The position numbers and the translations under genes are program-made. The notes beneath the pieces were generated by a model. The model did no database searches. It saw nothing but the letters and a program-made list of their open reading frames with translations, and was not told where the DNA came from. From NCBI GenBank assembly GCA_900143615.1, contig FREU01000001.1:70941-134940 (forward strand): 64,000 bases of DNA. Reading direction: 5' to 3'. Of the stretch, positions 1 to 64,000 are shown in pieces (the first letter of the stretch is position 1; each line of letters starts with the position of its first letter). The stretch is from Rhodobacteraceae bacterium Alg231-30 (lineage in GTDB: Bacteria > Pseudomonadota > Alphaproteobacteria > Rhodobacterales > Rhodobacteraceae).

Positions 1-1539
1 GAAGAATTCCAAGTCACTGCGCCGAATGGTAGTATCATTGGATTTGCGAAGCGCACGCGCGATGATGTTCTGTAATTCACGGATATTTCCGGGCCAAGAA
101 TAGTCCATCATCGCTTTGAGGGCGGAATTGGAGAAATTTATAGTATCGCTACCGACGAATTGGGCCGCAATGTGATCAGACAGTTCAGGCAAATCTTCGA
201 TCCGGTCGCGCAGTGCTGGAATGAGCAACTCGTGCACTGCGAGCCGGTAGTAAAGGTCGGAGCGAAACTCCCGTTCCGCTACTTTTTCTCGCAGGTCGGG
301 GCCGGCAGTTGCGACGATGCGTGCATGCACTATCCGAGCCTCTGTGTCCCCGAGCCTTTGAATTGTTCCGTCCTCGGTGAACCTTAGAATTTGCCCCTGA
401 TGCTCCGATCCGAGCGCATCAATGCCATCAAAAACTGCGGTGCCGCGTGCGGCGGCTTCTAACGCGCCGCGGCTGCCGGGTTGGCCCGTTCTTAAAGCAC
501 TTGCAGAGGCTCCCATCAGCAGAACGCGCCCCGTCTCGATCTCTAGGCCCGGGCAATCCACGATTGAGAGCTTTTGCTTCCTGCGCGCTGACAGTTCATG
601 CAGTAGCCGTGCAATCTTGGTTTTGCCCGTTCCGGTTTCCCCTAAGATCAGCACAGACGCGTCTTCTTTGGCCAACGCTTCCACATCATGGTTGAGAGCT
701 TGAATTTGAGGGGAAGACCCGACCAATCGCATACTGTCGTCATCACGCGTTTTTTGAGTTCGAGACATTTGCGAGATGACCCGAAACCCGCTCGCCACAT
801 CGTCTAAAGCTTGCTCAATTGGCAAACGGTCCAGAGATGACCCCGCAATATACCCCTGAACCATTGATGTCCTCCAGACAGCCATGGCGTCCTCTGGAGA
901 GATGATGGGCCCTCCGGCGCAAAGTGTCGGAAGGGAACTCGGCAAGCCATCTAGGACTTGGTTAATCATCTGGGCCGCAGAGGCGACGTTGAGTTCCGTA
1001 TTTACTCCGGTTGCGCCGCTGGTGAAGCCGATATTGACGCAAAGGGTTGTGGCGCCGGCGGCATGCATCGCGTGTGCTTGCGCGTTTGAGGCGACATATA
1101 CCAGAGCCTTTAGGTTTTCCGAGCGTGCAATCCGTACGAGTTCAACTTCTCTGGCAAACCCCAGTCCTTCGGTTTCAAGAAGTTGATGAATTCTTCCGCC
1201 GACCAGAGCGTTTGAAGGGAAGTTGCAAACACCTTGAAAGCCCAGATCGCGCACTTGCTGGACTAACTCTTCTAGATCGAGGTCGGGGTCAGATACGCTT
1301 AATCCAGCATAAACCGGAGCCTTTACCCGTCCGAGAATCTCTCGTTCGGCAAATTCGAAAACCCAGTTGTTGGCGTTGCGAATTGGCAGAAAGCACGCCA
1401 GAGATGATGCCCCTTGAACCCGGAAACGGCCCGCGTTCAGTGCGAGTAAATAGTCAGCACCTGACCTGTCCGCAGCTTGAGCGGTCATACCTGAGCCGAC
1501 CACAGCGCCAAATAGAAATCGATCCGACGCTTCATTCAT
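1..1539 (-). CDS. PEP-hydrolase-like / AAA+ fusion transcriptional regulator (C-terminus beyond window)
   Basis: An open frame of 513 codons runs from ATG at 1539 to the window edge, so the C-terminus (expected Fis-type HTH) is not visible. Residues about 5-260 are a TIM-barrel of the PEP-hydrolase (Tm-1 C-terminal) family, paralogous to the enzyme at 8146. Residues about 280-490 are an NtrC-type AAA+ domain: Walker A GETGTGKT near 300, arginine-finger motif FRSDLYYRL and WPGNIREL near 476. Two features are odd. The GAFTGA loop that contacts sigma-54 is absent (GASASALRTG stands there), and Walker B reads VFDGID, with Gly in place of the usual Glu. A classical sigma-54 activator role is therefore doubtful; ligand sensing by the barrel with DNA binding is my inference. 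The start overlaps the stop of the upstream gene by 4 bases (ATGA), so the two are co-translated. It is divergent from the Liv-type transporter, its likely target. Confidence 0.85.
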   Translation of the reverse strand, partial: MNEASDRFLFGAVVGSGMTAQAADRSGADYLLALNAGRFRVQGASSLACFLPIRNANNWVFEFAEREILGRVKAPVYAGLSVSDPDLDLEELVQQVRDLGFQGVCNFPSNALVGGRIHQLLETEGLGFAREVELVRIARSENLKALVYVASNAQAHAMHAAGATTLCVNIGFTSGATGVNTELNVASAAQMINQVLDGLPSSLPTLCAGGPIISPEDAMAVWRTSMVQGYIAGSSLDRLPIEQALDDVASGFRVISQMSRTQKTRDDDSMRLVGSSPQIQALNHDVEALAKEDASVLILGETGTGKTKIARLLHELSARRKQKLSIVDCPGLEIETGRVLLMGASASALRTGQPGSRGALEAAARGTAVFDGIDALGSEHQGQILRFTEDGTIQRLGDTEARIVHARIVATAGPDLREKVAEREFRSDLYYRLAVHELLIPALRDRIEDLPELSDHIAAQFVGSDTINFSNSALKAMMDYSWPGNIRELQNIIARALRKSNDTTIRRSDLEFF

Positions 1540-2180
1540 TTGGAGGTCTCCTCAAGCCGCACAAACCCATCGCACGTAACTTGAGACAGGCCGATGACCT
1601 GATCATGCCATTGCGATGTGTACACGTGTACGCTGATTTCTGGGCTGATCTGTTTCACTGACGCGATAATCGAGCCCAATGCACCACGGATCATAGCTCC
1701 ACCCGCTTCATCAACATCCAGCAATATCCCTGGATGTAGGACTAGGCTGCGCAGGCCAGCCGCAAGAGCGTCTGCAGCCTGATCAGGCGTCAGAAAAAAA
1801 GCCAAAGTGCTAAGTCCTGCCTCCTGTGCGTTTGCGAGATAGTGGTATTCGGCCAATGGGGTCGCGGGGATTGTCGAAATCGCTTGTTGTGTTTGGCCTT
1901 CCAGCAAGATTGAGGAGGGCCAATTCGTGACGCCGCTATAGCCTGCTTCTTTCAAAGCTCGGAAATGCGCTGTGTTTGAACCGAATGGATCGGCAGCGAT
2001 TGCTGCAGCCCACTGCCCGTGCCCCTTGGTTTCCTTAACCCGCTGGTTCTGGTCAATCCGTGGCATAAGAAAAGATGCATCCGCCAGACGCGCAGAGAGA
2101 CCCTGAAGGCTAGGGCAGTAAATGTGCTGGCGCTGCATTTCAGGATTTGGGACGGCGCTGCCGATGGTGATGGTTTTCAT
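1536..2180 (-). CDS. Short PEP-hydrolase-like TIM-barrel protein
   Basis: This 214-residue protein precedes and overlaps the fusion regulator. Its middle (about residues 65-150: DPFGSNTAHFRALKEAGY, GVTNWPSSILLEG, EAGLSTLAFF, GLRSLVLHPGI) matches by eye the pattern of the barrel at 8146-9000 ([26 protein letters not shown]) and of the regulator N-terminus. It is shorter than the about 280-residue enzyme and lacks the N-terminal GAGTG-type strand. It may be a catalytically reduced ligand-binding relative. It is the first gene of the leftward operon, with the palindrome at 2210 only 30 bases upstream. No specific function can be assigned; the family relationship is inference from short motifs. 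Confidence 0.6.
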   Translation of the reverse strand: MKTITIGSAVPNPEMQRQHIYCPSLQGLSARLADASFLMPRIDQNQRVKETKGHGQWAAAIAADPFGSNTAHFRALKEAGYSGVTNWPSSILLEGQTQQAISTIPATPLAEYHYLANAQEAGLSTLAFFLTPDQAADALAAGLRSLVLHPGILLDVDEAGGAMIRGALGSIIASVKQISPEISVHVYTSQWHDQVIGLSQVTCDGFVRLEETSK

Positions 2181-2209
2181 GGCTGAATATTAGCAACTAT
2201 CGGCAAAAA

Positions 2210-2226
2210 TCGGAATGCATTTCCGA
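2210..2226. promoter_or_regulatory. Candidate operator, palindrome TCGGAA-N5-TTCCGA
   Basis: A perfect 6-base dyad, TCGGAATGCATTTCCGA, sits in the intergenic region between the divergent regulator operon (start 2180) and transporter operon (start 2356). The flanks add partial symmetry. The position fits a site for the fusion regulator controlling both directions. No convincing sigma-54 (TGGC-N8-TTGC) element was seen beside it. Confidence 0.45.
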
Positions 2227-2355
2227 AATTTTGACTGTCACGTTGGTGGGTGTCGGTTAAGTATATGAATTTATTTGAAATTTTTTCTAGGAAGAAGAGC
2301 GTCGTTTCCGATACGCCCCGCGCATGGTCCCTCAACACTGTGCGAAGGAGGACCA

Positions 2356-3222
2356 ATGACCTTATTCTTTGTCGTGACGCTTAATGGGCTGACGCTCGCA
2401 GCGCTATACTTTCTCGCCGCCAGTGGATTTAGCCTCATTTTCGGTCTCATGCGGACCGTGAATATGGCCCATGGTGCCTTGTTACTATTTGGCGGCTATG
2501 TCGGCTGGTCAGTTGTGGACGCAACAGGGCTATGGGCGCTTGGCGTCATGGCGGGTGGGCTGGCTGCTGCGCTGGCTGGGGCGCTGGTACAAATCGGAGT
2601 GCTTGGCCGGATGCAAGGAGATGAGCTGCGCCAAACGCTTGCCTCGATAGCGATCTCAATCATTTTGGCCGATCTTATGCTATGGATATGGGGCGGCACA
2701 ACCTATCAGGTTCGCACGCCCAGCTGGCTTACTGGCGGTACGCGTATCGAAGTGCTGGGGATCGGCTATGCGACCGTGCGCCTATACTTGATGGTCTTTG
2801 CCTTGTCCGTTGGTGTCGGTCTTTGGCTGTTTATCCAAAAAACGCGCATTGGCGCTGTGATACGGGCCGGTGTGGATGATCAGGACATGCTGCGCGCACT
2901 TGGGTATCCAATCAATCGCATTTTTGTTCTGGTTTTTGCCATGGGTGGAATGCTCGCGGGAATGGCGGGCGTCATTGCGGGCTCGGCCCTGTCGATCGCG
3001 CCCGGAACCGATCTCCAATTTCTGCTGTCATCGCTCGTCGTGGTGATTGTGGGCGGCATGGGCTCTGTCGGGGGGGCAGCTCTTGGCGCACTTTTGATTG
3101 GCTTGGCAGAACAATATGGCCTTGCTTACGCCCCAACATACGCCGCCGTCGTAACCTTTGTAATCATGGTCTTTGTCCTCGCCGTGAGACCACAAGGCCT
3201 GCTGGGGAGGGCTGAGGCATGA
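2356..3222 (+). CDS. Branched-chain-amino-acid-type ABC permease (LivH family)
   Basis: A 288-residue inner-membrane permease. I chose ATG 2356 over an upstream in-frame TTG-type start because AAGGAGG lies 5 bases before it and the product then starts with a normal LivH N-terminus (MTLFFVVTLNGLTLAALYFL). The GFSLIFGLMRTVNMAHG segment and the late VVVIVGGMGSVGGAALGAL segment are characteristic of LivH. It is the first gene of a rightward operon and overlaps the LivM-like gene by 4 bases. The substrate is unlikely to be assignable from sequence; the Tm-1/PEP-hydrolase neighbours suggest an organic acid or similar small molecule rather than an amino acid. Confidence 0.92.
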   Translation: MTLFFVVTLNGLTLAALYFLAASGFSLIFGLMRTVNMAHGALLLFGGYVGWSVVDATGLWALGVMAGGLAAALAGALVQIGVLGRMQGDELRQTLASIAISIILADLMLWIWGGTTYQVRTPSWLTGGTRIEVLGIGYATVRLYLMVFALSVGVGLWLFIQKTRIGAVIRAGVDDQDMLRALGYPINRIFVLVFAMGGMLAGMAGVIAGSALSIAPGTDLQFLLSSLVVVIVGGMGSVGGAALGALLIGLAEQYGLAYAPTYAAVVTFVIMVFVLAVRPQGLLGRAEA

Positions 3223-4184
3223 GATACTTTTTGGTTTTGATCCCGCTGGCTTTGTTACCGCTGCTGCTCAATGATTTTTGGGTGAGCCAAGTGTTGACGC
3301 GTGCATTGATCCTCGGCGTCATCGCGTTGAGTCTTAGTTTTCTTGCGACATACTTGGGGGTCGTTTCGTTTGCCCAAGTTACCTTGGCTGGCGTTGCCGG
3401 ATACGCGGTGGCCTACTTCGGTCCAAACACAGTGGGGCTGGGATTTCCGCTACCGCTGTATGTAAGCTTGCCCATTGCGCTGCTCCTTTCAATGGCCGCA
3501 GGGGCTTTGATTGGACTGGTGGCGCGCCGATCGCGGGGCATTTATGCGATTATGATTACCTTGGCGATTGGCGTGGCGTTCTTCTACTTCACGCGACAGA
3601 ACTATGCGTTGTTCAACGGATTTACCGGCTTTTCTGGCGTAATTGCCCCCAAGATGGGAGAAGGCAACTGGGGCGATCCCATGCCTCTTTATTTTCTGGC
3701 TCTTGGCGTCTCGGTCATTTGTGTGGTGCTCGTAAATGGCTTTGTGCGCTCGCCTTTGGGGCTGGCGGTCCAAGCGGTCCGAGATGCGCCTGGGCGGCTT
3801 TTGGCGCTGGGAATTCCGACCACTTATCCAATTGTGGCCGCCTTTGCATTCTCGGGATTGATCGCGGGAAGTGGTGGTATCTTGAATGTCTGGTTTCAGG
3901 AACGAGTTTCAAGTTTCTCGGTTGGAATTGGCCCGATCATCGATGTTCTGATCATCAGCGTTATTGGCGGGTTGCGCCACCCGACCGGAGCCTTCGTTGG
4001 CGCAATTGTCTACGTCATGCTCGATATATTTGCGATCGATCTGATTGATCGCGACCGCTTCAACCTTCTTATCGGAATCGTCCTTTTGGCAATCGTTATG
4101 GCAGCCCCAAACGGGCTTCACCAATTGGCGATTGACTGGGTCGGAAAACTGCGCGGACGCGCAGAACAACCAAGAACCAACTGA
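3219..4184 (+). CDS. Branched-chain-amino-acid-type ABC permease (LivM family)
   Basis: A 321-residue polytopic membrane protein, the second permease of the importer. Typical LivM stretches are present: ALSLSFLATYLGVVSFAQVT near the N-terminus and SVIGGLRHPTGAFVGAIVYV near the C-terminus. It overlaps the LivH-like gene by ATGA. The substrate-binding gene follows after 21 bases. Confidence 0.92.
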   Translation: MRYFLVLIPLALLPLLLNDFWVSQVLTRALILGVIALSLSFLATYLGVVSFAQVTLAGVAGYAVAYFGPNTVGLGFPLPLYVSLPIALLLSMAAGALIGLVARRSRGIYAIMITLAIGVAFFYFTRQNYALFNGFTGFSGVIAPKMGEGNWGDPMPLYFLALGVSVICVVLVNGFVRSPLGLAVQAVRDAPGRLLALGIPTTYPIVAAFAFSGLIAGSGGILNVWFQERVSSFSVGIGPIIDVLIISVIGGLRHPTGAFVGAIVYVMLDIFAIDLIDRDRFNLLIGIVLLAIVMAAPNGLHQLAIDWVGKLRGRAEQPRTN

Positions 4185-4205
4185 GAACTTTCATGGGAGG
4201 AAAAA

Positions 4206-5444
4206 ATGAAAAGTCTTAAAATAGCGGTATCGGCCATTGCGTTGAGTGCGGCGGCGTTTCCAGCTTCGGCGGACGACATCACAATCGGTGTCATCTCCAT
4301 TCTCGAAGGCGCGTTTGCAGCTTTGGGCCAAGACGGCATTCGCGGTGTTGAAATGGCAGTCGCCGACGCAGGTGGCCAAGTCGCGGGCAACAACATTGAG
4401 CTGGTCGTGGTGTCATCAGATGCTAGCCCTGACAGCGCAGTTTCAGCAGCACGCCGTTTGATTGAACAAGACGGCGCACAGATCATCGTCGGCCCATTGT
4501 CTGGCTCTGAGGGCTTGGCGTTGCGGGATTTGTCACGCTCTTATCCAGATGTGACCATCATCAACGGCTCTTCCGGTGCGCAAGACACCACATTGCGCGA
4601 TCCGTCTGAGAACTTCTTCCGCTTCGGCGGCGATGGTGCACAGTGGATGGCGGGTGTTGGCACCTATGCCCACGACACAATGGGCTATGAAAAAGTCGCC
4701 ATCGTGGCTGAGGACTACTCGTTTCCATATACACAGGTTCTGGGCTTTATGACCGAATTCTGCAGCGCGGGTGGCACGGTCCCAGCTAAGTTCTGGACGC
4801 CCATCGGCAATGCTGACTACTCGTCTGTCGTCTATTCGATCCCGCAAGATGTTGATGCGATTTTTGTAGCCCTTGGCGGATCAGACGCTGTGAGCTTTCT
4901 GACGCAGTATCAGCAAGCAGGCTTTAACACGCCGATCATTGGCGGCTCGATCACAATTGACCAAACCGTTTTGTCTTCAGATGCCGCGTTTCGGGATATG
5001 TTGATTGGCGCACCAGCTGGCACACCAACTGTTTCGGACTATGACAGCGCAGAGTGGCAGGCGTTCTCGGCAACTTATTCGGAAATGTTCCCTGACGGCC
5101 TTGGCGCACCTTCGATCTTTGCACACCACTACTATATGGGCGCACAAGCTGCATTGTTGGGGCTGGAAGCTGTGGGTGGTGATCTGTCAGACGGCGGAAA
5201 GGCCTTCCGCGCAGTGCTGAACGATCTTGAGTTCACGCAACCAACCGGTGGCACAATGCGTATCGACGAGAACCGCAATGGCATCGTCGACAACTTTGTC
5301 ATCGAGGTGTTTGAGCGTGAAGACGGCTCGCTTGGCACACGTGCGATTGAGGTGGTGAAAGACGTCAATCAGACCCTTGGTCAAGACGTTGAGACGTTCC
5401 TTGCTGCGGGGCCAGTGAGCCGGGACAACCCATCTTGCCCCTAA
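4206..5444 (+). CDS. Periplasmic substrate-binding protein, Liv/amide type
   Basis: A 412-residue type-1 periplasmic binding protein. Residues 1-22 are a Sec signal peptide ending ASA before DDITIGV. The body begins with the usual ITIGVISILEGAFAALGQDG pattern of the Leu/Ile/Val-binding family and contains a conserved VGPLSGSEG ligand-loop region. GGGAGG precedes the ATG. It lies between permease and ATPase genes, so it supplies ligand to this importer. The ligand is unknown. Confidence 0.92.
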   Translation: MKSLKIAVSAIALSAAAFPASADDITIGVISILEGAFAALGQDGIRGVEMAVADAGGQVAGNNIELVVVSSDASPDSAVSAARRLIEQDGAQIIVGPLSGSEGLALRDLSRSYPDVTIINGSSGAQDTTLRDPSENFFRFGGDGAQWMAGVGTYAHDTMGYEKVAIVAEDYSFPYTQVLGFMTEFCSAGGTVPAKFWTPIGNADYSSVVYSIPQDVDAIFVALGGSDAVSFLTQYQQAGFNTPIIGGSITIDQTVLSSDAAFRDMLIGAPAGTPTVSDYDSAEWQAFSATYSEMFPDGLGAPSIFAHHYYMGAQAALLGLEAVGGDLSDGGKAFRAVLNDLEFTQPTGGTMRIDENRNGIVDNFVIEVFEREDGSLGTRAIEVVKDVNQTLGQDVETFLAAGPVSRDNPSCP

Positions 5445-6214
5445 ATACTGAACAAAAAACAACGACTGCCAATGCCTTGGAGACCCAAGGCATTGGTAAA
5501 CGGTTTGGTGGTTTCTGGGCGGTCAAGGATGTGTCGTTTTCGGTCAAACCGGGCGAGCGGCGTGCAATCCTTGGTCCAAACGGTGCAGGTAAAACCAGTT
5601 TGTTTAATATCCTGACCGGCGACTATGTCGCATCCAGTGGCGCGATCAGTTTGTTTGGCGAGGATGTCACCAAGCAATCAATCCCCAAACGTATCAAGCG
5701 GGGGCTGCGGCGGACCTATCAACATGCCTACCTATTTGATGGGCTGAGTGTTTGCGACACGCTCTTCCTTGCCGTTGCCGGAGTGCGAGGTGGATGGCGG
5801 CAAGTCTTGCCAGTGCGCTCAAACGATCCGCGCCGCGAGGAGGCGGAGCGCCTAGCAGACGTTTGTGGTCTTGCGAGCTTCTTGGACCGGATGGTTTTAG
5901 AGCTTAGCCATGGTCAGCGCCGCCAACTTGAAATCGGTATCGCTTTGGCCGAAGACCCCAAGGTGCTTTTGCTGGACGAGCCTGCTGCCGGTCTTTCTCC
6001 TGCAGAAAGACCTCTTTTGAGCAAGTTACTTTTGTCTCTGCCAGCAGACATCACAGTTATTCTGATCGAACACGATATGGATATCGCGTTTCAAACATCT
6101 GAAAGCGTCACGGTTCTGTTTAACGGCCAACTCATGGCTGAAGGCACGCCCGAAGAGGTCATGGCCGACAAGGATGTTCATCAAATTTACGTTGGAGGAG
6201 CGCATGGGCACTGA
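5435..6214 (+). CDS. ABC transporter ATPase (LivG family)
   Basis: A 259-residue cytoplasmic ATPase. Walker A is GPNGAGKTS (about residue 49), the signature is LSHGQRRQLEIG and Walker B is VLLLDEPAAG. The start appears to be TTG at 5435, overlapping the binding-protein stop by 10 bases; no in-frame ATG lies nearby upstream of the ATPase core. The signature reads LSHGQ, as in other LivG proteins. Confidence 0.92.
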   Translation: MPLNTEQKTTTANALETQGIGKRFGGFWAVKDVSFSVKPGERRAILGPNGAGKTSLFNILTGDYVASSGAISLFGEDVTKQSIPKRIKRGLRRTYQHAYLFDGLSVCDTLFLAVAGVRGGWRQVLPVRSNDPRREEAERLADVCGLASFLDRMVLELSHGQRRQLEIGIALAEDPKVLLLDEPAAGLSPAERPLLSKLLLSLPADITVILIEHDMDIAFQTSESVTVLFNGQLMAEGTPEEVMADKDVHQIYVGGAHGH

Positions 6215-6920
6215 AGCACTCCTGCGATTGAGCAACATAAATCTGCACTATGGTTCAAGCCATGTGTTGCATGACGTCTCTTTAGAGCTCAGCGACCGAC
6301 CGCTAGGTATCTTGGGCAGAAACGGCGTCGGCAAGACCAGCATCTGCAACGCGATTTTCGGGTTGGAGCCGATCACGTCGGGCACAATCATGTTGGGCGA
6401 TCAGGACTTGTCAAAGCTGACACCTGAAAAGCGCGCACAAGCAGGGCTGGGATATGTCCCGCAAGGGCGTCGGATATTCCGGTCTCTAACCGTTGAGGAG
6501 CATTTGCGCATTCTTGAGCGAAAAGGCGGCAATTGGACAACTGAGAGAGTTTACCAGACCTTTCCACGCCTCAAAGAGAGGCGCAGAAATCTTGGCGATC
6601 GCCTTTCAGGGGGCGAGCAGCAAATGCTGGCCATCAGCCGCGCATTGTTGCTGAACCCTCAGGTACTGGTTCTTGATGAACCCACAGAGGGGCTTGCGCC
6701 TGCGATCGTGACAGACGTCGTCGAATTGATAAACCAAGTCGCCCAAGAAGGGACGTCGGTTCTTTTGGTTGAACAAAACCTGCACGCAGCCTTGGCCGCG
6801 GTGCAAGATGTAGCAATTATTGTAGGCGGGGAGGTGGTTGAGAGAGTCACCGCAGAGGCGCTGGAGAACGATCCAAAAATGCAAAAACAACACCTTGGCT
6901 TGGAGGCCGCGGGTGCTTGA
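6204..6920 (+). CDS. ABC transporter ATPase (LivF family)
   Basis: A 238-residue ATPase partner of the LivG-like subunit. ATG 6204 is preferred over an in-frame ATG 30 bases upstream because GGAGG sits 5 bases before it. Walker A is GRNGVGKTS, the signature LSGGEQQML and Walker B LVLDEPTEGL. It overlaps the end of the previous gene by 11 bases and ends 19 bases before the Tm-1-like gene, so importer and enzymes appear to share one transcript. Confidence 0.92.
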   Translation: MGTEALLRLSNINLHYGSSHVLHDVSLELSDRPLGILGRNGVGKTSICNAIFGLEPITSGTIMLGDQDLSKLTPEKRAQAGLGYVPQGRRIFRSLTVEEHLRILERKGGNWTTERVYQTFPRLKERRRNLGDRLSGGEQQMLAISRALLLNPQVLVLDEPTEGLAPAIVTDVVELINQVAQEGTSVLLVEQNLHAALAAVQDVAIIVGGEVVERVTAEALENDPKMQKQHLGLEAAGA

Positions 6921-6939
6921 GACTATGAAGGGGAGGTCA

Positions 6940-8133
6940 ATGAAAAAAGCATATGTCATCGGAACAGCCGACACCAAAGGGCCGGAATTAGCCTTTGTGC
7001 GGGACCTAATATCCAAGACAGGTTTGGAGACTGTCTTGGTAAATGTAGGCACGCGCGGTGGCGAAGATGCTGCCGATATTACGGCTGCCGAAGTCGCAGC
7101 CAGTCATCCAAGCGGACCATCGGCGGTTTTTGTAAATGATCGAGGCGAAGCGGTGATGGCGATGTCAGATGCCTTGTTGCGCTTCATACAGGATCGCGAC
7201 GACGTCGGCGGCGTTATCAGCTTGGGCGGGTCCGGCGGATCAAGTCTTGTGGCACCCGCGATGCAGGCCCTTGAGGTTGGTATTCCCAAGGTTTTGGTTT
7301 CCACACTTGCCTCTGGCGATGTCTCAGCCTTTGTCGGGGCATCTGATGTAAACATTTTTCATCCAGTCACTGATGTACAGGGATTGAACCGTGTTTCCCG
7401 TCAGCTGCTTGGAAATGCGGCGCACGCGCTCGCGGGTATGATGAACTACACAGTGCCAGTTTCTGTGGACGATCGTCGCGCTCTCGTGTTGTCGATGTTT
7501 GGCGTCACAACGCCTGCAGTACAAAGTATGGTAGGGGCGCTTGAAGACGAATTTGATTGTCTTGTTTTTCACGCAACAGGGACCGGCGGCCGCGCGATGG
7601 AACTGCTTGTGGATCAGGGCAGTATCAGTGGCGTTCTGGACATCACAACAACCGAAGTTTGCGACATGATTGTCGGCGGCGTGTTGTGCGCTGGAGAGGA
7701 TCGGTTTGATAGTATAGCGCGCAGCCAAGTCCCCTATGTTGGATCATGTGGAGCGCTGGATATGGTGAATTTTTGGGGACGTTCAACGGTTCCTGAACAG
7801 TTCAATGAGCGCAATTTATATGTTCACAATGCGCAAATCACACTCATGCGAACCACAGCTGAAGAATGTCAGAAAATCGGAACGTGGATTGGAAACAAGT
7901 TGAATAAATGCGACGGCGATGTCCGGTTCTTGATCCCCTTAAAAGGGGTGTCAGCGCTGGACATCGAAGGCGGCCCGTTCTGGGACCCCGCGGCAAATGA
8001 CGCTCTCTTTTCAGCGTTGCGAGACACTGTGCAGCAAAACGAAAAACGTAAACTGATCGAACTGGATCTTCATATCAACGACCCAGCCTTTGCAGCCGCG
8101 GCCGTTGCAGAATTCAAAGCCATAGACAAATAA
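6940..8133 (+). CDS. Tm-1-like ATP-binding (UPF0261) protein
   Basis: A 397-residue protein that matches the N-terminal half of the tomato Tm-1 protein family (UPF0261). Seen: VIGTADTKGPELAFVRDLI at the start, the glycine-rich SLGGSGGSSL near residue 90, HATGTGGRAMELL near 210 and the C-terminal IPLKGVSALDIEGGPFWDP. The start at 6940 follows GGGGAGG. In plants the Tm-1 N-terminal and barrel domains are one protein; here they are neighbouring genes (barrel at 8146). The biochemical reaction of the bacterial pair is, to my knowledge, not established. Linkage to an importer suggests catabolism of an imported compound. Confidence 0.9.
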   Translation: MKKAYVIGTADTKGPELAFVRDLISKTGLETVLVNVGTRGGEDAADITAAEVAASHPSGPSAVFVNDRGEAVMAMSDALLRFIQDRDDVGGVISLGGSGGSSLVAPAMQALEVGIPKVLVSTLASGDVSAFVGASDVNIFHPVTDVQGLNRVSRQLLGNAAHALAGMMNYTVPVSVDDRRALVLSMFGVTTPAVQSMVGALEDEFDCLVFHATGTGGRAMELLVDQGSISGVLDITTTEVCDMIVGGVLCAGEDRFDSIARSQVPYVGSCGALDMVNFWGRSTVPEQFNERNLYVHNAQITLMRTTAEECQKIGTWIGNKLNKCDGDVRFLIPLKGVSALDIEGGPFWDPAANDALFSALRDTVQQNEKRKLIELDLHINDPAFAAAAVAEFKAIDK

Positions 8134-8145
8134 GGACCCAAACAC

Positions 8146-9000
8146 ATGCCCGAGACAAACCGACAAACCATTCTTGCAAATCTGCGCGCCAAAATTGACG
8201 CTGGCCAATCGCTTGTGGGGGGGGGCGCGGGAACAGGCCTGTCCGCCAAATGCGAAGAAGCTGGCGGCATTGATTTAATTGTTATCTACAATTCCGGTCG
8301 ATATCGCATGGCAGGCCGTGGGTCATTGGCTGGCTACATGTCCTATGGAAATGCCAACGAAATTGCCAAAGAACTTGGCCACGAAGTCCTGCCAATTGTC
8401 AAAAAGACACCTGTGCTGGCAGGTGTGAACGCGACTGATCCGTTCTGCATTATGGACAAGCATCTCAATGACCTTAAGGACTTGGGGTTTGCCGGTGTTC
8501 AGAATTTTCCCACAATGGGTCTTATTGACGGGCGGTTTCGGGCAGAATGCGAAGCCACTGGAATGCGCTATTCTCAAGAGGTCGACATGATCGCAATGGC
8601 GCATGAAAAGGACATGCTGACAACACCATATGTGTTTAGCGCGGAAAACGCGGCTGACATGGCCCGTGCTGGGGCCGATGTGATTGTCGCGCATTTTGGT
8701 CTGACGACGGGTGGCAGCATTGGTGCAGACGACACAGCGCCGGATTTTGAGGAATGTGCACGCTTGTATCGCGAATGGTCAGATGCGGCAAAATCCGTGC
8801 GTGATGATCTCTTGTTTATAGCGCATGGCGGCCCGTTGGCGGAGCCTGCAGACGCTCAGGCATTTCTGAATCTCTGCCCTGATTGCCATGGGTTTTATGG
8901 TGCTTCTTCTATGGAACGGCTTCCAACAGAGCGTGCCATTACTGATCAAGTGCGCGCCTTTGGGGATCTCAACCGTGGTGCAAAAGTTAAGGTGAACTGA
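8146..9000 (+). CDS. Phosphoenolpyruvate-hydrolase-family TIM-barrel protein
   Basis: A 284-residue enzyme-like protein of the family that forms the C-terminal half of Tm-1. Features: [20 protein letters not shown] near residue 25, [20 protein letters not shown] near 50, [31 protein letters not shown], and [12 protein letters not shown] near 185. It follows the Tm-1-like gene by 12 bases. The family name comes from a remote PEP-mutase relationship; the substrate here is unknown. Two further copies of this fold occur at 1-1539 and 1536-2180. Confidence 0.88.
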
Positions 9001-9443
9001 TGATTTATGCCTATTCCTCAACAGTGATTTCTCTGCCCGTAGAAAAGGTCTGGAATCGCGTGCGCGACTTCAACGGATTACCTAATTGGCACCCCGCAGC
9101 GACGGACAGCCACATCGAGGATGGCTATGCAAACGGCGAAGTTGGCTGCGTGCGCAACTTTGCTTTGACAGATGGCAGCGGACGCATTCGCGAAACGCTT
9201 CTTGCGCTGTCCAATGTCGAGAGAAGCTTGGTCTATGACATGCTTCCTGGGGGACCGCTGCCGTTTGTGAACTACGTCGCAAAGATGAAGTTTTCGTCCA
9301 TCACCGATTGCAACGAAACTTTTGCAGAGTGGTCCGCCGATTTTGACGCGGCGGACGGCGACTCCACTAAGTGGAAAGAGTTTGTCGCCAACGATGTCTT
9401 TCTCGGGGGATTTCGTGCTCTGCAAGCAAGCTTTGATGAATGA
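9000..9443 (+). CDS. SRPBCC (START-like) family protein
   Basis: A 147-residue helix-grip protein of the polyketide-cyclase/SRPBCC superfamily. The opening YSSTVISLPVEKVWNRVRDF, NGLPNWHPA and the late TFAEWSADFDA strand are typical. The start overlaps the previous stop by one base (TGATG). As last gene of the Liv/Tm-1 operon it may bind or rearrange an intermediate. No catalytic residues can be named. Confidence 0.8.
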   Translation: MIYAYSSTVISLPVEKVWNRVRDFNGLPNWHPAATDSHIEDGYANGEVGCVRNFALTDGSGRIRETLLALSNVERSLVYDMLPGGPLPFVNYVAKMKFSSITDCNETFAEWSADFDAADGDSTKWKEFVANDVFLGGFRALQASFDE

Positions 9444-9853
9444 GATCACCACACACGGTGTCTCAGGCGCGATATTTCATCGTCGCCTGGGACTTCGCTG
9501 CACGAAATAGCTTTTAGGTTTTTTTGGCTTAGTTGCACAAATCCGTTGGTGGGTGGCGCAGTCGTAATTGGTTTTGCCGACAATGGTGTATCCTGAGATT
9601 AGCGGTTTCATCGCCTTTGTCTTTGGGAAACACGACAGCTATGAGGCAGGTATGGCTCAATTCGGCGGGTTGTGCCCTTCGATCCAACCCAAATGGAGCG
9701 AGTAATCACGCTGGCCGATCTGTCGGCTTAGATCGGTCATCGCATAGGGGGCCCCTGTGGAGCCGATCTCAGCATTAATCGCCCCCCCAATAAAAAAAGG
9801 TGAACAGATCAATTTTTTAAAATTTATTTAAAGTGAATCATGCCGCAATGAAA
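9444..9853. other. Gene-poor spacer with possible IS5-type end and a degraded reading frame
   Basis: No intact gene was found here. An 18-base IS5-type terminal motif lies at 9526-9543. From about 9594 to 9706 one frame reads ISGFIAFVFGKHDSYEAG and continues to a stop at 9704-9706; it has no clear start and I do not recognise it. The last 80 bases are AT-rich and probably hold the promoter of the downstream operon. Confidence 0.5.
9526..9545 (+). repeat. IS5-type terminal inverted-repeat remnant (left copy)
   Basis: GGCTTAGTTGCACAAATC resembles the ends of IS5/IS903-group elements (GGCTTTGTTG...AAATC). The reverse complement of 19078-19095 matches 15 of these 18 bases, so the two copies face each other across the organophosphate operon. 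No transposase gene lies beside it. Confidence 0.45.
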
Positions 9854-9882
9854 CCTGCATCAACCTGTTACACTTCTGTTAA
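9854..9882 (+). promoter_or_regulatory. Candidate Pho box (PhoB site)
   Basis: Three heptamers with an 11-base period: CCTGCAT (9854), CTGTTAC (9865) and CTGTTAA (9876), separated by 4-base spacers. The known PhoB repeat is CTGTCAT with 4-base AT-rich spacers; the second and third units each match 5 of 7. The site is 45 bases upstream of the binding-protein gene at 9927. It predicts induction of the operon by phosphate starvation. Confidence 0.6.
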
Positions 9883-9926
9883 ATGAAACTGCGAAACCCC
9901 GCTTGTAAAAACAAGCTAGGTTTAAA

Positions 9927-11507
9927 ATGCCAAACTCCCCAATTTCACGCCAAGCGTTCGCGCGTCTTTTGGCTGCCACCGCAATCGCATCTCTTTCCAC
10001 CGGTGCGCTTGCGCAAGATCGCCCTGATTTGGTCGTAGGAGTCGCCGAACTACCCGCGACACTTGAGCCTGGAAAAGAGCTTTCCAACGTTGGAACGCGG
10101 GTCAACTATAGCATCTTTGACACGCTAATCCGTCGCGACTTTCTGTCGGAAGAAGGCGCCGGCGGTGCATCTCTTGTCCCGGGCCTTGCCAAAAGCTGGG
10201 AGCGGCTAGACGAACTGACGCTAGAGATCAAACTGCATGAAGACGTTCTGTTTCACAATGGTGCCGTTCTCACTGCAGATGACGTTGCTTTCACATTTTC
10301 GCCTGATCGCTTGAGCGGCGCGAATGCGATCCTTCCAGAAGGGCCTGCATACTTCTCTGTCTTGGATGAAGTCCAGGTGATAGATCCGCTGACCGTTCGG
10401 TTTGTAACCAAGAACCCCGATCCCCTGTTGGAGCAGCGTTTGGCATCTTGGGCCTCCTGGATTGTGAACGCCGAAGACTGGACTGCAAAGGCCGAAGAAA
10501 ACGGCGGCATTCCGATGTTCCCAGTTGGCACCGGCCCTTTTAAACTTAGCGAATATCGCGCCAATGAGGCTATCCACCTTGTCGCCTTTGATGACTACTT
10601 CGACGGCACGCCATCGGTCGATACCGTTACGTTTCGCGAGATACCCGAGCCTTCGACTCGTGTCGCCGGCCTTGTTTCAGGTGAATTTGACATCATCACC
10701 AACGTTGCGCCTGACCAAATCGATCAAATCAACGGCTACGACGGGATTGAAACGCGCTCGGTGACACTCGCGAACTCTCACGTGCTGCGCTACAATGTTT
10801 CCGATCCAGTGATGAGTGATGTACGCATCCGTCAGGCGATGAATCTGGGCATTAACCGCCCACTCTTGAACGAAGCGCTTTGGGGCGGTCAGGCTGTTGT
10901 GCCGAATGGTCACCAGTATCCTGAATATGGCGACATGTACAATCCGGACCACGTTGGTCTGGAGTATGACCCAGAACGTGCGAGAGCCTTGATCGAAGCT
11001 TCGGACTATAATGGCGAGCTGATCAAGTATTCGACCCAAGCCAATTATTACCTCAACGCTCTCTATGCAGCCCAGGCTATCATCGAGATGTGGAAAGAAA
11101 TTGGCCTGAATGTTGAGCTGGATGTCGTCGAAACTTTCTCGGGCACTGATCCGAGGGAACTGCAAATCCGAACATGGTCCAACTCGACACGTTACCCTGA
11201 TCCGGTTGGCGGCCTCTGGAATCTTTGGGGTCCATTTGGTTCCCCTCAGCGGGAAGGCACATGGGTTGAAACCGCGAACCTTGATCGCTTCAACGAGCTT
11301 GGTGCGACCTTGCAGGGGACAGTTGATTTTGACACGCGTAAGGATGCGGCATGGGAAATGCTGGACATCTGGAAAGAAGACGCGCCGGGGACGATCCTCT
11401 ATCAGCCGCTGGAAACATACGGCGTCGCCCAAAATGTCCAATGGCAGCCCTACACCTTCTACTACATGGACCTGCGGCCCTATAACTTGACGGTCGAAGA
11501 AAAATAA
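9927..11507 (+). CDS. Family 5 extracellular solute-binding protein (peptide/agrocinopine type)
   Basis: A 526-residue periplasmic protein with a signal peptide (residues 1-29, ending GALAQ) and the family 5 pattern: VNYSIFDTLIRRDF, LVPGLAKSWERLDELTLEIKL, FHNGAVLTADDVAFTF, and VRIRQAMNLGINRPLL. The length fits OppA/DppA-like proteins (500-550). Peptide, nickel, opine and sugar-phosphodiester ligands occur in this family. The operon also encodes a glycerophosphodiesterase, a second phosphodiesterase and a HAD phosphatase, and has a Pho-box-like site, so a phosphodiester ligand is more likely than a peptide. AccA, the agrocinopine receptor of Agrobacterium, belongs to the same family. Confidence 0.9.
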   Translation: MPNSPISRQAFARLLAATAIASLSTGALAQDRPDLVVGVAELPATLEPGKELSNVGTRVNYSIFDTLIRRDFLSEEGAGGASLVPGLAKSWERLDELTLEIKLHEDVLFHNGAVLTADDVAFTFSPDRLSGANAILPEGPAYFSVLDEVQVIDPLTVRFVTKNPDPLLEQRLASWASWIVNAEDWTAKAEENGGIPMFPVGTGPFKLSEYRANEAIHLVAFDDYFDGTPSVDTVTFREIPEPSTRVAGLVSGEFDIITNVAPDQIDQINGYDGIETRSVTLANSHVLRYNVSDPVMSDVRIRQAMNLGINRPLLNEALWGGQAVVPNGHQYPEYGDMYNPDHVGLEYDPERARALIEASDYNGELIKYSTQANYYLNALYAAQAIIEMWKEIGLNVELDVVETFSGTDPRELQIRTWSNSTRYPDPVGGLWNLWGPFGSPQREGTWVETANLDRFNELGATLQGTVDFDTRKDAAWEMLDIWKEDAPGTILYQPLETYGVAQNVQWQPYTFYYMDLRPYNLTVEEK

Positions 11508-11529
11508 TGGTTTTCGATCGCAAAACTTT

Positions 11530-11555
11530 GGGAGGCGGCTCTTTTGCAGCCTCCC
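11530..11555 (+). promoter_or_regulatory. Intercistronic hairpin after the binding-protein gene
   Basis: GGGAGGC at 11530-11536 pairs perfectly with GCCTCCC at 11549-11555 across a 12-base loop. It lies between the binding-protein stop (11507) and the probable start of the first ATPase. Without a T tract it is more likely an RNA-stability or attenuation element than a full terminator, as is common after high-copy binding-protein genes. Confidence 0.5.
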
Positions 11556-11566
11556 ATTTCCCATTC

Positions 11567-12544
11567 ATGGCCGCAATGAGCCCGGTGCTGACTGTTCAGA
11601 ACCTGAAGGTAAGCTCTTCTAAAGCGGATCTGGTTGAAAATGTGAGTTTTTCCGTGAGGAGAGGCGAAACGCTATGTCTTGTCGGGGAGAGCGGCTGCGG
11701 CAAAAGTCTGACGTGCATGTCTATCCTTGGGCTGCTGGATAATGGGCTGCAAACTAGTGGTTCGATTGAGCTACTAGGGCAGGAGACGGTGAACGCGTCC
11801 GAGGCCACGCTCAACAGATTTCGCGGCGACGATGTCACCGTGATTTTCCAAAACCCCATGGCTGCGCTGAACCCGATCCAGCGGGTTGGACGGCAAATCC
11901 TAGAGGGCATCTATCGGCACAGTGAGTTGCGCGGCGCAGAGGCTGAACGACACATGGAACAACTGCTTGACCAAGTTGGCATCCCTTCCGTCAAGCGCAG
12001 CAAAAACCTGTTTCCGCATCAGCTCTCTGGTGGGATGTGTCAACGCATCATGATCGCAATGGCCCTTGCATGTAAGCCGAAGCTTCTTATTGCGGACGAA
12101 CCGACCACGGCATTAGATGTGACTATTCAGGCGCAAATCCTGCAGTTGATCAGGGACCTTCAGGCTGAACTGGACCTTGCGGTGATTTTTGTCACGCATG
12201 ACCTTGGCGTTGTCGCTGAAATCGCGGATCAGGTGGCGGTCATGTACTCCGGTCGTATCGTGGAGACGGGCCCGGTGGCGGATCTGTTTGATCATGCGGC
12301 CCACCCTTATACGAAAGCCCTGATGAATAGCCGTATTGGGTTTGATCGCCCCCGGGGAACCAAACTTGAGGCGATTGAAGGCACAGTCCCATCGCCGATG
12401 GCGCGCCCTGAGGGGTGTACGTTCGCACCACGTTGCGCACAGAGAGCAGCGATATGCACGACCACACCGCAGTTTCAACAAGCGCGGTGCACAAATGTGG
12501 CCTGCCATCTCACACCATCCAAAGAAATGGCAGCGGCACTATGA
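11567..12544 (+). CDS. Peptide-type ABC transporter ATPase (OppD/DppD family)
   Basis: A 325-residue ATPase when started at ATG 11567 (ATG 11576 is an alternative). An in-frame ATG at 11507 would read through the hairpin and adds a non-family N-terminus, so I rejected it. Walker A GESGCGKS, signature LSGGMCQRIM, Walker B LLIADEPTTALDVT. The C-terminus carries the oligopeptide-transporter extension with the cysteine cluster GCTFAPRCAQRAAIC, which in relatives binds an iron-sulfur cluster. It overlaps the next ATPase gene by ATGA. Confidence 0.9.
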   Translation: MAAMSPVLTVQNLKVSSSKADLVENVSFSVRRGETLCLVGESGCGKSLTCMSILGLLDNGLQTSGSIELLGQETVNASEATLNRFRGDDVTVIFQNPMAALNPIQRVGRQILEGIYRHSELRGAEAERHMEQLLDQVGIPSVKRSKNLFPHQLSGGMCQRIMIAMALACKPKLLIADEPTTALDVTIQAQILQLIRDLQAELDLAVIFVTHDLGVVAEIADQVAVMYSGRIVETGPVADLFDHAAHPYTKALMNSRIGFDRPRGTKLEAIEGTVPSPMARPEGCTFAPRCAQRAAICTTTPQFQQARCTNVACHLTPSKEMAAAL

Positions 12545-13380
12545 TTCCAGATCTTGCAAATGGCGTCCTAGCGACCGATTTGGTTCAGGCCTATCCTGAC
12601 GGATACCGGCTCTTTGGAAAGCCAAAGATGAACAAGGCTGTGGACGGAGTGAGTTTTCGTCTACACGAAGGGGAAACTCTCGGAATCGTTGGAGAGAGTG
12701 GTAGTGGGAAGTCAACGCTGGGTCGAATGATTGCTGGTATAGAGACCCCGTACAGCGGCGCGGTTTCATTTTGGGGAGAACCCTACGCACCCGTAGGTTC
12801 CTTCCTGTGGCGACAGCAACGTCGACACGTGCAATTGGTTTTTCAGAACCCTGCCGCTGTTGTCGATCCTCGCTGGACAATTCATGCCCAAGTTCGCGAA
12901 GCATTGCTGACGCATGAAGCTCTGACTCGTGAAACAGCAGACGAGCGGACGCAAGAAGCGCTCGCGCTCGTGGGCCTAGGGTCAATGGGGCATAGGTTGC
13001 CACATCAATTGTCGGGAGGACAGTTACAGCGGGCCGTTATCGCACGCGCGTTGATACTGCGGCCCCGCCTTCTAATATGCGACGAAGCCGTCAGCGCGCT
13101 TGATGTTTCGGTTCAGGCGCAGATCATCAATCTTTTACTCGACCTGCGCGAACGATTGAAGCTGACCATCATGTTCATTTCTCACGATCTGTCCGTGGTG
13201 CGCCATATCAGCCATCGCATGGGCGTGATGTATCACGGGAAGCTTTTGGAAATTGGCGATACTCAAGCGCTCTTTGACGCGCCGAGACATGAGTACACGC
13301 GCCGCCTCTTGAGTGCGATCCCAGTCGAAAAACCTCGCCGATCCAAAAAACGCGAAATCGACAATTCCAGAGCCCTTTGA
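12541..13380 (+). CDS. Peptide-type ABC transporter ATPase (OppF/DppF family)
   Basis: A 279-residue ATPase. ATG 12541 overlaps the OppD-like stop by 4 bases and is chosen over an in-frame ATG 126 bases upstream. Walker A GESGSGKS, signature LSGGQLQRAV, Walker B LLICDEAVSALDVS. In Walker B the usual DEP is DEA, but the catalytic Glu is kept. It pairs with the OppD-like subunit to energise the permeases at 15563 and 16501. Confidence 0.9.
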   Translation: MIPDLANGVLATDLVQAYPDGYRLFGKPKMNKAVDGVSFRLHEGETLGIVGESGSGKSTLGRMIAGIETPYSGAVSFWGEPYAPVGSFLWRQQRRHVQLVFQNPAAVVDPRWTIHAQVREALLTHEALTRETADERTQEALALVGLGSMGHRLPHQLSGGQLQRAVIARALILRPRLLICDEAVSALDVSVQAQIINLLLDLRERLKLTIMFISHDLSVVRHISHRMGVMYHGKLLEIGDTQALFDAPRHEYTRRLLSAIPVEKPRRSKKREIDNSRAL

Positions 13381-13398
13381 GGCTCTCAAAGGAAAAAT

Positions 13399-14133
13399 AT
13401 GAAACATAGTCTGATGAAAATCATCGCTCATCGTGGCGATAGCACTCACCATGCCGAAAACACGCCAGCAAGCTGGTCAGCCGGTTATTCCAAGGGTGCT
13501 CATGCCGTGGAGGCTGATATCCGTTTTCTGCGAGATGGAACCGGAATTTGCTCTCACGATCCAACTCTGAAACGGCTGTTTGACCGCCCAGAGCGTGTGG
13601 AGGGCCTCTCTATTCCCGAACTTCAGGGCATGGGAATTGGGCCTGAGCATGTCGGGCTGTTCGCTGATGTCTTGCGTTTTGCAGAAGCGGGACGGCCAAT
13701 TGTGCTTGACCTTAAAGACGAAAGTCCGCGTGCACTGGAGTTAATCTGGGAGGACATTCAAGCGCATGTGTCTGTTCCCCGAAGGCACAATGTTATTGTC
13801 GGGTGCCATAGCCGGAAAACCGTCGCTTTTTTCGCCGCCAAGCGACAAGTAACCATTCTGGCTTTAATGCCAAACGCGAACGATGGCGCTTCTTTTTTTG
13901 CAGAAGGGGCTACGATCATTCGCCTTTGGGAGAGTGACGTCACAGATCAGCGCATCCGCGACCTCAAAGCATTGGGGGGCGATGTTTGGGTGACTACAGG
14001 ATCTGGCGAGACCGACAGGCGTACTGGTGACACGAACGGGGAAAGCCTGCGTTTCTTATCAGAAGCCCGAATTGACGGTGTTCTTGTGAACGACGTGGCG
14101 CTTTCAAAATCACTTCTAGAGGGCCTGAAATGA
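13399..14133 (+). CDS. Glycerophosphodiester phosphodiesterase (GDPD family)
   Basis: A 244-residue cytoplasmic GDPD/UgpQ-type enzyme. The family motif is clear: IIAHRGD at residues 8-14, ENTPASW with the metal-binding Glu, EADIRFLRDG and the catalytic-loop SHDPTLKR. No signal peptide is present, so it acts on an imported phosphodiester, releasing an alcohol and a monophosphate. A GGA-type ribosome site precedes ATG 13399; ATG 13414 is a possible internal start. It lies between the ATPase and permease genes, as AccF-type phosphodiesterases lie with the agrocinopine importer. Confidence 0.9.
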   Translation: MKHSLMKIIAHRGDSTHHAENTPASWSAGYSKGAHAVEADIRFLRDGTGICSHDPTLKRLFDRPERVEGLSIPELQGMGIGPEHVGLFADVLRFAEAGRPIVLDLKDESPRALELIWEDIQAHVSVPRRHNVIVGCHSRKTVAFFAAKRQVTILALMPNANDGASFFAEGATIIRLWESDVTDQRIRDLKALGGDVWVTTGSGETDRRTGDTNGESLRFLSEARIDGVLVNDVALSKSLLEGLK

Positions 14134-15566
14134 CGCAAGGATCGACACTTCTAGTGGTATTTGATGGGCTGCGCCGAGATCGCGCGACACCCGATATCAT
14201 GCCAAATCTGGCCCGTTTTATGGAAGAAGGGGCAAACTTTATCAATTCGCGGTCGATTTTCCCAAGCGAGACGCGGGTCGCGGTAACCTCGGTCATGACG
14301 GGATGCCCGCCAGCGGACCATGGTTTGGTCGCCAACCAGTTTTATCACCCTCTACAGCCGGAGGCTCCATTCAAAACTGCAGAGTGGGAGCAATTGGAGA
14401 TGGCGGCCAACGCGGGCCAACTTCTGGACTGCAAGACCATGGGGCAGCGTATGGCCGAAAACGGCCGAACCATGGCTGTTGTGAGCACTGGCTCAAAGGG
14501 CGCGTCGCGCATGATGAATTCAAGCGCTCACGCGTTAAACCAACCCGTATTCACCGTTCACGGCCCGCCGGTTTCAACAGAAGATTTGCATGAAGTCATA
14601 ACCGCGGGACAGGGCGACATCCCTGCGGCCGGGGCGCCAAACAGCGCGCGCGTTGCCTATGCAACAGACGCGCTACTGGATTTCATCTATCCAAAGTTCT
14701 CGCCGGATATGTGTGTGTTTTGGATGAGCGATCCCGACATCACGTCGCATCAGTTTGGAGTGACGTCTCCTGAGACTGTCGTTGCGCAAAAAACATGTGA
14801 TGAAAACTTTGGCCGGATCCTCGCATGGTGGCGCGACGGCAACGGGCCGGAGAACATCGTCGTGATGTCAGATCACGGGCAAATCACCGGCGCGTGTCAA
14901 TTGGAAACGGTGGACATTATACCAGCGCATTTCGGCAAAGCATCCATCGGCGCATTTAGTGGTATTTACATGGATGATCCATCTGATGGCCGGAAAGCCG
15001 AGGTTGTTGATTGGTTGGTGGAACAGGATTTCTGTGGTCTGGTCTTTGCTTCGGCAGGAGATGGAACAGCCATCAAAGGCGCGTTTCCTTGGACCGCTGT
15101 GCGTAACAATCACGCACGCGGGGCGGATGTGGGCTTTACTCTGAGGTCGACCAATTCCTCCGAAACTCATGACCCAAAAGCTGACGAATGTATTTTTGCC
15201 GGCGGTATTCCTGTTGGAGGGGGGATGCATGGTGGCCTGAACAAAGGTGAATTGTCCACGGTACTCGCTGCACAAGGACCTGCATATCGCACCCAATTTC
15301 CTTCTGACACACCGTGTTGGCTCCCTGATATCGTGCCAACGATCCTTACAACCATGGATTTGCCTGTAGACGGGACAAGTGGACGACCAATGGTCGAGGC
15401 CTTGGCTGGGGATGATCAGAAATTTGGACAGGCGCCATCTGTGGAAACCCGACTGCTGAGTGTCACTCACAAGGAACACGAACAGTTTTTGCGCCAATGG
15501 GTCGTCAATGGCAAAACCATTGTTGATTGTGGCTGGACTTCGGGACGCGGGGCATGGGGGCAATGA
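14130..15566 (+). CDS. Alkaline-phosphatase-fold phosphodiesterase (nucleotide pyrophosphatase/phosphonoacetate hydrolase-like)
   Basis: A 478-residue protein of the type I phosphodiesterase/nucleotide-pyrophosphatase superfamily. The N-terminal metal-binding strand LLVVFDGLRRDR and the nucleophile region FPSETRVAVTSVMTGCPP (Thr or Ser nucleophile) are followed by WMSDPDITSHQFG and VVMSDHGQ, which supply metal ligands. No signal peptide is seen, so it is probably cytoplasmic. It overlaps the GDPD gene by ATGA. Having two different phosphodiesterases in one operon suggests the importer takes up more than one ester or that a two-step cleavage occurs. Confidence 0.82.
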   Translation: MTQGSTLLVVFDGLRRDRATPDIMPNLARFMEEGANFINSRSIFPSETRVAVTSVMTGCPPADHGLVANQFYHPLQPEAPFKTAEWEQLEMAANAGQLLDCKTMGQRMAENGRTMAVVSTGSKGASRMMNSSAHALNQPVFTVHGPPVSTEDLHEVITAGQGDIPAAGAPNSARVAYATDALLDFIYPKFSPDMCVFWMSDPDITSHQFGVTSPETVVAQKTCDENFGRILAWWRDGNGPENIVVMSDHGQITGACQLETVDIIPAHFGKASIGAFSGIYMDDPSDGRKAEVVDWLVEQDFCGLVFASAGDGTAIKGAFPWTAVRNNHARGADVGFTLRSTNSSETHDPKADECIFAGGIPVGGGMHGGLNKGELSTVLAAQGPAYRTQFPSDTPCWLPDIVPTILTTMDLPVDGTSGRPMVEALAGDDQKFGQAPSVETRLLSVTHKEHEQFLRQWVVNGKTIVDCGWTSGRGAWGQ

Positions 15567-16504
15567 GCATCCATTTCCTTCTGACAAAACTTGCCAGAGG
15601 TATAATCACGCTTCTGCTCGCAATGACCTTTGTTTTCTTTGTTTTACGCGCGTCCGGTGATCCCGCGCAGATCATGTTGGCGGATGACGCATCGCCCGCT
15701 GCAATGGAGGCTTTTCGTGAGCATTGGGGGCTCGACCGTTCTTATCTGGAGCAGTATTTTGCCTATCTGGGATCAGTTATCCGCGGTGATTTTGGTGTCT
15801 CCTTCCGCGACGGGCGACCAGCTCTCGAAGTTATTGCCGAGCGAATTCCAGCTACTCTCCAGTTGGGGGCTGCGGCACTTCTGCTAACGCTCGTCATCGG
15901 AATTCCCGCTGGCGTTTTTGCTGCTTTACGCCGGGGTAGTTGGGTCGATCACTTGACGATGACGGGGACAATTTTTGGGCACAGTATTCCGAATTTTTTC
16001 CTTGGTATTTTGTTGATCCTGCTGTTCTCAATGACGCTTCGATGGTTGCCTAGTTCCGGCACCGGCACAATTTGGCATCTTTTGATGCCTGCTGTGACCC
16101 TTGGCACAGCGAGTGCCGCAACGATTGCACGGTTTACGCGATCTTCGATGTTGGACATTTTGAACAAACCCTTCATGCGCACGGCCAAGGCCAAAGGCAT
16201 AACGCCCAAAAATCGGGTTTTGCGGCATGCCTTGCCGAATGCGGCAATCCCCGTGGTGACCGTCGTCGGGATGCGCATTGGTGGTCTTATTGGTGGGGCA
16301 GTCACTATTGAGACAGTTTTCGCATGGCCCGGGATCGGGCTGCTTTTAGTCAACGCCGTTAGCCAACGCGACCTTGCGGTCGTTCAAGGGGTCATCCTGC
16401 TGATTGCACTGACTATGGTGATCGTGAACCTCATCGTTGATCTCACCTATGGCTGGCTGGACCCGCGTATCGAAGTCCACAATAAACGAAAGGCGACAGC
16501 ATGA
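15563..16504 (+). CDS. Peptide-type ABC permease (DppB/OppB family)
   Basis: A 313-residue permease. ATG 15563 gives a 4-base overlap with the upstream stop and the standard N-terminus; an in-frame ATG at 15527 would overlap 40 bases and is less likely. Typical elements: FVFFVLRASGDPA near residue 25, the linker DHLTMTGTIFGHSIPNFF and the EAA-like loop FMRTAKAKGITPKNRVLRHA that contacts the ATPases, then GGAVTIETVFAWPGIG. Confidence 0.9.
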   Translation: MSIHFLLTKLARGIITLLLAMTFVFFVLRASGDPAQIMLADDASPAAMEAFREHWGLDRSYLEQYFAYLGSVIRGDFGVSFRDGRPALEVIAERIPATLQLGAAALLLTLVIGIPAGVFAALRRGSWVDHLTMTGTIFGHSIPNFFLGILLILLFSMTLRWLPSSGTGTIWHLLMPAVTLGTASAATIARFTRSSMLDILNKPFMRTAKAKGITPKNRVLRHALPNAAIPVVTVVGMRIGGLIGGAVTIETVFAWPGIGLLLVNAVSQRDLAVVQGVILLIALTMVIVNLIVDLTYGWLDPRIEVHNKRKATA

Positions 16505-17406
16505 CTTCTGTTGATTTTTCCGAAGGTCTGAGAGAACGGCGCCGGTATCGATTTCTGACCCGAATATGGAAGTCGCGTCCTTCGCTTGTGATTGGGCTAT
16601 GCATTTTCTGGCTTGTCTTTGTTGTCTTCACGGCGCTCTTTGCACAGGCCATTGCGCCGTTTGGATATGCCGAGCAAAGTTTGCTAGAACGTCTGAACCC
16701 GCCTGCCTTTATGGGCGGTTCATCAAAGTATTGGCTTGGATCCGATAACCTTGGACGTGACGTCCTCAGTCGCGTGCTTTACGCCATGCGCACAAGCATT
16801 CTGATTGCGGTGATGGCAACCATTATCGGGGCAACTGTTGGCACTGTGCTCGGCATTGTCGCAGCACATTTTCGTGGGTGGGTCGACGACGTCATCATGG
16901 TCATGGTCGACTTTCAGGCGTCTATGCCGTTCCTGATCGTTGCCCTCGCGGTGCTCGCGTTTTTTGGCAACAACTTTGTTCTTCTTGTGATTTTGATCGG
17001 CCTGTTTGGCTGGGACGGATATGCGCGCATTGCGCGTGGTTTGGTTTTGTCAACAAACGGACAAGGCTATGCCCATGCCATTCGTACCTTGGGGGTCCAT
17101 CCGGCCAAGGTCTACTGGCGTCACGTTGTGCCAAATATGATGGGGGTCATTTTGGTGCAGGTCACGTTGAACTTTCCAGAAATCATCTTGCTTGAAACGT
17201 CGTTGTCGTTCCTGGGTCTTGGCGTGCAACCGCCTGCAACGAGCCTGGGTTTATTGTTGGGTGAAGGGCGTAACTACCTTGCGACTGCTTGGTGGATCGG
17301 CGTACCCGCTGGTGTCGTTATCTTCTTGACCACCCTGTCTGTCAGCCTCTTGGGTGATTGGATACGCGACAAACTCGACCCGAACCTACAGGACAAATCC
17401 GAATGA
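16501..17406 (+). CDS. Peptide-type ABC permease (DppC/OppC family)
   Basis: A 301-residue permease overlapping its partner by ATGA. It has the N-terminal extension and first membrane helix of DppC (SLVIGLCIFWLVFVVFTALF), the WLGSDNLGRDVLSRVLYAMR motif, and the cytoplasmic EAA-type loop YAHAIRTLGVHPAKVYWRHV. It completes the importer formed with the genes at 9927, 11567, 12541 and 15563. Confidence 0.9.
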   Translation: MTSVDFSEGLRERRRYRFLTRIWKSRPSLVIGLCIFWLVFVVFTALFAQAIAPFGYAEQSLLERLNPPAFMGGSSKYWLGSDNLGRDVLSRVLYAMRTSILIAVMATIIGATVGTVLGIVAAHFRGWVDDVIMVMVDFQASMPFLIVALAVLAFFGNNFVLLVILIGLFGWDGYARIARGLVLSTNGQGYAHAIRTLGVHPAKVYWRHVVPNMMGVILVQVTLNFPEIILLETSLSFLGLGVQPPATSLGLLLGEGRNYLATAWWIGVPAGVVIFLTTLSVSLLGDWIRDKLDPNLQDKSE

Positions 17407-18194
17407 ATACTGTTGCTAGCACAATTCGCTTAAACTCGATTGACGAGATCGAGTTTAACGCTGTCCTGTCCGATCTTGACGGTGTTGTCTATCGTGGAGA
17501 ACAGGCCATCCCCGGTGCAGTAGAGAAGTTCAATTATTGGCACCGCTCCAATGTCCCTTATTGTTTTGTCACAAACAACGCTGAAAAAACGCCCGCTGAG
17601 TTCGCGGAGAAAATTGCCCGACTGGGGATTTCCTGCTCGGCTGAACAAGTCGTAACATCCGGGGATGTAGCGCTGGACTATGTGAAGGGGAGATACAAGC
17701 AGGGCACTCTTATTTTTGTCGTCGGCTCTCCCTCTTTCAAACTCCGTTTTGAACAGGCTGGTTTTACACTGGTCGATAGTGGAGCTGAGGTTGTCATTGT
17801 CGCTCTGGATCGAAAATTCGACTACACAATGATGAAAATGGCTGTGCAAAATATCTTGTCCGGAGCCGAATTTATAGGCACCAATCCTGATGTCATTCGC
17901 CCGACGGCAGACGGCTTTGAGCCGGGCACAGGAGCTCTGCTTCAATCAATTGCGGCGGCCAGTGGCATTAAACCTGTCATCTTGGGCAAGCCTTCAGGAG
18001 ACATTCTGAAGGCGGCACTCGCGCGCATTGGCGTAAAAACGGCAAGCACCATAATGTTGGGGGATCAGCTTGAAACCGATATTCTGGCGGCAAGAAACGC
18101 AGGCATCCGGGGGGTGTTGCTCGAAACTGGCGTCCCCATTAAGCATGGTAGCCTGACGCATGCAGACCACGTCATTCGATCATTGGAAAGCTAG
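17403..18194 (+). CDS. HAD-IIA (NagD-like) phosphatase
   Basis: A 263-residue HAD hydrolase. Motif I is LSDLDGVVYRG with both nucleophile and acid Asp, motif II VTNNAEKTP, motif III LGKPSGD and motif IV MLGDQLETDI. The C2-type cap between motifs II and III places it with NagD, PNPase and related sugar- or glycerol-phosphate phosphatases. ATG 17403 overlaps the permease stop by ATGA. In context it would dephosphorylate the monophosphate made by the phosphodiesterases, as AccG does in the acc operon. That role is inferred. Confidence 0.88.
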   Translation: MNTVASTIRLNSIDEIEFNAVLSDLDGVVYRGEQAIPGAVEKFNYWHRSNVPYCFVTNNAEKTPAEFAEKIARLGISCSAEQVVTSGDVALDYVKGRYKQGTLIFVVGSPSFKLRFEQAGFTLVDSGAEVVIVALDRKFDYTMMKMAVQNILSGAEFIGTNPDVIRPTADGFEPGTGALLQSIAAASGIKPVILGKPSGDILKAALARIGVKTASTIMLGDQLETDILAARNAGIRGVLLETGVPIKHGSLTHADHVIRSLES

Positions 18195-18443
18195 GTCGCA
18201 CAGACTACATGTTTCCAAAATACTCGATGGATTTGCTGCGTGGGCAAAAACAACGCTTCCAGCCGTCGCGCCTGCTTTGACGGTTGTAAGCTTTGCCAAC
18301 ACCGTGCCGCGAGTTGATCTGTAGCACTTTTCACGTTGGATCTGGGCGCAATGTTGCTTCGGCCGCTTACTGGGATTTCGACGATATCACGAAATACATG
18401 ATAAAGGTATCGCCCACCGCTCTAACTCAGGCGGTTGGGTAAT
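18195..18443. other. Intergenic stretch, possible older transposon debris
   Basis: No intact gene. One plus-strand frame at about 18205-18327 is open without a start (ILDGFAAWAKTTLPAVAP) and faintly recalls the C-terminal region of IS66-type transposases. The similarity is too weak for a firm call. Confidence 0.3.
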
Positions 18444-19004
18444 CCCCCTAAAATTAGTGGTGTTCACGATTGGAATTTTCTCAGCAAGATATCCGAGGAG
18501 ATTTCAATGAAGAAGGGACGATATTGCGACGCGTCGATCATCGGTATCTTGAAGCAAGCGGAGCGCGGTGTGCCGGTTGTCACTGCCAGCAGAACGGGTT
18601 GTGCGCAGCTTGAACCAGATCATTGAATGGCGCGGAACTCCCAAAGCAATTCGTGTGGACAATAGTCCCCAATATATCAGTGGAAAGCTGATGCAATGGG
18701 CCGCGAAGCGCAATGTTCGGCTCGACTAGATCCAGCCCCACTCTCGTGAATGGGAAACGGCATTGTCGTGTAATGGGAAAGCCACAACAGAACGCCTATA
18801 TTGTGTGTTACAATCGCACCGTTCGCGGCGAGTGGTTGGGCATTATATCTTTGAACTCATCGAGGAGACACAAGACCAGGCGACTGAATGGCTCCGGACT
18901 TACAATAACGAGCGACCCAACATGGGGATCGGCGGCATGACACCCGTTATGAAACTAAAAGCAGCCGCGTGAATTTCACGGTTGAGCCCCACTAAAATGG
19001 GAGG
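18444..19004 (+). mobile_element. Degraded IS3-family insertion sequence with imperfect terminal repeats
   Basis: The left end (from CCCCCTAAAATTAGTGG at 18444) and the right end (18982-19004; reverse complement begins CCTCCCATTTTAGTGG) are imperfect inverted repeats of the IS51/IS407-like type. Between them lie fragments of orfA and orfB. The element is far shorter than an intact copy of about 1.2-1.3 kb, so a large internal deletion has occurred. I see no clear target-site duplication. Confidence 0.75.
18507..18972 (+). pseudogene. IS3-family transposase remnant (orfA start fused to orfB end)
   Basis: ATG 18507 after GAGGAG begins MKKGRYCDASIIGILKQAER, the usual orfA N-terminus. After about 25 codons the sequence jumps to orfB in another frame: RVVRSLNQIIEWRGTPKAIR, VDNSPQYISGKLMQWAAKR, then an in-frame stop. 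The final part reads WLRTYNNERPNMGIGGMTP and ends at 18972. The middle of both genes is deleted, the first catalytic Asp is gone, and the position usually holding the DDE Glu reads YIVCYN instead of YIERYN. It cannot encode a working transposase. Confidence 0.85.
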
Positions 19005-19077
19005 ATTATCGTGGGAAAAGCAGAAAGGCTCACATCAGTAGTCTGCATGTATCGAGCTTGTCAGCTATTGGTTCGGT

Positions 19078-19095
19078 GATTTATGCAACAAGGCC
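19078..19095 (-). repeat. IS5-type terminal inverted-repeat remnant (right copy)
   Basis: The reverse complement, GGCCTTGTTGCATAAATC, matches IS5/IS903-type ends and the copy at 9526-9543 (15 of 18). It sits just outside the degraded IS3 element and close to the AT-rich island. No transposase gene lies with it. Confidence 0.5.
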
Positions 19096-19180
19096 ATCTC
19101 CATTACCTAATTCGTGCAGTACCTCCGATATAGGTTCGAAAAAAATTTCGATCATCAGGTTCTAGATTTTCAATAATAAG

Positions 19181-20410
19181 TTACAACTTTATCCAAGGGT
19201 CAATAATGATTTTGTCAAAGGAGCGTTGCAAAGAATTTTTGACTGTGGATTTCCCCATAACCACGGAAACTTGAGTTTCTACTCCTTGGCTTAAAGAATG
19301 GAAAAATTCATCCACATTTTTGGTGTTTTTTTGAGTGTCCTTTATTGAAATTCCAATCCTCGCTTTTACCTCTCCTTCATTAAATGCAGACCAAATTGGA
19401 GAAATTTGATTTATTTTGGCGCTGAGAATATGCCCTCCGTATTCGATGTATCTTTGCGAAATCTCAATGTTATTTCCAACTTGAATTTCTTCGAGATCTT
19501 CAGGAGTAAGTTCAACAATAAAATTCAGGTTATCGACGTATATAGGTTCAACTATCCCGAATTTTGCACTTGATCGTACGGCGTTCAATTTCGATTTTTC
19601 GGCTACACCGTGGATATACCCTGACGTAGGTGATGTGATCCAAGGGCTTTCTAGAAGTTGTTGTAATTCTCTCAATTGATTTTCTAGTTCACGGATCTTC
19701 GTATTGGATGAAGCGATGGTTTCAGAGATGAACACCTGTTGCCTGCTGATTTCATTGGAAAGTTCCAAGTTTATGATGCCGAGTGTGTTTCTTATTTGCA
19801 GATTCAGGGCGCTTCTAGGGATGTTGAGTTGGGTCATTTGCACCGCGGTTCTGTTGCCAGTTAGTTCCCTAACTAGGCGGTTGCTATGTGTAAGGAAGAA
19901 TTCTCTTTTAGTCAGAATGCTCGATTTTTTTTGAATGTTTTGAAGGTGAATCTCCATGCATTTTTTTTCAGAAAACGCCCTCTCCAAAACCGTGTTTTCT
20001 ATTATGAATTTTTCACTTGAAGATGTATTTGGGCGCGGCTTTAGAGGCGGCAACTCAAGGCAGTCTCGGAAGATTTGTATGTGAAAAATTTTCAATTCTA
20101 AACTGTTGATTTTGTGGAGAATTTCTTCCTTGTCGTAGTGGGCGAGAATTTGATCTTTTTGTACTTGTTCCCCATTTTTCACCAATATTTTGGATATAGG
20201 GATGTTTATTGGGAAATGGATGATCTCAGACTGTGTTTTACTGTCCAAGTACCCAGAATACTTCCGAGTATCAGACGCCGTAAATGCGTCAAGTAGAACG
20301 AAGGTAGCTAAAAAAAGTGCGCTTACAGAGAACACCGCCCAGAGTCCCCAAGATACCCAACGGGCATGCGGCCGGCGCGGAGGCGACAAGTCAACTTTGT
20401 TGTGACGCAT
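19181..20410 (-). CDS. HlyD-like membrane-fusion (adaptor) protein
   Basis: A 409-residue periplasmic adaptor. Residues about 17-42 form one membrane anchor (WVSWGLWAVFSVSALFLATF). The region near 60-90 (ILVKNGEQVQKDQILAHYDK) is the split lipoyl/biotinyl motif, about 100-260 is a helical hairpin, and WITSPTSGYIHGV returns to the lipoyl half before a beta-barrel. This is the HlyD/type I secretion layout. Base composition is clearly AT-richer than the neighbours, with many ATT, AAA and TTT codons, which points to recent transfer. The start overlaps the end of the ABC gene by 20 bases. No outer-membrane TolC gene is nearby. Confidence 0.8.
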   Translation of the reverse strand: MRHNKVDLSPPRRPHARWVSWGLWAVFSVSALFLATFVLLDAFTASDTRKYSGYLDSKTQSEIIHFPINIPISKILVKNGEQVQKDQILAHYDKEEILHKINSLELKIFHIQIFRDCLELPPLKPRPNTSSSEKFIIENTVLERAFSEKKCMEIHLQNIQKKSSILTKREFFLTHSNRLVRELTGNRTAVQMTQLNIPRSALNLQIRNTLGIINLELSNEISRQQVFISETIASSNTKIRELENQLRELQQLLESPWITSPTSGYIHGVAEKSKLNAVRSSAKFGIVEPIYVDNLNFIVELTPEDLEEIQVGNNIEISQRYIEYGGHILSAKINQISPIWSAFNEGEVKARIGISIKDTQKNTKNVDEFFHSLSQGVETQVSVVMGKSTVKNSLQRSFDKIIIDPWIKL

Positions 20411-22376
20411 TTTTTGCGACCTTGTTGTTTGTCTTTAACCGAGGGTCGACAGTCTTAACTGATACTTGAAGCCAACTCACGTCGTTTGCATTCAAAATGT
20501 TCATTTCAATGGATTTTTTTACTAACCTCGCCAACGGAGGTAGCTGTTTCTCCAGAGAAGATTCCTCAGAGACATCTTTTGCTTTTTCAAGGGAACATTC
20601 GGAAATCGAATCGTTGATATTCGTCATTCTTAGAAGACAGTAACCTTCGAAATTCTTGAATTCGAAAGTTACTGTTTTCGGAAATGCGGCGTCGGCAGAG
20701 ATCTCTTTGCATGCGATGAGCAGCAAGTCGTTTGCTATGAGGCAGACAGCCCTTCTGTTCTTTTCGTCACCGTCTCGGCGGAACTGTGAGCTGATCCATG
20801 CATCTAAGGGCTCCTCACTTTCCAGCTCCCGCTCGGCTACGAATCGCTGCCAGCCAGTTGTCTTTCGTTCCCGGATCAGGGCCGCTGATGCGTATTCAAT
20901 TAATGTGCCCTTTTGCATCATCAACAGTGTGTCGCAGATGTTTAACAGTCCTCGATTTTCAGTGACAAAAAGCGTGATTGTGCCAAGCCTTGCCTCCGCT
21001 CTTACGCGCTCTCCCAGCGCGTTAAGAAGTTTCTCGTCTGCGCCATCTTCCGGTCTATCAAAAAGCATTACGCGCGGGCGCAGCGCAAATGCACGGGCAA
21101 ATGCGAGGGATTTTTGCTCTGTACTCGAAAGGGTTTGCACCTCGGGAGCGTTGCAAATTTTGTCTGTGACATCAGAGGTTAACACCAATGATTTTAATAT
21201 TCTTTTGGCGCGTGCCTGATCGTAGGCATCCGAAAAACAAGTTAAATTTTCAGTACCGCTTCCTGGGACGAGGAGCGGTTGTGGCGGGATGTGGACGGCA
21301 TTGATGACTCTTTCTTTTGCTGAAGTGTCCCACAAGTTTACGCCGTCGCTTTGTACGGATCCTTGCACGGTGAGACCGCGTAAGTCGCGTGGGGCTGTGA
21401 TAGCTTGGAAAAGTGTGGTCTTACCTGACAAACTGTCGCCTTGTACTCCAATGATTGATCCAGGTGCTGCATGAAACGAAATGCCTGACAATAGAGGGAT
21501 CTGTTCTTTTGTGTGGACGGATAAGTCGTGAATGTGCAGCCCTTCGGATATATCTGTTTGCGCATCGTCCAGATCAGTTGAGTGTAGTTCAGTCACTTGA
21601 ACCGCCTGACCACTTTTTTCAGGATCTGCTAAAGATATTCGTTTGAAAAATTCTGCGAATGCGTCGACTGACCAATAGGTAATGAGTGTAATGGTGGTAA
21701 TCGCAGCCGGATTTAGAATATCGCTTGTCACTAACCAACAAGATACTGCCATCGCTGAAATAAGAGAAAAGTAGCCGATGGATCTCTGAAAGCCGTCCAG
21801 CAAAACATTTTGCTGTGAGATGCCATTTGCAAGTTCCAGTGCCCTACGATCTCGTCCGCTAAGGAAGGACACGGCCTCTGCAGGGAGAAATTCCCATAAA
21901 GGTTCGGGCGGAGCAATCCGTGTGGCCTTGTTGCAAAGCAACCAGCTTAAGAATGCTCCTCCGATAAAAGGTGCGCCCAGCAAGGGATTTAGGAGAAAGA
22001 AGGTCAGTCCAGCCATACCCCCCAATATTGCCTTTCCAAACACGGTATTTCGGTCGCGCAAATATCGATACCCGACCAGTGCTTTTGCGTGACCGACATC
22101 AAATATCAGAAGACCAATTATTGGAACCAAGGCCCCTAGGGTGAGCAGCCCTGCAAGTAATTCATTTCCGTCACTTGCAACCAAATCGAAGAAAAAAATT
22201 GCAAAGACAGCAATTGCGAACAAGCATATGCCTGCTCCCATCGAGAAAAAAATGGAAAGTGCGGTCGCCCACATTGGTATAGAGCGGTCACGAAAAATAT
22301 GAGGTAAGGGATCTGCAGAGGACAAAGAGTCTACAGAAAGTTCGGGATACGCCCGCGTTACTTGAAAATCAGACAT
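20391..22376 (-). CDS. ABC exporter-like protein with degenerate nucleotide-binding domain
   Basis: A 661-residue protein. Residues about 35-250 hold several hydrophobic segments, about 275-500 is an ABC ATPase domain, and about 500-661 is an extra C-terminal domain I do not recognise. Walker A GDSLSGKT is intact. The signature is LSSTEQKSL rather than LSGGQ, Walker B reads VMLFDRPEDG with Arg in place of the catalytic Glu, and the switch region reads LFVTENRGL where a His is expected. ATP binding may persist but hydrolysis should be weak. It may work with the HlyD-like adaptor in export, or as a regulator. Divergent from the DUF3131 gene with 168 bases between starts. Confidence 0.75.
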   Translation of the reverse strand: MSDFQVTRAYPELSVDSLSSADPLPHIFRDRSIPMWATALSIFFSMGAGICLFAIAVFAIFFFDLVASDGNELLAGLLTLGALVPIIGLLIFDVGHAKALVGYRYLRDRNTVFGKAILGGMAGLTFFLLNPLLGAPFIGGAFLSWLLCNKATRIAPPEPLWEFLPAEAVSFLSGRDRRALELANGISQQNVLLDGFQRSIGYFSLISAMAVSCWLVTSDILNPAAITTITLITYWSVDAFAEFFKRISLADPEKSGQAVQVTELHSTDLDDAQTDISEGLHIHDLSVHTKEQIPLLSGISFHAAPGSIIGVQGDSLSGKTTLFQAITAPRDLRGLTVQGSVQSDGVNLWDTSAKERVINAVHIPPQPLLVPGSGTENLTCFSDAYDQARAKRILKSLVLTSDVTDKICNAPEVQTLSSTEQKSLAFARAFALRPRVMLFDRPEDGADEKLLNALGERVRAEARLGTITLFVTENRGLLNICDTLLMMQKGTLIEYASAALIRERKTTGWQRFVAERELESEEPLDAWISSQFRRDGDEKNRRAVCLIANDLLLIACKEISADAAFPKTVTFEFKNFEGYCLLRMTNINDSISECSLEKAKDVSEESSLEKQLPPLARLVKKSIEMNILNANDVSWLQVSVKTVDPRLKTNNKVAKNASQQS

Positions 22377-22544
22377 TACAAAACCTCAGCTTTGAATTAC
22401 GCCTATCGGAGATACATTAAGAAAGGTTTTCCTTCGGTCTCATGAAATTGGATCCAGATCTTGTGTTTTAGAGGTTTTTCGGCGGTTGCTCTTTATTAAC
22501 CCGCTTGGGCCTAAATAGAGGCTGGTCCCTTGGGAAGTGCGTTT

Positions 22545-24233
22545 ATGACGAGTTCGAACAGTATCAGGACAAATACCCCCTTTAAGGGAGTTGCGGTGTT
22601 TCTCTTCGTTTTGTGCCTAATCGGTGGCGCGACCTATGTTGTCTGGCTGTCAGCGCGCCAGGTGTTTCTGGCTCAGGAAGAAGAAATCATTCCGATCATC
22701 GCCGGCGGAGCATTGGATGACATTCCAGCATTGATGAGGGGAAATCTTCCGAGCGCAACGGTTTCGTTGATTTCTGATGTGGAACAACGTTCCAAGCCGC
22801 CGCGCATGTGCGAAATGGATAAAGACTATTTCAATTCCCTTGAGCGCGGATTGAATGTCAGCTCCGGATATTCCAATGAGAACGCATATGTGCGTAAATA
22901 TCGGTCGAGAAGAGGTTTTTTGAATGAACGCGAGCTGCGGGCGGCGCGGGTCGCTTGGCACTATTTCGAAACTTACACGCAACCAACGACGGGTCTGGCG
23001 AACTCAGTTGGAAATTACCCGTCCACAACGCTTTGGGATACCGCATCTTATATTGCCGGGGCCGTGGCCGCGTTTGAATTGTGTCTGATTGAAAAAACCG
23101 AGTTTGATTCTCGCATTCTTCAGCTGCTGACGACGGTTAAGACCTTGGAGCTTTTTCGCAAGGAGCTGCCCAATAAAGTCTACCACACAAAAACTGCTGC
23201 AAAGGTCGACTATACCAACAAGCCAGGGGAAATCGGGTTTTCGGCATTGGACATTGGTCGTTTTCTGGTTTGGATGCGCATCTTGAAAAACAGATACCCC
23301 CATTTGGGAAACACAATCGATTCGGTTCTTCTAAAGTGGGATTTTAGCAATGCGGTGGATAGTGAAGGTCTGCTTTTTGGGGCGTATGTCGACAAGGAAA
23401 CAGGAGAGACGGTTTACGCACAGGAAGGTCGCCTTGGTTATGAAGAATACGCAGCCAAGGGTTTTGCGCTTTGGGGGTTTCGACCAATTTTGGCACATCG
23501 CGCCGAACCGTTTTTAACGGCGTCGATATATGGCGTTCAGGTGCCATACGACGGGCGGGACCCACGTGTTTTTCATTCTCAGAACTACGTTGTGACAGAG
23601 TCCTATCTGCAAGATGGGTTGGAGCTAGGGTTTGATCTTCCACATGATGATAGCAGTGAGGAATGGGTTCATTCCGATGGATGGCGGGCAGAATTTGCGG
23701 ATCGCGTTTATCAAGTGCAAGAAAACAGATGGCGTCAAACGGGCTTTATGACGGCTAGGTCGGAACACAATGTCAAAGGCCCCCCCTATTTTACGTATGA
23801 TACGATTTTTTCAGATGGCTACCCGTGGAACACAGTCACGCCGAGAGGCGACTATGTCCCTAATCATTCTGCCGTGTCCTCTAAGGCCGCGTTGGGGCTG
23901 TGGGCTCTGTGGGAAACGGACTATACGGATGTTCTCTATGAAGCCGTTATTGAACTCTATGATCCTGAGCATGGAATGTTCGAAGGATTATATGAACGAG
24001 GGCAGGGGCGTGTCGAAATATTTACAGCCAACAACAACGGCATAATTCTGACCAGTCTCTTACATAAAGTCCAAGGCACAATATTAACGCCCTACACTGG
24101 CGACACCGAGGTTTGGTACACAGCTTATCGTGACCAAGACATCCGCGTGATGCGTAACTATCCAGATCCACCTCAGAAAAGTGAATGGCTTCCTGCGTTG
24201 AGGCACTCTGTACAAGAGAAGGCTGATTTTTGA
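22545..24233 (+). CDS. DUF3131 (glucoamylase-like) membrane-anchored protein
   Basis: A 562-residue protein from ATG 22545, which follows GGGAAG; an upstream in-frame TTG (22530) is less likely. One membrane anchor lies at about residues 18-41 (GVAVFLFVLCLIGGATYVVW), leaving the rest periplasmic. From about 125 on the DUF3131 pattern is seen: AWHYFETYTQPTTGLANSVG, TTLWDTASYIAGAVAA and GFSALDIGRFLVWMRIL, then GLYERGQGRVEIFTANNNG. The fold is expected to be an alpha/alpha barrel related to glycoside-processing domains. Substrate unknown; a role in cell-envelope glycan processing is inferred. Overlaps the next gene by one base. Confidence 0.8.
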   Translation: MTSSNSIRTNTPFKGVAVFLFVLCLIGGATYVVWLSARQVFLAQEEEIIPIIAGGALDDIPALMRGNLPSATVSLISDVEQRSKPPRMCEMDKDYFNSLERGLNVSSGYSNENAYVRKYRSRRGFLNERELRAARVAWHYFETYTQPTTGLANSVGNYPSTTLWDTASYIAGAVAAFELCLIEKTEFDSRILQLLTTVKTLELFRKELPNKVYHTKTAAKVDYTNKPGEIGFSALDIGRFLVWMRILKNRYPHLGNTIDSVLLKWDFSNAVDSEGLLFGAYVDKETGETVYAQEGRLGYEEYAAKGFALWGFRPILAHRAEPFLTASIYGVQVPYDGRDPRVFHSQNYVVTESYLQDGLELGFDLPHDDSSEEWVHSDGWRAEFADRVYQVQENRWRQTGFMTARSEHNVKGPPYFTYDTIFSDGYPWNTVTPRGDYVPNHSAVSSKAALGLWALWETDYTDVLYEAVIELYDPEHGMFEGLYERGQGRVEIFTANNNGIILTSLLHKVQGTILTPYTGDTEVWYTAYRDQDIRVMRNYPDPPQKSEWLPALRHSVQEKADF

Positions 24234-25684
24234 TGACTTATTTTACACAGTTCACTCGAATTGCCGCTATGGCTGTGATCTGCGTGGCCAGTGCCGCCAG
24301 CGGCCAAGTCAATCCCGCCGCCAGTCGAAATGAAGAACCGTTTTCGCCCGAGAACGCGATTTTGGATACGTCGGTCGCCTTTGCAATTGGTGCACGGGAA
24401 GGTCAGCAGTCACTGCGCGGATCTTTTGGGTGGCCCAGCTTTCAAGAAGGGTTGGTGGATGGGGTGTATTTTCGGTTCGATCCGGACGGATACGCGCGCT
24501 TCTCTCCAACGCCACGGCTGGATTTGGATGTATTTGAAGTGATTTGTAGGCCCCGCACCTATTCGTGTTTGGGAAGAAAAGATGGATTGGAGATTCATTT
24601 GACCGAGGCGGGCACGCTGCATTTGAAAATTGCGGAAGTTGGGGCGGGAGATATGTTTTTTTTGTCGGACGGCGTGTCTGAAATCCAAGTTCCCGAACGC
24701 ATCCTACAACCTTTGGACATTCAATTAGAGTTGCTCTTGGCGTCCGCGGTAGACCTCAGTGTGCGCAGGGGGGGGGATGACATTGTGAAGACCTCTCTCA
24801 AAGGGTTTCATGCCGTAGGGTCATATTTGAGATGGGTTGCCGCGCGACAGGATTATTCTGTTTTGCCAAGGGGGTGGCCCGTCCCAAATTCTAGTCGAAA
24901 TGAGGACACAGTCGGGTTGGCGCAACCGCCGCGATGGGAAGCCCCTACTCTTTATGACCAAACGTTTGAAAGCGAAATCGCAACTCAGCCGCAAATAGGC
25001 ACTCTCTTTGATCAGCCAGACCTCGAGGATACAGCTGTTTCTGAGTTGCGCTCAGAAATCAATGACTTGAAGAAAATTCTACAAGAGAACTTGGTCGACA
25101 CAACCACTCGGGTTGATGCAACGGGCCGCAATGTTAACTCTCAATCGGCGAGTGCATTGGAATTGACAAACCTGCTTACGGTTGTTGAGGCGTTGAAAGA
25201 TCAGGTGGATGATCTTTCAAAGACCGAAAATCCCGTCGGTGTTTTGCTGCAAGAGCCATTAGTTGAGCCTGAGTTGTCAAGCAGTGGTGCGCGGGAAAAC
25301 ACAGGGGCACCGACAAGAGCCGCACAGAACCTGCAGTACTTGATGGAGGAGCTTGGGCTCGACATTAATACTGCCGTTACAGTTATGCAGATGAGCGAAG
25401 GAAGGCAGGCGCGGCAGTCTGGTATGGGTCTGGGATTAGATACATCCATCAATGGATCGACGCGTCCGACAGGTGTCGCGAACGAACTCTTTGAGGGCGA
25501 CATTATTGACCAAATTTTGCAGGAACTTGAAGCCGAGATAACCGTGGACAGCTTAGAGGTGCCAATGGTGGACATGCACGAATACCAGTTACTTTCGGAC
25601 TATTTTGAATCTGCTGCGCTGCCTGCTCTTAGAGCATTTTCCGAAGCCGTCACTGGGAATGCGGTTACGCCAGCAACTCAATAG
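24233..25684 (+). CDS. Exported protein of unknown function with coiled-coil segment
   Basis: A 483-residue protein not recognised from any family. ATG 24233 (TTG 24230 is possible) overlaps the DUF3131 stop by one base. Residues 1-25 look like a Sec signal peptide (IAAMAVICVASAASGQ). Residues about 40-220 are beta-rich with a pair of cysteines (VICRPRTYSCLGRK), like a lectin-type sandwich. About 275-350 has heptad-like Leu/Ile spacing consistent with a coiled coil (LRSEINDLKKILQENLV). The tail is acidic. Tight coupling to the DUF3131 gene suggests the two proteins work together in the periplasm. Confidence 0.65.
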   Translation: MTYFTQFTRIAAMAVICVASAASGQVNPAASRNEEPFSPENAILDTSVAFAIGAREGQQSLRGSFGWPSFQEGLVDGVYFRFDPDGYARFSPTPRLDLDVFEVICRPRTYSCLGRKDGLEIHLTEAGTLHLKIAEVGAGDMFFLSDGVSEIQVPERILQPLDIQLELLLASAVDLSVRRGGDDIVKTSLKGFHAVGSYLRWVAARQDYSVLPRGWPVPNSSRNEDTVGLAQPPRWEAPTLYDQTFESEIATQPQIGTLFDQPDLEDTAVSELRSEINDLKKILQENLVDTTTRVDATGRNVNSQSASALELTNLLTVVEALKDQVDDLSKTENPVGVLLQEPLVEPELSSSGARENTGAPTRAAQNLQYLMEELGLDINTAVTVMQMSEGRQARQSGMGLGLDTSINGSTRPTGVANELFEGDIIDQILQELEAEITVDSLEVPMVDMHEYQLLSDYFESAALPALRAFSEAVTGNAVTPATQ

Positions 25685-25839
25685 TAAGTTTTCGGAAGCG
25701 GGATGGTACTTGCAAGTTCTTCACGCTCGCAGCAGGATAATAATGCCTGAAGGCTGAGGTTTCTTGCAAGACGCGGTTGCTATTGATTATTCCCGAAACA
25801 TGGCGAGGAAAAAATGAGCTCTTGTTGGGGTGCGAATTT

Positions 25840-26622
25840 GTGAAGGGCAAGCTAAACACGGCGCTTGTTGTGATTGTGGGGTTGTTTTGTTTGGGCAGCG
25901 CACCAGCAATCTCTGAGCAGATTTCAATATTTGCAGCGGCAAGTTTGAAAAACGCCTTAGATGAAATAGCTGTTGAATTTTATGAAGAGCACGGCGTAAA
26001 GGTCGTTTTGACCTATGCCGCTTCCTCGACTTTAGCGCGACAGATTGAGCACGGCGCACCAGCGGATATTTTCTTTTCAGCCGATCAATACTGGATGCGG
26101 TATTTAAGTGACAAAGGCTTGATTGACCCCAAAAATAGGCAAGATTTGTTAGGCAACAGGCTGGTGGTTATCGCTCCAAAAGGCGCACGTGTGGACTCTC
26201 AAGAGGGTAGTGTCACCTCTCCTCTAGCCGATTTGGCCCCAAGTGACCGTGTTGCTATGGCCAACGTTGAGGCCGTCCCGGCTGGCGTGTACGGCAAAGA
26301 AGCGTTGGAAAACCTTGGGCTGTGGCCGTCGGTCGAGGAGAACGCAGTACAGGCCGATAACGTACGCAGCGCTTTGGCATTGGTTGCGTTGATGGCCGCG
26401 TCGCGCGGTATTGTGTATGCCTCCGATGCAGTTGTGGAAGATCGGGTGGAGGTCGTCTGGGAGATACCACAAGAGTCTCACCCTCCAATAATTTACCCTG
26501 TCGCGGCAACTGCGGGGTCTTCTGCACCTTCAGCTATCAAATTCCTTGGGGCGCTAAGTGACTCTTCTGCCTCAGAAATATTTGAGAAAAACGGCTTTTT
26601 GATTTTGGACGGTGCGTCGTGA
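25840..26622 (+). CDS. modA: Molybdate-binding periplasmic protein ModA
   Basis: A 260-residue protein from GTG 25840; a TTG start at 25777 would put an unlikely leader before the signal peptide. Residues 1-24 form the signal peptide (KLNTALVVIVGLFCLGSAPA). The mature start ISIFAAASLKNALDEIA and the motifs YAASSTLARQIEHGAPADIF and GKEALENLGLW are typical of ModA, which binds molybdate or tungstate. It is the first gene of a compact modABC operon with 4-base overlaps. No ModE-type repressor gene and no Moco riboswitch was noticed upstream. Confidence 0.93.
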   Translation: MKGKLNTALVVIVGLFCLGSAPAISEQISIFAAASLKNALDEIAVEFYEEHGVKVVLTYAASSTLARQIEHGAPADIFFSADQYWMRYLSDKGLIDPKNRQDLLGNRLVVIAPKGARVDSQEGSVTSPLADLAPSDRVAMANVEAVPAGVYGKEALENLGLWPSVEENAVQADNVRSALALVALMAASRGIVYASDAVVEDRVEVVWEIPQESHPPIIYPVAATAGSSAPSAIKFLGALSDSSASEIFEKNGFLILDGAS

Positions 26623-27314
26623 ATGGATGGCTTGGTCCAGAAGAGTGGGACGCAGTACGCTTGTCGCTGCGCGTCGCGGGGTGGGCTGTGGCAGCGTCGA
26701 TCGGACCGGGTGTGTTTGTCGCTTATGTGCTGGCCCGGTGGCGTTTTCCAGGACGCCAAGTTCTTAATGTTGTTGTGCACCTACCTCTGGTCCTGCCGCC
26801 GGTGGCGACCGGTTATCTTTTATTGCTCACTTTTGGAGTACAGGCCCCGTTGGGCGGGTTGCTTAGCCAATTTGGTATTGTCTTTGCCTTTAGATGGACG
26901 GGAGCGGCACTGGCGGCGGCGGTGATGGCGTTTCCGTTTCTTGTGCGGTCAATTCGATTGTCAATCGAGGCGGTTGACCCAAAGCTTGAGCAGGCGGCCT
27001 CGACTTTGGGGGCCTCAAAACCTTGGGTTTTTTTAACTGTGACGCTGCCTATGATATTGCCAGGGATCTTAGCTGGGGCGGTGATGGCCTTCGCCAAAGC
27101 GATGGGCGAGTTTGGGGCGACGATTACGTTTGTCGCCAATATTCCTGGTGAAACCCGCACAGTGCCTTCGGCTATTCATACGTTTCTTCAAATACCTGGC
27201 GGTGAAGGGGCCGTATTTAAGTTGATTTTCATCGCCGTCCTGATTGCGACATTCGCTCTGGTGCTTTCAGAATATTTGGCCCGAAAGATAGCCAGAAAGG
27301 TCGGGCAGAAATGA
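26619..27314 (+). CDS. modB: Molybdate ABC permease ModB
   Basis: A 231-residue permease starting at GTG 26619 inside the modA stop. The pattern LHLPLVLPPVATGY, GFRWTGAALAA-like segment and the EAA loop EQAASTLGASKPWVFLTVTL followed by MAFAKAMGEFGATITF are standard ModB features. It overlaps modC by 4 bases. Confidence 0.94.
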   Translation: MNGWLGPEEWDAVRLSLRVAGWAVAASIGPGVFVAYVLARWRFPGRQVLNVVVHLPLVLPPVATGYLLLLTFGVQAPLGGLLSQFGIVFAFRWTGAALAAAVMAFPFLVRSIRLSIEAVDPKLEQAASTLGASKPWVFLTVTLPMILPGILAGAVMAFAKAMGEFGATITFVANIPGETRTVPSAIHTFLQIPGGEGAVFKLIFIAVLIATFALVLSEYLARKIARKVGQK

Positions 27315-28396
27315 GTTTGAGTGTCGAAATATATCAGCCTTTTGAAGGATTTGAGCTTGATGTCTCTTTCCGGGTTCCGCGCGGGGTTACAGTGCTTTTT
27401 GGCAGTTCTGGGTCAGGTAAAACATCTGTGGTTAATGCAGTTGCCGGATTGGTTCATCCAAAAATGAGCAAAGTTGCCGTTGAAGGAGCTGTTCTGAGTG
27501 ACACCGACAAAGGCATTTGGTTGCCGCCACATAGGCGAGGTTTGGGATATGTGTTTCAGGAAGGGCGCCTGTTCCCACATTTGAGTGTGCAAAAGAACTT
27601 GCTTTATGGTCAATGGTTTGCACGGCATCGATCCGGGGAAGGCGACTTTGGCGAAGTTGTCGATATGCTTGGTTTAGGGGCACTGCTTGAGCGGCGTCCT
27701 AATGAGCTATCTGGTGGCGAAAAACAACGTGTGGCGATTGGGCGGGCATTGCTGGCCAAGCCAAAACTGATCCTTGCGGATGAGCCATTGGCGGCGCTGG
27801 ATGAGGCGCGCAAGGCCGAAATCTTGCCATATTTTGAAACACTACGGGACGAAATTTCTGTTCCTATTCTGTACGTTAGCCATTCAATTGCTGAGGTGGC
27901 GCGGTTGGCGACGACGGTTGTGGCGCTGAAGGATGGGAAGGTGGCCAACATAGGCGCGGCAGCAGATGTTTTGGGGGATCCGGCGTTTACGCCAGCCGGA
28001 GTGCGCGCGGTGGGGGCCTTGTTGCAGGCTCGCATTGTGAAGCATCACGCCGATGGGCTAAGTGAGCTGGACGCGTCGGGCATTCCACTTTTGCTGCCAA
28101 AACTGCCGCAAGAGATTGGGCATCAGGTGCGCGTACGGATCGCGGCACATGATGTGATCCTATCGCGCGATGAGCCTAAGGGGCTGTCAGCATTAAATGT
28201 TTTACATGGTGTGATCCATGCTGTGCGGGCAGGGGACGGCCCAGGCGCGATTGTGTCGATTGATACAGCCTCAGGGCGTGTGTTGGCGCGGGTGACCCGT
28301 CGCTCGGCTCAAGCTCTGGGTTTGGATGTCGGTGTGAGCTGTTATGCCATCGTCAAAACCGTTTCGGTTGCGCCTGAAGATATCGGCGGCTTGTAA
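27311..28396 (+). CDS. modC: Molybdate ABC ATPase ModC
   Basis: A 361-residue ATPase with Walker A GSSGSGKTS, signature LSGGEKQRVAIG and Walker B LILADEPLAALDE. The C-terminal 70 residues or so (LNVLHGVIHAVRAGDGPGAI) form the TOBE/Mop molybdate-binding domain typical of ModC. It completes modABC. Molybdenum is needed for molybdopterin oxidoreductases. Confidence 0.94.
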   Translation: MSLSVEIYQPFEGFELDVSFRVPRGVTVLFGSSGSGKTSVVNAVAGLVHPKMSKVAVEGAVLSDTDKGIWLPPHRRGLGYVFQEGRLFPHLSVQKNLLYGQWFARHRSGEGDFGEVVDMLGLGALLERRPNELSGGEKQRVAIGRALLAKPKLILADEPLAALDEARKAEILPYFETLRDEISVPILYVSHSIAEVARLATTVVALKDGKVANIGAAADVLGDPAFTPAGVRAVGALLQARIVKHHADGLSELDASGIPLLLPKLPQEIGHQVRVRIAAHDVILSRDEPKGLSALNVLHGVIHAVRAGDGPGAIVSIDTASGRVLARVTRRSAQALGLDVGVSCYAIVKTVSVAPEDIGGL

Positions 28397-28673
28397 GCGC
28401 GTAGAGGCGTTTTTTCCGCCGTTGCCATAGATCGTTAACGTCGAGAAATGGCCGAATTGGGCTGTCTGTATCACGTCGGTATTGCGTCGGTATTACGACG
28501 GTGCGATTTTTTGCCAAATTTGGGGATGAAGACAGCGTGCGTTGCGCCGGAGGAAGGCGCGCCAAAGGCATGCGGATTTCAGTGAGCGCCGCCCAGAGAC
28601 GCGCCATTGTGTTTCTTCTCTTGGCGATGCGGCGACAGCTGGCTAAGAAGGGCATCCCAACCACTAGGAGGCA

Positions 28674-31055
28674 ATGGCTTTGGACACAGGCGCGCGGATT
28701 TCGAGAACGATTGCAACTGAGATCGGGGCGAGGCCGGAACAGGTCGGTGCGGCGGTTGGACTGTTGGATGAGGGTGCGACAGTGCCGTTTGTGGCGCGCT
28801 ATCGCAAAGAGGTCACTGGCGGGTTGGATGACAGCCAATTGCGCACCTTGGCGGATCGTTTGGTGTATTTGCGCGAGTTGGAAGCGCGGCGCGAAACTGT
28901 GGCGGCGTCCATTACTGAGCAGGGCAAAATGACCGATGCCTTGGCCAAATCGATTGCGGGTGCCGACACCAAAGCGACGCTGGAAGATATCTATCTGCCC
29001 TACAAACCCAAGCGACGCACCAAGGCGATGATTGCGCGTGAAAACGGGTTGGAGCCACTGGCCAAAGCCATTCTGGCGGATCGTAATGCTGACCCAGAGG
29101 TGCTGGCTGCGGGATACGTGAGCGAGGCCGTGGAAGATGTGAAAGCGGCCCTAAACGGCGCGCGCGACATTGTGGTGGAAGGTCTGACCGAAAACGCGAC
29201 CCTGTTGGGACAGTTGCGCAGCTATTTGCAGCGTGAAGCCATCGTCAGCGCACGGGTGATCAAAGGGCAAGAGCAGGCAGGCGCAAAATTCTCGGACTAT
29301 TTTGAGCATTCCGAGCTGTGGTCCAAAATGCCGTCACACCGTGCCTTGGCGATGATGCGCGCCAGCAAAGAAGGCGTGATCACGTTGGACATCGGGCCCG
29401 ACCCCGAGGGCGGCAAGGAAAAAGTTGAGGCCATGGTGGCGGCAACCTTGGAAACGCGCGGCAATGGGGCGGCGGACGTGTGGCTGCGCAAAGTCGCCGG
29501 ATGGGCGTGGCGCGTCAAGCTGAGCCTGAGCATGACTGTGGATCTGATGGGCGAGCTGCGCGGGCGGGCGCAGGAAGAAGCCATTCAGGTGTTTGCGCGA
29601 AACTTGAAGGACCTGCTGCTGGCCGCACCGGCGGGCGCCAAGGCGACCTTGGGGTTGGATCCGGGCATTCGCACGGGCTGTAAAGTGGCTGTGGTGGATG
29701 CGACCGGCAAGGTGTTGGACACCGCAACGATTTATCCGTTCCAGCCCAAGAATGATTTGCGCGGATCTGAGGCTGTGTTGTTGGGATTGATTGCCAAACA
29801 CGGAGTTGAGTTGATCGCGATTGGGAATGGCACAGCCAGCCGTGAGAGCGAGCGATTGGTGGGCGATGTTTTGAAGCTATTGCCCAAAGGGGTTAAGGCA
29901 CCCACCAAGGTTGTGGTCAGCGAAGCGGGCGCGTCGGTCTATTCCGCCAGTGAGCTGGCGTCGCGCGAATTTCCCGATCTGGACGTCAGTCTGCGCGGGG
30001 CTGTGTCGATTGCGCGTCGTTTGCAGGACCCGTTGGCCGAGCTTGTGAAGATTGAACCCAAATCCATCGGGGTCGGACAATATCAACATGATGTGGATCA
30101 GTTCCGTCTCGGCAAATCGCTAGAGGCTGTGGTCGAAGATGCGGTGAACGCGGTGGGTGTTGATCTGAATATGGCATCCGCGCCGCTGTTGGCGCATGTG
30201 TCCGGCCTTGGGCCTGGATTGGCCGAGGCGATTGTGGCGCACCGCGATGCCAACGGGGCGTTTGGCGCGCGCAAAGATTTGTTGAAAGTGGCACGGTTGG
30301 GGCCGGTGGCGTTTGAGCAATGTGCCGGATTTTTGCGGATTTCAGACGGCAAGGAGCCTCTGGATGCGAGCTCGGTTCACCCCGAGGCCTATGATGTGGC
30401 GCGGCGTATCGTGGCGTCCTGTGGGCGTGATCTGCGCAGTCTGATGGGGGACGCGGCCACATTGAAACGTGTGCGGGCCGAGGAGTTTGTCAATGAGCGC
30501 TTTGGGCTGCCGACAGTGCGCGACATTCTCAGCGAGCTTGAGAAACCCGGACGTGATCCACGGCCAAGCTTTAAGACGGCGAGCTTTACCGACGGTGTGG
30601 AAGCGATCACTGATCTGCGCGCTGGCATGGTGTTGGAAGGCACGGTGACCAATGTTGCGGCCTTTGGCGCGTTTGTGGACGTTGGGGTGCATCAGGACGG
30701 ATTGGTGCATGTCAGCCAATTGGCGGATCGTTTTGTCAAAGACCCCCATGAGGTGGTCAAGGCCGGAGACGTGGTCAAAGTGACCGTGACCGAGGTGGAT
30801 GTGCCGCGCAAACGCATCGGGTTGAGCATGCGCAAAGACGGCGGGGCGTCGGCCAAGGAAGATCGCAATGCGCGCGGTGGATTTGGCGGCAAAGATCAGG
30901 ACAAGGCGGGCGCTGGCCGGTCTGGGGCTGGACGGTCTGGATCGGGCCCGCGACGTGGTGGGGCCGCACAGGGTGGGCAGAAAAAGCCACCTGCGTCGGA
31001 TGCTGGCAATAACGCGATGGGTGCGGCTTTGATGGATGCGTTTAAAAAACGCTAG
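28674..31055 (+). CDS. tex: Tex family S1 RNA-binding protein
   Basis: A 793-residue protein with the complete Tex layout: helical N-terminal domain (VPFVARYRKEVTGGLDD near 40), YqgF/RNase H-like domain (LGLDPGIRTGCKVAVVD near 325), helix-hairpin-helix repeats (VSGLGPGLAEAIVAHRD) and a C-terminal S1 domain (GTVTNVAAFGAFVDVGVHQD). A Gly/Arg-rich low-complexity tail follows residue about 720. AGGAGG precedes the ATG. Tex proteins act in transcription and stress-related RNA processes. Very high GC3, unlike the island at 19-25 kb. Confidence 0.95.
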   Translation: MALDTGARISRTIATEIGARPEQVGAAVGLLDEGATVPFVARYRKEVTGGLDDSQLRTLADRLVYLRELEARRETVAASITEQGKMTDALAKSIAGADTKATLEDIYLPYKPKRRTKAMIARENGLEPLAKAILADRNADPEVLAAGYVSEAVEDVKAALNGARDIVVEGLTENATLLGQLRSYLQREAIVSARVIKGQEQAGAKFSDYFEHSELWSKMPSHRALAMMRASKEGVITLDIGPDPEGGKEKVEAMVAATLETRGNGAADVWLRKVAGWAWRVKLSLSMTVDLMGELRGRAQEEAIQVFARNLKDLLLAAPAGAKATLGLDPGIRTGCKVAVVDATGKVLDTATIYPFQPKNDLRGSEAVLLGLIAKHGVELIAIGNGTASRESERLVGDVLKLLPKGVKAPTKVVVSEAGASVYSASELASREFPDLDVSLRGAVSIARRLQDPLAELVKIEPKSIGVGQYQHDVDQFRLGKSLEAVVEDAVNAVGVDLNMASAPLLAHVSGLGPGLAEAIVAHRDANGAFGARKDLLKVARLGPVAFEQCAGFLRISDGKEPLDASSVHPEAYDVARRIVASCGRDLRSLMGDAATLKRVRAEEFVNERFGLPTVRDILSELEKPGRDPRPSFKTASFTDGVEAITDLRAGMVLEGTVTNVAAFGAFVDVGVHQDGLVHVSQLADRFVKDPHEVVKAGDVVKVTVTEVDVPRKRIGLSMRKDGGASAKEDRNARGGFGGKDQDKAGAGRSGAGRSGSGPRRGGAAQGGQKKPPASDAGNNAMGAALMDAFKKR

Positions 31056-31254
31056 GCACTGCGGCGCTGGGCCATCCTCGTGATAAGGGAAAGCAGCGCT
31101 TGGCCGCGAGTTTTGGGCGCTGGTGCAGGCTAAAGGCGCATCTTTGCGTGTCTATTGCGGGGAACCTGCTCACGTAGGTGCCGGTTCAAGAGCGGCGCGC
31201 GTATTCTGAGGTGCTCATGGTAGTTTTGAAAAATCGTCTACAAGGGGAAGAACA

Positions 31255-31839
31255 TTGAGGAACCCGCTGCCAGACGGAGACTATCGGTTTGTGGCTTTGG
31301 ACGTGGAAACCGCTTGTGGTGACAGTGCCAGTATTTGTCAGATCGGGTTGGCTTGTGTGGACGCGCAGGACAAGATTTGTACATGGTCGACCTATGTTGA
31401 TCCTTTGATGGCTTTCGCGCCGTTTAACACAGAATTGCATGGGATCAGCGCGAGGACCGTCACGGGGGCTCCGAGCTTTGCGCAGGTTTGGCCAGAGCTG
31501 TTCGTGCTGCTCAGCAAACAGCCATTGGTCCAGCACAGCCGTTTTGATGAGAAAGCCATCGATGCGGCCTGCGCGGCGCAGAAGCTAACTGCGCCCAATT
31601 TGGTTTGGTACAACAGCGTGACCATTGCGCGCGCAGCTTGGCCTGAGCTGAAGGGAAACGGGGGGCATGGGCTCGCGAGCCTTAAGCGCTATCTCGATCT
31701 GGAATTTCAGCACCACGACGCGGAAGAAGATGCGCGTGCCGCAGCGATGGTTGTGATCCGTGCCGAAGCTGTGTCGCCCAAAGCGCGCGCGATTGAGGCG
31801 CTATCTGCCAAGCCGTTCCAGCTATCGTGGCCGTTTTAG
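31255..31839 (+). CDS. DnaQ-like 3'-5' exonuclease
   Basis: A 194-residue exonuclease of the DEDDh type. ExoI motif is ALDVETACGDSASICQIG (DxE), ExoII lies near VQHSRFDEKAID, and ExoIII is HHDAEEDARAAA with His and Asp. No ATG fits; TTG 31255 follows AAGGGGAAG at good spacing. The protein is a stand-alone nuclease domain, not the DNA polymerase III epsilon chain, which is longer. Substrate unknown. Confidence 0.85.
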   Translation: MRNPLPDGDYRFVALDVETACGDSASICQIGLACVDAQDKICTWSTYVDPLMAFAPFNTELHGISARTVTGAPSFAQVWPELFVLLSKQPLVQHSRFDEKAIDAACAAQKLTAPNLVWYNSVTIARAAWPELKGNGGHGLASLKRYLDLEFQHHDAEEDARAAAMVVIRAEAVSPKARAIEALSAKPFQLSWPF

Positions 31840-31850
31840 GTTTGGTGTTT

Positions 31851-31889
31851 CGCCCCATGTTGTACGCGGGCGCGGCGAAGGGGCGTTTA
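31851..31889 (+). terminator. Possible weak terminator after the exonuclease gene
   Basis: CGCCCC (31851-31856) can pair with GGGGCG (31880-31885), followed by TTTAT. The stem is short and the loop long, so this is a weak call. It lies between convergent genes and may serve the plus strand. Confidence 0.3.
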
Positions 31890-32765
31890 TTGCTTGGCTG
31901 GCGTGACTTTGGTTTGCATCACAAGTGTTGCTGCGTCCGGATCAAAGAGAAGCGCGACTGATATCGCCTCTAGTTGATCAAGGCTGGTCAAGTGGCTGCC
32001 ACCACAGGGGAATTGCGCCAAGGTGTCATCCAGAGTGCACTCCCACGTTCTCATATCCGTCAAGCCACTGCGGGCAGGGGTTACGTGAACATCAGAGCCA
32101 ACGGCCAGCCACTCAGCCACTTGAGCATTGACCTGAGCCGTAAGGCTGTCGGAGCACGCCCAAAACTCAACCGCGTTGAAGCCGCGTTTCTTGAGGGACT
32201 TGCCAATCCGGTATGCATCAAAGCTCTCAAATGCATCAATTTTGGAGGTCTGGATCGCCAGCTGGTCAAAATCAGGGTTGCCGAGGGGGTCGAGGCGCAC
32301 GTCTTTTTTCCAAAAGCCACGCAGCGTTTTGTTCAGCGCCAAAGCCGCCAAATGACAGCCGGTATGAGCGGCGTTCAAAGCGTGTCGGTAGTGCGCATCC
32401 ACAACCAAGTCGACCTTGTCGCCCACGGCTAGATTGCAGTCTTGGTCCACGATATGGGCGCAGTAATATGTCCACTGATCGTCGCCGCGACCTGCGGATA
32501 TTTCGGATCCGAATTGTAGGATGCCAGTTTCGCCATTGCGGGCGGCGGTGAGGCAATTCCGCAGCGGGATCGACACGCCTTCTGGCCCGATCACGACACC
32601 CCGATCCGCAGGTTGATCCGGCCATTTGTGGTCCAGAGGGTGAAAGGGTGTGATGTCGGTGAGAAGTGCCAAGTGCCCGTCATAAGCGGCGATTTCCCGT
32701 ACTGTTGCGTCTTCGCGCAAGCTGCCTCCGGGATATGTCACAAGAGTGTCGTCCAGCATCGCCAA
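31887..32765 (-). CDS. AlaX-type alanyl-tRNA editing protein
   Basis: A 292-residue protein with the second additional domain found in alanyl- and threonyl-tRNA synthetases. The zinc site is visible as HTGCH near residue 145 (HALNAAHTGCHLAALAL) and CGGSH near 262 (FPCGGSHLTSLD). The N-terminal barrel (LALLTDITPFHPLDHKWPDQ) matches the AlaX-M/L layout. It hydrolyses mis-charged tRNA, typically Ser- or Gly-tRNA(Ala). It is a single gene convergent with the exonuclease. Confidence 0.85.
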   Translation of the reverse strand: MAMLDDTLVTYPGGSLREDATVREIAAYDGHLALLTDITPFHPLDHKWPDQPADRGVVIGPEGVSIPLRNCLTAARNGETGILQFGSEISAGRGDDQWTYYCAHIVDQDCNLAVGDKVDLVVDAHYRHALNAAHTGCHLAALALNKTLRGFWKKDVRLDPLGNPDFDQLAIQTSKIDAFESFDAYRIGKSLKKRGFNAVEFWACSDSLTAQVNAQVAEWLAVGSDVHVTPARSGLTDMRTWECTLDDTLAQFPCGGSHLTSLDQLEAISVALLFDPDAATLVMQTKVTPAKQ

Positions 32766-32899
32766 TCCTCATTAGTTCTCGTCACGTAAGAGCTGCCCAT
32801 CGCGCCCCAAGTCTAACAGTAGATTTGTCTCGGGATGCGAAATGTCAACTTGCGCCTCGCGGATTGGCGGTTTGTAGCATAGACGCGCAGGACGCCAGC

Positions 32900-33850
32900 C
32901 TAGTCGATTGTTCGGCGCAATAGCACGAGATTGTCGAGCACCAGATTGGAGCTCCAGATAAAGGAAGCGTCTGCGTCGGGGGCATCAAAAAGTTCGGTGA
33001 AATTTGTATAGGCTGGCTTGTTGTTCACCCCCACTGTGTCGTTGGTGAATGCAAGGGCGTTTGGCCAAGTGCTGTCGTCAAAATCTGTTGCCATCCAGTT
33101 GCTTGGCACGTCCCAATAGGCGGCAGAGAATGCGTCACCATCATTGGTTGACGCGGTGCTACAGGCGGAACTGTCGCGGGTTTGCCCCTGTTGTTTCAGG
33201 CAGTCGCGATCTTGCAGCGGGGCGACATAGAAGGTCTGCGCCCGCCAGTCGGTATCTGTGATCGCGACAGTCTCACCAGAGGCGTCTTGAAGCTGCATCA
33301 CAAAGCCGGCGTCACCTGGATGATATCGGACACCGCGATTATCTTCAGAGCCAAGTGCGAGGTTTTCCTCCCAATCGACGCCCATAATGGCAAGGGTGAG
33401 GGGGCGATCTGCGGTGAATTTTACGACGCTGGAATTGAATGGCGTGAAAGGCACGGAATCGACCGCAACCAAATTGCCGTTTACGTAGAGCTCAAAATAA
33501 TTGTCAGCAAAGATATAGGCTGTGAAAACTTCGGTGCCGCCCGCATCAAAGGTTGTCAGCGCGTCAATGTCCACATCGTCGAGCGATCTTGGTTTGATGT
33601 TGGCGCAGGTATTGTAAAGGTCCGGTGCATGCGGCGCGGTCAGGTAGTTCGTGGCCGCCGGGACGGTGCGCCGCTTGCCATCTTCTGAGATGATCTCGCC
33701 CACCGCGCTTGTGCGCGAGCGCTGGCCGCAATCGATCAAGCCTTCGATAACTGTCGTCGCGGGGCCCGATGAAAAGCTGACCTCTTGCGCAAGCGCAGGC
33801 GCGGTGCTGAGGGCTGTTGAGGCCGCCAGAAAAAAGCTCACAAGTTTCAT
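32900..33850 (-). CDS. Secreted protein with jelly-roll-like domain, function unknown
   Basis: A 316-residue protein with a signal peptide (residues 1-21, ending ALAQ). The middle part reads FTAYIFADNYFELYVNGNLV, which is the type of beta-strand pattern seen in galactose-binding-like jelly rolls, and the C-terminal part (WMATDFDDSTWPNALAF) repeats a carbohydrate-domain-like motif. Cys pairs (DCGQRSRTS, DCLKQQGQ, SACSTAS) fit a periplasmic or extracellular location. It precedes no obvious enzyme. Its neighbour upstream, 141 bases away, is a beta-trefoil lectin-like protein on the same strand. I do not recognise a named family. Confidence 0.6.
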   Translation of the reverse strand: MKLVSFFLAASTALSTAPALAQEVSFSSGPATTVIEGLIDCGQRSRTSAVGEIISEDGKRRTVPAATNYLTAPHAPDLYNTCANIKPRSLDDVDIDALTTFDAGGTEVFTAYIFADNYFELYVNGNLVAVDSVPFTPFNSSVVKFTADRPLTLAIMGVDWEENLALGSEDNRGVRYHPGDAGFVMQLQDASGETVAITDTDWRAQTFYVAPLQDRDCLKQQGQTRDSSACSTASTNDGDAFSAAYWDVPSNWMATDFDDSTWPNALAFTNDTVGVNNKPAYTNFTELFDAPDADASFIWSSNLVLDNLVLLRRTID

Positions 33851-33991
33851 GGAATGGATCCTTTGAAAAACTGTTGGTGTTTGGCCAGTAAGGGCAAAGC
33901 CCCCACTGTCTGGCGGTCGCCCCTAGAAGAAACGATATCGCATGGTCGCCCGAGCCAAATCTACTCTGGTCGGGCGCAGCGGTGTGACGCG

Positions 33992-34519
33992 TTATTCGCT
34001 GCGAACGGCCCATGTCTGATAGGCTGACAGGGCGTCATCACAGGTCTCAAGCGACAGGTTTTTGATCTGATTCTGCTTGCTGCGACCAAAACGCGTGTCT
34101 TCGGCCAGAGTCAGGCACATATCGGTCGCAGACGCGGGTGTAATCACCCCCTCACCGCTGAACACAAAGGTTTGCGCCGCGCTACCGTCACAGGTCGCCA
34201 GATCAATTGTGGTTCCGGCATCTAGCGAACCGAATTGAGCGCATACCTCAAATTTGGGCATGTAGAGCGTGCCGTCACCAAATTGAGCGGTCTCAAAAAC
34301 CTGATCGACACCGAGTTCGCCAAGGGGGCTGTAACAGGTGTGGCCCTGTAGTCCCTTTGCTGGATCTGCATCCCAACCTTTTGCACCGCCGATATCCAGA
34401 CAGTAGCCGTTTTGGATATTGTCCAATGTGTCGGTCAGATAAATTTCAACCGGATCGGCCTGGGCGGCGCAGACAAGGAGCAAACTGGCGGCAAGCGTGG
34501 TGTGAAATGACTTGTTCAT
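33992..34519 (-). CDS. Secreted ricin-type beta-trefoil lectin-like protein
   Basis: A 175-residue protein from ATG 34519 (an upstream in-frame ATG adds 30 non-signal residues). A signal peptide ends near CAAQA. The body has trefoil-like repeats: NGYCLDIGGAKGWD, FEVCAQFGSL, DMCLTLAEDTRFG, with Cys pairs and the late YQTWAVRS matching the QxW motif of ricin-type lectins. A carbohydrate-binding role is inferred. Confidence 0.65.
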   Translation of the reverse strand: MNKSFHTTLAASLLLVCAAQADPVEIYLTDTLDNIQNGYCLDIGGAKGWDADPAKGLQGHTCYSPLGELGVDQVFETAQFGDGTLYMPKFEVCAQFGSLDAGTTIDLATCDGSAAQTFVFSGEGVITPASATDMCLTLAEDTRFGRSKQNQIKNLSLETCDDALSAYQTWAVRSE

Positions 34520-34852
34520 AATTGGAATTTCCTTGAACAGACTTGAGGGGGCGCGATGCCCCAAATAAGTCCGATAATAACACGTCAGGGGGCAACGTAC
34601 ACAGCACAAGGTCGTCTGACGGGGGGCATCGCGCGCAGTGATCGATCAGGGAAGGGCTCTCGCAAGGCGGCGAGGGGCAGGAGTGACATCACACATAGCA
34701 AAGAAAATAGCGCCAAGACGCCTGAGATCTACCAGAACAGCCGATTGAACGTGCCGTCTGCGGGGCGCAAAAATGCGCGATTGGCGTTTGATGGTGTGCG
34801 GCCTCATCGGCGTGGCGTGCAGATGAGGCGGACTCGGAGATGGGGACAGCGG
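34520..34852. other. Intergenic region with hairpin near the end of the AhpD-like gene
   Basis: No gene was found. It probably holds the leftward promoter of the lectin-like gene. GCCTCATC at 34801-34808 pairs with GATGAGGC at 34822-34829, a likely 3' stem for the minus-strand gene ending at 34853, although no T tract follows. Confidence 0.35.
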
Positions 34853-35569
34853 TTACCGTTCAGCGGCGGCAACTTCTGCAAATTTTCCGGCATAGGCTTC
34901 GATATCTTCAACCGACAAACCTTCTACGGCATTCCATTGCTTCTGGTTGTGCTCCACAGATTCCAGATCCGTCCAGAAGCTGTCATTAAGCCGATTGATC
35001 ATATTGAACAGCGCGCAGGCCATGGAAATTTCAACGATTTCTGTGTCACTGAAGTGCGCCTTCATATTTCCCCATGCCTCTTTGTCTTGCCGCGCGGTGT
35101 TTTTGGTCATCGCTTCAGACCAAGCAATTGCCGCGCGGTCCTTGTCATCAAAGAGTGGGCTTGTTTTGTAGCTGTCGTCCATCATGGCCTCGAGCTCATC
35201 GTCGGAGATGCCCAATCCCTGACCAAAGACTGAGGTGTGGGCAGTGCAATAGGTGCATGCGTTGACCATCGATGTCTTGATGACGGCCAGACCACGCAAT
35301 CTTGGGTCGGTTGTTGCGCCGAGATCCGGCTGTCTGACCGAGGCTACCAGCCCGCCAAACCAGCGTGCCAAATAGGGGCTGTGTGTCGCAAGGATGCGTT
35401 GAAGATTTGCGGTGCGCCCCAAAAATTGATCTGAGGCTTCATAGATCAGTTTTGCGGTTCCTGTGGCCTCTTCGTGGCTTAAGCCGGTTAATCTCTGTGA
35501 CACAATCTCTCTCCCGTTCGATCGTTTGATTGGGAACCCTAGCAGCCCGAGGCATGGGGTAGAAAACAT
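34853..35569 (-). CDS. Carboxymuconolactone-decarboxylase/AhpD-like peroxidase-related protein
   Basis: A 238-residue protein, mainly helical, with the AhpD active-site motif CTYCTAH near residue 114 (CxxC plus His two residues later) and SDDELEAM downstream. Such proteins reduce peroxides or serve as CMD-type isomerases. A GTG about 66 bases into the frame (35503), preceded by GGGAGAG, is an alternative start that would remove a poorly conserved leader. It has no clear operon partner. Confidence 0.8.
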   Translation of the reverse strand: MFSTPCLGLLGFPIKRSNGREIVSQRLTGLSHEEATGTAKLIYEASDQFLGRTANLQRILATHSPYLARWFGGLVASVRQPDLGATTDPRLRGLAVIKTSMVNACTYCTAHTSVFGQGLGISDDELEAMMDDSYKTSPLFDDKDRAAIAWSEAMTKNTARQDKEAWGNMKAHFSDTEIVEISMACALFNMINRLNDSFWTDLESVEHNQKQWNAVEGLSVEDIEAYAGKFAEVAAAER

Positions 35570-35756
35570 CGTTTTTCATAGCCGGCATCAAGTTCAGTGA
35601 TGGCTTGCCAGTAGTGGCAGGAAGGGGATTAAAGGTTGCCCAATTTTAATTGAAAACCTTAGAAACATTCCAAAAATTCAAGTGAGAAGGCAGTATTTCC
35701 TTGCGTTTTGACCTTTCCCGTATCGATAACGATGCATAACGCAACTATTTGCAGTA

Positions 35757-35766
35757 TTGGTCAACC
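35757..35766. promoter_or_regulatory. Candidate FCD-regulator site upstream of the alcohol dehydrogenase
   Basis: TTGGTCAACC at 35757-35766 matches the left half and centre of the TTGGT-N2-ACCAA dyad known for GntR/FCD regulators of the UxuR type, with a weaker right edge. It lies 15 bases before the start at 35781, overlapping the probable promoter. Two better copies lie by the regulator gene at 41117. Confidence 0.4.
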
Positions 35767-35780
35767 TTTAGGAGGCGGCG

Positions 35781-36953
35781 ATGGAGAGCAAAATTCTGAC
35801 GACAAAAACAGGCTCGCGTGCAATTGGGTCTGAGTTGCCGGAAACGATGCGCGCTTGGGTTCTGGGTGGGCCGGAGGAGCTCACGCTGATCGATAAGCCG
35901 ATGCCAACGCCTGGGCGCGCGGAAGTTCTGGTGCGTATAGATGCGGTGGCGATTTGTGCCACTGATCTTGAGATTCTGAGCTATGGAACACCGGCGCTGA
36001 TCGAAGGTGGTGCGCCGTTCAACAAGAACTTTACTCCGGGCCATGAATATATGGGCACTGTCGCCGCATTGGGGCCTGGTGTGGACGAGTTTGAAGTTGG
36101 TGACCGTGTGACGGTTGAAATTCACGCCGGATGTGGTCAGTGCAAACGCTGTCGGATGGGGATGTATACCTCGTGTCACAACTATGGTCTCAACTATGGT
36201 GACCGTGACAAGGGCCATCGCGCCAACGGGTTTACCACGGACGGTGGCTTTGCCGAATATGCGGTGAACAACATCAACACGATGATCCGCGTACCGGATG
36301 CAATGTCAGATGAAGAGGCCACGCTTGTCGTTACCGCAGGCACGTCGATGTATGGGCTGACCGAGCTCGGCGGGTTAGTCGCCGGTGAAAGCGTGGTTGT
36401 GATCGGGCCGGGGCCCATCGGGTTGTTGGCGGTTGCGGTGGCCAAGGCGCTGGGCGCGTCACCTGTGATCCTTGTGGGGACACGCGAAAGCCGCAACGAG
36501 ATTGGGCGCCAATTGGGCGCAGACCATGTCATCGACGCGCGCAGCGAGGACGTTGTCGCGCGTGTCAAAGAATTGACCGGCAAAGGTGCGGATTATGTGG
36601 TGGACTGCGCGGGTGTGGAAACCACCGTCAATCAGGCCGTTCACATGACCAACAGAGGCGGGCGCATTTGTCTGGCAGCCTTCCCAAAATCAGCGGTGTC
36701 TTTTGATCTGGGCGCATTGGCGGTGAACAACATCTATCTCTACGGCATACGCGGCGAAGGCAAATCAGCCACCCACCGCGCTATGGCCTTTATGGAGGCG
36801 GGCCGCTTTGATGCAAGCCTTGTGCATACGCACACCTTTGCGCTGGAAGATTTGCCCACAGCGCTCAAATACGCCCGCGAGCGGATTGATGACGCGATCA
36901 AGGTTGTGGTGTCCAATCAACCCGGAATTACCGGCGGGGCAAAAGAAAAATGA
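35781..36953 (+). CDS. Zinc-dependent alcohol dehydrogenase (MDR family)
   Basis: A 390-residue oxidoreductase. The structural zinc cluster CGQCKRCRMGMYTSC, catalytic-zinc region AICATDLEILSYG and GHEYMG, and the NAD-binding GPGPIGLLAVAVAKALGA are clear. An AGGAGG site precedes the ATG. The 4-base overlap with the next gene places it first in an operon with the DHDPS-family enzyme and a cupin. Substrate is probably a polyol or hydroxy acid, judged from the neighbours only. Confidence 0.9.
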   Translation: MESKILTTKTGSRAIGSELPETMRAWVLGGPEELTLIDKPMPTPGRAEVLVRIDAVAICATDLEILSYGTPALIEGGAPFNKNFTPGHEYMGTVAALGPGVDEFEVGDRVTVEIHAGCGQCKRCRMGMYTSCHNYGLNYGDRDKGHRANGFTTDGGFAEYAVNNINTMIRVPDAMSDEEATLVVTAGTSMYGLTELGGLVAGESVVVIGPGPIGLLAVAVAKALGASPVILVGTRESRNEIGRQLGADHVIDARSEDVVARVKELTGKGADYVVDCAGVETTVNQAVHMTNRGGRICLAAFPKSAVSFDLGALAVNNIYLYGIRGEGKSATHRAMAFMEAGRFDASLVHTHTFALEDLPTALKYARERIDDAIKVVVSNQPGITGGAKEK

Positions 36954-37885
36954 CGAAAAAGGAATCTCAGATGACCAAGGCTAGACGCGGTATATATGCC
37001 GCCGCTGTGACCCCGTTTAATGAAGATGGCAGCGTCAATCGCGCAAAGCTCGTGGGCTATTGCCAGCACCTGCTTGGGGCGGGGGGCTGTGATGGCGTCG
37101 CACCGGTTGGCACCACTGGGGAAGGCACATCGATTGGCATGAAAGACCGCCTTGCTTTACCTGCGGAGTTTGCCGAGGCGGGGATCGAACGTGATCGGGT
37201 CATTTTTGGAACAGGGGCGCCATCGCTGTCTGATAGCGTGGCTTTGACACGCGCGGCCTGTGATGCGGGCTATGTAAACGCGCTGGTGCTGCCGCCGTAC
37301 TATTACAAGACTCCATCCGATGACGGAATCTTTGCGTTTTACGCCACCCTGATCGAGCGGATTGGGCGCGATGACCTTCGGGTGTATCTCTACCACTTTC
37401 CGCAGATGTCTCAGGTGCCGTTTTCTGTCGATGTGGTCCTGCGCCTGCGCGCGGAATTTGGCGAGGTTATCGCGGGGTTGAAGGACAGCAGCGGAGATTT
37501 CGAGCAATCGCGCGCGTTTGTTGAAGCCACCGGAGGGGTTGCAGAGGATTTCGACATTTACCCCTCTTCCGAAGCCTTCCTGTGGGATGGTCTGTCGATC
37601 GGCACAGCCGGCATCATTTCGGGATCTACAAATATATTTGCACCAAAAGTTCAGGCAGCACGCCATGCGCCGGACGGCCCCGAGCGTGTCGTCGCCATGG
37701 AAATTGTGAAAAAGGCGCGCGCGACGGCCACGAAATATCCGTTGATGGCGGCGATGAAGACCGCCGAAGCATGGCGTAGTGGCGATGAGAGTTGGCTGCG
37801 TATGACGCCGCCGCTCTTGCCACTATCGCCCACCCAAAAATCCGAGCTTAAGGCAGATCTCGCGCTGCTGAACGGCGGAAATTAA
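36950..37885 (+). CDS. Dihydrodipicolinate-synthase-family aldolase
   Basis: A 311-residue class I aldolase of the DHDPS/NanA family. The motif GTTGEG (near residue 46) and the Schiff-base lysine in VIAGLKDSSGDF (near 170) are present, with YLYHFPQMSQVPF supplying the general acid Tyr. Either ATG 36950 (overlap with the ADH stop) or ATG 36971 may be used. Possible roles include keto-deoxy sugar acid aldolase or dehydratase. The exact substrate is not readable from sequence. Confidence 0.88.
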   Translation: MTKKESQMTKARRGIYAAAVTPFNEDGSVNRAKLVGYCQHLLGAGGCDGVAPVGTTGEGTSIGMKDRLALPAEFAEAGIERDRVIFGTGAPSLSDSVALTRAACDAGYVNALVLPPYYYKTPSDDGIFAFYATLIERIGRDDLRVYLYHFPQMSQVPFSVDVVLRLRAEFGEVIAGLKDSSGDFEQSRAFVEATGGVAEDFDIYPSSEAFLWDGLSIGTAGIISGSTNIFAPKVQAARHAPDGPERVVAMEIVKKARATATKYPLMAAMKTAEAWRSGDESWLRMTPPLLPLSPTQKSELKADLALLNGGN

Positions 37886-37897
37886 AGGAAGAAGCTT

Positions 37898-38350
37898 ATG
37901 ACAACGAATGAGACACGTGGCCCTGATCATGTTGTGATCAACTCCGATCCTGCTGCGTTTGAGCACTGGCCAGAAGGGCTCCATGCCGAGATGCTTGGGG
38001 ATTTGAACAATGGCTGTGTCGGATCGGTTCTGGTGTCTGAAACCGACACGATGCGCATTTGGCATTTGCGGATCGCGCCCGGCAAACGCTGTCGTTTTCA
38101 CCGTCACGTAAACCGCTATTTTTGGACGGCTTTGGTTGCAGGCAAGGCGCGGGGGTATTTCTCATCCGGGGAAATTCGGGATGTGGAACACTATCAGGGT
38201 GAGACCAAGCATTTTGACTATGGGTCTGGCGATCACATGGTGCACTCGGTTGAAAACATTGGTGATACAGAGCTGATCTTTACCACGGTTGAATTCATTG
38301 ATGGTGCGAACACGCCGCTAGACGTGCCGGACTCGGTGCGGTTGGCGTAA
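37898..38350 (+). CDS. Cupin-domain protein
   Basis: A 150-residue protein with one cupin barrel: the first motif region reads GKRCRFHRHVNRYFWTALVA with two His, and the second ends GDHMVHSVENIGDTEL. It follows the aldolase by 12 bases, so it is probably co-expressed. Function in the pathway (isomerase or dioxygenase-like) is unknown. Confidence 0.75.
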   Translation: MTTNETRGPDHVVINSDPAAFEHWPEGLHAEMLGDLNNGCVGSVLVSETDTMRIWHLRIAPGKRCRFHRHVNRYFWTALVAGKARGYFSSGEIRDVEHYQGETKHFDYGSGDHMVHSVENIGDTELIFTTVEFIDGANTPLDVPDSVRLA

Positions 38351-38368
38351 CGGCCTCAAAATCAAAGC

Positions 38369-38403
38369 CCGTCCCGAAGGAATGTCAGTTTTCTTCGGGG
38401 CGG
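38369..38403. terminator. Convergent-gene hairpin
   Basis: CCGTCCCGAAG (38369-38379) pairs with CTTCGGGGCGG (38393-38403), 11 pairs with one G-T. It lies between the cupin stop and the oxidoreductase end and may terminate both directions, though no T tract is clear. Confidence 0.4.
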
Positions 38404-39242
38404 CACCGCGCAATTGGAAGCAAGATCGCGGAATTGTCCAAATCCCCTTCGCCTTGCTGAAGCGCATCCTGCATCATCGCAAGATAGGTCTGTGCAAAGG
38501 GCAACCCCTGTCCTGCGGCGGTAGCCCCGTCGCGGATCAGGGTGAAATCCTTGGCAGATTGGCGAATGCGGCCTTGCGGATGAAAATCACGTTGCGCCAT
38601 CAACTCCCCCTTGGAGTCCATGACAGCAGAATGTGCTGCAGAGGCGCGCGCCATTTGCAGAAAATCATCAGGAGCAAGGCCCAAGGCTTCGGCAAACACA
38701 AAGCCCTCGGCCAATGCGGCACGATTCAGGCCAAGCACAAGATTGATCGCCAGCTTAGCGCGATTGCCGTTGCCGATGGCACCAACGTGCAAATATTGAC
38801 GCGACAGGCGCTTAAAGATTGGATCAAGTTGGTCCATCGGACCCGGGTCTCCGGCCACGAGCAGCAGCACATCGCCTTTGGCCAAGGCGCCGCTGGTGCC
38901 TGAAATCGGCGCTTCGATCAGGGTGATGCCCTTTTCCGAGGCTTTCTGCGCCAAGCCGGACATGCGTTCCGGGTCGCAGGTGCTGACGGACACCAGAATG
39001 CAATTGGTTTTGGGCGCGTCGTGGATAAGCTGTGACAATTGGTCTGTGTCAAACACACAGGAAAACACAATCTCGCTGTCCCAGACCGCCTGCGGCTCAC
39101 ATGGGGCGCCACCCACATCGGCAAACTGGGTGCACCGCTCTGGATCTGGGTCATGGCCGATCACCTCGTGACCGTTAGCGATTAATCGGCACGCAATTGC
39201 ATTGCCGATTAATCCAAGTCCGAAGAGGCCGATCCGGCTCAC
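38385..39242 (-). CDS. NAD(P)-dependent 3-hydroxyisobutyrate-dehydrogenase-like oxidoreductase
   Basis: A 285-residue beta-hydroxyacid dehydrogenase. Rossmann motif GLFGLGLIGNAIACRLIANG, substrate loop ISGTSGALAKGDVLLLVAG and the catalytic Lys in NRAKLAINLVLG. The family includes tartronate semialdehyde reductase and 3-hydroxyisobutyrate dehydrogenase. It overlaps the upstream Gfo/Idh gene by 4 bases, so the two form a minus-strand operon. Substrate inferred only as a beta-hydroxy acid. Confidence 0.85.
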   Translation of the reverse strand: MSRIGLFGLGLIGNAIACRLIANGHEVIGHDPDPERCTQFADVGGAPCEPQAVWDSEIVFSCVFDTDQLSQLIHDAPKTNCILVSVSTCDPERMSGLAQKASEKGITLIEAPISGTSGALAKGDVLLLVAGDPGPMDQLDPIFKRLSRQYLHVGAIGNGNRAKLAINLVLGLNRAALAEGFVFAEALGLAPDDFLQMARASAAHSAVMDSKGELMAQRDFHPQGRIRQSAKDFTLIRDGATAAGQGLPFAQTYLAMMQDALQQGEGDLDNSAILLPIARCRPEEN

Positions 39243-40324
39243 GAGGTTTCTTTGTTTTTAGCGTCGATCATGTCTGCCAGTTTGGCCATTGTGCTATTTG
39301 ACATTGGCAAATCCACCGGCTCGCCGATTTCAGCGGACACGTCTGCGGCAAGGTAGCTTTCCATCACCATGCGGGCATGTTCGGCCGACACCAGCGGATC
39401 GCGATCCAACAGGACGGATTCAAGGAAGTGCAGGGTTTCTGGCCCCATTTGGCCCGCATACATATGATCAACATGCTCGCCGGGCATGGTCGACATCGGA
39501 TATTGCGTGCCGCCTTCAACGGTATTGAGCCAATTGTCGCGTGAGGTATCATCCAACACCAGAGAGCCTTCGGTGCCAGTGATTTCGATCCATGTGGCAC
39601 AGTAGTTCGGATAACTGGGGGGCAGGTTCCACCCGCCGCCAATGACAACCAAGGTGCCATTGTCCATATTCACGGTGTTCCACATGCAGTCATAAGAGCC
39701 ATTGAGCTCTTTCATGAAGCCATAGGAGCCTTGGGAGTAAACTTTGGTCGGTTTGGCATCCAGAAGCCAATAGACAAAGTCCAAATCATGGGTGGATTCC
39801 ATCGCAGCAGGCGACAGTTTCACACGACCCGCAATGCGTGAGCCAAGGCTGCGCGACAAGTGGCGGCTGACCATGACGTTCACGATCTTGCCCAGCTTGC
39901 CTTCGGCAATCGCCTTCTTGGCCCATGCGATTTTTGGATTAAACCGCTGTGAATACCCGATGGTGAATTTCACACCTTTGTCGTTGGCGATGGCGATCAG
40001 ATCGTCGGCTTCGCCCAATTCCATGGCGATCGGTTTTTCCAGAAGCACATGTTTGCCAGCCTTCAAACAGTCGCGTGCGATGGGGTAATGGGTTGGCTCG
40101 GGCGTGGTTGAGATATAGACAACTTCGATTGCGGGGTTGCGCACGATGTCCTGATAATCATCGGTCGCGGTGGCTGGGTTGCACAGGTCCTTCATCTCTT
40201 GCAGACGCTCGGGGCGAATTTCGCAAATATGAAGCTTGTCTACGAGCGCTGACTTCGCCAGAGATTCCGCACGCATTCCACCACACCAGCCAGTGCCGAT
40301 TACGGCCACTTCAACCTGTCTCAT
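39239..40324 (-). CDS. Gfo/Idh/MocA family oxidoreductase
   Basis: A 361-residue protein from ATG 40324, which has GGGAG upstream; an in-frame ATG 12 bases earlier is an alternative. The N-terminal Rossmann motif VAVIGTGWCGGMRAESL, the EKPIAMEL segment with the conserved Lys and the DFVYWLLDAKP substrate strand identify a sugar or inositol dehydrogenase-type enzyme. It is upstream in the operon of the HIBADH-like gene. Confidence 0.88.
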   Translation of the reverse strand: MRQVEVAVIGTGWCGGMRAESLAKSALVDKLHICEIRPERLQEMKDLCNPATATDDYQDIVRNPAIEVVYISTTPEPTHYPIARDCLKAGKHVLLEKPIAMELGEADDLIAIANDKGVKFTIGYSQRFNPKIAWAKKAIAEGKLGKIVNVMVSRHLSRSLGSRIAGRVKLSPAAMESTHDLDFVYWLLDAKPTKVYSQGSYGFMKELNGSYDCMWNTVNMDNGTLVVIGGGWNLPPSYPNYCATWIEITGTEGSLVLDDTSRDNWLNTVEGGTQYPMSTMPGEHVDHMYAGQMGPETLHFLESVLLDRDPLVSAEHARMVMESYLAADVSAEIGEPVDLPMSNSTMAKLADMIDAKNKETS

Positions 40325-40427
40325 ATTTGCTCCCATCGAGTATTATGTGTCGTTCAGTTTTACGAATACCGGGCTGCTCAAACAAATTAGCTTTGCTGAT
40401 ACGTGCTATGCGATCTTTTGAACCTGT

Positions 40428-41117
40428 CTAAAGCGGCGACGATGCGGCCCCCATCATCGACAAAGTGCTTTTGAGGTGCGCCTGCATTGCGGCCTCGGCT
40501 GCTGCGCCATCGCGCTGTTCCAGTGCATTCAGGATTGCGTCGTGTTCATCAAAAGAGTGATAGCTTGCCTCTGGTCCGCCGTCAGATGTGTTCAGCCGTC
40601 GCCAAACAACGGTCAAACGCACCCCATTCAAGATTTTGTGCAGCGCCAACAGCAGCGAATTGCCGGAGGCGGCGGCAATGGCTTCGTGAAATTCGCTATC
40701 GAGTACCTCATAGGCACCCCAGCTCGGAGCGGCGCGCATCGCACTGGCCAATTGGCGCATTTTGCGCAATTGCATCGGGGTGCCATGCAATGCAGTCAGT
40801 TTGGCAAGTTCAGGCTCAAGCGCCAAGCGCGCCTGCATTGCCTCAACCGGGCCTGTGCTTTCCGCCAAAGCCGAAATCGTGCGCTCAATTGCGTCATGGC
40901 CGTTTACCGGACGAGGGGCCTTGGACAAGAAAGTTCCGCGCCCCACATGGCGCTCTAAAACGCCTTCCGCCTCCAGGACCAAATTTGCTTTGCGCAGTTC
41001 CGCACGGCTGACCCCTAGCGTTTCACAAAGAGCACGCTCAGGTGGCAATCGTTCCCCTTTGACCAAGCCGGATTCAGCAATCCAGTTGCGCATTCTTATG
41101 AGAACTTTGTCTTTCAT
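40428..41117 (-). CDS. GntR family FCD-domain transcriptional regulator
   Basis: A 229-residue regulator. Residues about 1-70 hold a winged helix (GLVKGERLPPERALCETLGV, LEAEGVLERHVGRGTFL), and about 85-225 is the all-helical FCD ligand domain (EFHEAIAAASGNSLL). UxuR, ExuR and PdhR are of this kind and respond to sugar acids or carboxylates. Two palindromes of the TGGT-N2-ACCA type flank its start and a weaker copy precedes the ADH operon, so it probably autoregulates and controls this cluster. Confidence 0.88.
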   Translation of the reverse strand: MKDKVLIRMRNWIAESGLVKGERLPPERALCETLGVSRAELRKANLVLEAEGVLERHVGRGTFLSKAPRPVNGHDAIERTISALAESTGPVEAMQARLALEPELAKLTALHGTPMQLRKMRQLASAMRAAPSWGAYEVLDSEFHEAIAAASGNSLLLALHKILNGVRLTVVWRRLNTSDGGPEASYHSFDEHDAILNALEQRDGAAAEAAMQAHLKSTLSMMGAASSPL

Positions 41118-41128
41118 TGGTTCACCAA
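41117..41128. promoter_or_regulatory. Candidate operator TTGGTTCACCAA at the regulator start
   Basis: A perfect dyad, TTGGT-TC-ACCAA, begins at the initiator ATG of the FCD regulator, as expected for autorepression. The half-sites match those of known UxuR/ExuR-type operators (TTGGTATACCAA). Confidence 0.5.
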
Positions 41129-41149
41129 GTTACGGATGTTGATGCATAA

Positions 41150-41168
41150 AAGCATGTTGAAAATGCTT
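41150..41168. promoter_or_regulatory. Dyad AAGCAT-N7-ATGCTT upstream of the regulator
   Basis: AAGCAT (41150-41155) and ATGCTT (41163-41168) form a perfect inverted repeat in the promoter region of the FCD regulator. It is AT-rich and unrelated to the TGGT-type dyads. Its binder is unknown. Confidence 0.35.
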
Positions 41169-41233
41169 CTATTTCAAATGCAATACCATTAACTTGGTTG
41201 TGAATCTACAGCGCAAGTGTGACGGACGTAATA

Positions 41234-41243
41234 TGGTCAACCA
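41234..41243. promoter_or_regulatory. Candidate operator TGGTCAACCA
   Basis: A second TGGT-N2-ACCA dyad lies 117 bases upstream of the regulator start, between the cupin end and the regulator. With the site at 41117 it could allow looped autoregulation. About one such 8-fixed-base match is expected by chance in 64 kb, so two within 130 bases is suggestive, not proof. Confidence 0.45.
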
Positions 41244-41283
41244 AATCAAAAATCTGCCGCAATATTTGGTATCGGCGGTGGCG

Positions 41284-41721
41284 TCACACCTGATCGCGCG
41301 TGGACATATGCGCCACAGTTTCTCCTGTTTCGACAAAAGTGCGGGTGACATCGCGGGCGCCGTATATCCACAAAATCGTCAAAGGCCCGTCGCCGATATT
41401 GCGGAAGTAATGTGGTACATCTGCGGGAACAAAGCTGGTGTCCATCGGTCCGAGATGGGACATTTCATCCCCAACCATGGCCTCGGCCTGACCAGACAAA
41501 ATCGTGACCTGTTCCGCACAATTGTGGGTATGCAGCGGCGCAGCGCTGCCTTTGGGAAAAACGGTTGTTCCGGTCGTGAATGGCACAGCCGGACCAGACT
41601 CGCGGCCTACCATCAGCCGGGTTTCGACAAGGTCGCCGCGCGCGAACGGGGTGATCTCGGCGTATCGCACGATCACGCCTTGCGAATTGTCTTGCACGTC
41701 TTTGGGCGTTTGCGACGTCAT
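41284..41721 (-). CDS. Cupin-domain protein
   Basis: A 145-residue protein from ATG 41721, which follows AAAGGA. The barrel motif PLHTHNCAEQVTILSGQAEAMVGD holds the His/Glu metal ligands and the second motif is ADVPHYFRNIGDGPL. It lies between the FCD regulator and the divergent Ldh-family gene, only 32 bases from the latter's start, so both must share a very short divergent promoter region or depend on upstream transcripts. Confidence 0.75.
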   Translation of the reverse strand: MTSQTPKDVQDNSQGVIVRYAEITPFARGDLVETRLMVGRESGPAVPFTTGTTVFPKGSAAPLHTHNCAEQVTILSGQAEAMVGDEMSHLGPMDTSFVPADVPHYFRNIGDGPLTILWIYGARDVTRTFVETGETVAHMSTRDQV

Positions 41722-41753
41722 TTTATATCCTTTCATCTTTCTGGAAATTTCTC

Positions 41754-42800
41754 ATGACCAACACTGTTGACCATACCGAATTGTGTGCCTTTATCGCTCG
41801 ATGTCTTGAGGCGTGCGGGATGCCTGCACAGGACGCGCACAGAGTGGGCGCGTTGATGGCGCAGGCGGATGTGATGGGCCAAGACGGGCACGGCGTGTTT
41901 CGCCTGCCGATGTATATAAAGCGCATTCGTGCGGGCGGTATGAACATGACCCCGCAGTTTAAGCGTCTGAATGAGAGACCCGCGACGGCGCTTATTGATG
42001 GCGACAACGGCATGGGGCATTTGGTGATGCATCACGCCACCGAATTGGCCATGCAAAAGGCGCGCACCACAGGTGTTGCATGGGTGGGCGCGCGCCATTC
42101 TAACCATGCGGGACCAGCGTCGCTGTATGCGATGATGCCCGCGCAGGAAAACATGATTGGTCTGTATCTGGCGGTTGGGAGCGCCAATCACATGCCGCCA
42201 TGGGGCGGAACCGATATGTTGCTGTCGACCAATCCGATTTCGGTGGCATTGCCATCGGGCCAGAACCCTCCGATTGTTTTGGACATGGCCACCACAGTGG
42301 CCGCCTATGGCAAGGTCAAAACCGCCGCACAAAGGGGCGAGACGATGCCCGAGGGGTGGATGATTGACCGCGAGGGCAATCCGCTGACCGATCCGGCGCG
42401 TTCGGCGGAAGGATTCTTGCTGCCAATTGGCGGCCCCAAAGGATACGGGTTGTCGCTGATTTTTGGGATTTTGGCGGGTGTTCTGAACGGGGCGGCCTTT
42501 GGTCGTGACGTGGTTGATTTTAATGCCGATTCCACCAGTGTAACCAATACGGGCCATGTCATATTGGCGCTGGATATTGCGGCCTTCGCCGATCCTGCGC
42601 AGTTTCGAGCAGATATCGATGATGTTTGGGCGCAAATGAAGTCGTCTGACAAGATGCCCGGCGTTGAAGATATCCGCCTGCCTGGCGAGCGCCTTGATCG
42701 GGTTTCCAAAGAACGGACAGCGAATGGCATTCCGGTCCCAGCACCGCTGCGCGAGACCTTGAGTGCGCTGGCCGCTGACTTGGGCGTTACGCCGCTCTAG
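41754..42800 (+). CDS. Ldh family (malate/L-lactate dehydrogenase-type) oxidoreductase
   Basis: A 348-residue protein of the non-Rossmann Ldh_2 family (malate, L-sulfolactate, ureidoglycolate, 2,3-diketogulonate reductases). Motifs: DVMGQDGHGVFRLPMYIKRI near residue 40, DNGMGHLVM, VGARHSNHAGPASLYAM near 115 and STNPISVALPSGQNPPIVLD near 160. These hold the conserved catalytic His and NAD contacts. The neighbours point to a hydroxy/keto acid substrate. A long minus-strand open frame lies opposite but is a shadow. Confidence 0.88.
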   Translation: MTNTVDHTELCAFIARCLEACGMPAQDAHRVGALMAQADVMGQDGHGVFRLPMYIKRIRAGGMNMTPQFKRLNERPATALIDGDNGMGHLVMHHATELAMQKARTTGVAWVGARHSNHAGPASLYAMMPAQENMIGLYLAVGSANHMPPWGGTDMLLSTNPISVALPSGQNPPIVLDMATTVAAYGKVKTAAQRGETMPEGWMIDREGNPLTDPARSAEGFLLPIGGPKGYGLSLIFGILAGVLNGAAFGRDVVDFNADSTSVTNTGHVILALDIAAFADPAQFRADIDDVWAQMKSSDKMPGVEDIRLPGERLDRVSKERTANGIPVPAPLRETLSALAADLGVTPL

Positions 42801-42814
42801 GAAATCCAAACCGT

Positions 42815-42845
42815 CAAAAAAGCGCCGGACAGGGTGTCCGGCGCT
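42815..42845 (-). terminator. Strong intrinsic terminator of the tct operon
   Basis: AGCGCCGGACA (42821-42831) and TGTCCGGCGCT (42835-42845) form a perfect 11-base stem with a GGG loop. On the minus strand it is followed by a run of T (42815-42820 complement). It lies 42 bases after the tctC stop and also sits just past the Ldh-family stop on the other strand. Confidence 0.85.
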
Positions 42846-42886
42846 ACCTATTTGTACACCGCAATATGAGAATTGCGGAGCAGTCA

Positions 42887-43858
42887 TTACTGCGATGTCA
42901 GAGCGTCAACCAAGTCTTTGTACGCAACACTTTGCTCTTTGCGCATGGCGTCGTAGTCGTCACCGGTGATGATGTCGATGTTCTCGCCCAAGCGACCCAT
43001 CATCCGGTTGAACGTCTTATCGCCACCCAGTTCGTTGAATGCTGCTGCCAGTGTTTCAAGAACGTCAGCCGGGGTATCGGCCGGCGCCAAAACAACGCGG
43101 TGCATAAAGCCCACATCACCCTCTACGCCAACTTCGGCGAAGGTTGGAACGTCGTCATAGATCCGCTCGGCACCGGCGGTCGCGAGAATGCGCACTTTGC
43201 CGGCTTCAACGTGACTTGCCAGCGAAGACGGGAAGCCCATGGTCACATCCGCATCACCGCTCAGCAAGGCTTGCAGAGCGGGTCCGCCACCCTGATAGGG
43301 CACCAAGTTCCATGACATATCCAAGGCTTTCATCATTTGGGCTGCAGGAACAAACAGAGCGCCCCAGTTGCCGGAGTGCGCCATCTGAACACCACCGGGG
43401 TTTTCTTTGGACGCGGCCACAAGATCAGCAAATGTTTCATATGGGCTGTCAGCACGAACGGTCACAGCGATCGGTGCATAGTTCACACGCGCGACCGTCA
43501 CGAAGTCCTCGAGTGGCTCATAGGGCAGGTTTTCAACATGCTGTTGTAGCTGGTCAATGTAGTTGTGCGTAAACAAGAGCGTGTAGCCATCCGCCGGTGT
43601 ATTGGCGACTTCCTGTGTGCCTTTTTGACCGCCGGCACCCGGAGTCAGGCGCACAATCATGGCTTGGTTGAGATATGTCGGAATGATCGAGGTGATCACA
43701 CGCGCGTTCAGATCGTGCGAGCCACCAGCGCCAAGCGGAATGACCATTGTGATCGGCTTTTCGGGATATTCGGCCTGTGCGGCAGTCATGGTGCCCGCCA
43801 AAGCGGCCCCCGAGACGGCCAAAGCGGCCATTGATTTCTTTGCAAAGCTTTTTAGCAT
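42887..43858 (-). CDS. tctC: Tripartite tricarboxylate transporter binding protein (TctC/Bug)
   Basis: A 323-residue periplasmic protein, signal peptide ending MTAAQAEYPEKP. The Bug-family mature start YPEKPITMVIPLGAGGSHDL and VRLTPGAGGQKGTQEVANTP are typical. It captures carboxylates for the TctAB permease encoded upstream on the same strand. Bug proteins bind diverse acids, so the ligand is not certain. The hairpin at 43890 separates it from tctA, consistent with higher expression of the binding protein. Confidence 0.9.
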   Translation of the reverse strand: MLKSFAKKSMAALAVSGAALAGTMTAAQAEYPEKPITMVIPLGAGGSHDLNARVITSIIPTYLNQAMIVRLTPGAGGQKGTQEVANTPADGYTLLFTHNYIDQLQQHVENLPYEPLEDFVTVARVNYAPIAVTVRADSPYETFADLVAASKENPGGVQMAHSGNWGALFVPAAQMMKALDMSWNLVPYQGGGPALQALLSGDADVTMGFPSSLASHVEAGKVRILATAGAERIYDDVPTFAEVGVEGDVGFMHRVVLAPADTPADVLETLAAAFNELGGDKTFNRMMGRLGENIDIITGDDYDAMRKEQSVAYKDLVDALTSQ

Positions 43859-43889
43859 TTTCTTCTCTCCCTTAGTTGGTTGGTAGTGA

Positions 43890-43911
43890 CGCGGCGCCTC
43901 CCTGCGCCGCG
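43890..43911 (-). promoter_or_regulatory. Intercistronic hairpin between tctA and tctC
   Basis: CGCGGCGC and GCGCCGCG form a perfect 8-base stem around CTCCCT in the 63-base gap between tctA and tctC. There is no T tract. It is likely an RNA-stability or processing element. Confidence 0.5.
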
Positions 43912-43921
43912 GTGATTAATT

Positions 43922-45406
43922 TCAAGCGATAGAGTCTGAACTGTAGAGGCGTTTCCACAGCAGGTAGCCCAGGACCGGAGCGACCAGCAGGACAGCCAGT
44001 GCGCCGAGGCGTTCGGTCAGGAAAAATCCAAACAGGTTGCTGTTGGACATCGCCACGGTTTGGCCGAAGGCGTATTCCATCGATGGCCCTAATATGAAGC
44101 CCATGACCATCGGCATGACGTCAAACTTGGCCGCCTTGGCGATGATGCCAAAGACCCCGAATGCGACCAGAATAAGCAGGTCAGTTGGGTCAGAGCGGAA
44201 CACAAATGTTCCAGCAAAGGCGAACATGATCACAAGCGGGATCAAGATGGAGGTCTTGATTGTTACGATCTTTGAGAAAAACGGGATCGACAGGTAGCCG
44301 ATGACCAGAAACAGAAGGTTCGCAATCACCATCGCAACCAGAATTGCGAACACGGTCGCGCCCTGTTCTTCGAAGAGCTGCGGGCCGGGACGCAGGCCCT
44401 GTGCCACAAATGCGCCCAGCAAAATAGCTGTGACGTTGTCGCCGGGAATGCCCAGTGTCAGCAACGGCACCATCGTTGGGCCGTTGACCGCATTGTTGGC
44501 GGCCTCGGCGGCTGCAACGCCTTCGATTTCACCTTCGCCAAATGTTTCGGGGTGTTTGGATGCGTTTTTAGCGGCTGTGTATCCCATCATGGCAGCAACG
44601 ATTTGGCCAAGACCGGGAACGATACCGATGCCGGTGCCAATCACCGTCGAGCGGCAGATGGTTGGCAAACAGCGGCGGAATTCCAAACGCGTGAGGCGCT
44701 CGCCTACCAAATCGGCCAGTTTGCGGCTCTTTTCGTTGCGGATCACAACGGATGCCACTTCGGGCAAGGCAAAGACGCCGATCAACATCGGCAAGAGCGG
44801 AATGCCGGATTTGAGATCAAACAGACCGAACGTAAACCGCTCAACACCGCCTAGTGGATCCGTGCCAATAAACGACAGCCAAAGACCGAGCATCATCATG
44901 ATCAGGCTCTTTAGTGGATTGGATCCTGAGGTGGCCGCAATGATCACAAGGCTCATCAGAAGAACGGCAAACAGCTCGGGTGGACCAAATTGCATCACCA
45001 GATACGCGATTGGGAACATCATCATGATGGTGAAAATGTCGCTGGCTGTATCGCCAAAGACCGAGGAGAACAGGGCCATATCCAGCGCTTTGCGCGACTT
45101 GCCTTGCTGCGTCAGCTTGTAGCCATCGCGCGATGTCGCTACCGCGGCGCCGGTTCCGGGCATGGAAATCAGGATCGCAGGGACACTGCCGCCAAAAATA
45201 CCGCCTTTGTAGATCCCCAGCAGGAAAGGAATGCCGACAATTGGCTCCATAAAGAACGAGATTGGCAGTAAAATGGCCATTGCCATCAAGGTTGTGAACC
45301 CTGGAAGCGACCCGACGAGCATGCCTGCGAATAGGCCGATGCTCATGAGAGCCATGGTGTCGAAGCGCATCGCCATTGCAAAGCCTTCGGTGAAAAGATC
45401 AAACAT
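43922..45406 (-). CDS. tctA: Tripartite tricarboxylate transporter large permease TctA
   Basis: A 494-residue membrane protein with about a dozen hydrophobic segments. Signature stretches: GLFAGMLVGSLPGFTTLMAM near residue 20, GGIFGGSVPAILISMPGTGA, IGIVPGLGQIVAAMMGYTAA and LTLGIPGDNVTAILLGAFVA. These match TctA, the main transport subunit driven by a cation gradient. It lies between tctB and tctC. Confidence 0.93.
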   Translation of the reverse strand: MFDLFTEGFAMAMRFDTMALMSIGLFAGMLVGSLPGFTTLMAMAILLPISFFMEPIVGIPFLLGIYKGGIFGGSVPAILISMPGTGAAVATSRDGYKLTQQGKSRKALDMALFSSVFGDTASDIFTIMMMFPIAYLVMQFGPPELFAVLLMSLVIIAATSGSNPLKSLIMMMLGLWLSFIGTDPLGGVERFTFGLFDLKSGIPLLPMLIGVFALPEVASVVIRNEKSRKLADLVGERLTRLEFRRCLPTICRSTVIGTGIGIVPGLGQIVAAMMGYTAAKNASKHPETFGEGEIEGVAAAEAANNAVNGPTMVPLLTLGIPGDNVTAILLGAFVAQGLRPGPQLFEEQGATVFAILVAMVIANLLFLVIGYLSIPFFSKIVTIKTSILIPLVIMFAFAGTFVFRSDPTDLLILVAFGVFGIIAKAAKFDVMPMVMGFILGPSMEYAFGQTVAMSNSNLFGFFLTERLGALAVLLVAPVLGYLLWKRLYSSDSIA

Positions 45407-45439
45407 TTTGGCCTCTAGTATTTGGGTGTTTCGTGCAGA

Positions 45440-45958
45440 TCACAGCGACAACAGACGTGCATAGAACAACTCGATCGCATTGAGTTCGGGCAGAGCAACC
45501 GCCAGAAGGCGCGTCGCGGCGAGGTAAAGACAAACTGGTCCCACGATGGCGACAAAGGCGATCTGGATCGGAGAGCGTGTGCCCATCTGTAAAGAGATCA
45601 ATGTCAGCGCAATTGCGGTGGAGATCAGAAAGCCAAAAGGTTCCATTGTCAGACCGTACAGGATCATGATCCCGAAAAAGATCACCGCGCGCAGCCATTC
45701 GGAGCGGTTCATGCCTGCGGTTGGCAAGTCTGTATAGCGGTTGCGGATCAACAAGAGCGCGCCCGCACACATCAGCGCCATGAGCCCTAAAACAATCGTG
45801 GGAAACAGGCTGGGCGGGATGGCGGACAGTGAGCGGCCAAACAGCGCCTTGGGCTCTGCGACCAAAGAATTCATAAAGATCAGTGACAGGACAGAGGCCA
45901 CCATCAACGCATTGAGCGTTAAGACCTCCGGTGAAAGCAGTGCAAATCTACGGCTCAT
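45440..45958 (-). CDS. tctB: Tripartite tricarboxylate transporter small permease TctB
   Basis: A 172-residue protein with four membrane segments (for example TIVLGLMALMCAGALLLIRN, FLISTAIALTLISLQM and AFVAIVGPVCLYLAATRLLA). Size and order (B, A, C) match other tct operons. Confidence 0.88.
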   Translation of the reverse strand: MSRRFALLSPEVLTLNALMVASVLSLIFMNSLVAEPKALFGRSLSAIPPSLFPTIVLGLMALMCAGALLLIRNRYTDLPTAGMNRSEWLRAVIFFGIMILYGLTMEPFGFLISTAIALTLISLQMGTRSPIQIAFVAIVGPVCLYLAATRLLAVALPELNAIELFYARLLSL

Positions 45959-46037
45959 CTTTCCTGCTCCAATAGGCTCACAGGCAGGAAGCTATGTGCC
46001 CCCGGTGATGTTGGTGTAATGTTGGCGAGGCGGTGCT

Positions 46038-46991
46038 TCATACGAGAGCCCTTCCTTCTTCTTTTAGGTCTGAATCAAACATGGTCAGCAACTCGGCATC
46101 CAGACGCGCGCGGCTGCGGGCAACTTCGGGTTCTGCGGCCTTGCGCCATGCTGCGTGTTCGGCAGGTGTGAGTTCGAATAACGTCGCGCCAGCGGCCTCT
46201 AGGGCGCGCGCGCTAACGGCGTCTTCTTGAGCGGCAAGGGCACGTTGCTGACGGCTGGCTTTGAGAGCGGCGGCTGTCATAGCTTGGCGAATGTCTTGGG
46301 GCAGGTCCTGAAACCATTGCCGATTGACCAGCAGCAAAGCAATTCCCATCAAGTGTCCAGTGAGCGTGATGGTGGGCAGCGTTTTGTGAAGGTCGAAATT
46401 GTAGGTATTGGTCAACGGATTTTCATGGGCATCCACTTGTCCTGCCGCTACGGCCTGCGCCAAATCCTTGGCGTCGATGACTTGGGGAGAAAAACCAAGT
46501 GCTCGGAAAATAGTCTGATGATCCGCATTGGGTAGGGTGCGCAGTGACAAGCCTTGGCAGTCTTGCGGCGCACGCAATGGCTTGGCGGCACTGGCCAGAT
46601 GCCGAATACCGTTGTCCCAAATGCCAAGCAATGTCAGGCCGGTATGCGCCTTAATCTCCTCGCCAAAACGTGCGCCCAATGCGCCGTCGAGTAACGAAAA
46701 GGTACGCGCGCGGGTGGGGGCCGCAAAGGGCATATCAAATAATGAAAGCGCGGGCACGCGTTCGGCCAGATAGCTTGAGGAAATATAACAGGCGGTGACT
46801 TCGCCGCTTTCGGTCAGTGCGGGTAGATCGGCCGTTTTATGTCCGGCTTGGGCCACGTTGGGCTGTAGAACAACCTCGACCCTGTTACCCAAACGCGCAA
46901 CCAATGCCTCACGCAGCATTTCCAAGCCACGTGTGTGCACGGACCCCGGACCTTGGTAGCCGGCAAGAGTGATTTGGACAGGTTTGGTCAC
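46038..46991 (-). CDS. DctP-like TRAP binding protein without signal peptide
   Basis: A 317-residue protein of the TRAP periplasmic-binding (DctP) type: QITLAGYQGPGSVHTRGLEM at the start, VPALSLFDMPFAAPTRAR, and ENPLTNTYNFDLHKTLPTIT with FKVIDAKDL-type contacts later. GTG 46991 is chosen because it overlaps the stop of an upstream 47-codon frame as GTGA; an in-frame ATG at 47015 is the alternative. Neither start gives a signal peptide. No DctQ/DctM permease is nearby. It heads the tctBAC operon. It may be a cytoplasmic sensor or a relic. Confidence 0.75.
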   Translation of the reverse strand: MTKPVQITLAGYQGPGSVHTRGLEMLREALVARLGNRVEVVLQPNVAQAGHKTADLPALTESGEVTACYISSSYLAERVPALSLFDMPFAAPTRARTFSLLDGALGARFGEEIKAHTGLTLLGIWDNGIRHLASAAKPLRAPQDCQGLSLRTLPNADHQTIFRALGFSPQVIDAKDLAQAVAAGQVDAHENPLTNTYNFDLHKTLPTITLTGHLMGIALLLVNRQWFQDLPQDIRQAMTAAALKASRQQRALAAQEDAVSARALEAAGATLFELTPAEHAAWRKAAEPEVARSRARLDAELLTMFDSDLKEEGRALV

Positions 46992-47131
46992 GTGACCAGC
47001 CCTCGTACAACGCATAGGGATGTGTGAGAGGATGCGGCTCCTGTTCTGTTAGCCAACAAAGACGCTAGCTCTGAGTGCCGCATCAATTGACGCAGGACAG
47101 CAGGTACAGTCATTTCATTCATGGCGTGCAT
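46988..47131 (-). CDS. Small coupled ORF (47 codons) upstream of the DctP-like gene
   Basis: ATG 47131 follows a strong GGGAGG site at 5-base spacing and runs 47 codons (MHAMNEMTVPAVLRQLM at the start) to TGA at 46988. The stop overlaps the GTG of the DctP-like gene (GTGA), a sign of translational coupling. I do not recognise the peptide. It may be a leader or the stub of a lost gene. Confidence 0.55.
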   Translation of the reverse strand: MHAMNEMTVPAVLRQLMRHSELASLLANRTGAASSHTSLCVVRGLVT

Positions 47132-47172
47132 ATCATCCTCCCTTGTTTGCGGGTGCTCCACTCACCCTATGG

Positions 47173-48147
47173 TTAATCGTTTGGTTTTCCGCTCTCTTTA
47201 TGTGCCACAGGCTCTGAAATTGTTTGCGACGGGGGTCCCAGCACAGCATCCTCCTGTTGGGCGCCCGAAATTTCTAGCGCTGTCCAAACCAGCAGCGGCA
47301 GGCAGGCAAACGTCAGTAGTGTTGATACCACAACGGATCCCGCGACTTGTCGTGCGTTGTGGTTGTAGCGCTCTGCAAAAACGTAGCTGATGATCGCGGT
47401 TGGCATTGTGGCCAACAGAAACACGACTCCGGCTTTTGTTCCGTCCAAATCGAGCAGTAGAATTACGATTGCCGCAGAGATGACGCCAAATGTCAGTCGT
47501 CCCAGAGCCACCAGAAGGGCCGGGCGCAAATCCGCGATTTTCAAGGTCGCCAGAGATGACCCCAACAAGATCAGCATCGCGGGGATCATCATGCCGCTGA
47601 GCATTTTGGTCGTGACCAAAATGATCTCTGGAACTTGCACGCCGGTTACAGTCACAATAAGTACCGCCACGACCGCATAAATCAGAGGCTGGCGCAGGAT
47701 TGTTCCCAGTTTCATGCTGCCGGCGTAGATCGACAAGCCCACCGAGTTCTGCACCAAGGCGACCACAAAAAAATAGGCCACGCCGTAGCGCATCCCCTCG
47801 GCGCCGAAGGCCAGAACCACCAAGGGCATCCCCATGTTGCCCGAGTTCGGCAGCATCAGAGGTGGCAGAAATGTGCGAAGTGGACCGCCACTGACGGCCA
47901 GTGCGCAGGCCCCGAGTGCCCCTGAGATTGCGACGCACAGGAGCGCGGCAGTTGCCATGGTTTGAATGGTCTGAACCGGCACTTCCATCGACGCAAGCGT
48001 GTGGAAGATCAAGGCTGGGGTCGCGATGAGGATCACAACATTGCTCAGCGTGCGGGTTTCCAGACCGATCGACGATCGTCCCATGAGAAACCCGATCATC
48101 GTGATGATGGCGATCGGACCCAGAATGTTGGCCATTTGCATCAACAT
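47173..48147 (-). CDS. AEC family transporter
   Basis: A 324-residue membrane protein of the auxin-efflux-carrier/AEC family. The two five-helix halves are visible, with LPNSGNMGMPLVVLAFG in the first unwound helix region and LLATMPTAIISYVFAERYN in the second. Start is ATG 48147; ATG 48135 (MANILGPIA) is also plausible. AEC members carry malonate, malate or other acids, so it may be a second acid transporter for this cluster. Confidence 0.88.
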   Translation of the reverse strand: MLMQMANILGPIAIITMIGFLMGRSSIGLETRTLSNVVILIATPALIFHTLASMEVPVQTIQTMATAALLCVAISGALGACALAVSGGPLRTFLPPLMLPNSGNMGMPLVVLAFGAEGMRYGVAYFFVVALVQNSVGLSIYAGSMKLGTILRQPLIYAVVAVLIVTVTGVQVPEIILVTTKMLSGMMIPAMLILLGSSLATLKIADLRPALLVALGRLTFGVISAAIVILLLDLDGTKAGVVFLLATMPTAIISYVFAERYNHNARQVAGSVVVSTLLTFACLPLLVWTALEISGAQQEDAVLGPPSQTISEPVAHKESGKPND

Positions 48148-48204
48148 TGAGCAGCATCCGTGTCATTTGGAATGTGAGCGACGCCAGCAGCATAAACCTG
48201 ACCT

Positions 48205-48678
48205 TTAAACCTCGACGCCATTCAGAACCCAGTTCTCGATCATCACGGTGCCGGATTCCTGTAGCATCTTGGACACCGCACAATAGTCGCGTAGAACCTC
48301 GGTGACTTTGACGGCGCCTTCGCGTGGGCCTTCGTAGTCAGCTTTGATATCAAGGGTCACTGATGGAAACGGGACGTCAATTGGATTGATCAGCCGCGTT
48401 CCGTGGCTGTCCATGGTGACTTGGATGTCGATATCCATTGACGTGAACTTCACGCCGTTCGCCTTGGCGAGTTTGTTGGAGATCACGTGGGTGCAACCGA
48501 CCAGTCCCATAAAGACATATTCCACGGGCATCGGCCCTTCGTCGGTGCCGCCGCGCTGGATCGGTTCGTCAATGATCACGCTCTTGCCGCGCGCTTCTGC
48601 GACAGACTGCGTGCTGCTGTTCTGTCGCCCGTTGACGGTGAATTTCCAGATCGGTTTTTCTTTCACGTTAGACATCAT
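48205..48678 (-). CDS. OsmC family protein
   Basis: A 157-residue protein with the two OsmC/Ohr cysteines in VGCTHVISNKLAK (near residue 62) and RDYCAVSKML (near 132). Other family marks are DEGPMPVEYVFMGLVGC and the C-terminal GTVMIENWVLNG. Such proteins reduce organic hydroperoxides. It lies 57 bases before the AEC gene on the same strand. Confidence 0.85.
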   Translation of the reverse strand: MMSNVKEKPIWKFTVNGRQNSSTQSVAEARGKSVIIDEPIQRGGTDEGPMPVEYVFMGLVGCTHVISNKLAKANGVKFTSMDIDIQVTMDSHGTRLINPIDVPFPSVTLDIKADYEGPREGAVKVTEVLRDYCAVSKMLQESGTVMIENWVLNGVEV

Positions 48679-49051
48679 CGGCCCTTTGACGTTTTTCGTT
48701 ATTTTGAGGGAAGAAACCTGAGGGTCGCAAACGTCACGCGAACAAGTGTAAGCGATTGAGCTTGCTACCTAAACTGCAGCCTCCTCCCCAGAAACACAGC
48801 GTTGGTTCGAAAAAGCATGCATTCAATATTCATTCAAGGGAAACGGTGTTTTCTCTTAGCAGCCTTCAGAAATATTGATACGCGCCAGAGGTGTAAGGCA
48901 TCAGTTTCTCTGACGGATAGCATCAAGATACATAATTTGTTTGCAAAGAAACCCAGTCGCTAGGGTGTGTCGACACGTCCGCCGCAAAGGCGGCTGGCAC
49001 GCGCGGGGGATCGTCCGGTGATCGTGCTTAACACCTGATAGGGAGCCTTGC
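48679..49051. other. Divergent intergenic region, no gene seen
   Basis: This 373-base gap separates the minus-strand OsmC gene from the plus-strand Gfo/Idh gene. It contains only minor palindromes (for example CCGCC-GCAAA-GGCGG near 48972) and AT-rich patches such as ATTCAATATTCATT. Nothing further was supportable. Confidence 0.5.
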
Positions 49052-50071
49052 ATGACCATGCCCACTTCTCACTTTACCGTCGCCATCGCGGGTTTTGGCT
49101 GGTGGGGCAAACATATTGCCACCCGCCTACAAGACCATCCCTGGCTGCGCGTGGCTGGAGTGATCGAACCTTTTGCCCAGCTCCACCCGCAGATTGAGGC
49201 GATGGGATTGACGGCGTGGTCTGATTTTGACGCGCCGCTTGAGATGTCTGAGATTGACGCGGTGATCCTGACCACACCCAATCCATTGCACGAAGCGCAG
49301 ATTGCTCAGGTCTGTGCCGCAGGCAAACATGTGTTCTGTGAAAAGCCTCTGGGCCTGACCGCTGACAGCGCGCGCCGATCTGTGCAGGCCTGTATTGATG
49401 CTGGCGTGCAATTGGGTATCGGCCATGAGCGCCGTTTTGAACCGGCGATGCTGGCCTTGCGTGCTGCGCTGGAAGACGGGGATTTAGGGACTGTGATGCA
49501 CGCTGAGGCGGCGTTCAGCCATGACAAGTTGATTGGCGTTCCTGCGGACGACTGGCGCACCCGCAAAGATGTCTCGCCTGCGGCGGGGATGACCGCCATG
49601 GGTATTCATTTGAGTGACCTGCTGATTTCATTCTTCGGGCCGGTGGAAAGCCTGCATGCTTTTACGGCCAATCGGTCTCTGGGGTGGGAAACCGGTGATG
49701 TTGTGTCTGTGCAGATGAAATTTGAAGCGGGAATGACCGCGACTTTCAGCGCGGTTCTGCATACTCCGCACTTTATTCGCATGCATGTGTTTGGCTCCAA
49801 GAAGTGGGTTGAAGTTCTCAACGATAGCCACCCTGACACGCCGGATGGCATTGTGCGGGTGTTGACCTCACAAACGGGAACGCCAGTGGATCAAAAAGAC
49901 TATGCTTGGGAAGACGCTGTGACCGCGAACCTTGAAGCTTTTGCACATGCTGCTGCGGGACGGGCGAGCTATCCCTTTAGCAATGCTGAAATGGTGCATA
50001 ATATCCAAGTGCTCGAAGCCATCACACGGTCGGCCGAAACAGGGCAATCTGTGACATTGGCAGACGTCTAA
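49052..50071 (+). CDS. Gfo/Idh/MocA family oxidoreductase
   Basis: A 339-residue protein with an N-terminal Rossmann motif VAIAGFGWWGKHIATRLQDH, the conserved CEKPLGLTADSARR and the GHERRFEPAMLALRAAL region. It has the usual Gfo/Idh C-terminal sheet with MTAMGIHLSDLLISFFG. Paralogous to the protein at 39239 but clearly diverged. A GGGAG site precedes the ATG. It is a single rightward gene ended by a strong hairpin. Confidence 0.88.
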   Translation: MTMPTSHFTVAIAGFGWWGKHIATRLQDHPWLRVAGVIEPFAQLHPQIEAMGLTAWSDFDAPLEMSEIDAVILTTPNPLHEAQIAQVCAAGKHVFCEKPLGLTADSARRSVQACIDAGVQLGIGHERRFEPAMLALRAALEDGDLGTVMHAEAAFSHDKLIGVPADDWRTRKDVSPAAGMTAMGIHLSDLLISFFGPVESLHAFTANRSLGWETGDVVSVQMKFEAGMTATFSAVLHTPHFIRMHVFGSKKWVEVLNDSHPDTPDGIVRVLTSQTGTPVDQKDYAWEDAVTANLEAFAHAAAGRASYPFSNAEMVHNIQVLEAITRSAETGQSVTLADV

Positions 50072-50075
50072 AGAG

Positions 50076-50107
50076 ATCTGCCCGCGTGATGGGGCACGCG
50101 GGCAGAT
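50076..50107. terminator. Bidirectional hairpin terminator
   Basis: ATCTGCCCGCGTG (50076-50088) and CACGCGGGCAGAT (50095-50107) form a perfect 13-base stem with loop ATGGGG, between convergent genes ending at 50071 and 50142. The plus side is followed by TAAAAC and the minus side by CTCTTT, so U tracts are weak. Confidence 0.7.
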
Positions 50108-50141
50108 TAAAACGCATCGATGGACCTGTGTTTGCGGTGCC

Positions 50142-50924
50142 TTAGCTTTCCTCAAGTCCCAGAAAATCCAAGATCGAGACTGCAAAATTGTCGGGATTGT
50201 CGACGTTGATGATGTGTTTGGCATCAGGGACAACGGCAAACTCAGAACCTGGACAAGCCTCTGCCATGGCCTGCATCGTGTCAGCTGGTGCCGCCGCATC
50301 ATGGGCACCGGCGACGAAGAGTGTTGGGACTGTCATTTCACCCAGATGGCGCAGGTAATCCAAACCCATCAACGCGCTCGCCCCACCGCGATAGCCGTCT
50401 TCTGTTGTTTTCAGAAAGCTTGCGCGCAGGGCTGCCTCCCGTTCGGGATGCGCTTGGCGTGTCTCTTCGCTGAGCCACATTCCAACCGTGCCGTTCCACA
50501 CCGCTTCGATGCCACCTTCGTCGAGCATGGCAAGGCGGTTGTGCCAGTTCTGTACAAACGGGGGCGGCGCATCGGCGCGGGCGGCGCAACAGATCACGCG
50601 GCGGATTCGTTCAGGGGCTGCGAGACCGAGGCCCAATCCGGTCATGCCGCCCATCGACAAACCCATGATGCTGGCGGTTTCGACCTTGTGGTGATCCATG
50701 ACAGACAGCGCATCTGACACCAGATCGTCAAAAGCGTAGGGCGGTGGTGGCGTTGGGCTGTCGCCGTGACCGCGCGTGTCAAATCGGATCACACGAAAAT
50801 GGGACTCCAGCAAAGGCATCTGCGGATCCCACATCGATTGAGTGGCCCCAAAACTGTTCAGCAAGAGCAGCGCCGGAGCGTCTTTGTGTCCGGTCTCGGT
50901 GGAATGAAGTGTCTGAGAGGTCAT
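50142..50924 (-). CDS. Alpha/beta hydrolase, 3-oxoadipate enol-lactonase-like (PcaD/RutD type)
   Basis: A 260-residue hydrolase. Oxyanion region LLLNSFGATQSMW, nucleophile elbow GLSMGGM (Ser near residue 96), late Asp in FVAGAHDAAAP and His in DAKHIINVDN complete the triad. The best family match is enol-lactonase PcaD, but RutD and related aminoacrylate hydrolases share this pattern. It is convergent with the Gfo/Idh gene and separate from the BKACE operon. Confidence 0.82.
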   Translation of the reverse strand: MTSQTLHSTETGHKDAPALLLLNSFGATQSMWDPQMPLLESHFRVIRFDTRGHGDSPTPPPPYAFDDLVSDALSVMDHHKVETASIMGLSMGGMTGLGLGLAAPERIRRVICCAARADAPPPFVQNWHNRLAMLDEGGIEAVWNGTVGMWLSEETRQAHPEREAALRASFLKTTEDGYRGGASALMGLDYLRHLGEMTVPTLFVAGAHDAAAPADTMQAMAEACPGSEFAVVPDAKHIINVDNPDNFAVSILDFLGLEES

Positions 50925-51242
50925 TGGCTTTCAACTTTTCTGCTATTGCGGCGCGAAGGCGCAGGTCATTGGCGAGCTGGGGTCACTCCAATCCGGCGTG
51001 GGCCTGGAAAATCTGCCTGTTGCGGCAGCATTGCCCGAAACCGGTGTCGATGCGCAATTCGTGCACCTGACGGGGCGAGTTTGGGGTGATCGGCTACTTG
51101 TCGAATTGAGGCGCCCATCGCCTCTTGTTTGAAAACTAATGGCGATCGGGCATGCAGTAGAAATAATATAAGATCGGAGCGGACATCAGGAAAACTGATA
51201 ATCCCCAAGCGATGTCACGGCCGTCAGGAACGGCACGGCCTG
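50925..51242. other. Intergenic region with gene debris
   Basis: No intact gene. A plus-strand frame from 50959 to 51132 is open for 57 codons, reading AQVIGELGSLQSGVGLENLP and ending RRPSPLV before a stop. On the minus strand the last part reads WGLSVFLMSAPILYYFYCMP before a stop near 51137, like the tail of a membrane protein. Both look like remnants of lost genes. Confidence 0.4.
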
Positions 51243-52169
51243 TTAGGCGCGTGCGGCAACCGGATCTATTTCCAGCGCTGAATTCAATTCTTCTTGCAGG
51301 ATGTCGGCAAATGCCTGTGCCGCAACACTCAGCGGGCGCTTGCGGGTTTCAATTCGCATATAGTCAACCAACAGGGGCGGATCGGCCAAGGGCGCTACAT
51401 TGCGCCGTGTTCCGTCTAAATCCGGTAGACACAAAATACCTGGCAAAATAGTGACCCAATCCGAATTCGCCACAAGGTCGAGCGTGCCATACATCGTGTC
51501 CAACTCGAGCAGGTCAGCAACTTCGATGTTGTTCACTTTTAAATAGTTTTCGATCCTGTGGCGACGTGCGTTGCCCGCCCCCGGCAGGGCCAAGCGCAGT
51601 GGAGAAAGTTGCGCCAGCTTGACACCTCCGTCGCACATCTCAAGCTCACGACCAATGGAATAGACCAGACATTCGCGGTCTTCTCCCATCGGTTTTGACA
51701 CCAATATTTCTTCGATATCAAAAGACGATGGCACCACGGCAAAGTCCAGCCGTCCTTCGGCCACATCATCGGCCAGCGACACAGAGTAAGCTTCGGAAAC
51801 GGAGACCCGCACCTCTGGGTATTCCTTGGCAAACCGTAGCAATACCGGGGTTAATACGGCGCGGGTGAAGGTTGGCATAAGGCCCACATGGATGTGACCA
51901 ACAACCGATTTGGAGAGTGTTTGCAGGCGCTCTTCGGCTTGACGCGCCGCCGCGAGAACCTTGACCGCTTCCTGATAAAAAGCCCGGCCAACCTCGGTGG
52001 GGGTTACGCCAGATGAGCTGCGCAAAAACAAAGCCACGTCATATCGTTTTTCCATCTGGCTGACGTGCATCGACAGGCCCGACTGTGTGGCGTTGACCTT
52101 ATCTGCTGCGGCTGAAAACGATCCCTGTTCATAGACAGCCGCGAAATAACGCAGTTGTTGCAGCTTCAT
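51243..52169 (-). CDS. LysR family transcriptional regulator
   Basis: A 308-residue LysR protein: N-terminal HTH MKLQQLRYFAAVYEQGSFSA with VNATQSGLSMHVSQMEKRYD, then a substrate-binding domain (VGLMPTFTRAVLTPVLLRFA). It is divergent from the BKACE gene, with a 24-base perfect inverted-repeat operator in the gap. It likely activates that gene and may be the pathway regulator. Confidence 0.92.
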   Translation of the reverse strand: MKLQQLRYFAAVYEQGSFSAAADKVNATQSGLSMHVSQMEKRYDVALFLRSSSGVTPTEVGRAFYQEAVKVLAAARQAEERLQTLSKSVVGHIHVGLMPTFTRAVLTPVLLRFAKEYPEVRVSVSEAYSVSLADDVAEGRLDFAVVPSSFDIEEILVSKPMGEDRECLVYSIGRELEMCDGGVKLAQLSPLRLALPGAGNARRHRIENYLKVNNIEVADLLELDTMYGTLDLVANSDWVTILPGILCLPDLDGTRRNVAPLADPPLLVDYMRIETRKRPLSVAAQAFADILQEELNSALEIDPVAARA

Positions 52170-52238
52170 TTTGCTATCCGATTTTCTTGTAGTTGGTATT
52201 CATTATTATTCGTAGTTGTGAAGGCTTGCGTCCGGTAT

Positions 52239-52262
52239 TTCAATTGTAAACCGACAATTGAA
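52239..52262. promoter_or_regulatory. LysR operator candidate, TTCAATTGT-N6-ACAATTGAA
   Basis: A perfect 9-base inverted repeat with a 6-base spacer in the LysR/BKACE divergent region. It contains a T-N11-A core as LysR sites do. A partial copy, TTTACAATTTCA, lies about 50 bases to the right and may be the second activation site. Confidence 0.65.
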
Positions 52263-52361
52263 CGAGTCCGAAATGAAGATTTACAGCCGTTTACAATTTC
52301 AGCGACCTCAGCATCAGAGATTTTGCCTTAGGGCCCATGTAACTTGGTTGGGAGCAGGTAA

Positions 52362-53159
52362 TTGAGACCATTGCCTCACTTGATGGTTGCTCCCAACGGA
52401 GCGCGCCGCGGTAAGTCCGATCATCCGGCGCTGCCAATCACCGATGACGAGATGGTCGAGACGGCGCGTGCCTGTCATGCGGCCGGAGCTGACGGAATAC
52501 ACCTTCATATTCGCGATGATGCTGGGAAGCACATGTTGGATGCGGGACGCTATAGTGCATTGCTCGCGCGTTTGTCCGAGGCGGTTCCAGGGATGTATTT
52601 GCAGGTTACCTCGGAGGAGGCGGGCAGATACAGCGCGGCGCAACAACAGGCGATGATGTACGCGTTGAGGCCCTCTTATGTGTCTGTTGGATTGCGCGAA
52701 ATGGTGCGCCAGCCTGACGATTGGGCGCAAGCGCGTGCGTTTTATTATTGGGCTGCAGAGAACGGCGTGGAAGTACAGCACATCCTCTATTCGCCTCAAG
52801 ATGTAGAAACGTTTGTTGCGGCCTGTGAAGATGGCAAAATCCCGGGGCGGTCGCATCTGGTTCTGTTTGTGCAGGGCAGCTATGCCAACGGATCACGTGA
52901 TGCTGTGCCGTTGGAAACCTATTTGGCGCCATTGGTACAAGCCGATGATCTTGAATACGACTGGATGTCCTGTGCGTTTGGCCGCGATGAAACCGCAAGT
53001 CTTGTGCGGGCCGTTGAACTGGGTGGTAAGGTCCGCGTTGGGTTTGAGAACTCTCTGCGCAACCAAAACGGTGAGATCGCCCCAGATAATGCGGCCCGCG
53101 TGCGCGAAGTGGCGGAGGCGATCCAAACTATGGTGGAGACAGGTCGTCAATTTGCCTAA
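52362..53159 (+). CDS. BKACE (3-keto-5-aminohexanoate cleavage enzyme family) protein
   Basis: A 265-residue TIM-barrel protein. The metal-binding motif IHLHIRDD (two His) near residue 47, the N-terminal LMVAPNGARRGKSDHPALP, VSVGLREM and GSYANGS match the BKACE family, which cleaves beta-keto acids with acetyl-CoA. TTG 52362 has a GGAG site at good spacing; ATG 52383 is an alternative. It follows the LysR palindrome, so it is a likely target. Substrate is unknown; the family is known for broad variety. Confidence 0.85.
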   Translation: MRPLPHLMVAPNGARRGKSDHPALPITDDEMVETARACHAAGADGIHLHIRDDAGKHMLDAGRYSALLARLSEAVPGMYLQVTSEEAGRYSAAQQQAMMYALRPSYVSVGLREMVRQPDDWAQARAFYYWAAENGVEVQHILYSPQDVETFVAACEDGKIPGRSHLVLFVQGSYANGSRDAVPLETYLAPLVQADDLEYDWMSCAFGRDETASLVRAVELGGKVRVGFENSLRNQNGEIAPDNAARVREVAEAIQTMVETGRQFA

Positions 53160-53229
53160 GCCATCGACTCGTGACGTCGTGAGGCCCTCGGGACATTAAG
53201 GAATTGAACGGTTTAAGGATGGGATTCCC

Positions 53230-53784
53230 ATGTCACACATCGCTCGCCCCGCGCTTTCGGTTATTGTTCGCCGCTTTCATCAGGAACACTCGGACGACAT
53301 AGAACGTGCGATCGAGGACATTCAAAGATCTGCTGCAGATCAATCCGGTTTCATCGATTTGCAAAACAGTTTTACGCCCAAGAAGAATGGCTGTGAGCTG
53401 GTTACCGTTGTCACTTTTGATACTCCGGAGAACCTTGAACGCTGGGAAAGTTCGGCAGTTAGGAAGCGACTGGCAAAAGAACTGGACCGTCTCTCACATG
53501 AAAGCTCAACCCGTACGCGGTTTTTAGACGTGAGCCTTCTTGCGGCGCCTACCGCGCGGGTGAGCAAGATGGAAACTGTCGCAATTCTTATTGGTTGGAT
53601 TTTGCTCTTGGGCAGTGCTTTGAGCTACCCGATGGACATGGTTTGGCCGCAAGACACAGCGCCGTTCTGGCGCAATGCCTTTCAGGTTTTGATCATTGTC
53701 ACGCTGATCAGCTATCTGCTCTTGCCCGTGTCCAGCATCGTTCTGACACGCCTTAAAGCGCGGCTACTTAAATCGCGACTGTGA
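53230..53784 (+). CDS. Antibiotic-biosynthesis-monooxygenase-like membrane protein
   Basis: A 184-residue protein with an N-terminal ABM-type ferredoxin-like domain (residues about 5-105: FHQEHSDDIERAIEDIQRSA and ENLERWESSAVRKRLAKEL) followed by two C-terminal membrane helices (AILIGWILLLGSALSYPM and VLIIVTLISYLLLPVSSIVL). ABM proteins with a membrane tail are known in bacteria; their substrates are not. It follows the BKACE gene by 70 bases. Confidence 0.75.
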   Translation: MSHIARPALSVIVRRFHQEHSDDIERAIEDIQRSAADQSGFIDLQNSFTPKKNGCELVTVVTFDTPENLERWESSAVRKRLAKELDRLSHESSTRTRFLDVSLLAAPTARVSKMETVAILIGWILLLGSALSYPMDMVWPQDTAPFWRNAFQVLIIVTLISYLLLPVSSIVLTRLKARLLKSRL

Positions 53785-53800
53785 GGCGGCAGTGCAAGAC

Positions 53801-54742
53801 TCATAGATCGATAAGGCGGCGCAAGACATCGGTAAAAGTGGCCACTTCGGCCGGGCTAAAGGTTTCAAAGGTTTCATCCGAATGCGCTTTGGCAAGGTTC
53901 CAGCATTGGTCCGCTTTGGTCTGTCCAGCCTCGGTCAAACTATAACCGCCCTCCAGTTCGGTTATGAAACCGCGATCCGTCAGGTTGAGCAAGGCGGCGC
54001 GGGCCTCGGTGATTGGCGCATGTAGATGCACCACAAGTTGCTCGGCGGTTAGACCGGAGAGGTCATTTAGAACCAACAGCGTACGGGCCTCAATCAGGCT
54101 AAGATTTAGTGTCTCAAGCTTTGGCTGATAACGTTTCTGATACGCACGCACAGCGCGCAACATCAGAAAGAATGCGTGATCCCCCATCCGCCCTTGGCCG
54201 CCATCCTCAGTGGTCTCTTGCGCGTCTTTTGGAAAGGCGTCCGGATGGCCAAGCACCATCGCGTATGACCCCTGATGAAAACACAAAGGCGCACGTCCAA
54301 AATCATCAAAAGCGACAACCCTGCCAACAAAAATCCAATGATCGCCACCGTCTAGCTTATCATAGGCTTCGCATTGAAACCGACCGGCGCAATTGGGAAA
54401 GATCGGCGCGCCGCCGATGCCTTCTTGCCAGTCGATGCCCGCAAATTTATCCGGCTGCTTTCGCGCGAAATGGTTCGACATGTCCATTTGGTCCGCCGCC
54501 AGAATATTGACGGCAAAATGGCTGGAGGCTTCAAAAACTTCACAGCTTCTGGCGTCTTTCATGCTGCTCCACAAAATCAATGGTGGATCCATCGACAGCG
54601 AATTAAAGCTGCTCGCCGTCACCCCAACCGTGGTGCCATCAGGCGCGCGCGCCGTGATGATCGTCACGCCGGTCGCAAAGTTTCCAAGTGCCCGTCGAAA
54701 GGCTTTGGGGTCGATGGCATCTTGTGGTTTTGCGCGGGTCAC
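53801..54742 (-). CDS. Flavin reductase fused to MarR domain (C1-type)
   Basis: A 313-residue protein. Residues about 12-170 are a flavin reductase (FRRALGNFATGVTIIT, VTASSFNSLSMDPPLILWS, FQCEAYDKLDGGDHWIFVGR) that supplies reduced FMN. Residues about 195-313 are a MarR-type winged helix (LIEARTLLVLNDLSGLTAEQ). This is the layout of C1, the 4-hydroxyphenylacetate hydroxylase reductase of Acinetobacter, whose MarR-like domain senses substrate. It probably serves the LLM monooxygenase upstream in the same operon. Confidence 0.85.
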   Translation of the reverse strand: MTRAKPQDAIDPKAFRRALGNFATGVTIITARAPDGTTVGVTASSFNSLSMDPPLILWSSMKDARSCEVFEASSHFAVNILAADQMDMSNHFARKQPDKFAGIDWQEGIGGAPIFPNCAGRFQCEAYDKLDGGDHWIFVGRVVAFDDFGRAPLCFHQGSYAMVLGHPDAFPKDAQETTEDGGQGRMGDHAFFLMLRAVRAYQKRYQPKLETLNLSLIEARTLLVLNDLSGLTAEQLVVHLHAPITEARAALLNLTDRGFITELEGGYSLTEAGQTKADQCWNLAKAHSDETFETFSPAEVATFTDVLRRLIDL

Positions 54743-54844
54743 GTTTCATCTCCGAATTTGGGGGAGTGGTCGGCAACCTGATCTGTAGCGCCCGATAGTT
54801 GTACGCGCGGATATCTGGTTGCCGTTTGTTGGTAGAGCGTCGCT

Positions 54845-55954
54845 TTAAGCGGCGGCAAAGACTGCCTCTGACTTGGTCGCCTCATCCAGGATGGGCATTA
54901 CTTTCTCACCCATCAGGATCATGCCTTTGCGGCCCAAATCATAGTCGGCCCAATCGTGGCCAGCATAGACAAGGTGCTGGAAAGGTCCGGTTTGCTCGCG
55001 CAAGGCGAGGATTTGATCCGCCACCGAGCTTGGATCGCCATGAATGACAAGGCGGTCCATCACGTAGTCTAGCGTCACCTCGTCGTCGTCCATGTTCTGG
55101 TCTTCTTTGAAGAGGTTCAACCGCCCACCGGCGCGCAGTTTTGTCAAAAGTTGCGAATAATACAGCACATAGGGGCTGCCTGGATCGCGCGCATAAGCCC
55201 GCGCGGTTTCCATGTCATCGGCCACGCAGATGTTCTTGGCCACGCGCCAGTCGGAATAATCAGGAGTAAGTCCGGCCTTTTGACACCCTTCGACGTATTT
55301 GGGCCAGTGGGTGGCCGCCCATTTCGGCAACAGGAAGTTTGCTGAAATGGGCTGCCAGCCACGTTCGGCCATTGCCGCCACACCTTGGGAGAAAGGTGCA
55401 ACAGCGGTGCCAATGATTGGCGGGTGCGGTGGCTGATAGGGTTTCATAATATCGCCCTGACCGATTTCGGGCATCATTGTGCGTTCGGTCGAAACTTCCC
55501 AAAAGTCGCCTTTGAGGTTGTAGGGCGCTTCGCCCGCCCAGATGTCCAACACCATATTGATGCATTCCACGAACATTGCATTGCGGTCTTTGTCGATGGA
55601 ACCGAACACCTCGGCGTCTGACATCAATCCGCCCGGCGAGATACCAAAGTTCAAACGCCCTTCCAGCATGTGGTCGAGCATCGCAACTTCGGCGGCGATG
55701 CGGGCAGGGTGCGAGTTGGGCATGTTGACCGTGCCGGTCCCGAGGCGGATATTCTTGGTCTCATAGGCTAGGCTTGCCAGAAAGGCGACACAGGACGTGA
55801 TGATCTCGGCCTGATCTGTTGTGTGCTCACCGCAATATGCTTCGGCAAAACCTAACTGATCTGCTAGAATGAAGGCCTCGCGGTCCTCGGCCAGACTTTT
55901 TGCAAACGGTTTGCCCAACGGGTGGATCGGCATCGTAAAGAACGACAACTTCAT
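54845..55954 (-). CDS. LLM-class flavin-dependent monooxygenase
   Basis: A 369-residue luciferase-like monooxygenase. ATG 55954 follows AAGGAG; an in-frame ATG at 56032 would add a non-family leader. Seen: MKLSFFTMPIHPLG at the start, FILADQLGFAEAYCGEHTTD near 30, IRLGTGTVNMPNSHPARIAA and LNFGISPGGLMSDAEVFG. It needs reduced FMN from the fused reductase downstream. RutA (uracil) and pyridine ring monooxygenases belong to this class; substrate here is inferred to be a nitrogen ring compound from the neighbours. Confidence 0.88.
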   Translation of the reverse strand: MKLSFFTMPIHPLGKPFAKSLAEDREAFILADQLGFAEAYCGEHTTDQAEIITSCVAFLASLAYETKNIRLGTGTVNMPNSHPARIAAEVAMLDHMLEGRLNFGISPGGLMSDAEVFGSIDKDRNAMFVECINMVLDIWAGEAPYNLKGDFWEVSTERTMMPEIGQGDIMKPYQPPHPPIIGTAVAPFSQGVAAMAERGWQPISANFLLPKWAATHWPKYVEGCQKAGLTPDYSDWRVAKNICVADDMETARAYARDPGSPYVLYYSQLLTKLRAGGRLNLFKEDQNMDDDEVTLDYVMDRLVIHGDPSSVADQILALREQTGPFQHLVYAGHDWADYDLGRKGMILMGEKVMPILDEATKSEAVFAAA

Positions 55955-56194
55955 GAGGGTACTCCTTGGCTTCTCCGATATTTTGAAGCAGTCGAAGCAG
56001 TCGAAAAACTGAAACTTTCTGATGCTCTCCATCTTCTTTTCTGATGGGCGTTTTGATATGCTCTTTTGCGGCCAAGTCTCTGCGAACTGACAGTGTCGTG
56101 CGCCACCTGCGGTGGACCTCAGAAACTATTGGGAAGGGCGAAGTCAGTTTCCCTGATGGGGCGGGGCGATAGCGGGAACCACAAGGTGCTCACC

Positions 56195-56584
56195 TCAAGG
56201 GGCCGCCGCTAAAATCTCGACCTCAACCTTGAATTCGGGGCGGGTAAAGCCTGAGACGATCAGCAGTGTCGAACTCGGGAGGCTGTCTGTCTGCGCCATA
56301 AATTCGTCGCGGGCGCGCATGTACCCAGCCATGTGGTCTCGGTCTGTCACATAGCCTTTGATATGGGCGACATCCCCCGCGCTCATGTCAGCGGACTTTA
56401 GGATTTCAGCCAGATTTTGGAAACAGATAACGGCCTGTGCGTAAGCGTCTTTGGGGACGGAATCATCAGGCAAAATGCCAAGCTGTCCCGAGGTTTGCAC
56501 GATCCGCCAATTGGCAGGTATCTCGACGCCGTGGACATAGCGGGCAAACGGCGCGCGCAGGGTGGTGGGGGTTAACTCTTTCAT
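56195..56584 (-). CDS. RidA (YjgF/UK114) family protein, likely non-deaminase type
   Basis: A 129-residue protein from ATG 56584, the standard RidA length; an upstream in-frame ATG would add 26 residues. It has the RidA core FQNLAEILKSADMSAGDVAH and the late PSSTLLIVSGFTRPEFKVEV. At the position of the Arg needed for enamine/imine hydrolysis in RidA (PARSCVEV in E. coli) it reads PSSTLLIV, so classical deaminase activity is doubtful. RutC of the Rut pathway is also a RidA relative. It lies upstream of the monooxygenase on the same strand. Confidence 0.8.
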   Translation of the reverse strand: MKELTPTTLRAPFARYVHGVEIPANWRIVQTSGQLGILPDDSVPKDAYAQAVICFQNLAEILKSADMSAGDVAHIKGYVTDRDHMAGYMRARDEFMAQTDSLPSSTLLIVSGFTRPEFKVEVEILAAAP

Positions 56585-56710
56585 TTCAAGCGCCTTTAGT
56601 GATTTGAAATCAGACTTGCCTTCACTGGGTGACTTTGCAAGAACTAGTGAAATCTCTGGCACAGACTAACTCGTAGGGCCACGCAAATCGATTTCGTCAA
56701 GGAGGGCGGT

Positions 56711-56848
56711 ATGGAACAGCGTGCGCTATTGGCATGTCTTGAGGGGTGTTCCCTCGTAAAACATTATATCGGATCGCAGCGTGCGCTGGGCCTGAGCGTC
56801 GTTCCGGCGCGGGCGCGCGCGAGGCGGCAGCTGGCGGTGGTGCAATGA
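56711..56848 (+). CDS. Small coupled ORF (45 codons) before the creatininase-family gene
   Basis: ATG 56711 follows a strong AAGGAGG at 5-base spacing. The frame of 45 codons ends at TGA 56846-56848 and overlaps the creatininase ATG (56845) as ATGA. CAGCGTGCGCT occurs twice, exactly 60 bases apart (56717 and 56777). Third-codon GC bias in the second half looks coding. I do not recognise the peptide, which begins MEQRALLACLEGCSLVKHY. Confidence 0.5.
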   Translation: MEQRALLACLEGCSLVKHYIGSQRALGLSVVPARARARRQLAVVQ

Positions 56849-57639
56849 GCATTCAAGGCTACTGGGCTGATCAGAAGGCATCGGCATTTATCAACCTGCC
56901 CGATGCGCTCGTGGCGGTCCTGCCGATCGGTGCGATTGAACAACATGGGCCGCACCTTCCGGTTTCGGTGGATCGTGATCTGATCGAAGCGGTCGTTGAG
57001 CGGGCCTTGCCGCAGCTTTCAGAAACGCAAAACGTACTGGTTCTGCCGACGCTTTCCATTACCAAATCGGGCGAACATGATCGACATCCGGGCACGCTTA
57101 GTCTGTCTGCTGACACGTTGCTGGCAACATTGCGCGACATAGGGGCTTCGGTGGCGCGCGCAGGTGTACAGCGCTTGGTCCTGTTCAATGGCCATGGGGG
57201 AAACAGCGCCGTTTTGGAGATCGCCGCGCGGGATTTGCGCATCGCGCATGAATTGATCGTCGCCACCTGCTCTTGGTTTGGCTTTGCGGAGTGGGATGGG
57301 ATCATGGACCCCGCGGCAATGGCTTATGATCTTCATGCCGGAGACTGCGAAACCTCGGCGATGTTGGCGGTGAAACCGGAATTGGTCGATATGTCGCTTG
57401 CGCAAAACTTTGCCCCGGCGCTGCGCGATTGGGAGCGGTCCAACCGTTTCACCGGATTGACCGGACAGGCGGCAAGGCCCGCATGGATCATTGATGATTT
57501 GCACGCAGACGGCGCATGCGGCGATGCGTTGGCTGCAACTGAGGAAAAAGGCGCAGAGCTGATTTGCAGCGCGGCGCGAAATTTTGTGATGTTTTTGGCG
57601 GAGTTCTCAGAATTTGACCCTCGGCGGGGAGTGAAATGA
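56845..57639 (+). CDS. Creatininase family metal-dependent amidohydrolase
   Basis: A 264-residue protein of the creatininase/FAPy-deformylase-like family. Metal motifs: LPIGAIEQHGPHLPVSVDRD near residue 28, LFNGHGGNSAVLEI near 113 and YDLHAGDCETSAML near 165. These match creatininase, which hydrolyses cyclic amides. It starts by coupling to the 45-codon frame and overlaps the amidohydrolase downstream by ATGA. A ring-opening or formyl-removal step is inferred. Confidence 0.88.
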   Translation: MSIQGYWADQKASAFINLPDALVAVLPIGAIEQHGPHLPVSVDRDLIEAVVERALPQLSETQNVLVLPTLSITKSGEHDRHPGTLSLSADTLLATLRDIGASVARAGVQRLVLFNGHGGNSAVLEIAARDLRIAHELIVATCSWFGFAEWDGIMDPAAMAYDLHAGDCETSAMLAVKPELVDMSLAQNFAPALRDWERSNRFTGLTGQAARPAWIIDDLHADGACGDALAATEEKGAELICSAARNFVMFLAEFSEFDPRRGVK

Positions 57640-58883
57640 GAATGCAACGTCCGGCTGATGTGACCCTAAAGGACGTTTTGGTGCCCCTCTCAATGGTGGC
57701 GCATCCCGACCGCTTTGGTGGCCGCAAACACCAAGATTGCCTGTTTGGGGATTTGGTTCTGCGCGACGGCGTGAGTGTTGGAATGCAGGAGGGCGGCGGG
57801 CAACGAGACGCGCGGCGTCTTGTTATGCCCAAACTGGTGGAAAGCCACGTGCATTTGGACAAATGCCACAGCATTTCCCGCATGCAAAATGTTGGGGGGG
57901 ATTTGCGCGCGGCCATCAATGCGCAGGCCAAGGACCGTGCTTTATGGACCACGAAAGACCTTCGCGCACGCGCAACGCGGGGCTTGCGAGAGCTCATTGA
58001 GTCCGGCTGTCGCGTGGTGCGCAGCCATGTCGACTGGACGCATGGAGCAGAGGTCTTCTCGCCGCCACTTGCATGGCATGTGCTGGGCGAACTGGCCCAA
58101 GAGAATCGGGGCCGGATCACACTGCAGGCCTGTCCATTAACCAGTATTGAGGATCTGGCTGACCTGAACGTGGCCCAAAACATGGCGGGGCTGGTGGCGG
58201 GGACCAGTGGCGTGCTGGGGGCCTTTGTGTTGGATCAACCCAATCGGCGGCAAGGTATTATGAACGCGTTTTTGGTTGCCAAAGACTACGGAATTGCGCT
58301 GGATTTTCATGTCGATGAAGGGCTTGCACATGACTTGGATGGGCTGGAGCTGATTGCTGATGCGGCCATAGAAACCGGTTTTGCGGGGCCGGTTCTGTGT
58401 GGTCACGCCTGTAGTCTCGCAAATCTTGAAGGGGAGGGTTTGCGACGTATGACAGATAAGATCGCCTGCGCAGGTCTGACAATTGCGGCTCTTCCTGCCA
58501 CCAACCTTTATTTGCAGGGTCGCGCCGACGGCACGCCTGATCGGCGTGGCATCACCCGAATGCGCGAGCTGCGAGCCGCCGACGTGCCGGTTGTCGTTGG
58601 CACCGACAACGTGCGCGATGCGTTTTGTCCCCTCGGGCGACACGACCCTTGTCAATCTTTGGCAATGGCGGCGCTGAGCGCCCATTTGGACCCGCCGTTT
58701 GGCGACTATTTGGACATGATCACCACCACCGCCGAACAGGCGCTTGGCCTTGCGCCCACCTACGTCGACGGGGCGGCAATCGGGGATCTCCTGTTGTTCG
58801 ACGCGACATCGACATCTGAGACATTGTCGGGCACCACACGCCCACAGCCTTTGTCCGATGTTCTCAGAGGAGAGACGACATGA
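57636..58883 (+). CDS. Cytosine-deaminase-like amidohydrolase
   Basis: A 415-residue amidohydrolase-superfamily enzyme. Zinc/iron ligands are visible: PKLVESHVHLDKCHS near residue 70, ALDFHVDEGLAHDLDG near 225, CGHACSLANLEGEGL near 252 and VVVGTDNVRDAFCPLG near 315. This set is the cytosine deaminase/isoguanine-type pattern, a deaminase or amidohydrolase of N-heterocycles. It overlaps both neighbours by ATGA and fits a nitrogen-ring pathway. Confidence 0.88.
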   Translation: MRMQRPADVTLKDVLVPLSMVAHPDRFGGRKHQDCLFGDLVLRDGVSVGMQEGGGQRDARRLVMPKLVESHVHLDKCHSISRMQNVGGDLRAAINAQAKDRALWTTKDLRARATRGLRELIESGCRVVRSHVDWTHGAEVFSPPLAWHVLGELAQENRGRITLQACPLTSIEDLADLNVAQNMAGLVAGTSGVLGAFVLDQPNRRQGIMNAFLVAKDYGIALDFHVDEGLAHDLDGLELIADAAIETGFAGPVLCGHACSLANLEGEGLRRMTDKIACAGLTIAALPATNLYLQGRADGTPDRRGITRMRELRAADVPVVVGTDNVRDAFCPLGRHDPCQSLAMAALSAHLDPPFGDYLDMITTTAEQALGLAPTYVDGAAIGDLLLFDATSTSETLSGTTRPQPLSDVLRGETT

Positions 58884-60298
58884 CTTCGATTTCAGGCAAA
58901 ACTGACATTGACTGGAGCGCCTTTGCAAGGCGGCTGGCGCCGGTCCAAGTGATTGATGAAGCCGTCGTGGTCAAGAAACGGTCACGGGACTTTTTTTGGT
59001 TTAGCCCAATTCTGAATGAACAGCTGAAACGCTGTTTCGGTGATCTGGTGGCCGTGCCAAAAACCGTTGAAGAAATGAAACACTGTCTAAAGCTTGCCTT
59101 TGAAGCGGAGGTGCCTGTTGTTTTGCGTGGCGGGGGCACCGGCAACTATGGTCAGAGTGTGCCAGTCGATGGGGGATTGATTCTGGAAACCACCGGAATG
59201 AACCGCATTCTGGAAATCGGGGATGGGTTTATTCGGGCCGAAGCCGGGGTTCTGATGGCTGATATGAATAAAGCCCTGAAAGAAACGGGACAGGAAATGG
59301 CCATGTTCCCGTCAACACAGGACATCGCCACCGTTGGCGGTTTTGTGGCGGGGGGCTCGGTTGGGATCGGCTCGCTCGCAACGGGCGCGCTTAGAGAGCC
59401 GGGCAATCTCATCAGGCTTAAGGCATTGTCAGTTGAGAACGACCCGCAGGAGCATGTGTTTGAAGGCGAGGATGTGTTGAAAATTCATCACGCATGGGGT
59501 TTGAACGGTGTGATTACCGAGGTCACGCTGCGCACGGTACCAACCGTGGACTGGATTGCGTGTATGGCGACTTTTGAAAGCTATGAGGACACGTATGCCG
59601 CAGGGTATACTGTTGCGACAGCTGAGGCGATTTCACCCAAAATGGCCAGCATCGTGGATGGGCGCATTGTCGCGTACTTTCCCGGCCTTAAAGGACATCT
59701 GCGCGAGGGGTGTCACTTGCTTGCAGCTTATGTCCCCGCCGATGATGTCGCGAAATTCACCCAGATGGTCACCGATTTGGGGGGCTACGTGGATCTGACG
59801 CTCAATGACGTTGAACGAGAGGCCAAGGAAATCCCACATGTCTTTGAGTTCTGTTTTAACCACACGACCTGGCAGGTTCTGAAATCAGACCGCTCGGCGA
59901 CCTATCAGCAGATTGGCGTGCCTGATCCTGCCGACGTTGGTGCGATCAGCAAGCTGCGCGCTGATCTGGGAGATGATGTCTGGACACACCATGAGTTCTT
60001 TCGCCTGGACGGAGAGGTTGTGGCGATTGATTTGCCCATCATTTGGTTCTCAAGCAAGGCGCGTATGGATGAGATCAACCAGACCTATGCAAAGCACGGC
60101 TTTGCCGTCTATGAAGCGCATTCCAACCAGGTTGAACGCGGCGGGCTACATAATGCCGACTATGGCCATCTTGCGTGGAAAAAGCGCCTTGATCCTAAGG
60201 GGCTATTAAATAGCGCAAAGTCTACGGTTTGGGAGATGGTCAAGGACCTCAGCCCGGAAGAGATCGAAGCAAAAACGGTCAGTGAGGTCTCCTCATGA
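58880..60298 (+). CDS. FAD-linked oxidase (GlcD-type)
   Basis: A 472-residue FAD-binding oxidoreductase. The PP-loop region VVLRGGGTGNYGQSVPVDGG, TVGGFVAGGSVGIGSLATG and the C-terminal NADYGHLAWKKRLDPKGLLN segment identify the FAD_binding_4 type (glycolate oxidase, lactate dehydrogenase). It overlaps the amidohydrolase by ATGA. A late oxidation of a hydroxy acid is inferred. Confidence 0.87.
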   Translation: MTSISGKTDIDWSAFARRLAPVQVIDEAVVVKKRSRDFFWFSPILNEQLKRCFGDLVAVPKTVEEMKHCLKLAFEAEVPVVLRGGGTGNYGQSVPVDGGLILETTGMNRILEIGDGFIRAEAGVLMADMNKALKETGQEMAMFPSTQDIATVGGFVAGGSVGIGSLATGALREPGNLIRLKALSVENDPQEHVFEGEDVLKIHHAWGLNGVITEVTLRTVPTVDWIACMATFESYEDTYAAGYTVATAEAISPKMASIVDGRIVAYFPGLKGHLREGCHLLAAYVPADDVAKFTQMVTDLGGYVDLTLNDVEREAKEIPHVFEFCFNHTTWQVLKSDRSATYQQIGVPDPADVGAISKLRADLGDDVWTHHEFFRLDGEVVAIDLPIIWFSSKARMDEINQTYAKHGFAVYEAHSNQVERGGLHNADYGHLAWKKRLDPKGLLNSAKSTVWEMVKDLSPEEIEAKTVSEVSS

Positions 60299-60439
60299 CC
60301 GCTTTGGCGGCCACCTCGACAACGGCTGTCTTTTTGCGCTGGCAAAGCCTTAGAGCCAAACTGGAAAGATGAGGTGGAAGGAAAGACCGGAATCATATGC
60401 ACGCGGGATGCAGATTACGACTTAAATTGAACAGGATCG

Positions 60440-60937
60440 ATGATGACGCTTGAGTTCACATTACTGATTTCCCAAACCGCTGCTGTATTCTTTCTGGCAT
60501 GTTGGTTGTCGACAGGGGTGTTTGAAAACTTTTTTTATGCCGACCTCAACCGGAGGTTCACGTCGGAAGTTTTGGATTTCACCCGTCTGCGGGAGCAATA
60601 CCCTGAGGTCTACACCCGTGTTGCCCATCGCCGGATTACCGATGCAAAATTACACAAATGGATGTTTGGGTTTATCGTCGGTTGGGAAACCTTTGCGGTT
60701 TTGACATTGTGGGTCGGGGTCGTTGGCCTCTTGCTGGCAATATTGGGCATCGTGGATAGCGAAACGGCCCGTTCATTGGGGTTGCTTGGTGCGCTGCTGT
60801 TTACCAGCACTTGGGCCGGATTTCTGATTGTAGGCAACTGGTTTTGCTACTGGTTTTGCCATGAAGACGCGCAGAATACGCATTTCCAAATGACCCTGTG
60901 GGGTTTTGCAACAATGATCATGCTCGTGGTCGGATAG
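60440..60937 (+). CDS. DUF2165 integral membrane protein
   Basis: A 165-residue protein with four membrane segments (for example LISQTAAVFFLACWLSTGVF and FAVLTLWVGVVGLLLAIL). The late NWFCYWFCHEDAQNTHFQMT matches the DUF2165 pattern. No function is known. It has its own ribosome site and ends before the tRNA gene. Confidence 0.8.
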   Translation: MMTLEFTLLISQTAAVFFLACWLSTGVFENFFYADLNRRFTSEVLDFTRLREQYPEVYTRVAHRRITDAKLHKWMFGFIVGWETFAVLTLWVGVVGLLLAILGIVDSETARSLGLLGALLFTSTWAGFLIVGNWFCYWFCHEDAQNTHFQMTLWGFATMIMLVVG

Positions 60938-61064
60938 AGCTCTGACAAACGCAAGGGATTCGACCAAGCCCTAAGTGTCAAATTTCAAACCTGTCGCAAC
61001 CTGGGCTGTAAACAGAATGCAAAAGCACCATTAGGTGTTTGTGTATTGATTTTATGGGGGTAAA

Positions 61065-61141
61065 TGGTGGCGGTACAGGGACTTGAACCCCGGACACGCG
61101 GATTATGATTCCGCTGCTCTAACCAACTGAGCTATACCGCC
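61065..61141 (-). tRNA. tRNA-Met (CAT anticodon)
   Basis: A complete cloverleaf reads on the minus strand, with 7-base acceptor stem GGCGGTA/TACCGCC, D-arm, anticodon stem GCGGA/TCCGC with loop ATCATAA (CAT), T-arm GGGGTTCAAGTCCC and an encoded CCA. Elongator tRNA-Met is most likely; a CAT tRNA read as Ile2 after lysidine modification is the alternative. Confidence 0.95.
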
Positions 61142-61358
61142 TTGGTGGAGTGCGATTTAGGGGTTCCGGAGCAGAGGGTCAAGAGCCAAACCACGAGTTT
61201 TTTACGTGGTACGGAATTTCGCTGGTTTGCAGCCTTCCAACACGCATGTTGTATTGGCTAAAGGCCGCATCTTGCTTGAATTGTTTACTTGATGCTGCTT
61301 CTTGGGTGCAACATTGTTGTCTAAGGGTTGATTATTGGTGCGAGAGCTTGCGTAGTTG
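61142..61358. other. Intergenic gap before the phn operon
   Basis: No gene was found between the tRNA and the phn promoter region. A short plus-strand open frame of 76 codons (61150-61380) has no ribosome site and unusual codon use, so I do not call it. Confidence 0.5.
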
Positions 61359-61387
61359 GTGTCACAAAACATTCATTTAGCTGTTAA
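61359..61387 (+). promoter_or_regulatory. Candidate Pho box upstream of phnC
   Basis: Three heptamers with an 11-base period: GTGTCAC (61359), CATTCAT (61370) and CTGTTAA (61381), spacers AAAA and TTAG. The known repeat is CTGTCAT. It is about 55 bases before the phnC start, as expected for PhoB control of phosphonate uptake. Confidence 0.55.
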
Positions 61388-61403
61388 ATAAGTTTTTAAC
61401 AGC
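61380..61403. promoter_or_regulatory. Dyad GCTGTTAAA-N6-TTTAACAGC
   Basis: A perfect 9-base inverted repeat overlaps the last unit of the candidate Pho box. It lies 38 bases upstream of the phnC start and could bind another regulator or modulate transcription. It does not look like a terminator. Confidence 0.4.
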
Positions 61404-61440
61404 GGCTCTAATCAGCTCGAGACACTTCCGGGGGATAGAC

Positions 61441-62235
61441 GTGCTCAAGATTGAAAAACTCACCAAGGCCTTTGGGCCCAATATCGCGGTCGATAAGGCG
61501 GATATCACAATCGACAAGCCTGCGATGATCGGGATTATTGGCCGCTCTGGTGCGGGCAAGTCCACTTTGTTGCGGATGCTCAACCGGTTGAGTGATGCAA
61601 CCTCCGGGCAGATTACTTTTGAAGGGCGTGATATCACTGCGCTGAAAGGCAAAGACAAACGTCGTTGGCAGTCTGAATGCGCGATGATTTTCCAACAGTT
61701 CAATCTGGTGCCGCGCATGGATGTTGTGTCCAATGTTTTGCATGGCACGCTGAACCGTCGCTCGACCTTGGCAACACTGTTCAATCTGTTTCCGCAGTCT
61801 GACATTCATACTGCGATTGATATTCTGGATCGGCTGGGCATTGCTGAGCATGGCCCCAAGCGCGCCGAAGCCCTGTCGGGTGGGCAGCAGCAGCGTGTGG
61901 CGATCGCCCGTGCGCTGATGCAGGACCCCAAGATTATTCTGGCGGATGAGCCGATTGCCTCGCTGGATCCGATGAATGCGCAAGTGGTCATGCAATCGCT
62001 GCGCCGCATTCACGAAGAAGATGGCCGCATGGTCATTGCCAACTTGCATACGCTGGATACTGCGCGTCGCTATTGTGACCGTGTGATTGGCATGCGCGAC
62101 GGGCGCATCGTGTTTGACGGCACGCCTGCGCAACTGACCACTGGAGCTGCACGCGACATTTATGGCGCCGATGACAGCTTTAATGAGGCCTATACCTCGA
62201 CCGAAATCCAAACGCTGGAAAGCGTCCCTGCCTGA
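61441..62235 (+). CDS. phnC: Phosphonate ABC ATPase PhnC
   Basis: A 264-residue ATPase from GTG 61441, which follows GGGGGA. Walker A is GRSGAGKS, signature [12 protein letters not shown] and Walker [14 protein letters not shown]-terminal [17 protein letters not shown] and [20 protein letters not shown] are PhnC-specific. It is first in phnCDE and follows the Pho-box-like site. Confidence 0.93.
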
Positions 62236-62291
62236 GTTTCATCAAAGCACCACATTTGAATGTGGGCTATTATCAACTGGAGAGAAGATCG

Positions 62292-63194
62292 ATGAAAAAT
62301 GTATTTGCTGCCGCACTGGTGACCACCGCTTTGGTGACGCCGGCCATAGCTGACGAAATCAAAGAATTCCGCATTGGTATTTTGGGTGGTGAGAACGCTC
62401 AGAACCGCATGACCAGCAACGAATGCTTGCGTCAGAAAACCGAAGACTTGCTGGGCGTGCCAACAAAGATTTTTGCACCAGCGGATTACAACGGTGTTAT
62501 TCAGGGCATGCTGGGCGGCACCATCGACGTAGCATGGCTGGGCGCATCTGCTTATGCCAAAACATTCCTGACCGATCCCGAAGCTGTTGAGCCAATTCTG
62601 GTGAAAGTGAACACCGACGGCAGTTACGGCTATTACTCGATCGGTTTCGCGCGCGAGGACAGCGGTGTCGATAGTCTTGAAGCGATGAAAGGCAAAGTGT
62701 TCGGCTTTGGCGATCCTAACTCGACTAGTGGCTATCTGATCCCATCGGTTGAAATTCCAACCGCTACCGGTGCTTCGATGGACTCGGGTGATTTCTTTGG
62801 TGAAGTGAAATTCACTGGCGGCCACGAGCAGACAATTGTTGCGGTAAACAATGGCGACATCGATGCTGGCGTGACTTGGGCTGACGGCTTGGGTGAATGG
62901 GAAGACGGCTATAACTCGGGTGCGCTGCGCAAGGCTGTGGACGCCGGATTGGTCGACATGAACGACATGGTTGAAATCTGGCGCTCAAAGCCGATCCCAG
63001 AAGGTCCTGTTGTCATTCGTCAGGCGCTTCCCGAGGATGTGAAAGTCAAAGTGACCGCACTTTGGGCAACTTTGCCAACTGTTGATCCTGAGTGTGCCTA
63101 TGGCGTGCTGCAGGGCGATGCGCAGGGCTTTATGCCAATCGGTCACGACGCGTACGAAGTGATCATCGAAGCCCGCAAGCTGAAGTCGAACTAA
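62292..63194 (+). CDS. phnD: Phosphonate-binding periplasmic protein PhnD
   Basis: A 300-residue protein from ATG 62292; an in-frame ATG 36 bases upstream would precede the signal peptide. The signal peptide ends TPAIADE. PhnD marks: IGILGGENAQNRMTSNECLR near residue 30, GMLGGTIDVAWLGASAYA, and FGFGDPNSTSGYLIPSVE. It delivers phosphonate to PhnE. Separated from phnE by a terminator-like hairpin. Confidence 0.93.
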   Translation: MKNVFAAALVTTALVTPAIADEIKEFRIGILGGENAQNRMTSNECLRQKTEDLLGVPTKIFAPADYNGVIQGMLGGTIDVAWLGASAYAKTFLTDPEAVEPILVKVNTDGSYGYYSIGFAREDSGVDSLEAMKGKVFGFGDPNSTSGYLIPSVEIPTATGASMDSGDFFGEVKFTGGHEQTIVAVNNGDIDAGVTWADGLGEWEDGYNSGALRKAVDAGLVDMNDMVEIWRSKPIPEGPVVIRQALPEDVKVKVTALWATLPTVDPECAYGVLQGDAQGFMPIGHDAYEVIIEARKLKSN

Positions 63195-63211
63195 GCTATA
63201 AAAATACCTCA

Positions 63212-63241
63212 ACAGGCCCTGTAATTCGCGGGGCCTGTTTT
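63212..63241 (+). terminator. Terminator/attenuator between phnD and phnE
   Basis: ACAGGCCC (63212-63219) pairs with GGGCCTGT (63231-63238) and is followed by TTTT. It lies 18 bases after the phnD stop. It would allow more binding protein than permease to be made, as is common in binding-protein operons. Confidence 0.8.
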
Positions 63242-63260
63242 CTGAATAAGAGAGGCAGCT

Positions 63261-64000
63261 ATGGCTGATCTATCAGGCAGCGTCACAGAAATTCGCGCCG
63301 AATACCTAGCGCTGACGCGCCGAAAACGTCTGATGGATGGCATCATCCTGATCATCTTTGTTGCTCTGATGGTGTCGGGCTTCATGGTGGCTGATAGCCG
63401 CAATGCGGGTGGGTTCTGGAGCGGTTTCCATCGCTTTTTTGATTTCCCAAAAGAAGTTCTGAGTGAGGCGAGCCAAAAGGTTGGCGAGCTTCCCGGGCAT
63501 TTTGTTCAGTTCCTTCCATCACTGATTGAAACCATTAATATCGCGGGCGCGTCCACTTTGTTGGGGGCGATGTTGGCGATGGTTTTGTCGCTGCTGTCGA
63601 CGCGTGGATTGGCACGCTGGCCGCGTCTGATCCCGGTGTTTCGCCGGATCATGGATATTATGCGCGCCATCCCCGAGATCGTGATCGCGCTTGTGTTGAT
63701 CTTTGTGTTGGGCGGCGGGCCGGTGCCTGCGATGCTGGCGATTGCGTTTCACACCGCCGGTGCGCTGGGCAAGCTGTTCTCTGAAGTGAACGAAAATGCC
63801 TCGCTAAAACCTGTTGAGGGGCTGCAATCCGTTGGCGCTAGTTGGGCGCAACGCATGTGGCTGGGTGTGATCCCGCAGGTGGCCCCAAACTATCTGAGCT
63901 ATGCTTTGATGCGTTTTGAGATCAACATTCGCGCCTCAGCCATCCTTGGCTTTGTGGGGGCAGGCGGTATTGGCTACGAGCTGAAAAACGCGATGAGCTG
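63261..64000 (+). CDS. phnE: Phosphonate ABC permease PhnE (3' end beyond window)
   Basis: ATG 63261 follows AGAGG; 246 codons are visible and the frame runs off the window. PhnE features: MADLSGSVTEIRAEYLALTR, RRIMDIMRAIPEIVIALVL near residue 130, AFHTAGALGKLFSEVNENAS near 165 and RFEINIRASAILGFVGAGGI near the edge. The EAA-type loop contacts PhnC. The remaining operon lies outside the window. Confidence 0.93.
   Translation, partial: MADLSGSVTEIRAEYLALTRRKRLMDGIILIIFVALMVSGFMVADSRNAGGFWSGFHRFFDFPKEVLSEASQKVGELPGHFVQFLPSLIETINIAGASTLLGAMLAMVLSLLSTRGLARWPRLIPVFRRIMDIMRAIPEIVIALVLIFVLGGGPVPAMLAIAFHTAGALGKLFSEVNENASLKPVEGLQSVGASWAQRMWLGVIPQVAPNYLSYALMRFEINIRASAILGFVGAGGIGYELKNAMS

What the first reader, a model, noticed from the sequence alone, without database searches (positions are those of the whole stretch)
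9854..18194. Pho-box-preceded acc-like operon: peptide-type importer with two phosphodiesterases and a HAD phosphatase
Seen: a family 5 binding protein, OppDF-like ATPases, a GDPD enzyme, an alkaline-phosphatase-fold phosphodiesterase, DppBC-like permeases and a HAD-IIA phosphatase in one run of overlapping genes, behind a three-unit Pho-box-like repeat. Known: in Agrobacterium the acc operon couples a peptide-type importer (AccA-E) with a GDPD-like phosphodiesterase (AccF) and a phosphatase (AccG) to use sugar-phosphodiester opines; glycerophosphodiesters are otherwise imported by Ugp. Inference: this operon imports a phosphodiester (glycerophosphodiester, sugar phosphodiester or teichoic-like fragment) as a phosphorus source in a marine bacterium. 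The extra phosphodiesterase is not part of the acc set.
Basis: partly seen in the sequence, partly recalled or inferred. Interest (0 to 1): 0.9.

Follow-up and report, generated by a model that had tools for sequence, protein, structure and literature searches.

The report
Phosphate-starvation importer for phosphodiester nutrients
This bacterium carries an eight-gene operon, behind a likely phosphate-starvation switch, that appears to pull intact phosphodiester molecules into the cell with a relative of the crown-gall 'agrocinopine' importer and take them apart inside for their phosphorus.

Summary
In detail: eight tightly packed genes (9927-18194) encode a family 5 binding protein, two ATPases, a GDPD, an alkaline-phosphatase-fold phosphodiesterase, two permeases and a HAD-IIA phosphatase, behind a Pho-box-like repeat at 9854-9882. 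The binding protein is a true AccA relative: AccA E=4.5e-115 against 3.9e-32 for DppA; the top 11 structural matches are all AccA. It keeps the four side chains with which AccA holds its phosphodiester (N54, Y375, Y376, S419), found in 25 of 29 relatives and 0 of 10 other family 5 binding proteins of this genome; the sugar-anchoring E510 is Tyr. The second phosphodiesterase has the NPP fold and active-site residues, and its family recurs beside AccA-type importers elsewhere. AccA-type loci carry unrelated diesterases (23 of 31 loci, against 2 of 9 controls) and unrelated monoesterases (10 of 31). The 9865 box is the window's best Pho-box match and scores like that of the genome's pstS. Best reading: a Pho-regulated importer plus cytoplasmic hydrolysis line for a phosphodiester, perhaps with a sugar- or polyol-like head. 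Ligand, regulation and enzyme activity are untested. New variant of a known kind.

The parts
9854..9882 (+). Pho-box-like repeat, units CCTGCAT/CTGTTAC/CTGTTAA in 11-bp phase; strong core 9865-9882
   Evidence: 15.3 bits, best of the window; pstS leader 15.0; 1 of 1000 shuffles
9901..9916 (.). Inverted repeat GCTTGT-AAAA-ACAAGC between box and start codon; possible operator or small hairpin, role unknown
   Evidence: read directly from the sequence
9927..11507 (+). AccA-family (family 5) substrate-binding protein with signal-like N-terminus
11507..12544 (+). OppD-type ATPase
12541..13380 (+). OppF-type ATPase
13399..14133 (+). GDPD-family phosphodiesterase, no evident signal peptide
14130..15566 (+). 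NPP-fold (alkaline phosphatase superfamily) phosphodiesterase, no evident signal peptide
15563..16504 (+). DppB/OppB-type permease
16501..17406 (+). DppC/OppC-type permease
17403..18194 (+). HAD-IIA phosphatase

Best explanation
When phosphate is short, PhoB switches on this operon (inferred from the box). The AccA-type protein captures an intact phosphodiester in the periplasm by its phosphate group (inferred from the conserved phosphate grip) and the Opp/Dpp-type importer carries it in whole. Inside, the GDPD and the NPP-type phosphodiesterase cut the diester (families, fold and active-site residues shown; activity inferred), and the HAD-IIA phosphatase takes phosphate off the resulting monoester (inferred). 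Two unrelated diesterases would let one importer serve several diesters, or let either ester bond of one diester be cut. The cargo probably has a sugar- or polyol-like head on the phosphate: agrocinopine-like in plan, not necessarily an agrocinopine.
Against: E510, M372, T430 and E434 of AccA differ here. Pfam covers only the first third of the GDPD. 8 of 31 AccA-type loci show no diesterase, and some HMM seeds came from counted loci. Most AccA-type leaders have no Pho box, the C58 and K84 ones among them, and two control leaders score 13.2 and 12.4. The strict box pattern is not enriched genome-wide. No binding, expression or enzyme data.
Confidence: 0.62

Rival explanations
1. The cargo is an ordinary glycerophosphodiester (GPC, GPE, GPG) from lipids and the operon is an alternative to Ugp; the HAD-IIA protein acts on glycerol 3-phosphate.
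Against: The AccA-type pocket keeps the pyranose-contacting Y145, W178 and N284; roseobacters are known to use Ugp-type importers for this job; all known AccA ligands are sugar-2-phosphate compounds, glycerol esters not reported (passages of PMC4526662).
Confidence: 0.3
2. The cargo is a phosphonate ester: the importer takes in esters of phosphonates, the PDE frees the phosphonate, and C-P lyase or other enzymes finish.
For: Relatives of the PDE lie beside C-P lyase genes (L008) and PEP-mutase-family genes (L009, L011); phnC and phnD lie in the same window.
Against: The window operon has a GDPD and a HAD phosphatase and no phosphonate enzyme; only 3 of the 6 plasmid PDE loci opened show phosphonate genes; the PhnA model is missed by far (32.7 bits, cut-off 407.55).
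Confidence: 0.12
3. It is an opine-like carbon-source system: the sugar part, not phosphorus, is what is used, and the Pho box is a chance match.
For: The closest operon, on pAtK84b, lies next to traR, a SmoC-like sugar regulator and the nopaline genes; xylose-isomerase-like genes lie near 6 of 31 AccA-type loci (two of them seeded that HMM).
Against: No sugar regulator, kinase or sugar enzyme among the operon genes; a pstS-like Pho box in front.
Confidence: 0.12
4. An ordinary peptide or nickel importer that happens to share a transcript with phosphoesterase genes.
For: Generic family and ATPase/permease models name Opp, Dpp and Nik relatives.
Against: AccA is closer by about 80 orders of magnitude in E-value; phosphate grip kept; the pairing with phosphoesterases recurs.
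Confidence: 0.03

Closest known systems
Second acc-like operon of the opine plasmid pAtK84b, Agrobacterium radiobacter K84 (L021:13833-19893)
   Same: Order binding protein, ATPase, ATPase, GDPD, permease, permease; binding protein 59-60% identical, sister in the tree at 100/100
   Different: No NPP-type PDE and no HAD-IIA; a histidine phosphatase and a SmoC-like regulator lie divergently; no strong Pho box; substrate not described in the passages that I saw
acc operon of pTiC58 (agrocinopine uptake and breakdown)
   Same: AccA-type importer with GDPD-type diesterase and a phosphatase; AccA about 42% identical, phosphate-holding residues shared
   Different: E510 is Tyr here; phosphatase HAD-IIA and not inositol-monophosphatase-type; GDPD only 31% over 99 aa to AccF; added PDE; no AccR-type regulator beside it; Pho box
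Halomonas sp. PA16-9 plasmid locus (L006)
   Same: GDPD 52%, PDE 70%, permeases 77 and 83%, ATPase 2 73% in the same order
   Different: Binding-protein gene split over frames in the record; HAD gene only in a neighbouring second cassette and 29% identical; best Pho-box score 10.4
Ugp importer with GDPD (glycerophosphodiester uptake)
   Same: Pho-controlled uptake of organic phosphorus with a diesterase (Phaeobacter table, PMC10132767 section 7)
   Different: Other importer family: here family 5 binding protein and Opp-type ATPases
NPP family (Xac NPP, ENPP6)
   Different: 15-22% identity; cytoplasmic by its N-terminus (no predictor run) and operon-bound to an importer
XanT-XanP of Xanthomonas (xanthosan use)
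   Same: Uptake and hydrolysis of a sugar phosphodiester as food (passages of PMC12807533)
   Different: TonB-dependent transporter and 2H-type phosphoesterase by that paper; an analogy only, no sequence compared

Membership tests
AccA family of binding proteins | Closest kin AccA by sequence, tree and fold | tested here: met
AccA family of binding proteins | Phosphate-holding N54, Y375, Y376, S419 | tested here: met
AccA family of binding proteins | Full pyranose OH1 anchor N54, N284, S419, E510 | tested here: not met
   three of four; E510 is Tyr. Among the 25 relatives with the phosphate grip, 4 have Glu
AccA family of binding proteins | Binds pyranose-2-phosphate compounds | not testable with these tools
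   needs binding assays
acc (agrocinopine) operon | AccA-E-type importer plus GDPD-type diesterase in one run | tested here: met
acc (agrocinopine) operon | AccF-type GDPD | tested here: inconclusive
   31% over 99 aa; closer to the K84 gdpD, 37% over 227
acc (agrocinopine) operon | AccG-type (inositol monophosphatase) phosphatase | tested here: not met
   HAD-IIA in its place; no IMPase hit near it
acc (agrocinopine) operon | AccR-type DeoR/GlpR regulator beside it | tested here: not met
   none among the flanking genes scanned; small or minus-strand ORFs were not scanned
GDPD | PF03009 above cut-off with catalytic His, Glu/Asp and His | tested here: met
   60.5 bits, cut-off 23.6; HRG, EAD, SHD motifs
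GDPD | Complete barrel | tested here: inconclusive
   Pfam aligns residues 11-94 of 244; no structure predicted for it
NPP (nucleotide pyrophosphatase/phosphodiesterase) | NPP fold | tested here: met
NPP (nucleotide pyrophosphatase/phosphodiesterase) | Two-metal site, Thr nucleophile and Asn | tested here: met
   D12, T48, N69, D203, H207, D248, H249, H367 invariant in 20 of 20; roles recalled
NPP (nucleotide pyrophosphatase/phosphodiesterase) | Diesterase activity | not testable with these tools
   needs an assay
PhnA phosphonoacetate hydrolase | TIGR02335 cut-off | tested here: not met
   32.7 bits against 407.55
HAD-IIA | TIGR01460 cut-off and HAD motifs | tested here: met
   153.3 bits, cut-off 100.15; DLDG, TNN, GKP
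Pho regulon | Pho box in the leader | tested here: met
   matrix recalled, not trained
Pho regulon | PhoB-dependent induction at low phosphate | not testable with these tools
   needs expression data
Ugp importer | Ugp-type binding protein and ATPase | tested here: not met
   family 5 binding protein, Opp-type ATPases

The most novel reading that the evidence does not exclude
The Ti-plasmid opine importer is one domesticated member of a widespread alphaproteobacterial family of phosphodiester importers, built as a constant phosphate-gripping importer with exchangeable diesterases and monoesterases. The window operon is a Pho-controlled member that serves an as yet undescribed environmental pool of sugar-type phosphodiesters, a chemical class known so far mainly from crown galls and a few pathogens.
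Probability: 0.38. Interest if true: 0.78.

Novelty: new variant of a known kind. Interest (0 to 1): 0.62.

Why it matters
Phosphodiesters are a substantial part of organic phosphorus in nature (general knowledge), yet few direct importers are known (Ugp and some sugar-type systems). A phosphate-gripping branch of the peptide-importer superfamily, annotated 'ABC transporter substrate-binding protein' or 'oligopeptide' in the records seen here, would be an overlooked phosphorus route, and would place the agrocinopine system inside a general nutrient-scavenging family. It can be tested with one purified binding protein and one deletion.

Tried and rejected
Rejected: ordinary peptide importer (AccA kinship, pocket, partners). 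Rejected: PDE as PhnA (score far below the cut-off). No PhnA row stands among the 50 structural rows shown for the PDE, which excludes nothing. Considered, not tested: the GDPD as a synthase (agrocinopine synthase and AvrBs2 are GDPD relatives by passages of PMC12807533); unlikely beside an importer and a phosphatase.

The first control gave 0 of 9 loci with phosphoesterases, but with HMMs seeded from AccA-type loci. Pfam searches of the genome raised it to 2 of 9: a PF01663 gene near L139 and a CpdB-type gene near L142. I use 2 of 9. The histidine-phosphatase HMM was seeded from the same three loci in which it hits.

Led nowhere: the genome-contig scan with the PDE gave one weak relative; phages none; megablast of 24.9 kb of the window in plasmids none; strict Pho pattern not enriched; alignment A3 had wrong-strand rows and was replaced by A4. 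Paper searches listed no paper whose title or abstract start describes a Pho-controlled AccA-type importer or an NPP-type enzyme beside one; the library is open-licence only, the lists were cut, and Kim and Farrand 1997 is not held. Seen of papers: PMC4526662 outline with abstract, and passages; PMC7356202, PMC12807533 and PMC6546132 passages; PMC10132767 passages and section 7; all others as search listings.

Full report
Observation. The eight genes lie as described and overlap so tightly that one transcript is likely. The first protein has a signal-like N-terminus; the GDPD, the PDE and the HAD protein start straight or almost straight into their domains, so hydrolysis is expected inside the cell; no signal predictor was run. 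Window coordinates are G000 contig C10 minus 70940; C10 has 1,118,318 bases.

A plan with exchangeable parts. Among loci chosen by the binding protein alone, one per genome and without the own genome, 15 of 22 in the family and 8 of 9 in the class have a GDPD, NPP-type or metallophosphoesterase gene within 7 kb; 10 of the 31 also have a HAD-IIA, IMPase or histidine-phosphatase gene, all 10 in the family set. Eight of 31 show no diesterase. The same HMMs find none at 9 control loci, but Pfam searches of the genome find 2 of 9, so the fair contrast is 23 of 31 against 2 of 9 (Fisher p=0.008). Some HMM seeds came from counted loci, which inflates the count somewhat, and related loci are not independent. 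The monoesterase slot is an inositol-monophosphatase-type protein in C58 and Devosia, HAD-IIA in the window and near 8 of 22 family loci, and a histidine phosphatase by pAtK84b, L069 (Pfam) and L070 (by similarity).

Regulation. The box at 9865-9882 scores 15.3 bits; in the same genome the pstS leader scores 15.0 and 14.5 in overlapping registers, and the leader of a cluster with a GDPD and, read by eye only, phnM- and phnF-like genes scores 14.4. The phnC leader in the window scores 11.1 and 10.3. Among AccA-type leaders Mesorhizobium AR07 is best (18.8), then the window, L117 (14.2), L077 (12.8) and L067 (12.5), all in the direction of the gene. Most others have nothing notable, and control leaders L143 and L141 score 13.2 (opposite strand) and 12.4 (about 300 bp away). 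The box is good evidence for this operon and weak evidence for the family.

Origin. The PDE, permeases and ATPase 2 are 70-83% identical to those of a Halomonas plasmid, a gammaproteobacterium, while the PDE relatives in the own family reach 30-37% and the same-genus genome G210 has none at 1e-20. Transfer between lineages is likely. GC content of the operon (0.537) is like its surroundings (0.541). A decayed transposase, IS3-like by eye, lies just downstream.

Verdict. It works like an acc-type import-and-hydrolyse line for phosphodiesters, probably under phosphate control. It belongs to the AccA binding-protein family, but it is not the acc operon in the strict sense: E510, an AccG-type phosphatase and an AccR-type neighbour were looked for and not met, and the AccF link is unclear. 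I file it as a new variant. Ligand, induction and enzyme activity remain inference.

Noticed in passing
L081, L120, L122-L124, L126, L127, L129; also L006:16346-23234: A recurring second cassette in relatives: HAD-IIA, two permeases, an AccA-family binding protein that keeps the phosphate grip but has Arg-Gln-Leu for Y145, W178, N284, then a metallophosphoesterase. Probably another phosphodiester importer with a different head group.
   Followed up: partly
window 18480-18975: Decayed transposase, IS3-like by eye, with several stops, about 300 bp downstream of the operon.
   Followed up: partly
window 9901-9916: Inverted repeat GCTTGT-AAAA-ACAAGC between Pho box and start codon.
   Followed up: no
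window 61359-63194: phnC and phnD behind a weaker Pho-box-like three-unit repeat.
   Followed up: no
L111 (own genome C10:177500-183500): A GDPD with a signal-like N-terminus beside genes that read by eye as phnM and phnF, with a 14.4-bit Pho box.
   Followed up: no
L139:1401-9933 (own genome C7): A PF01663 phosphodiesterase about 4 kb from two tandem family 5 binding proteins without the AccA grip.
   Followed up: partly
L142:4575-8701 (own genome C10): A gene like CpdB, 2',3'-cyclic-nucleotide phosphodiesterase (467.5 bits, cut-off 486), just upstream of a family 5 binding protein gene.
   Followed up: partly
L021:12978-13622 (pAtK84b): The gene annotated chsB 'mannopine synthesis-like' matches the histidine phosphatase family (Pfam E=9.3e-30), which fits a phosphatase for the neighbouring acc-like operon.
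   Followed up: yes
L008, L009, L011: Relatives of the PDE beside C-P lyase or PEP-mutase-family genes: the family may also act on phosphonate esters.
   Followed up: partly
L006:7548-9189 (Halomonas plasmid): The binding-protein gene of the closest operon is split over frames in the record; sequencing error or decay not told apart.
   Followed up: no
window 2275-9000: Upstream unit: branched-chain-amino-acid-type importer with UPF0261 and PEP_hydrolase-like genes; cargo unknown.
   Followed up: no
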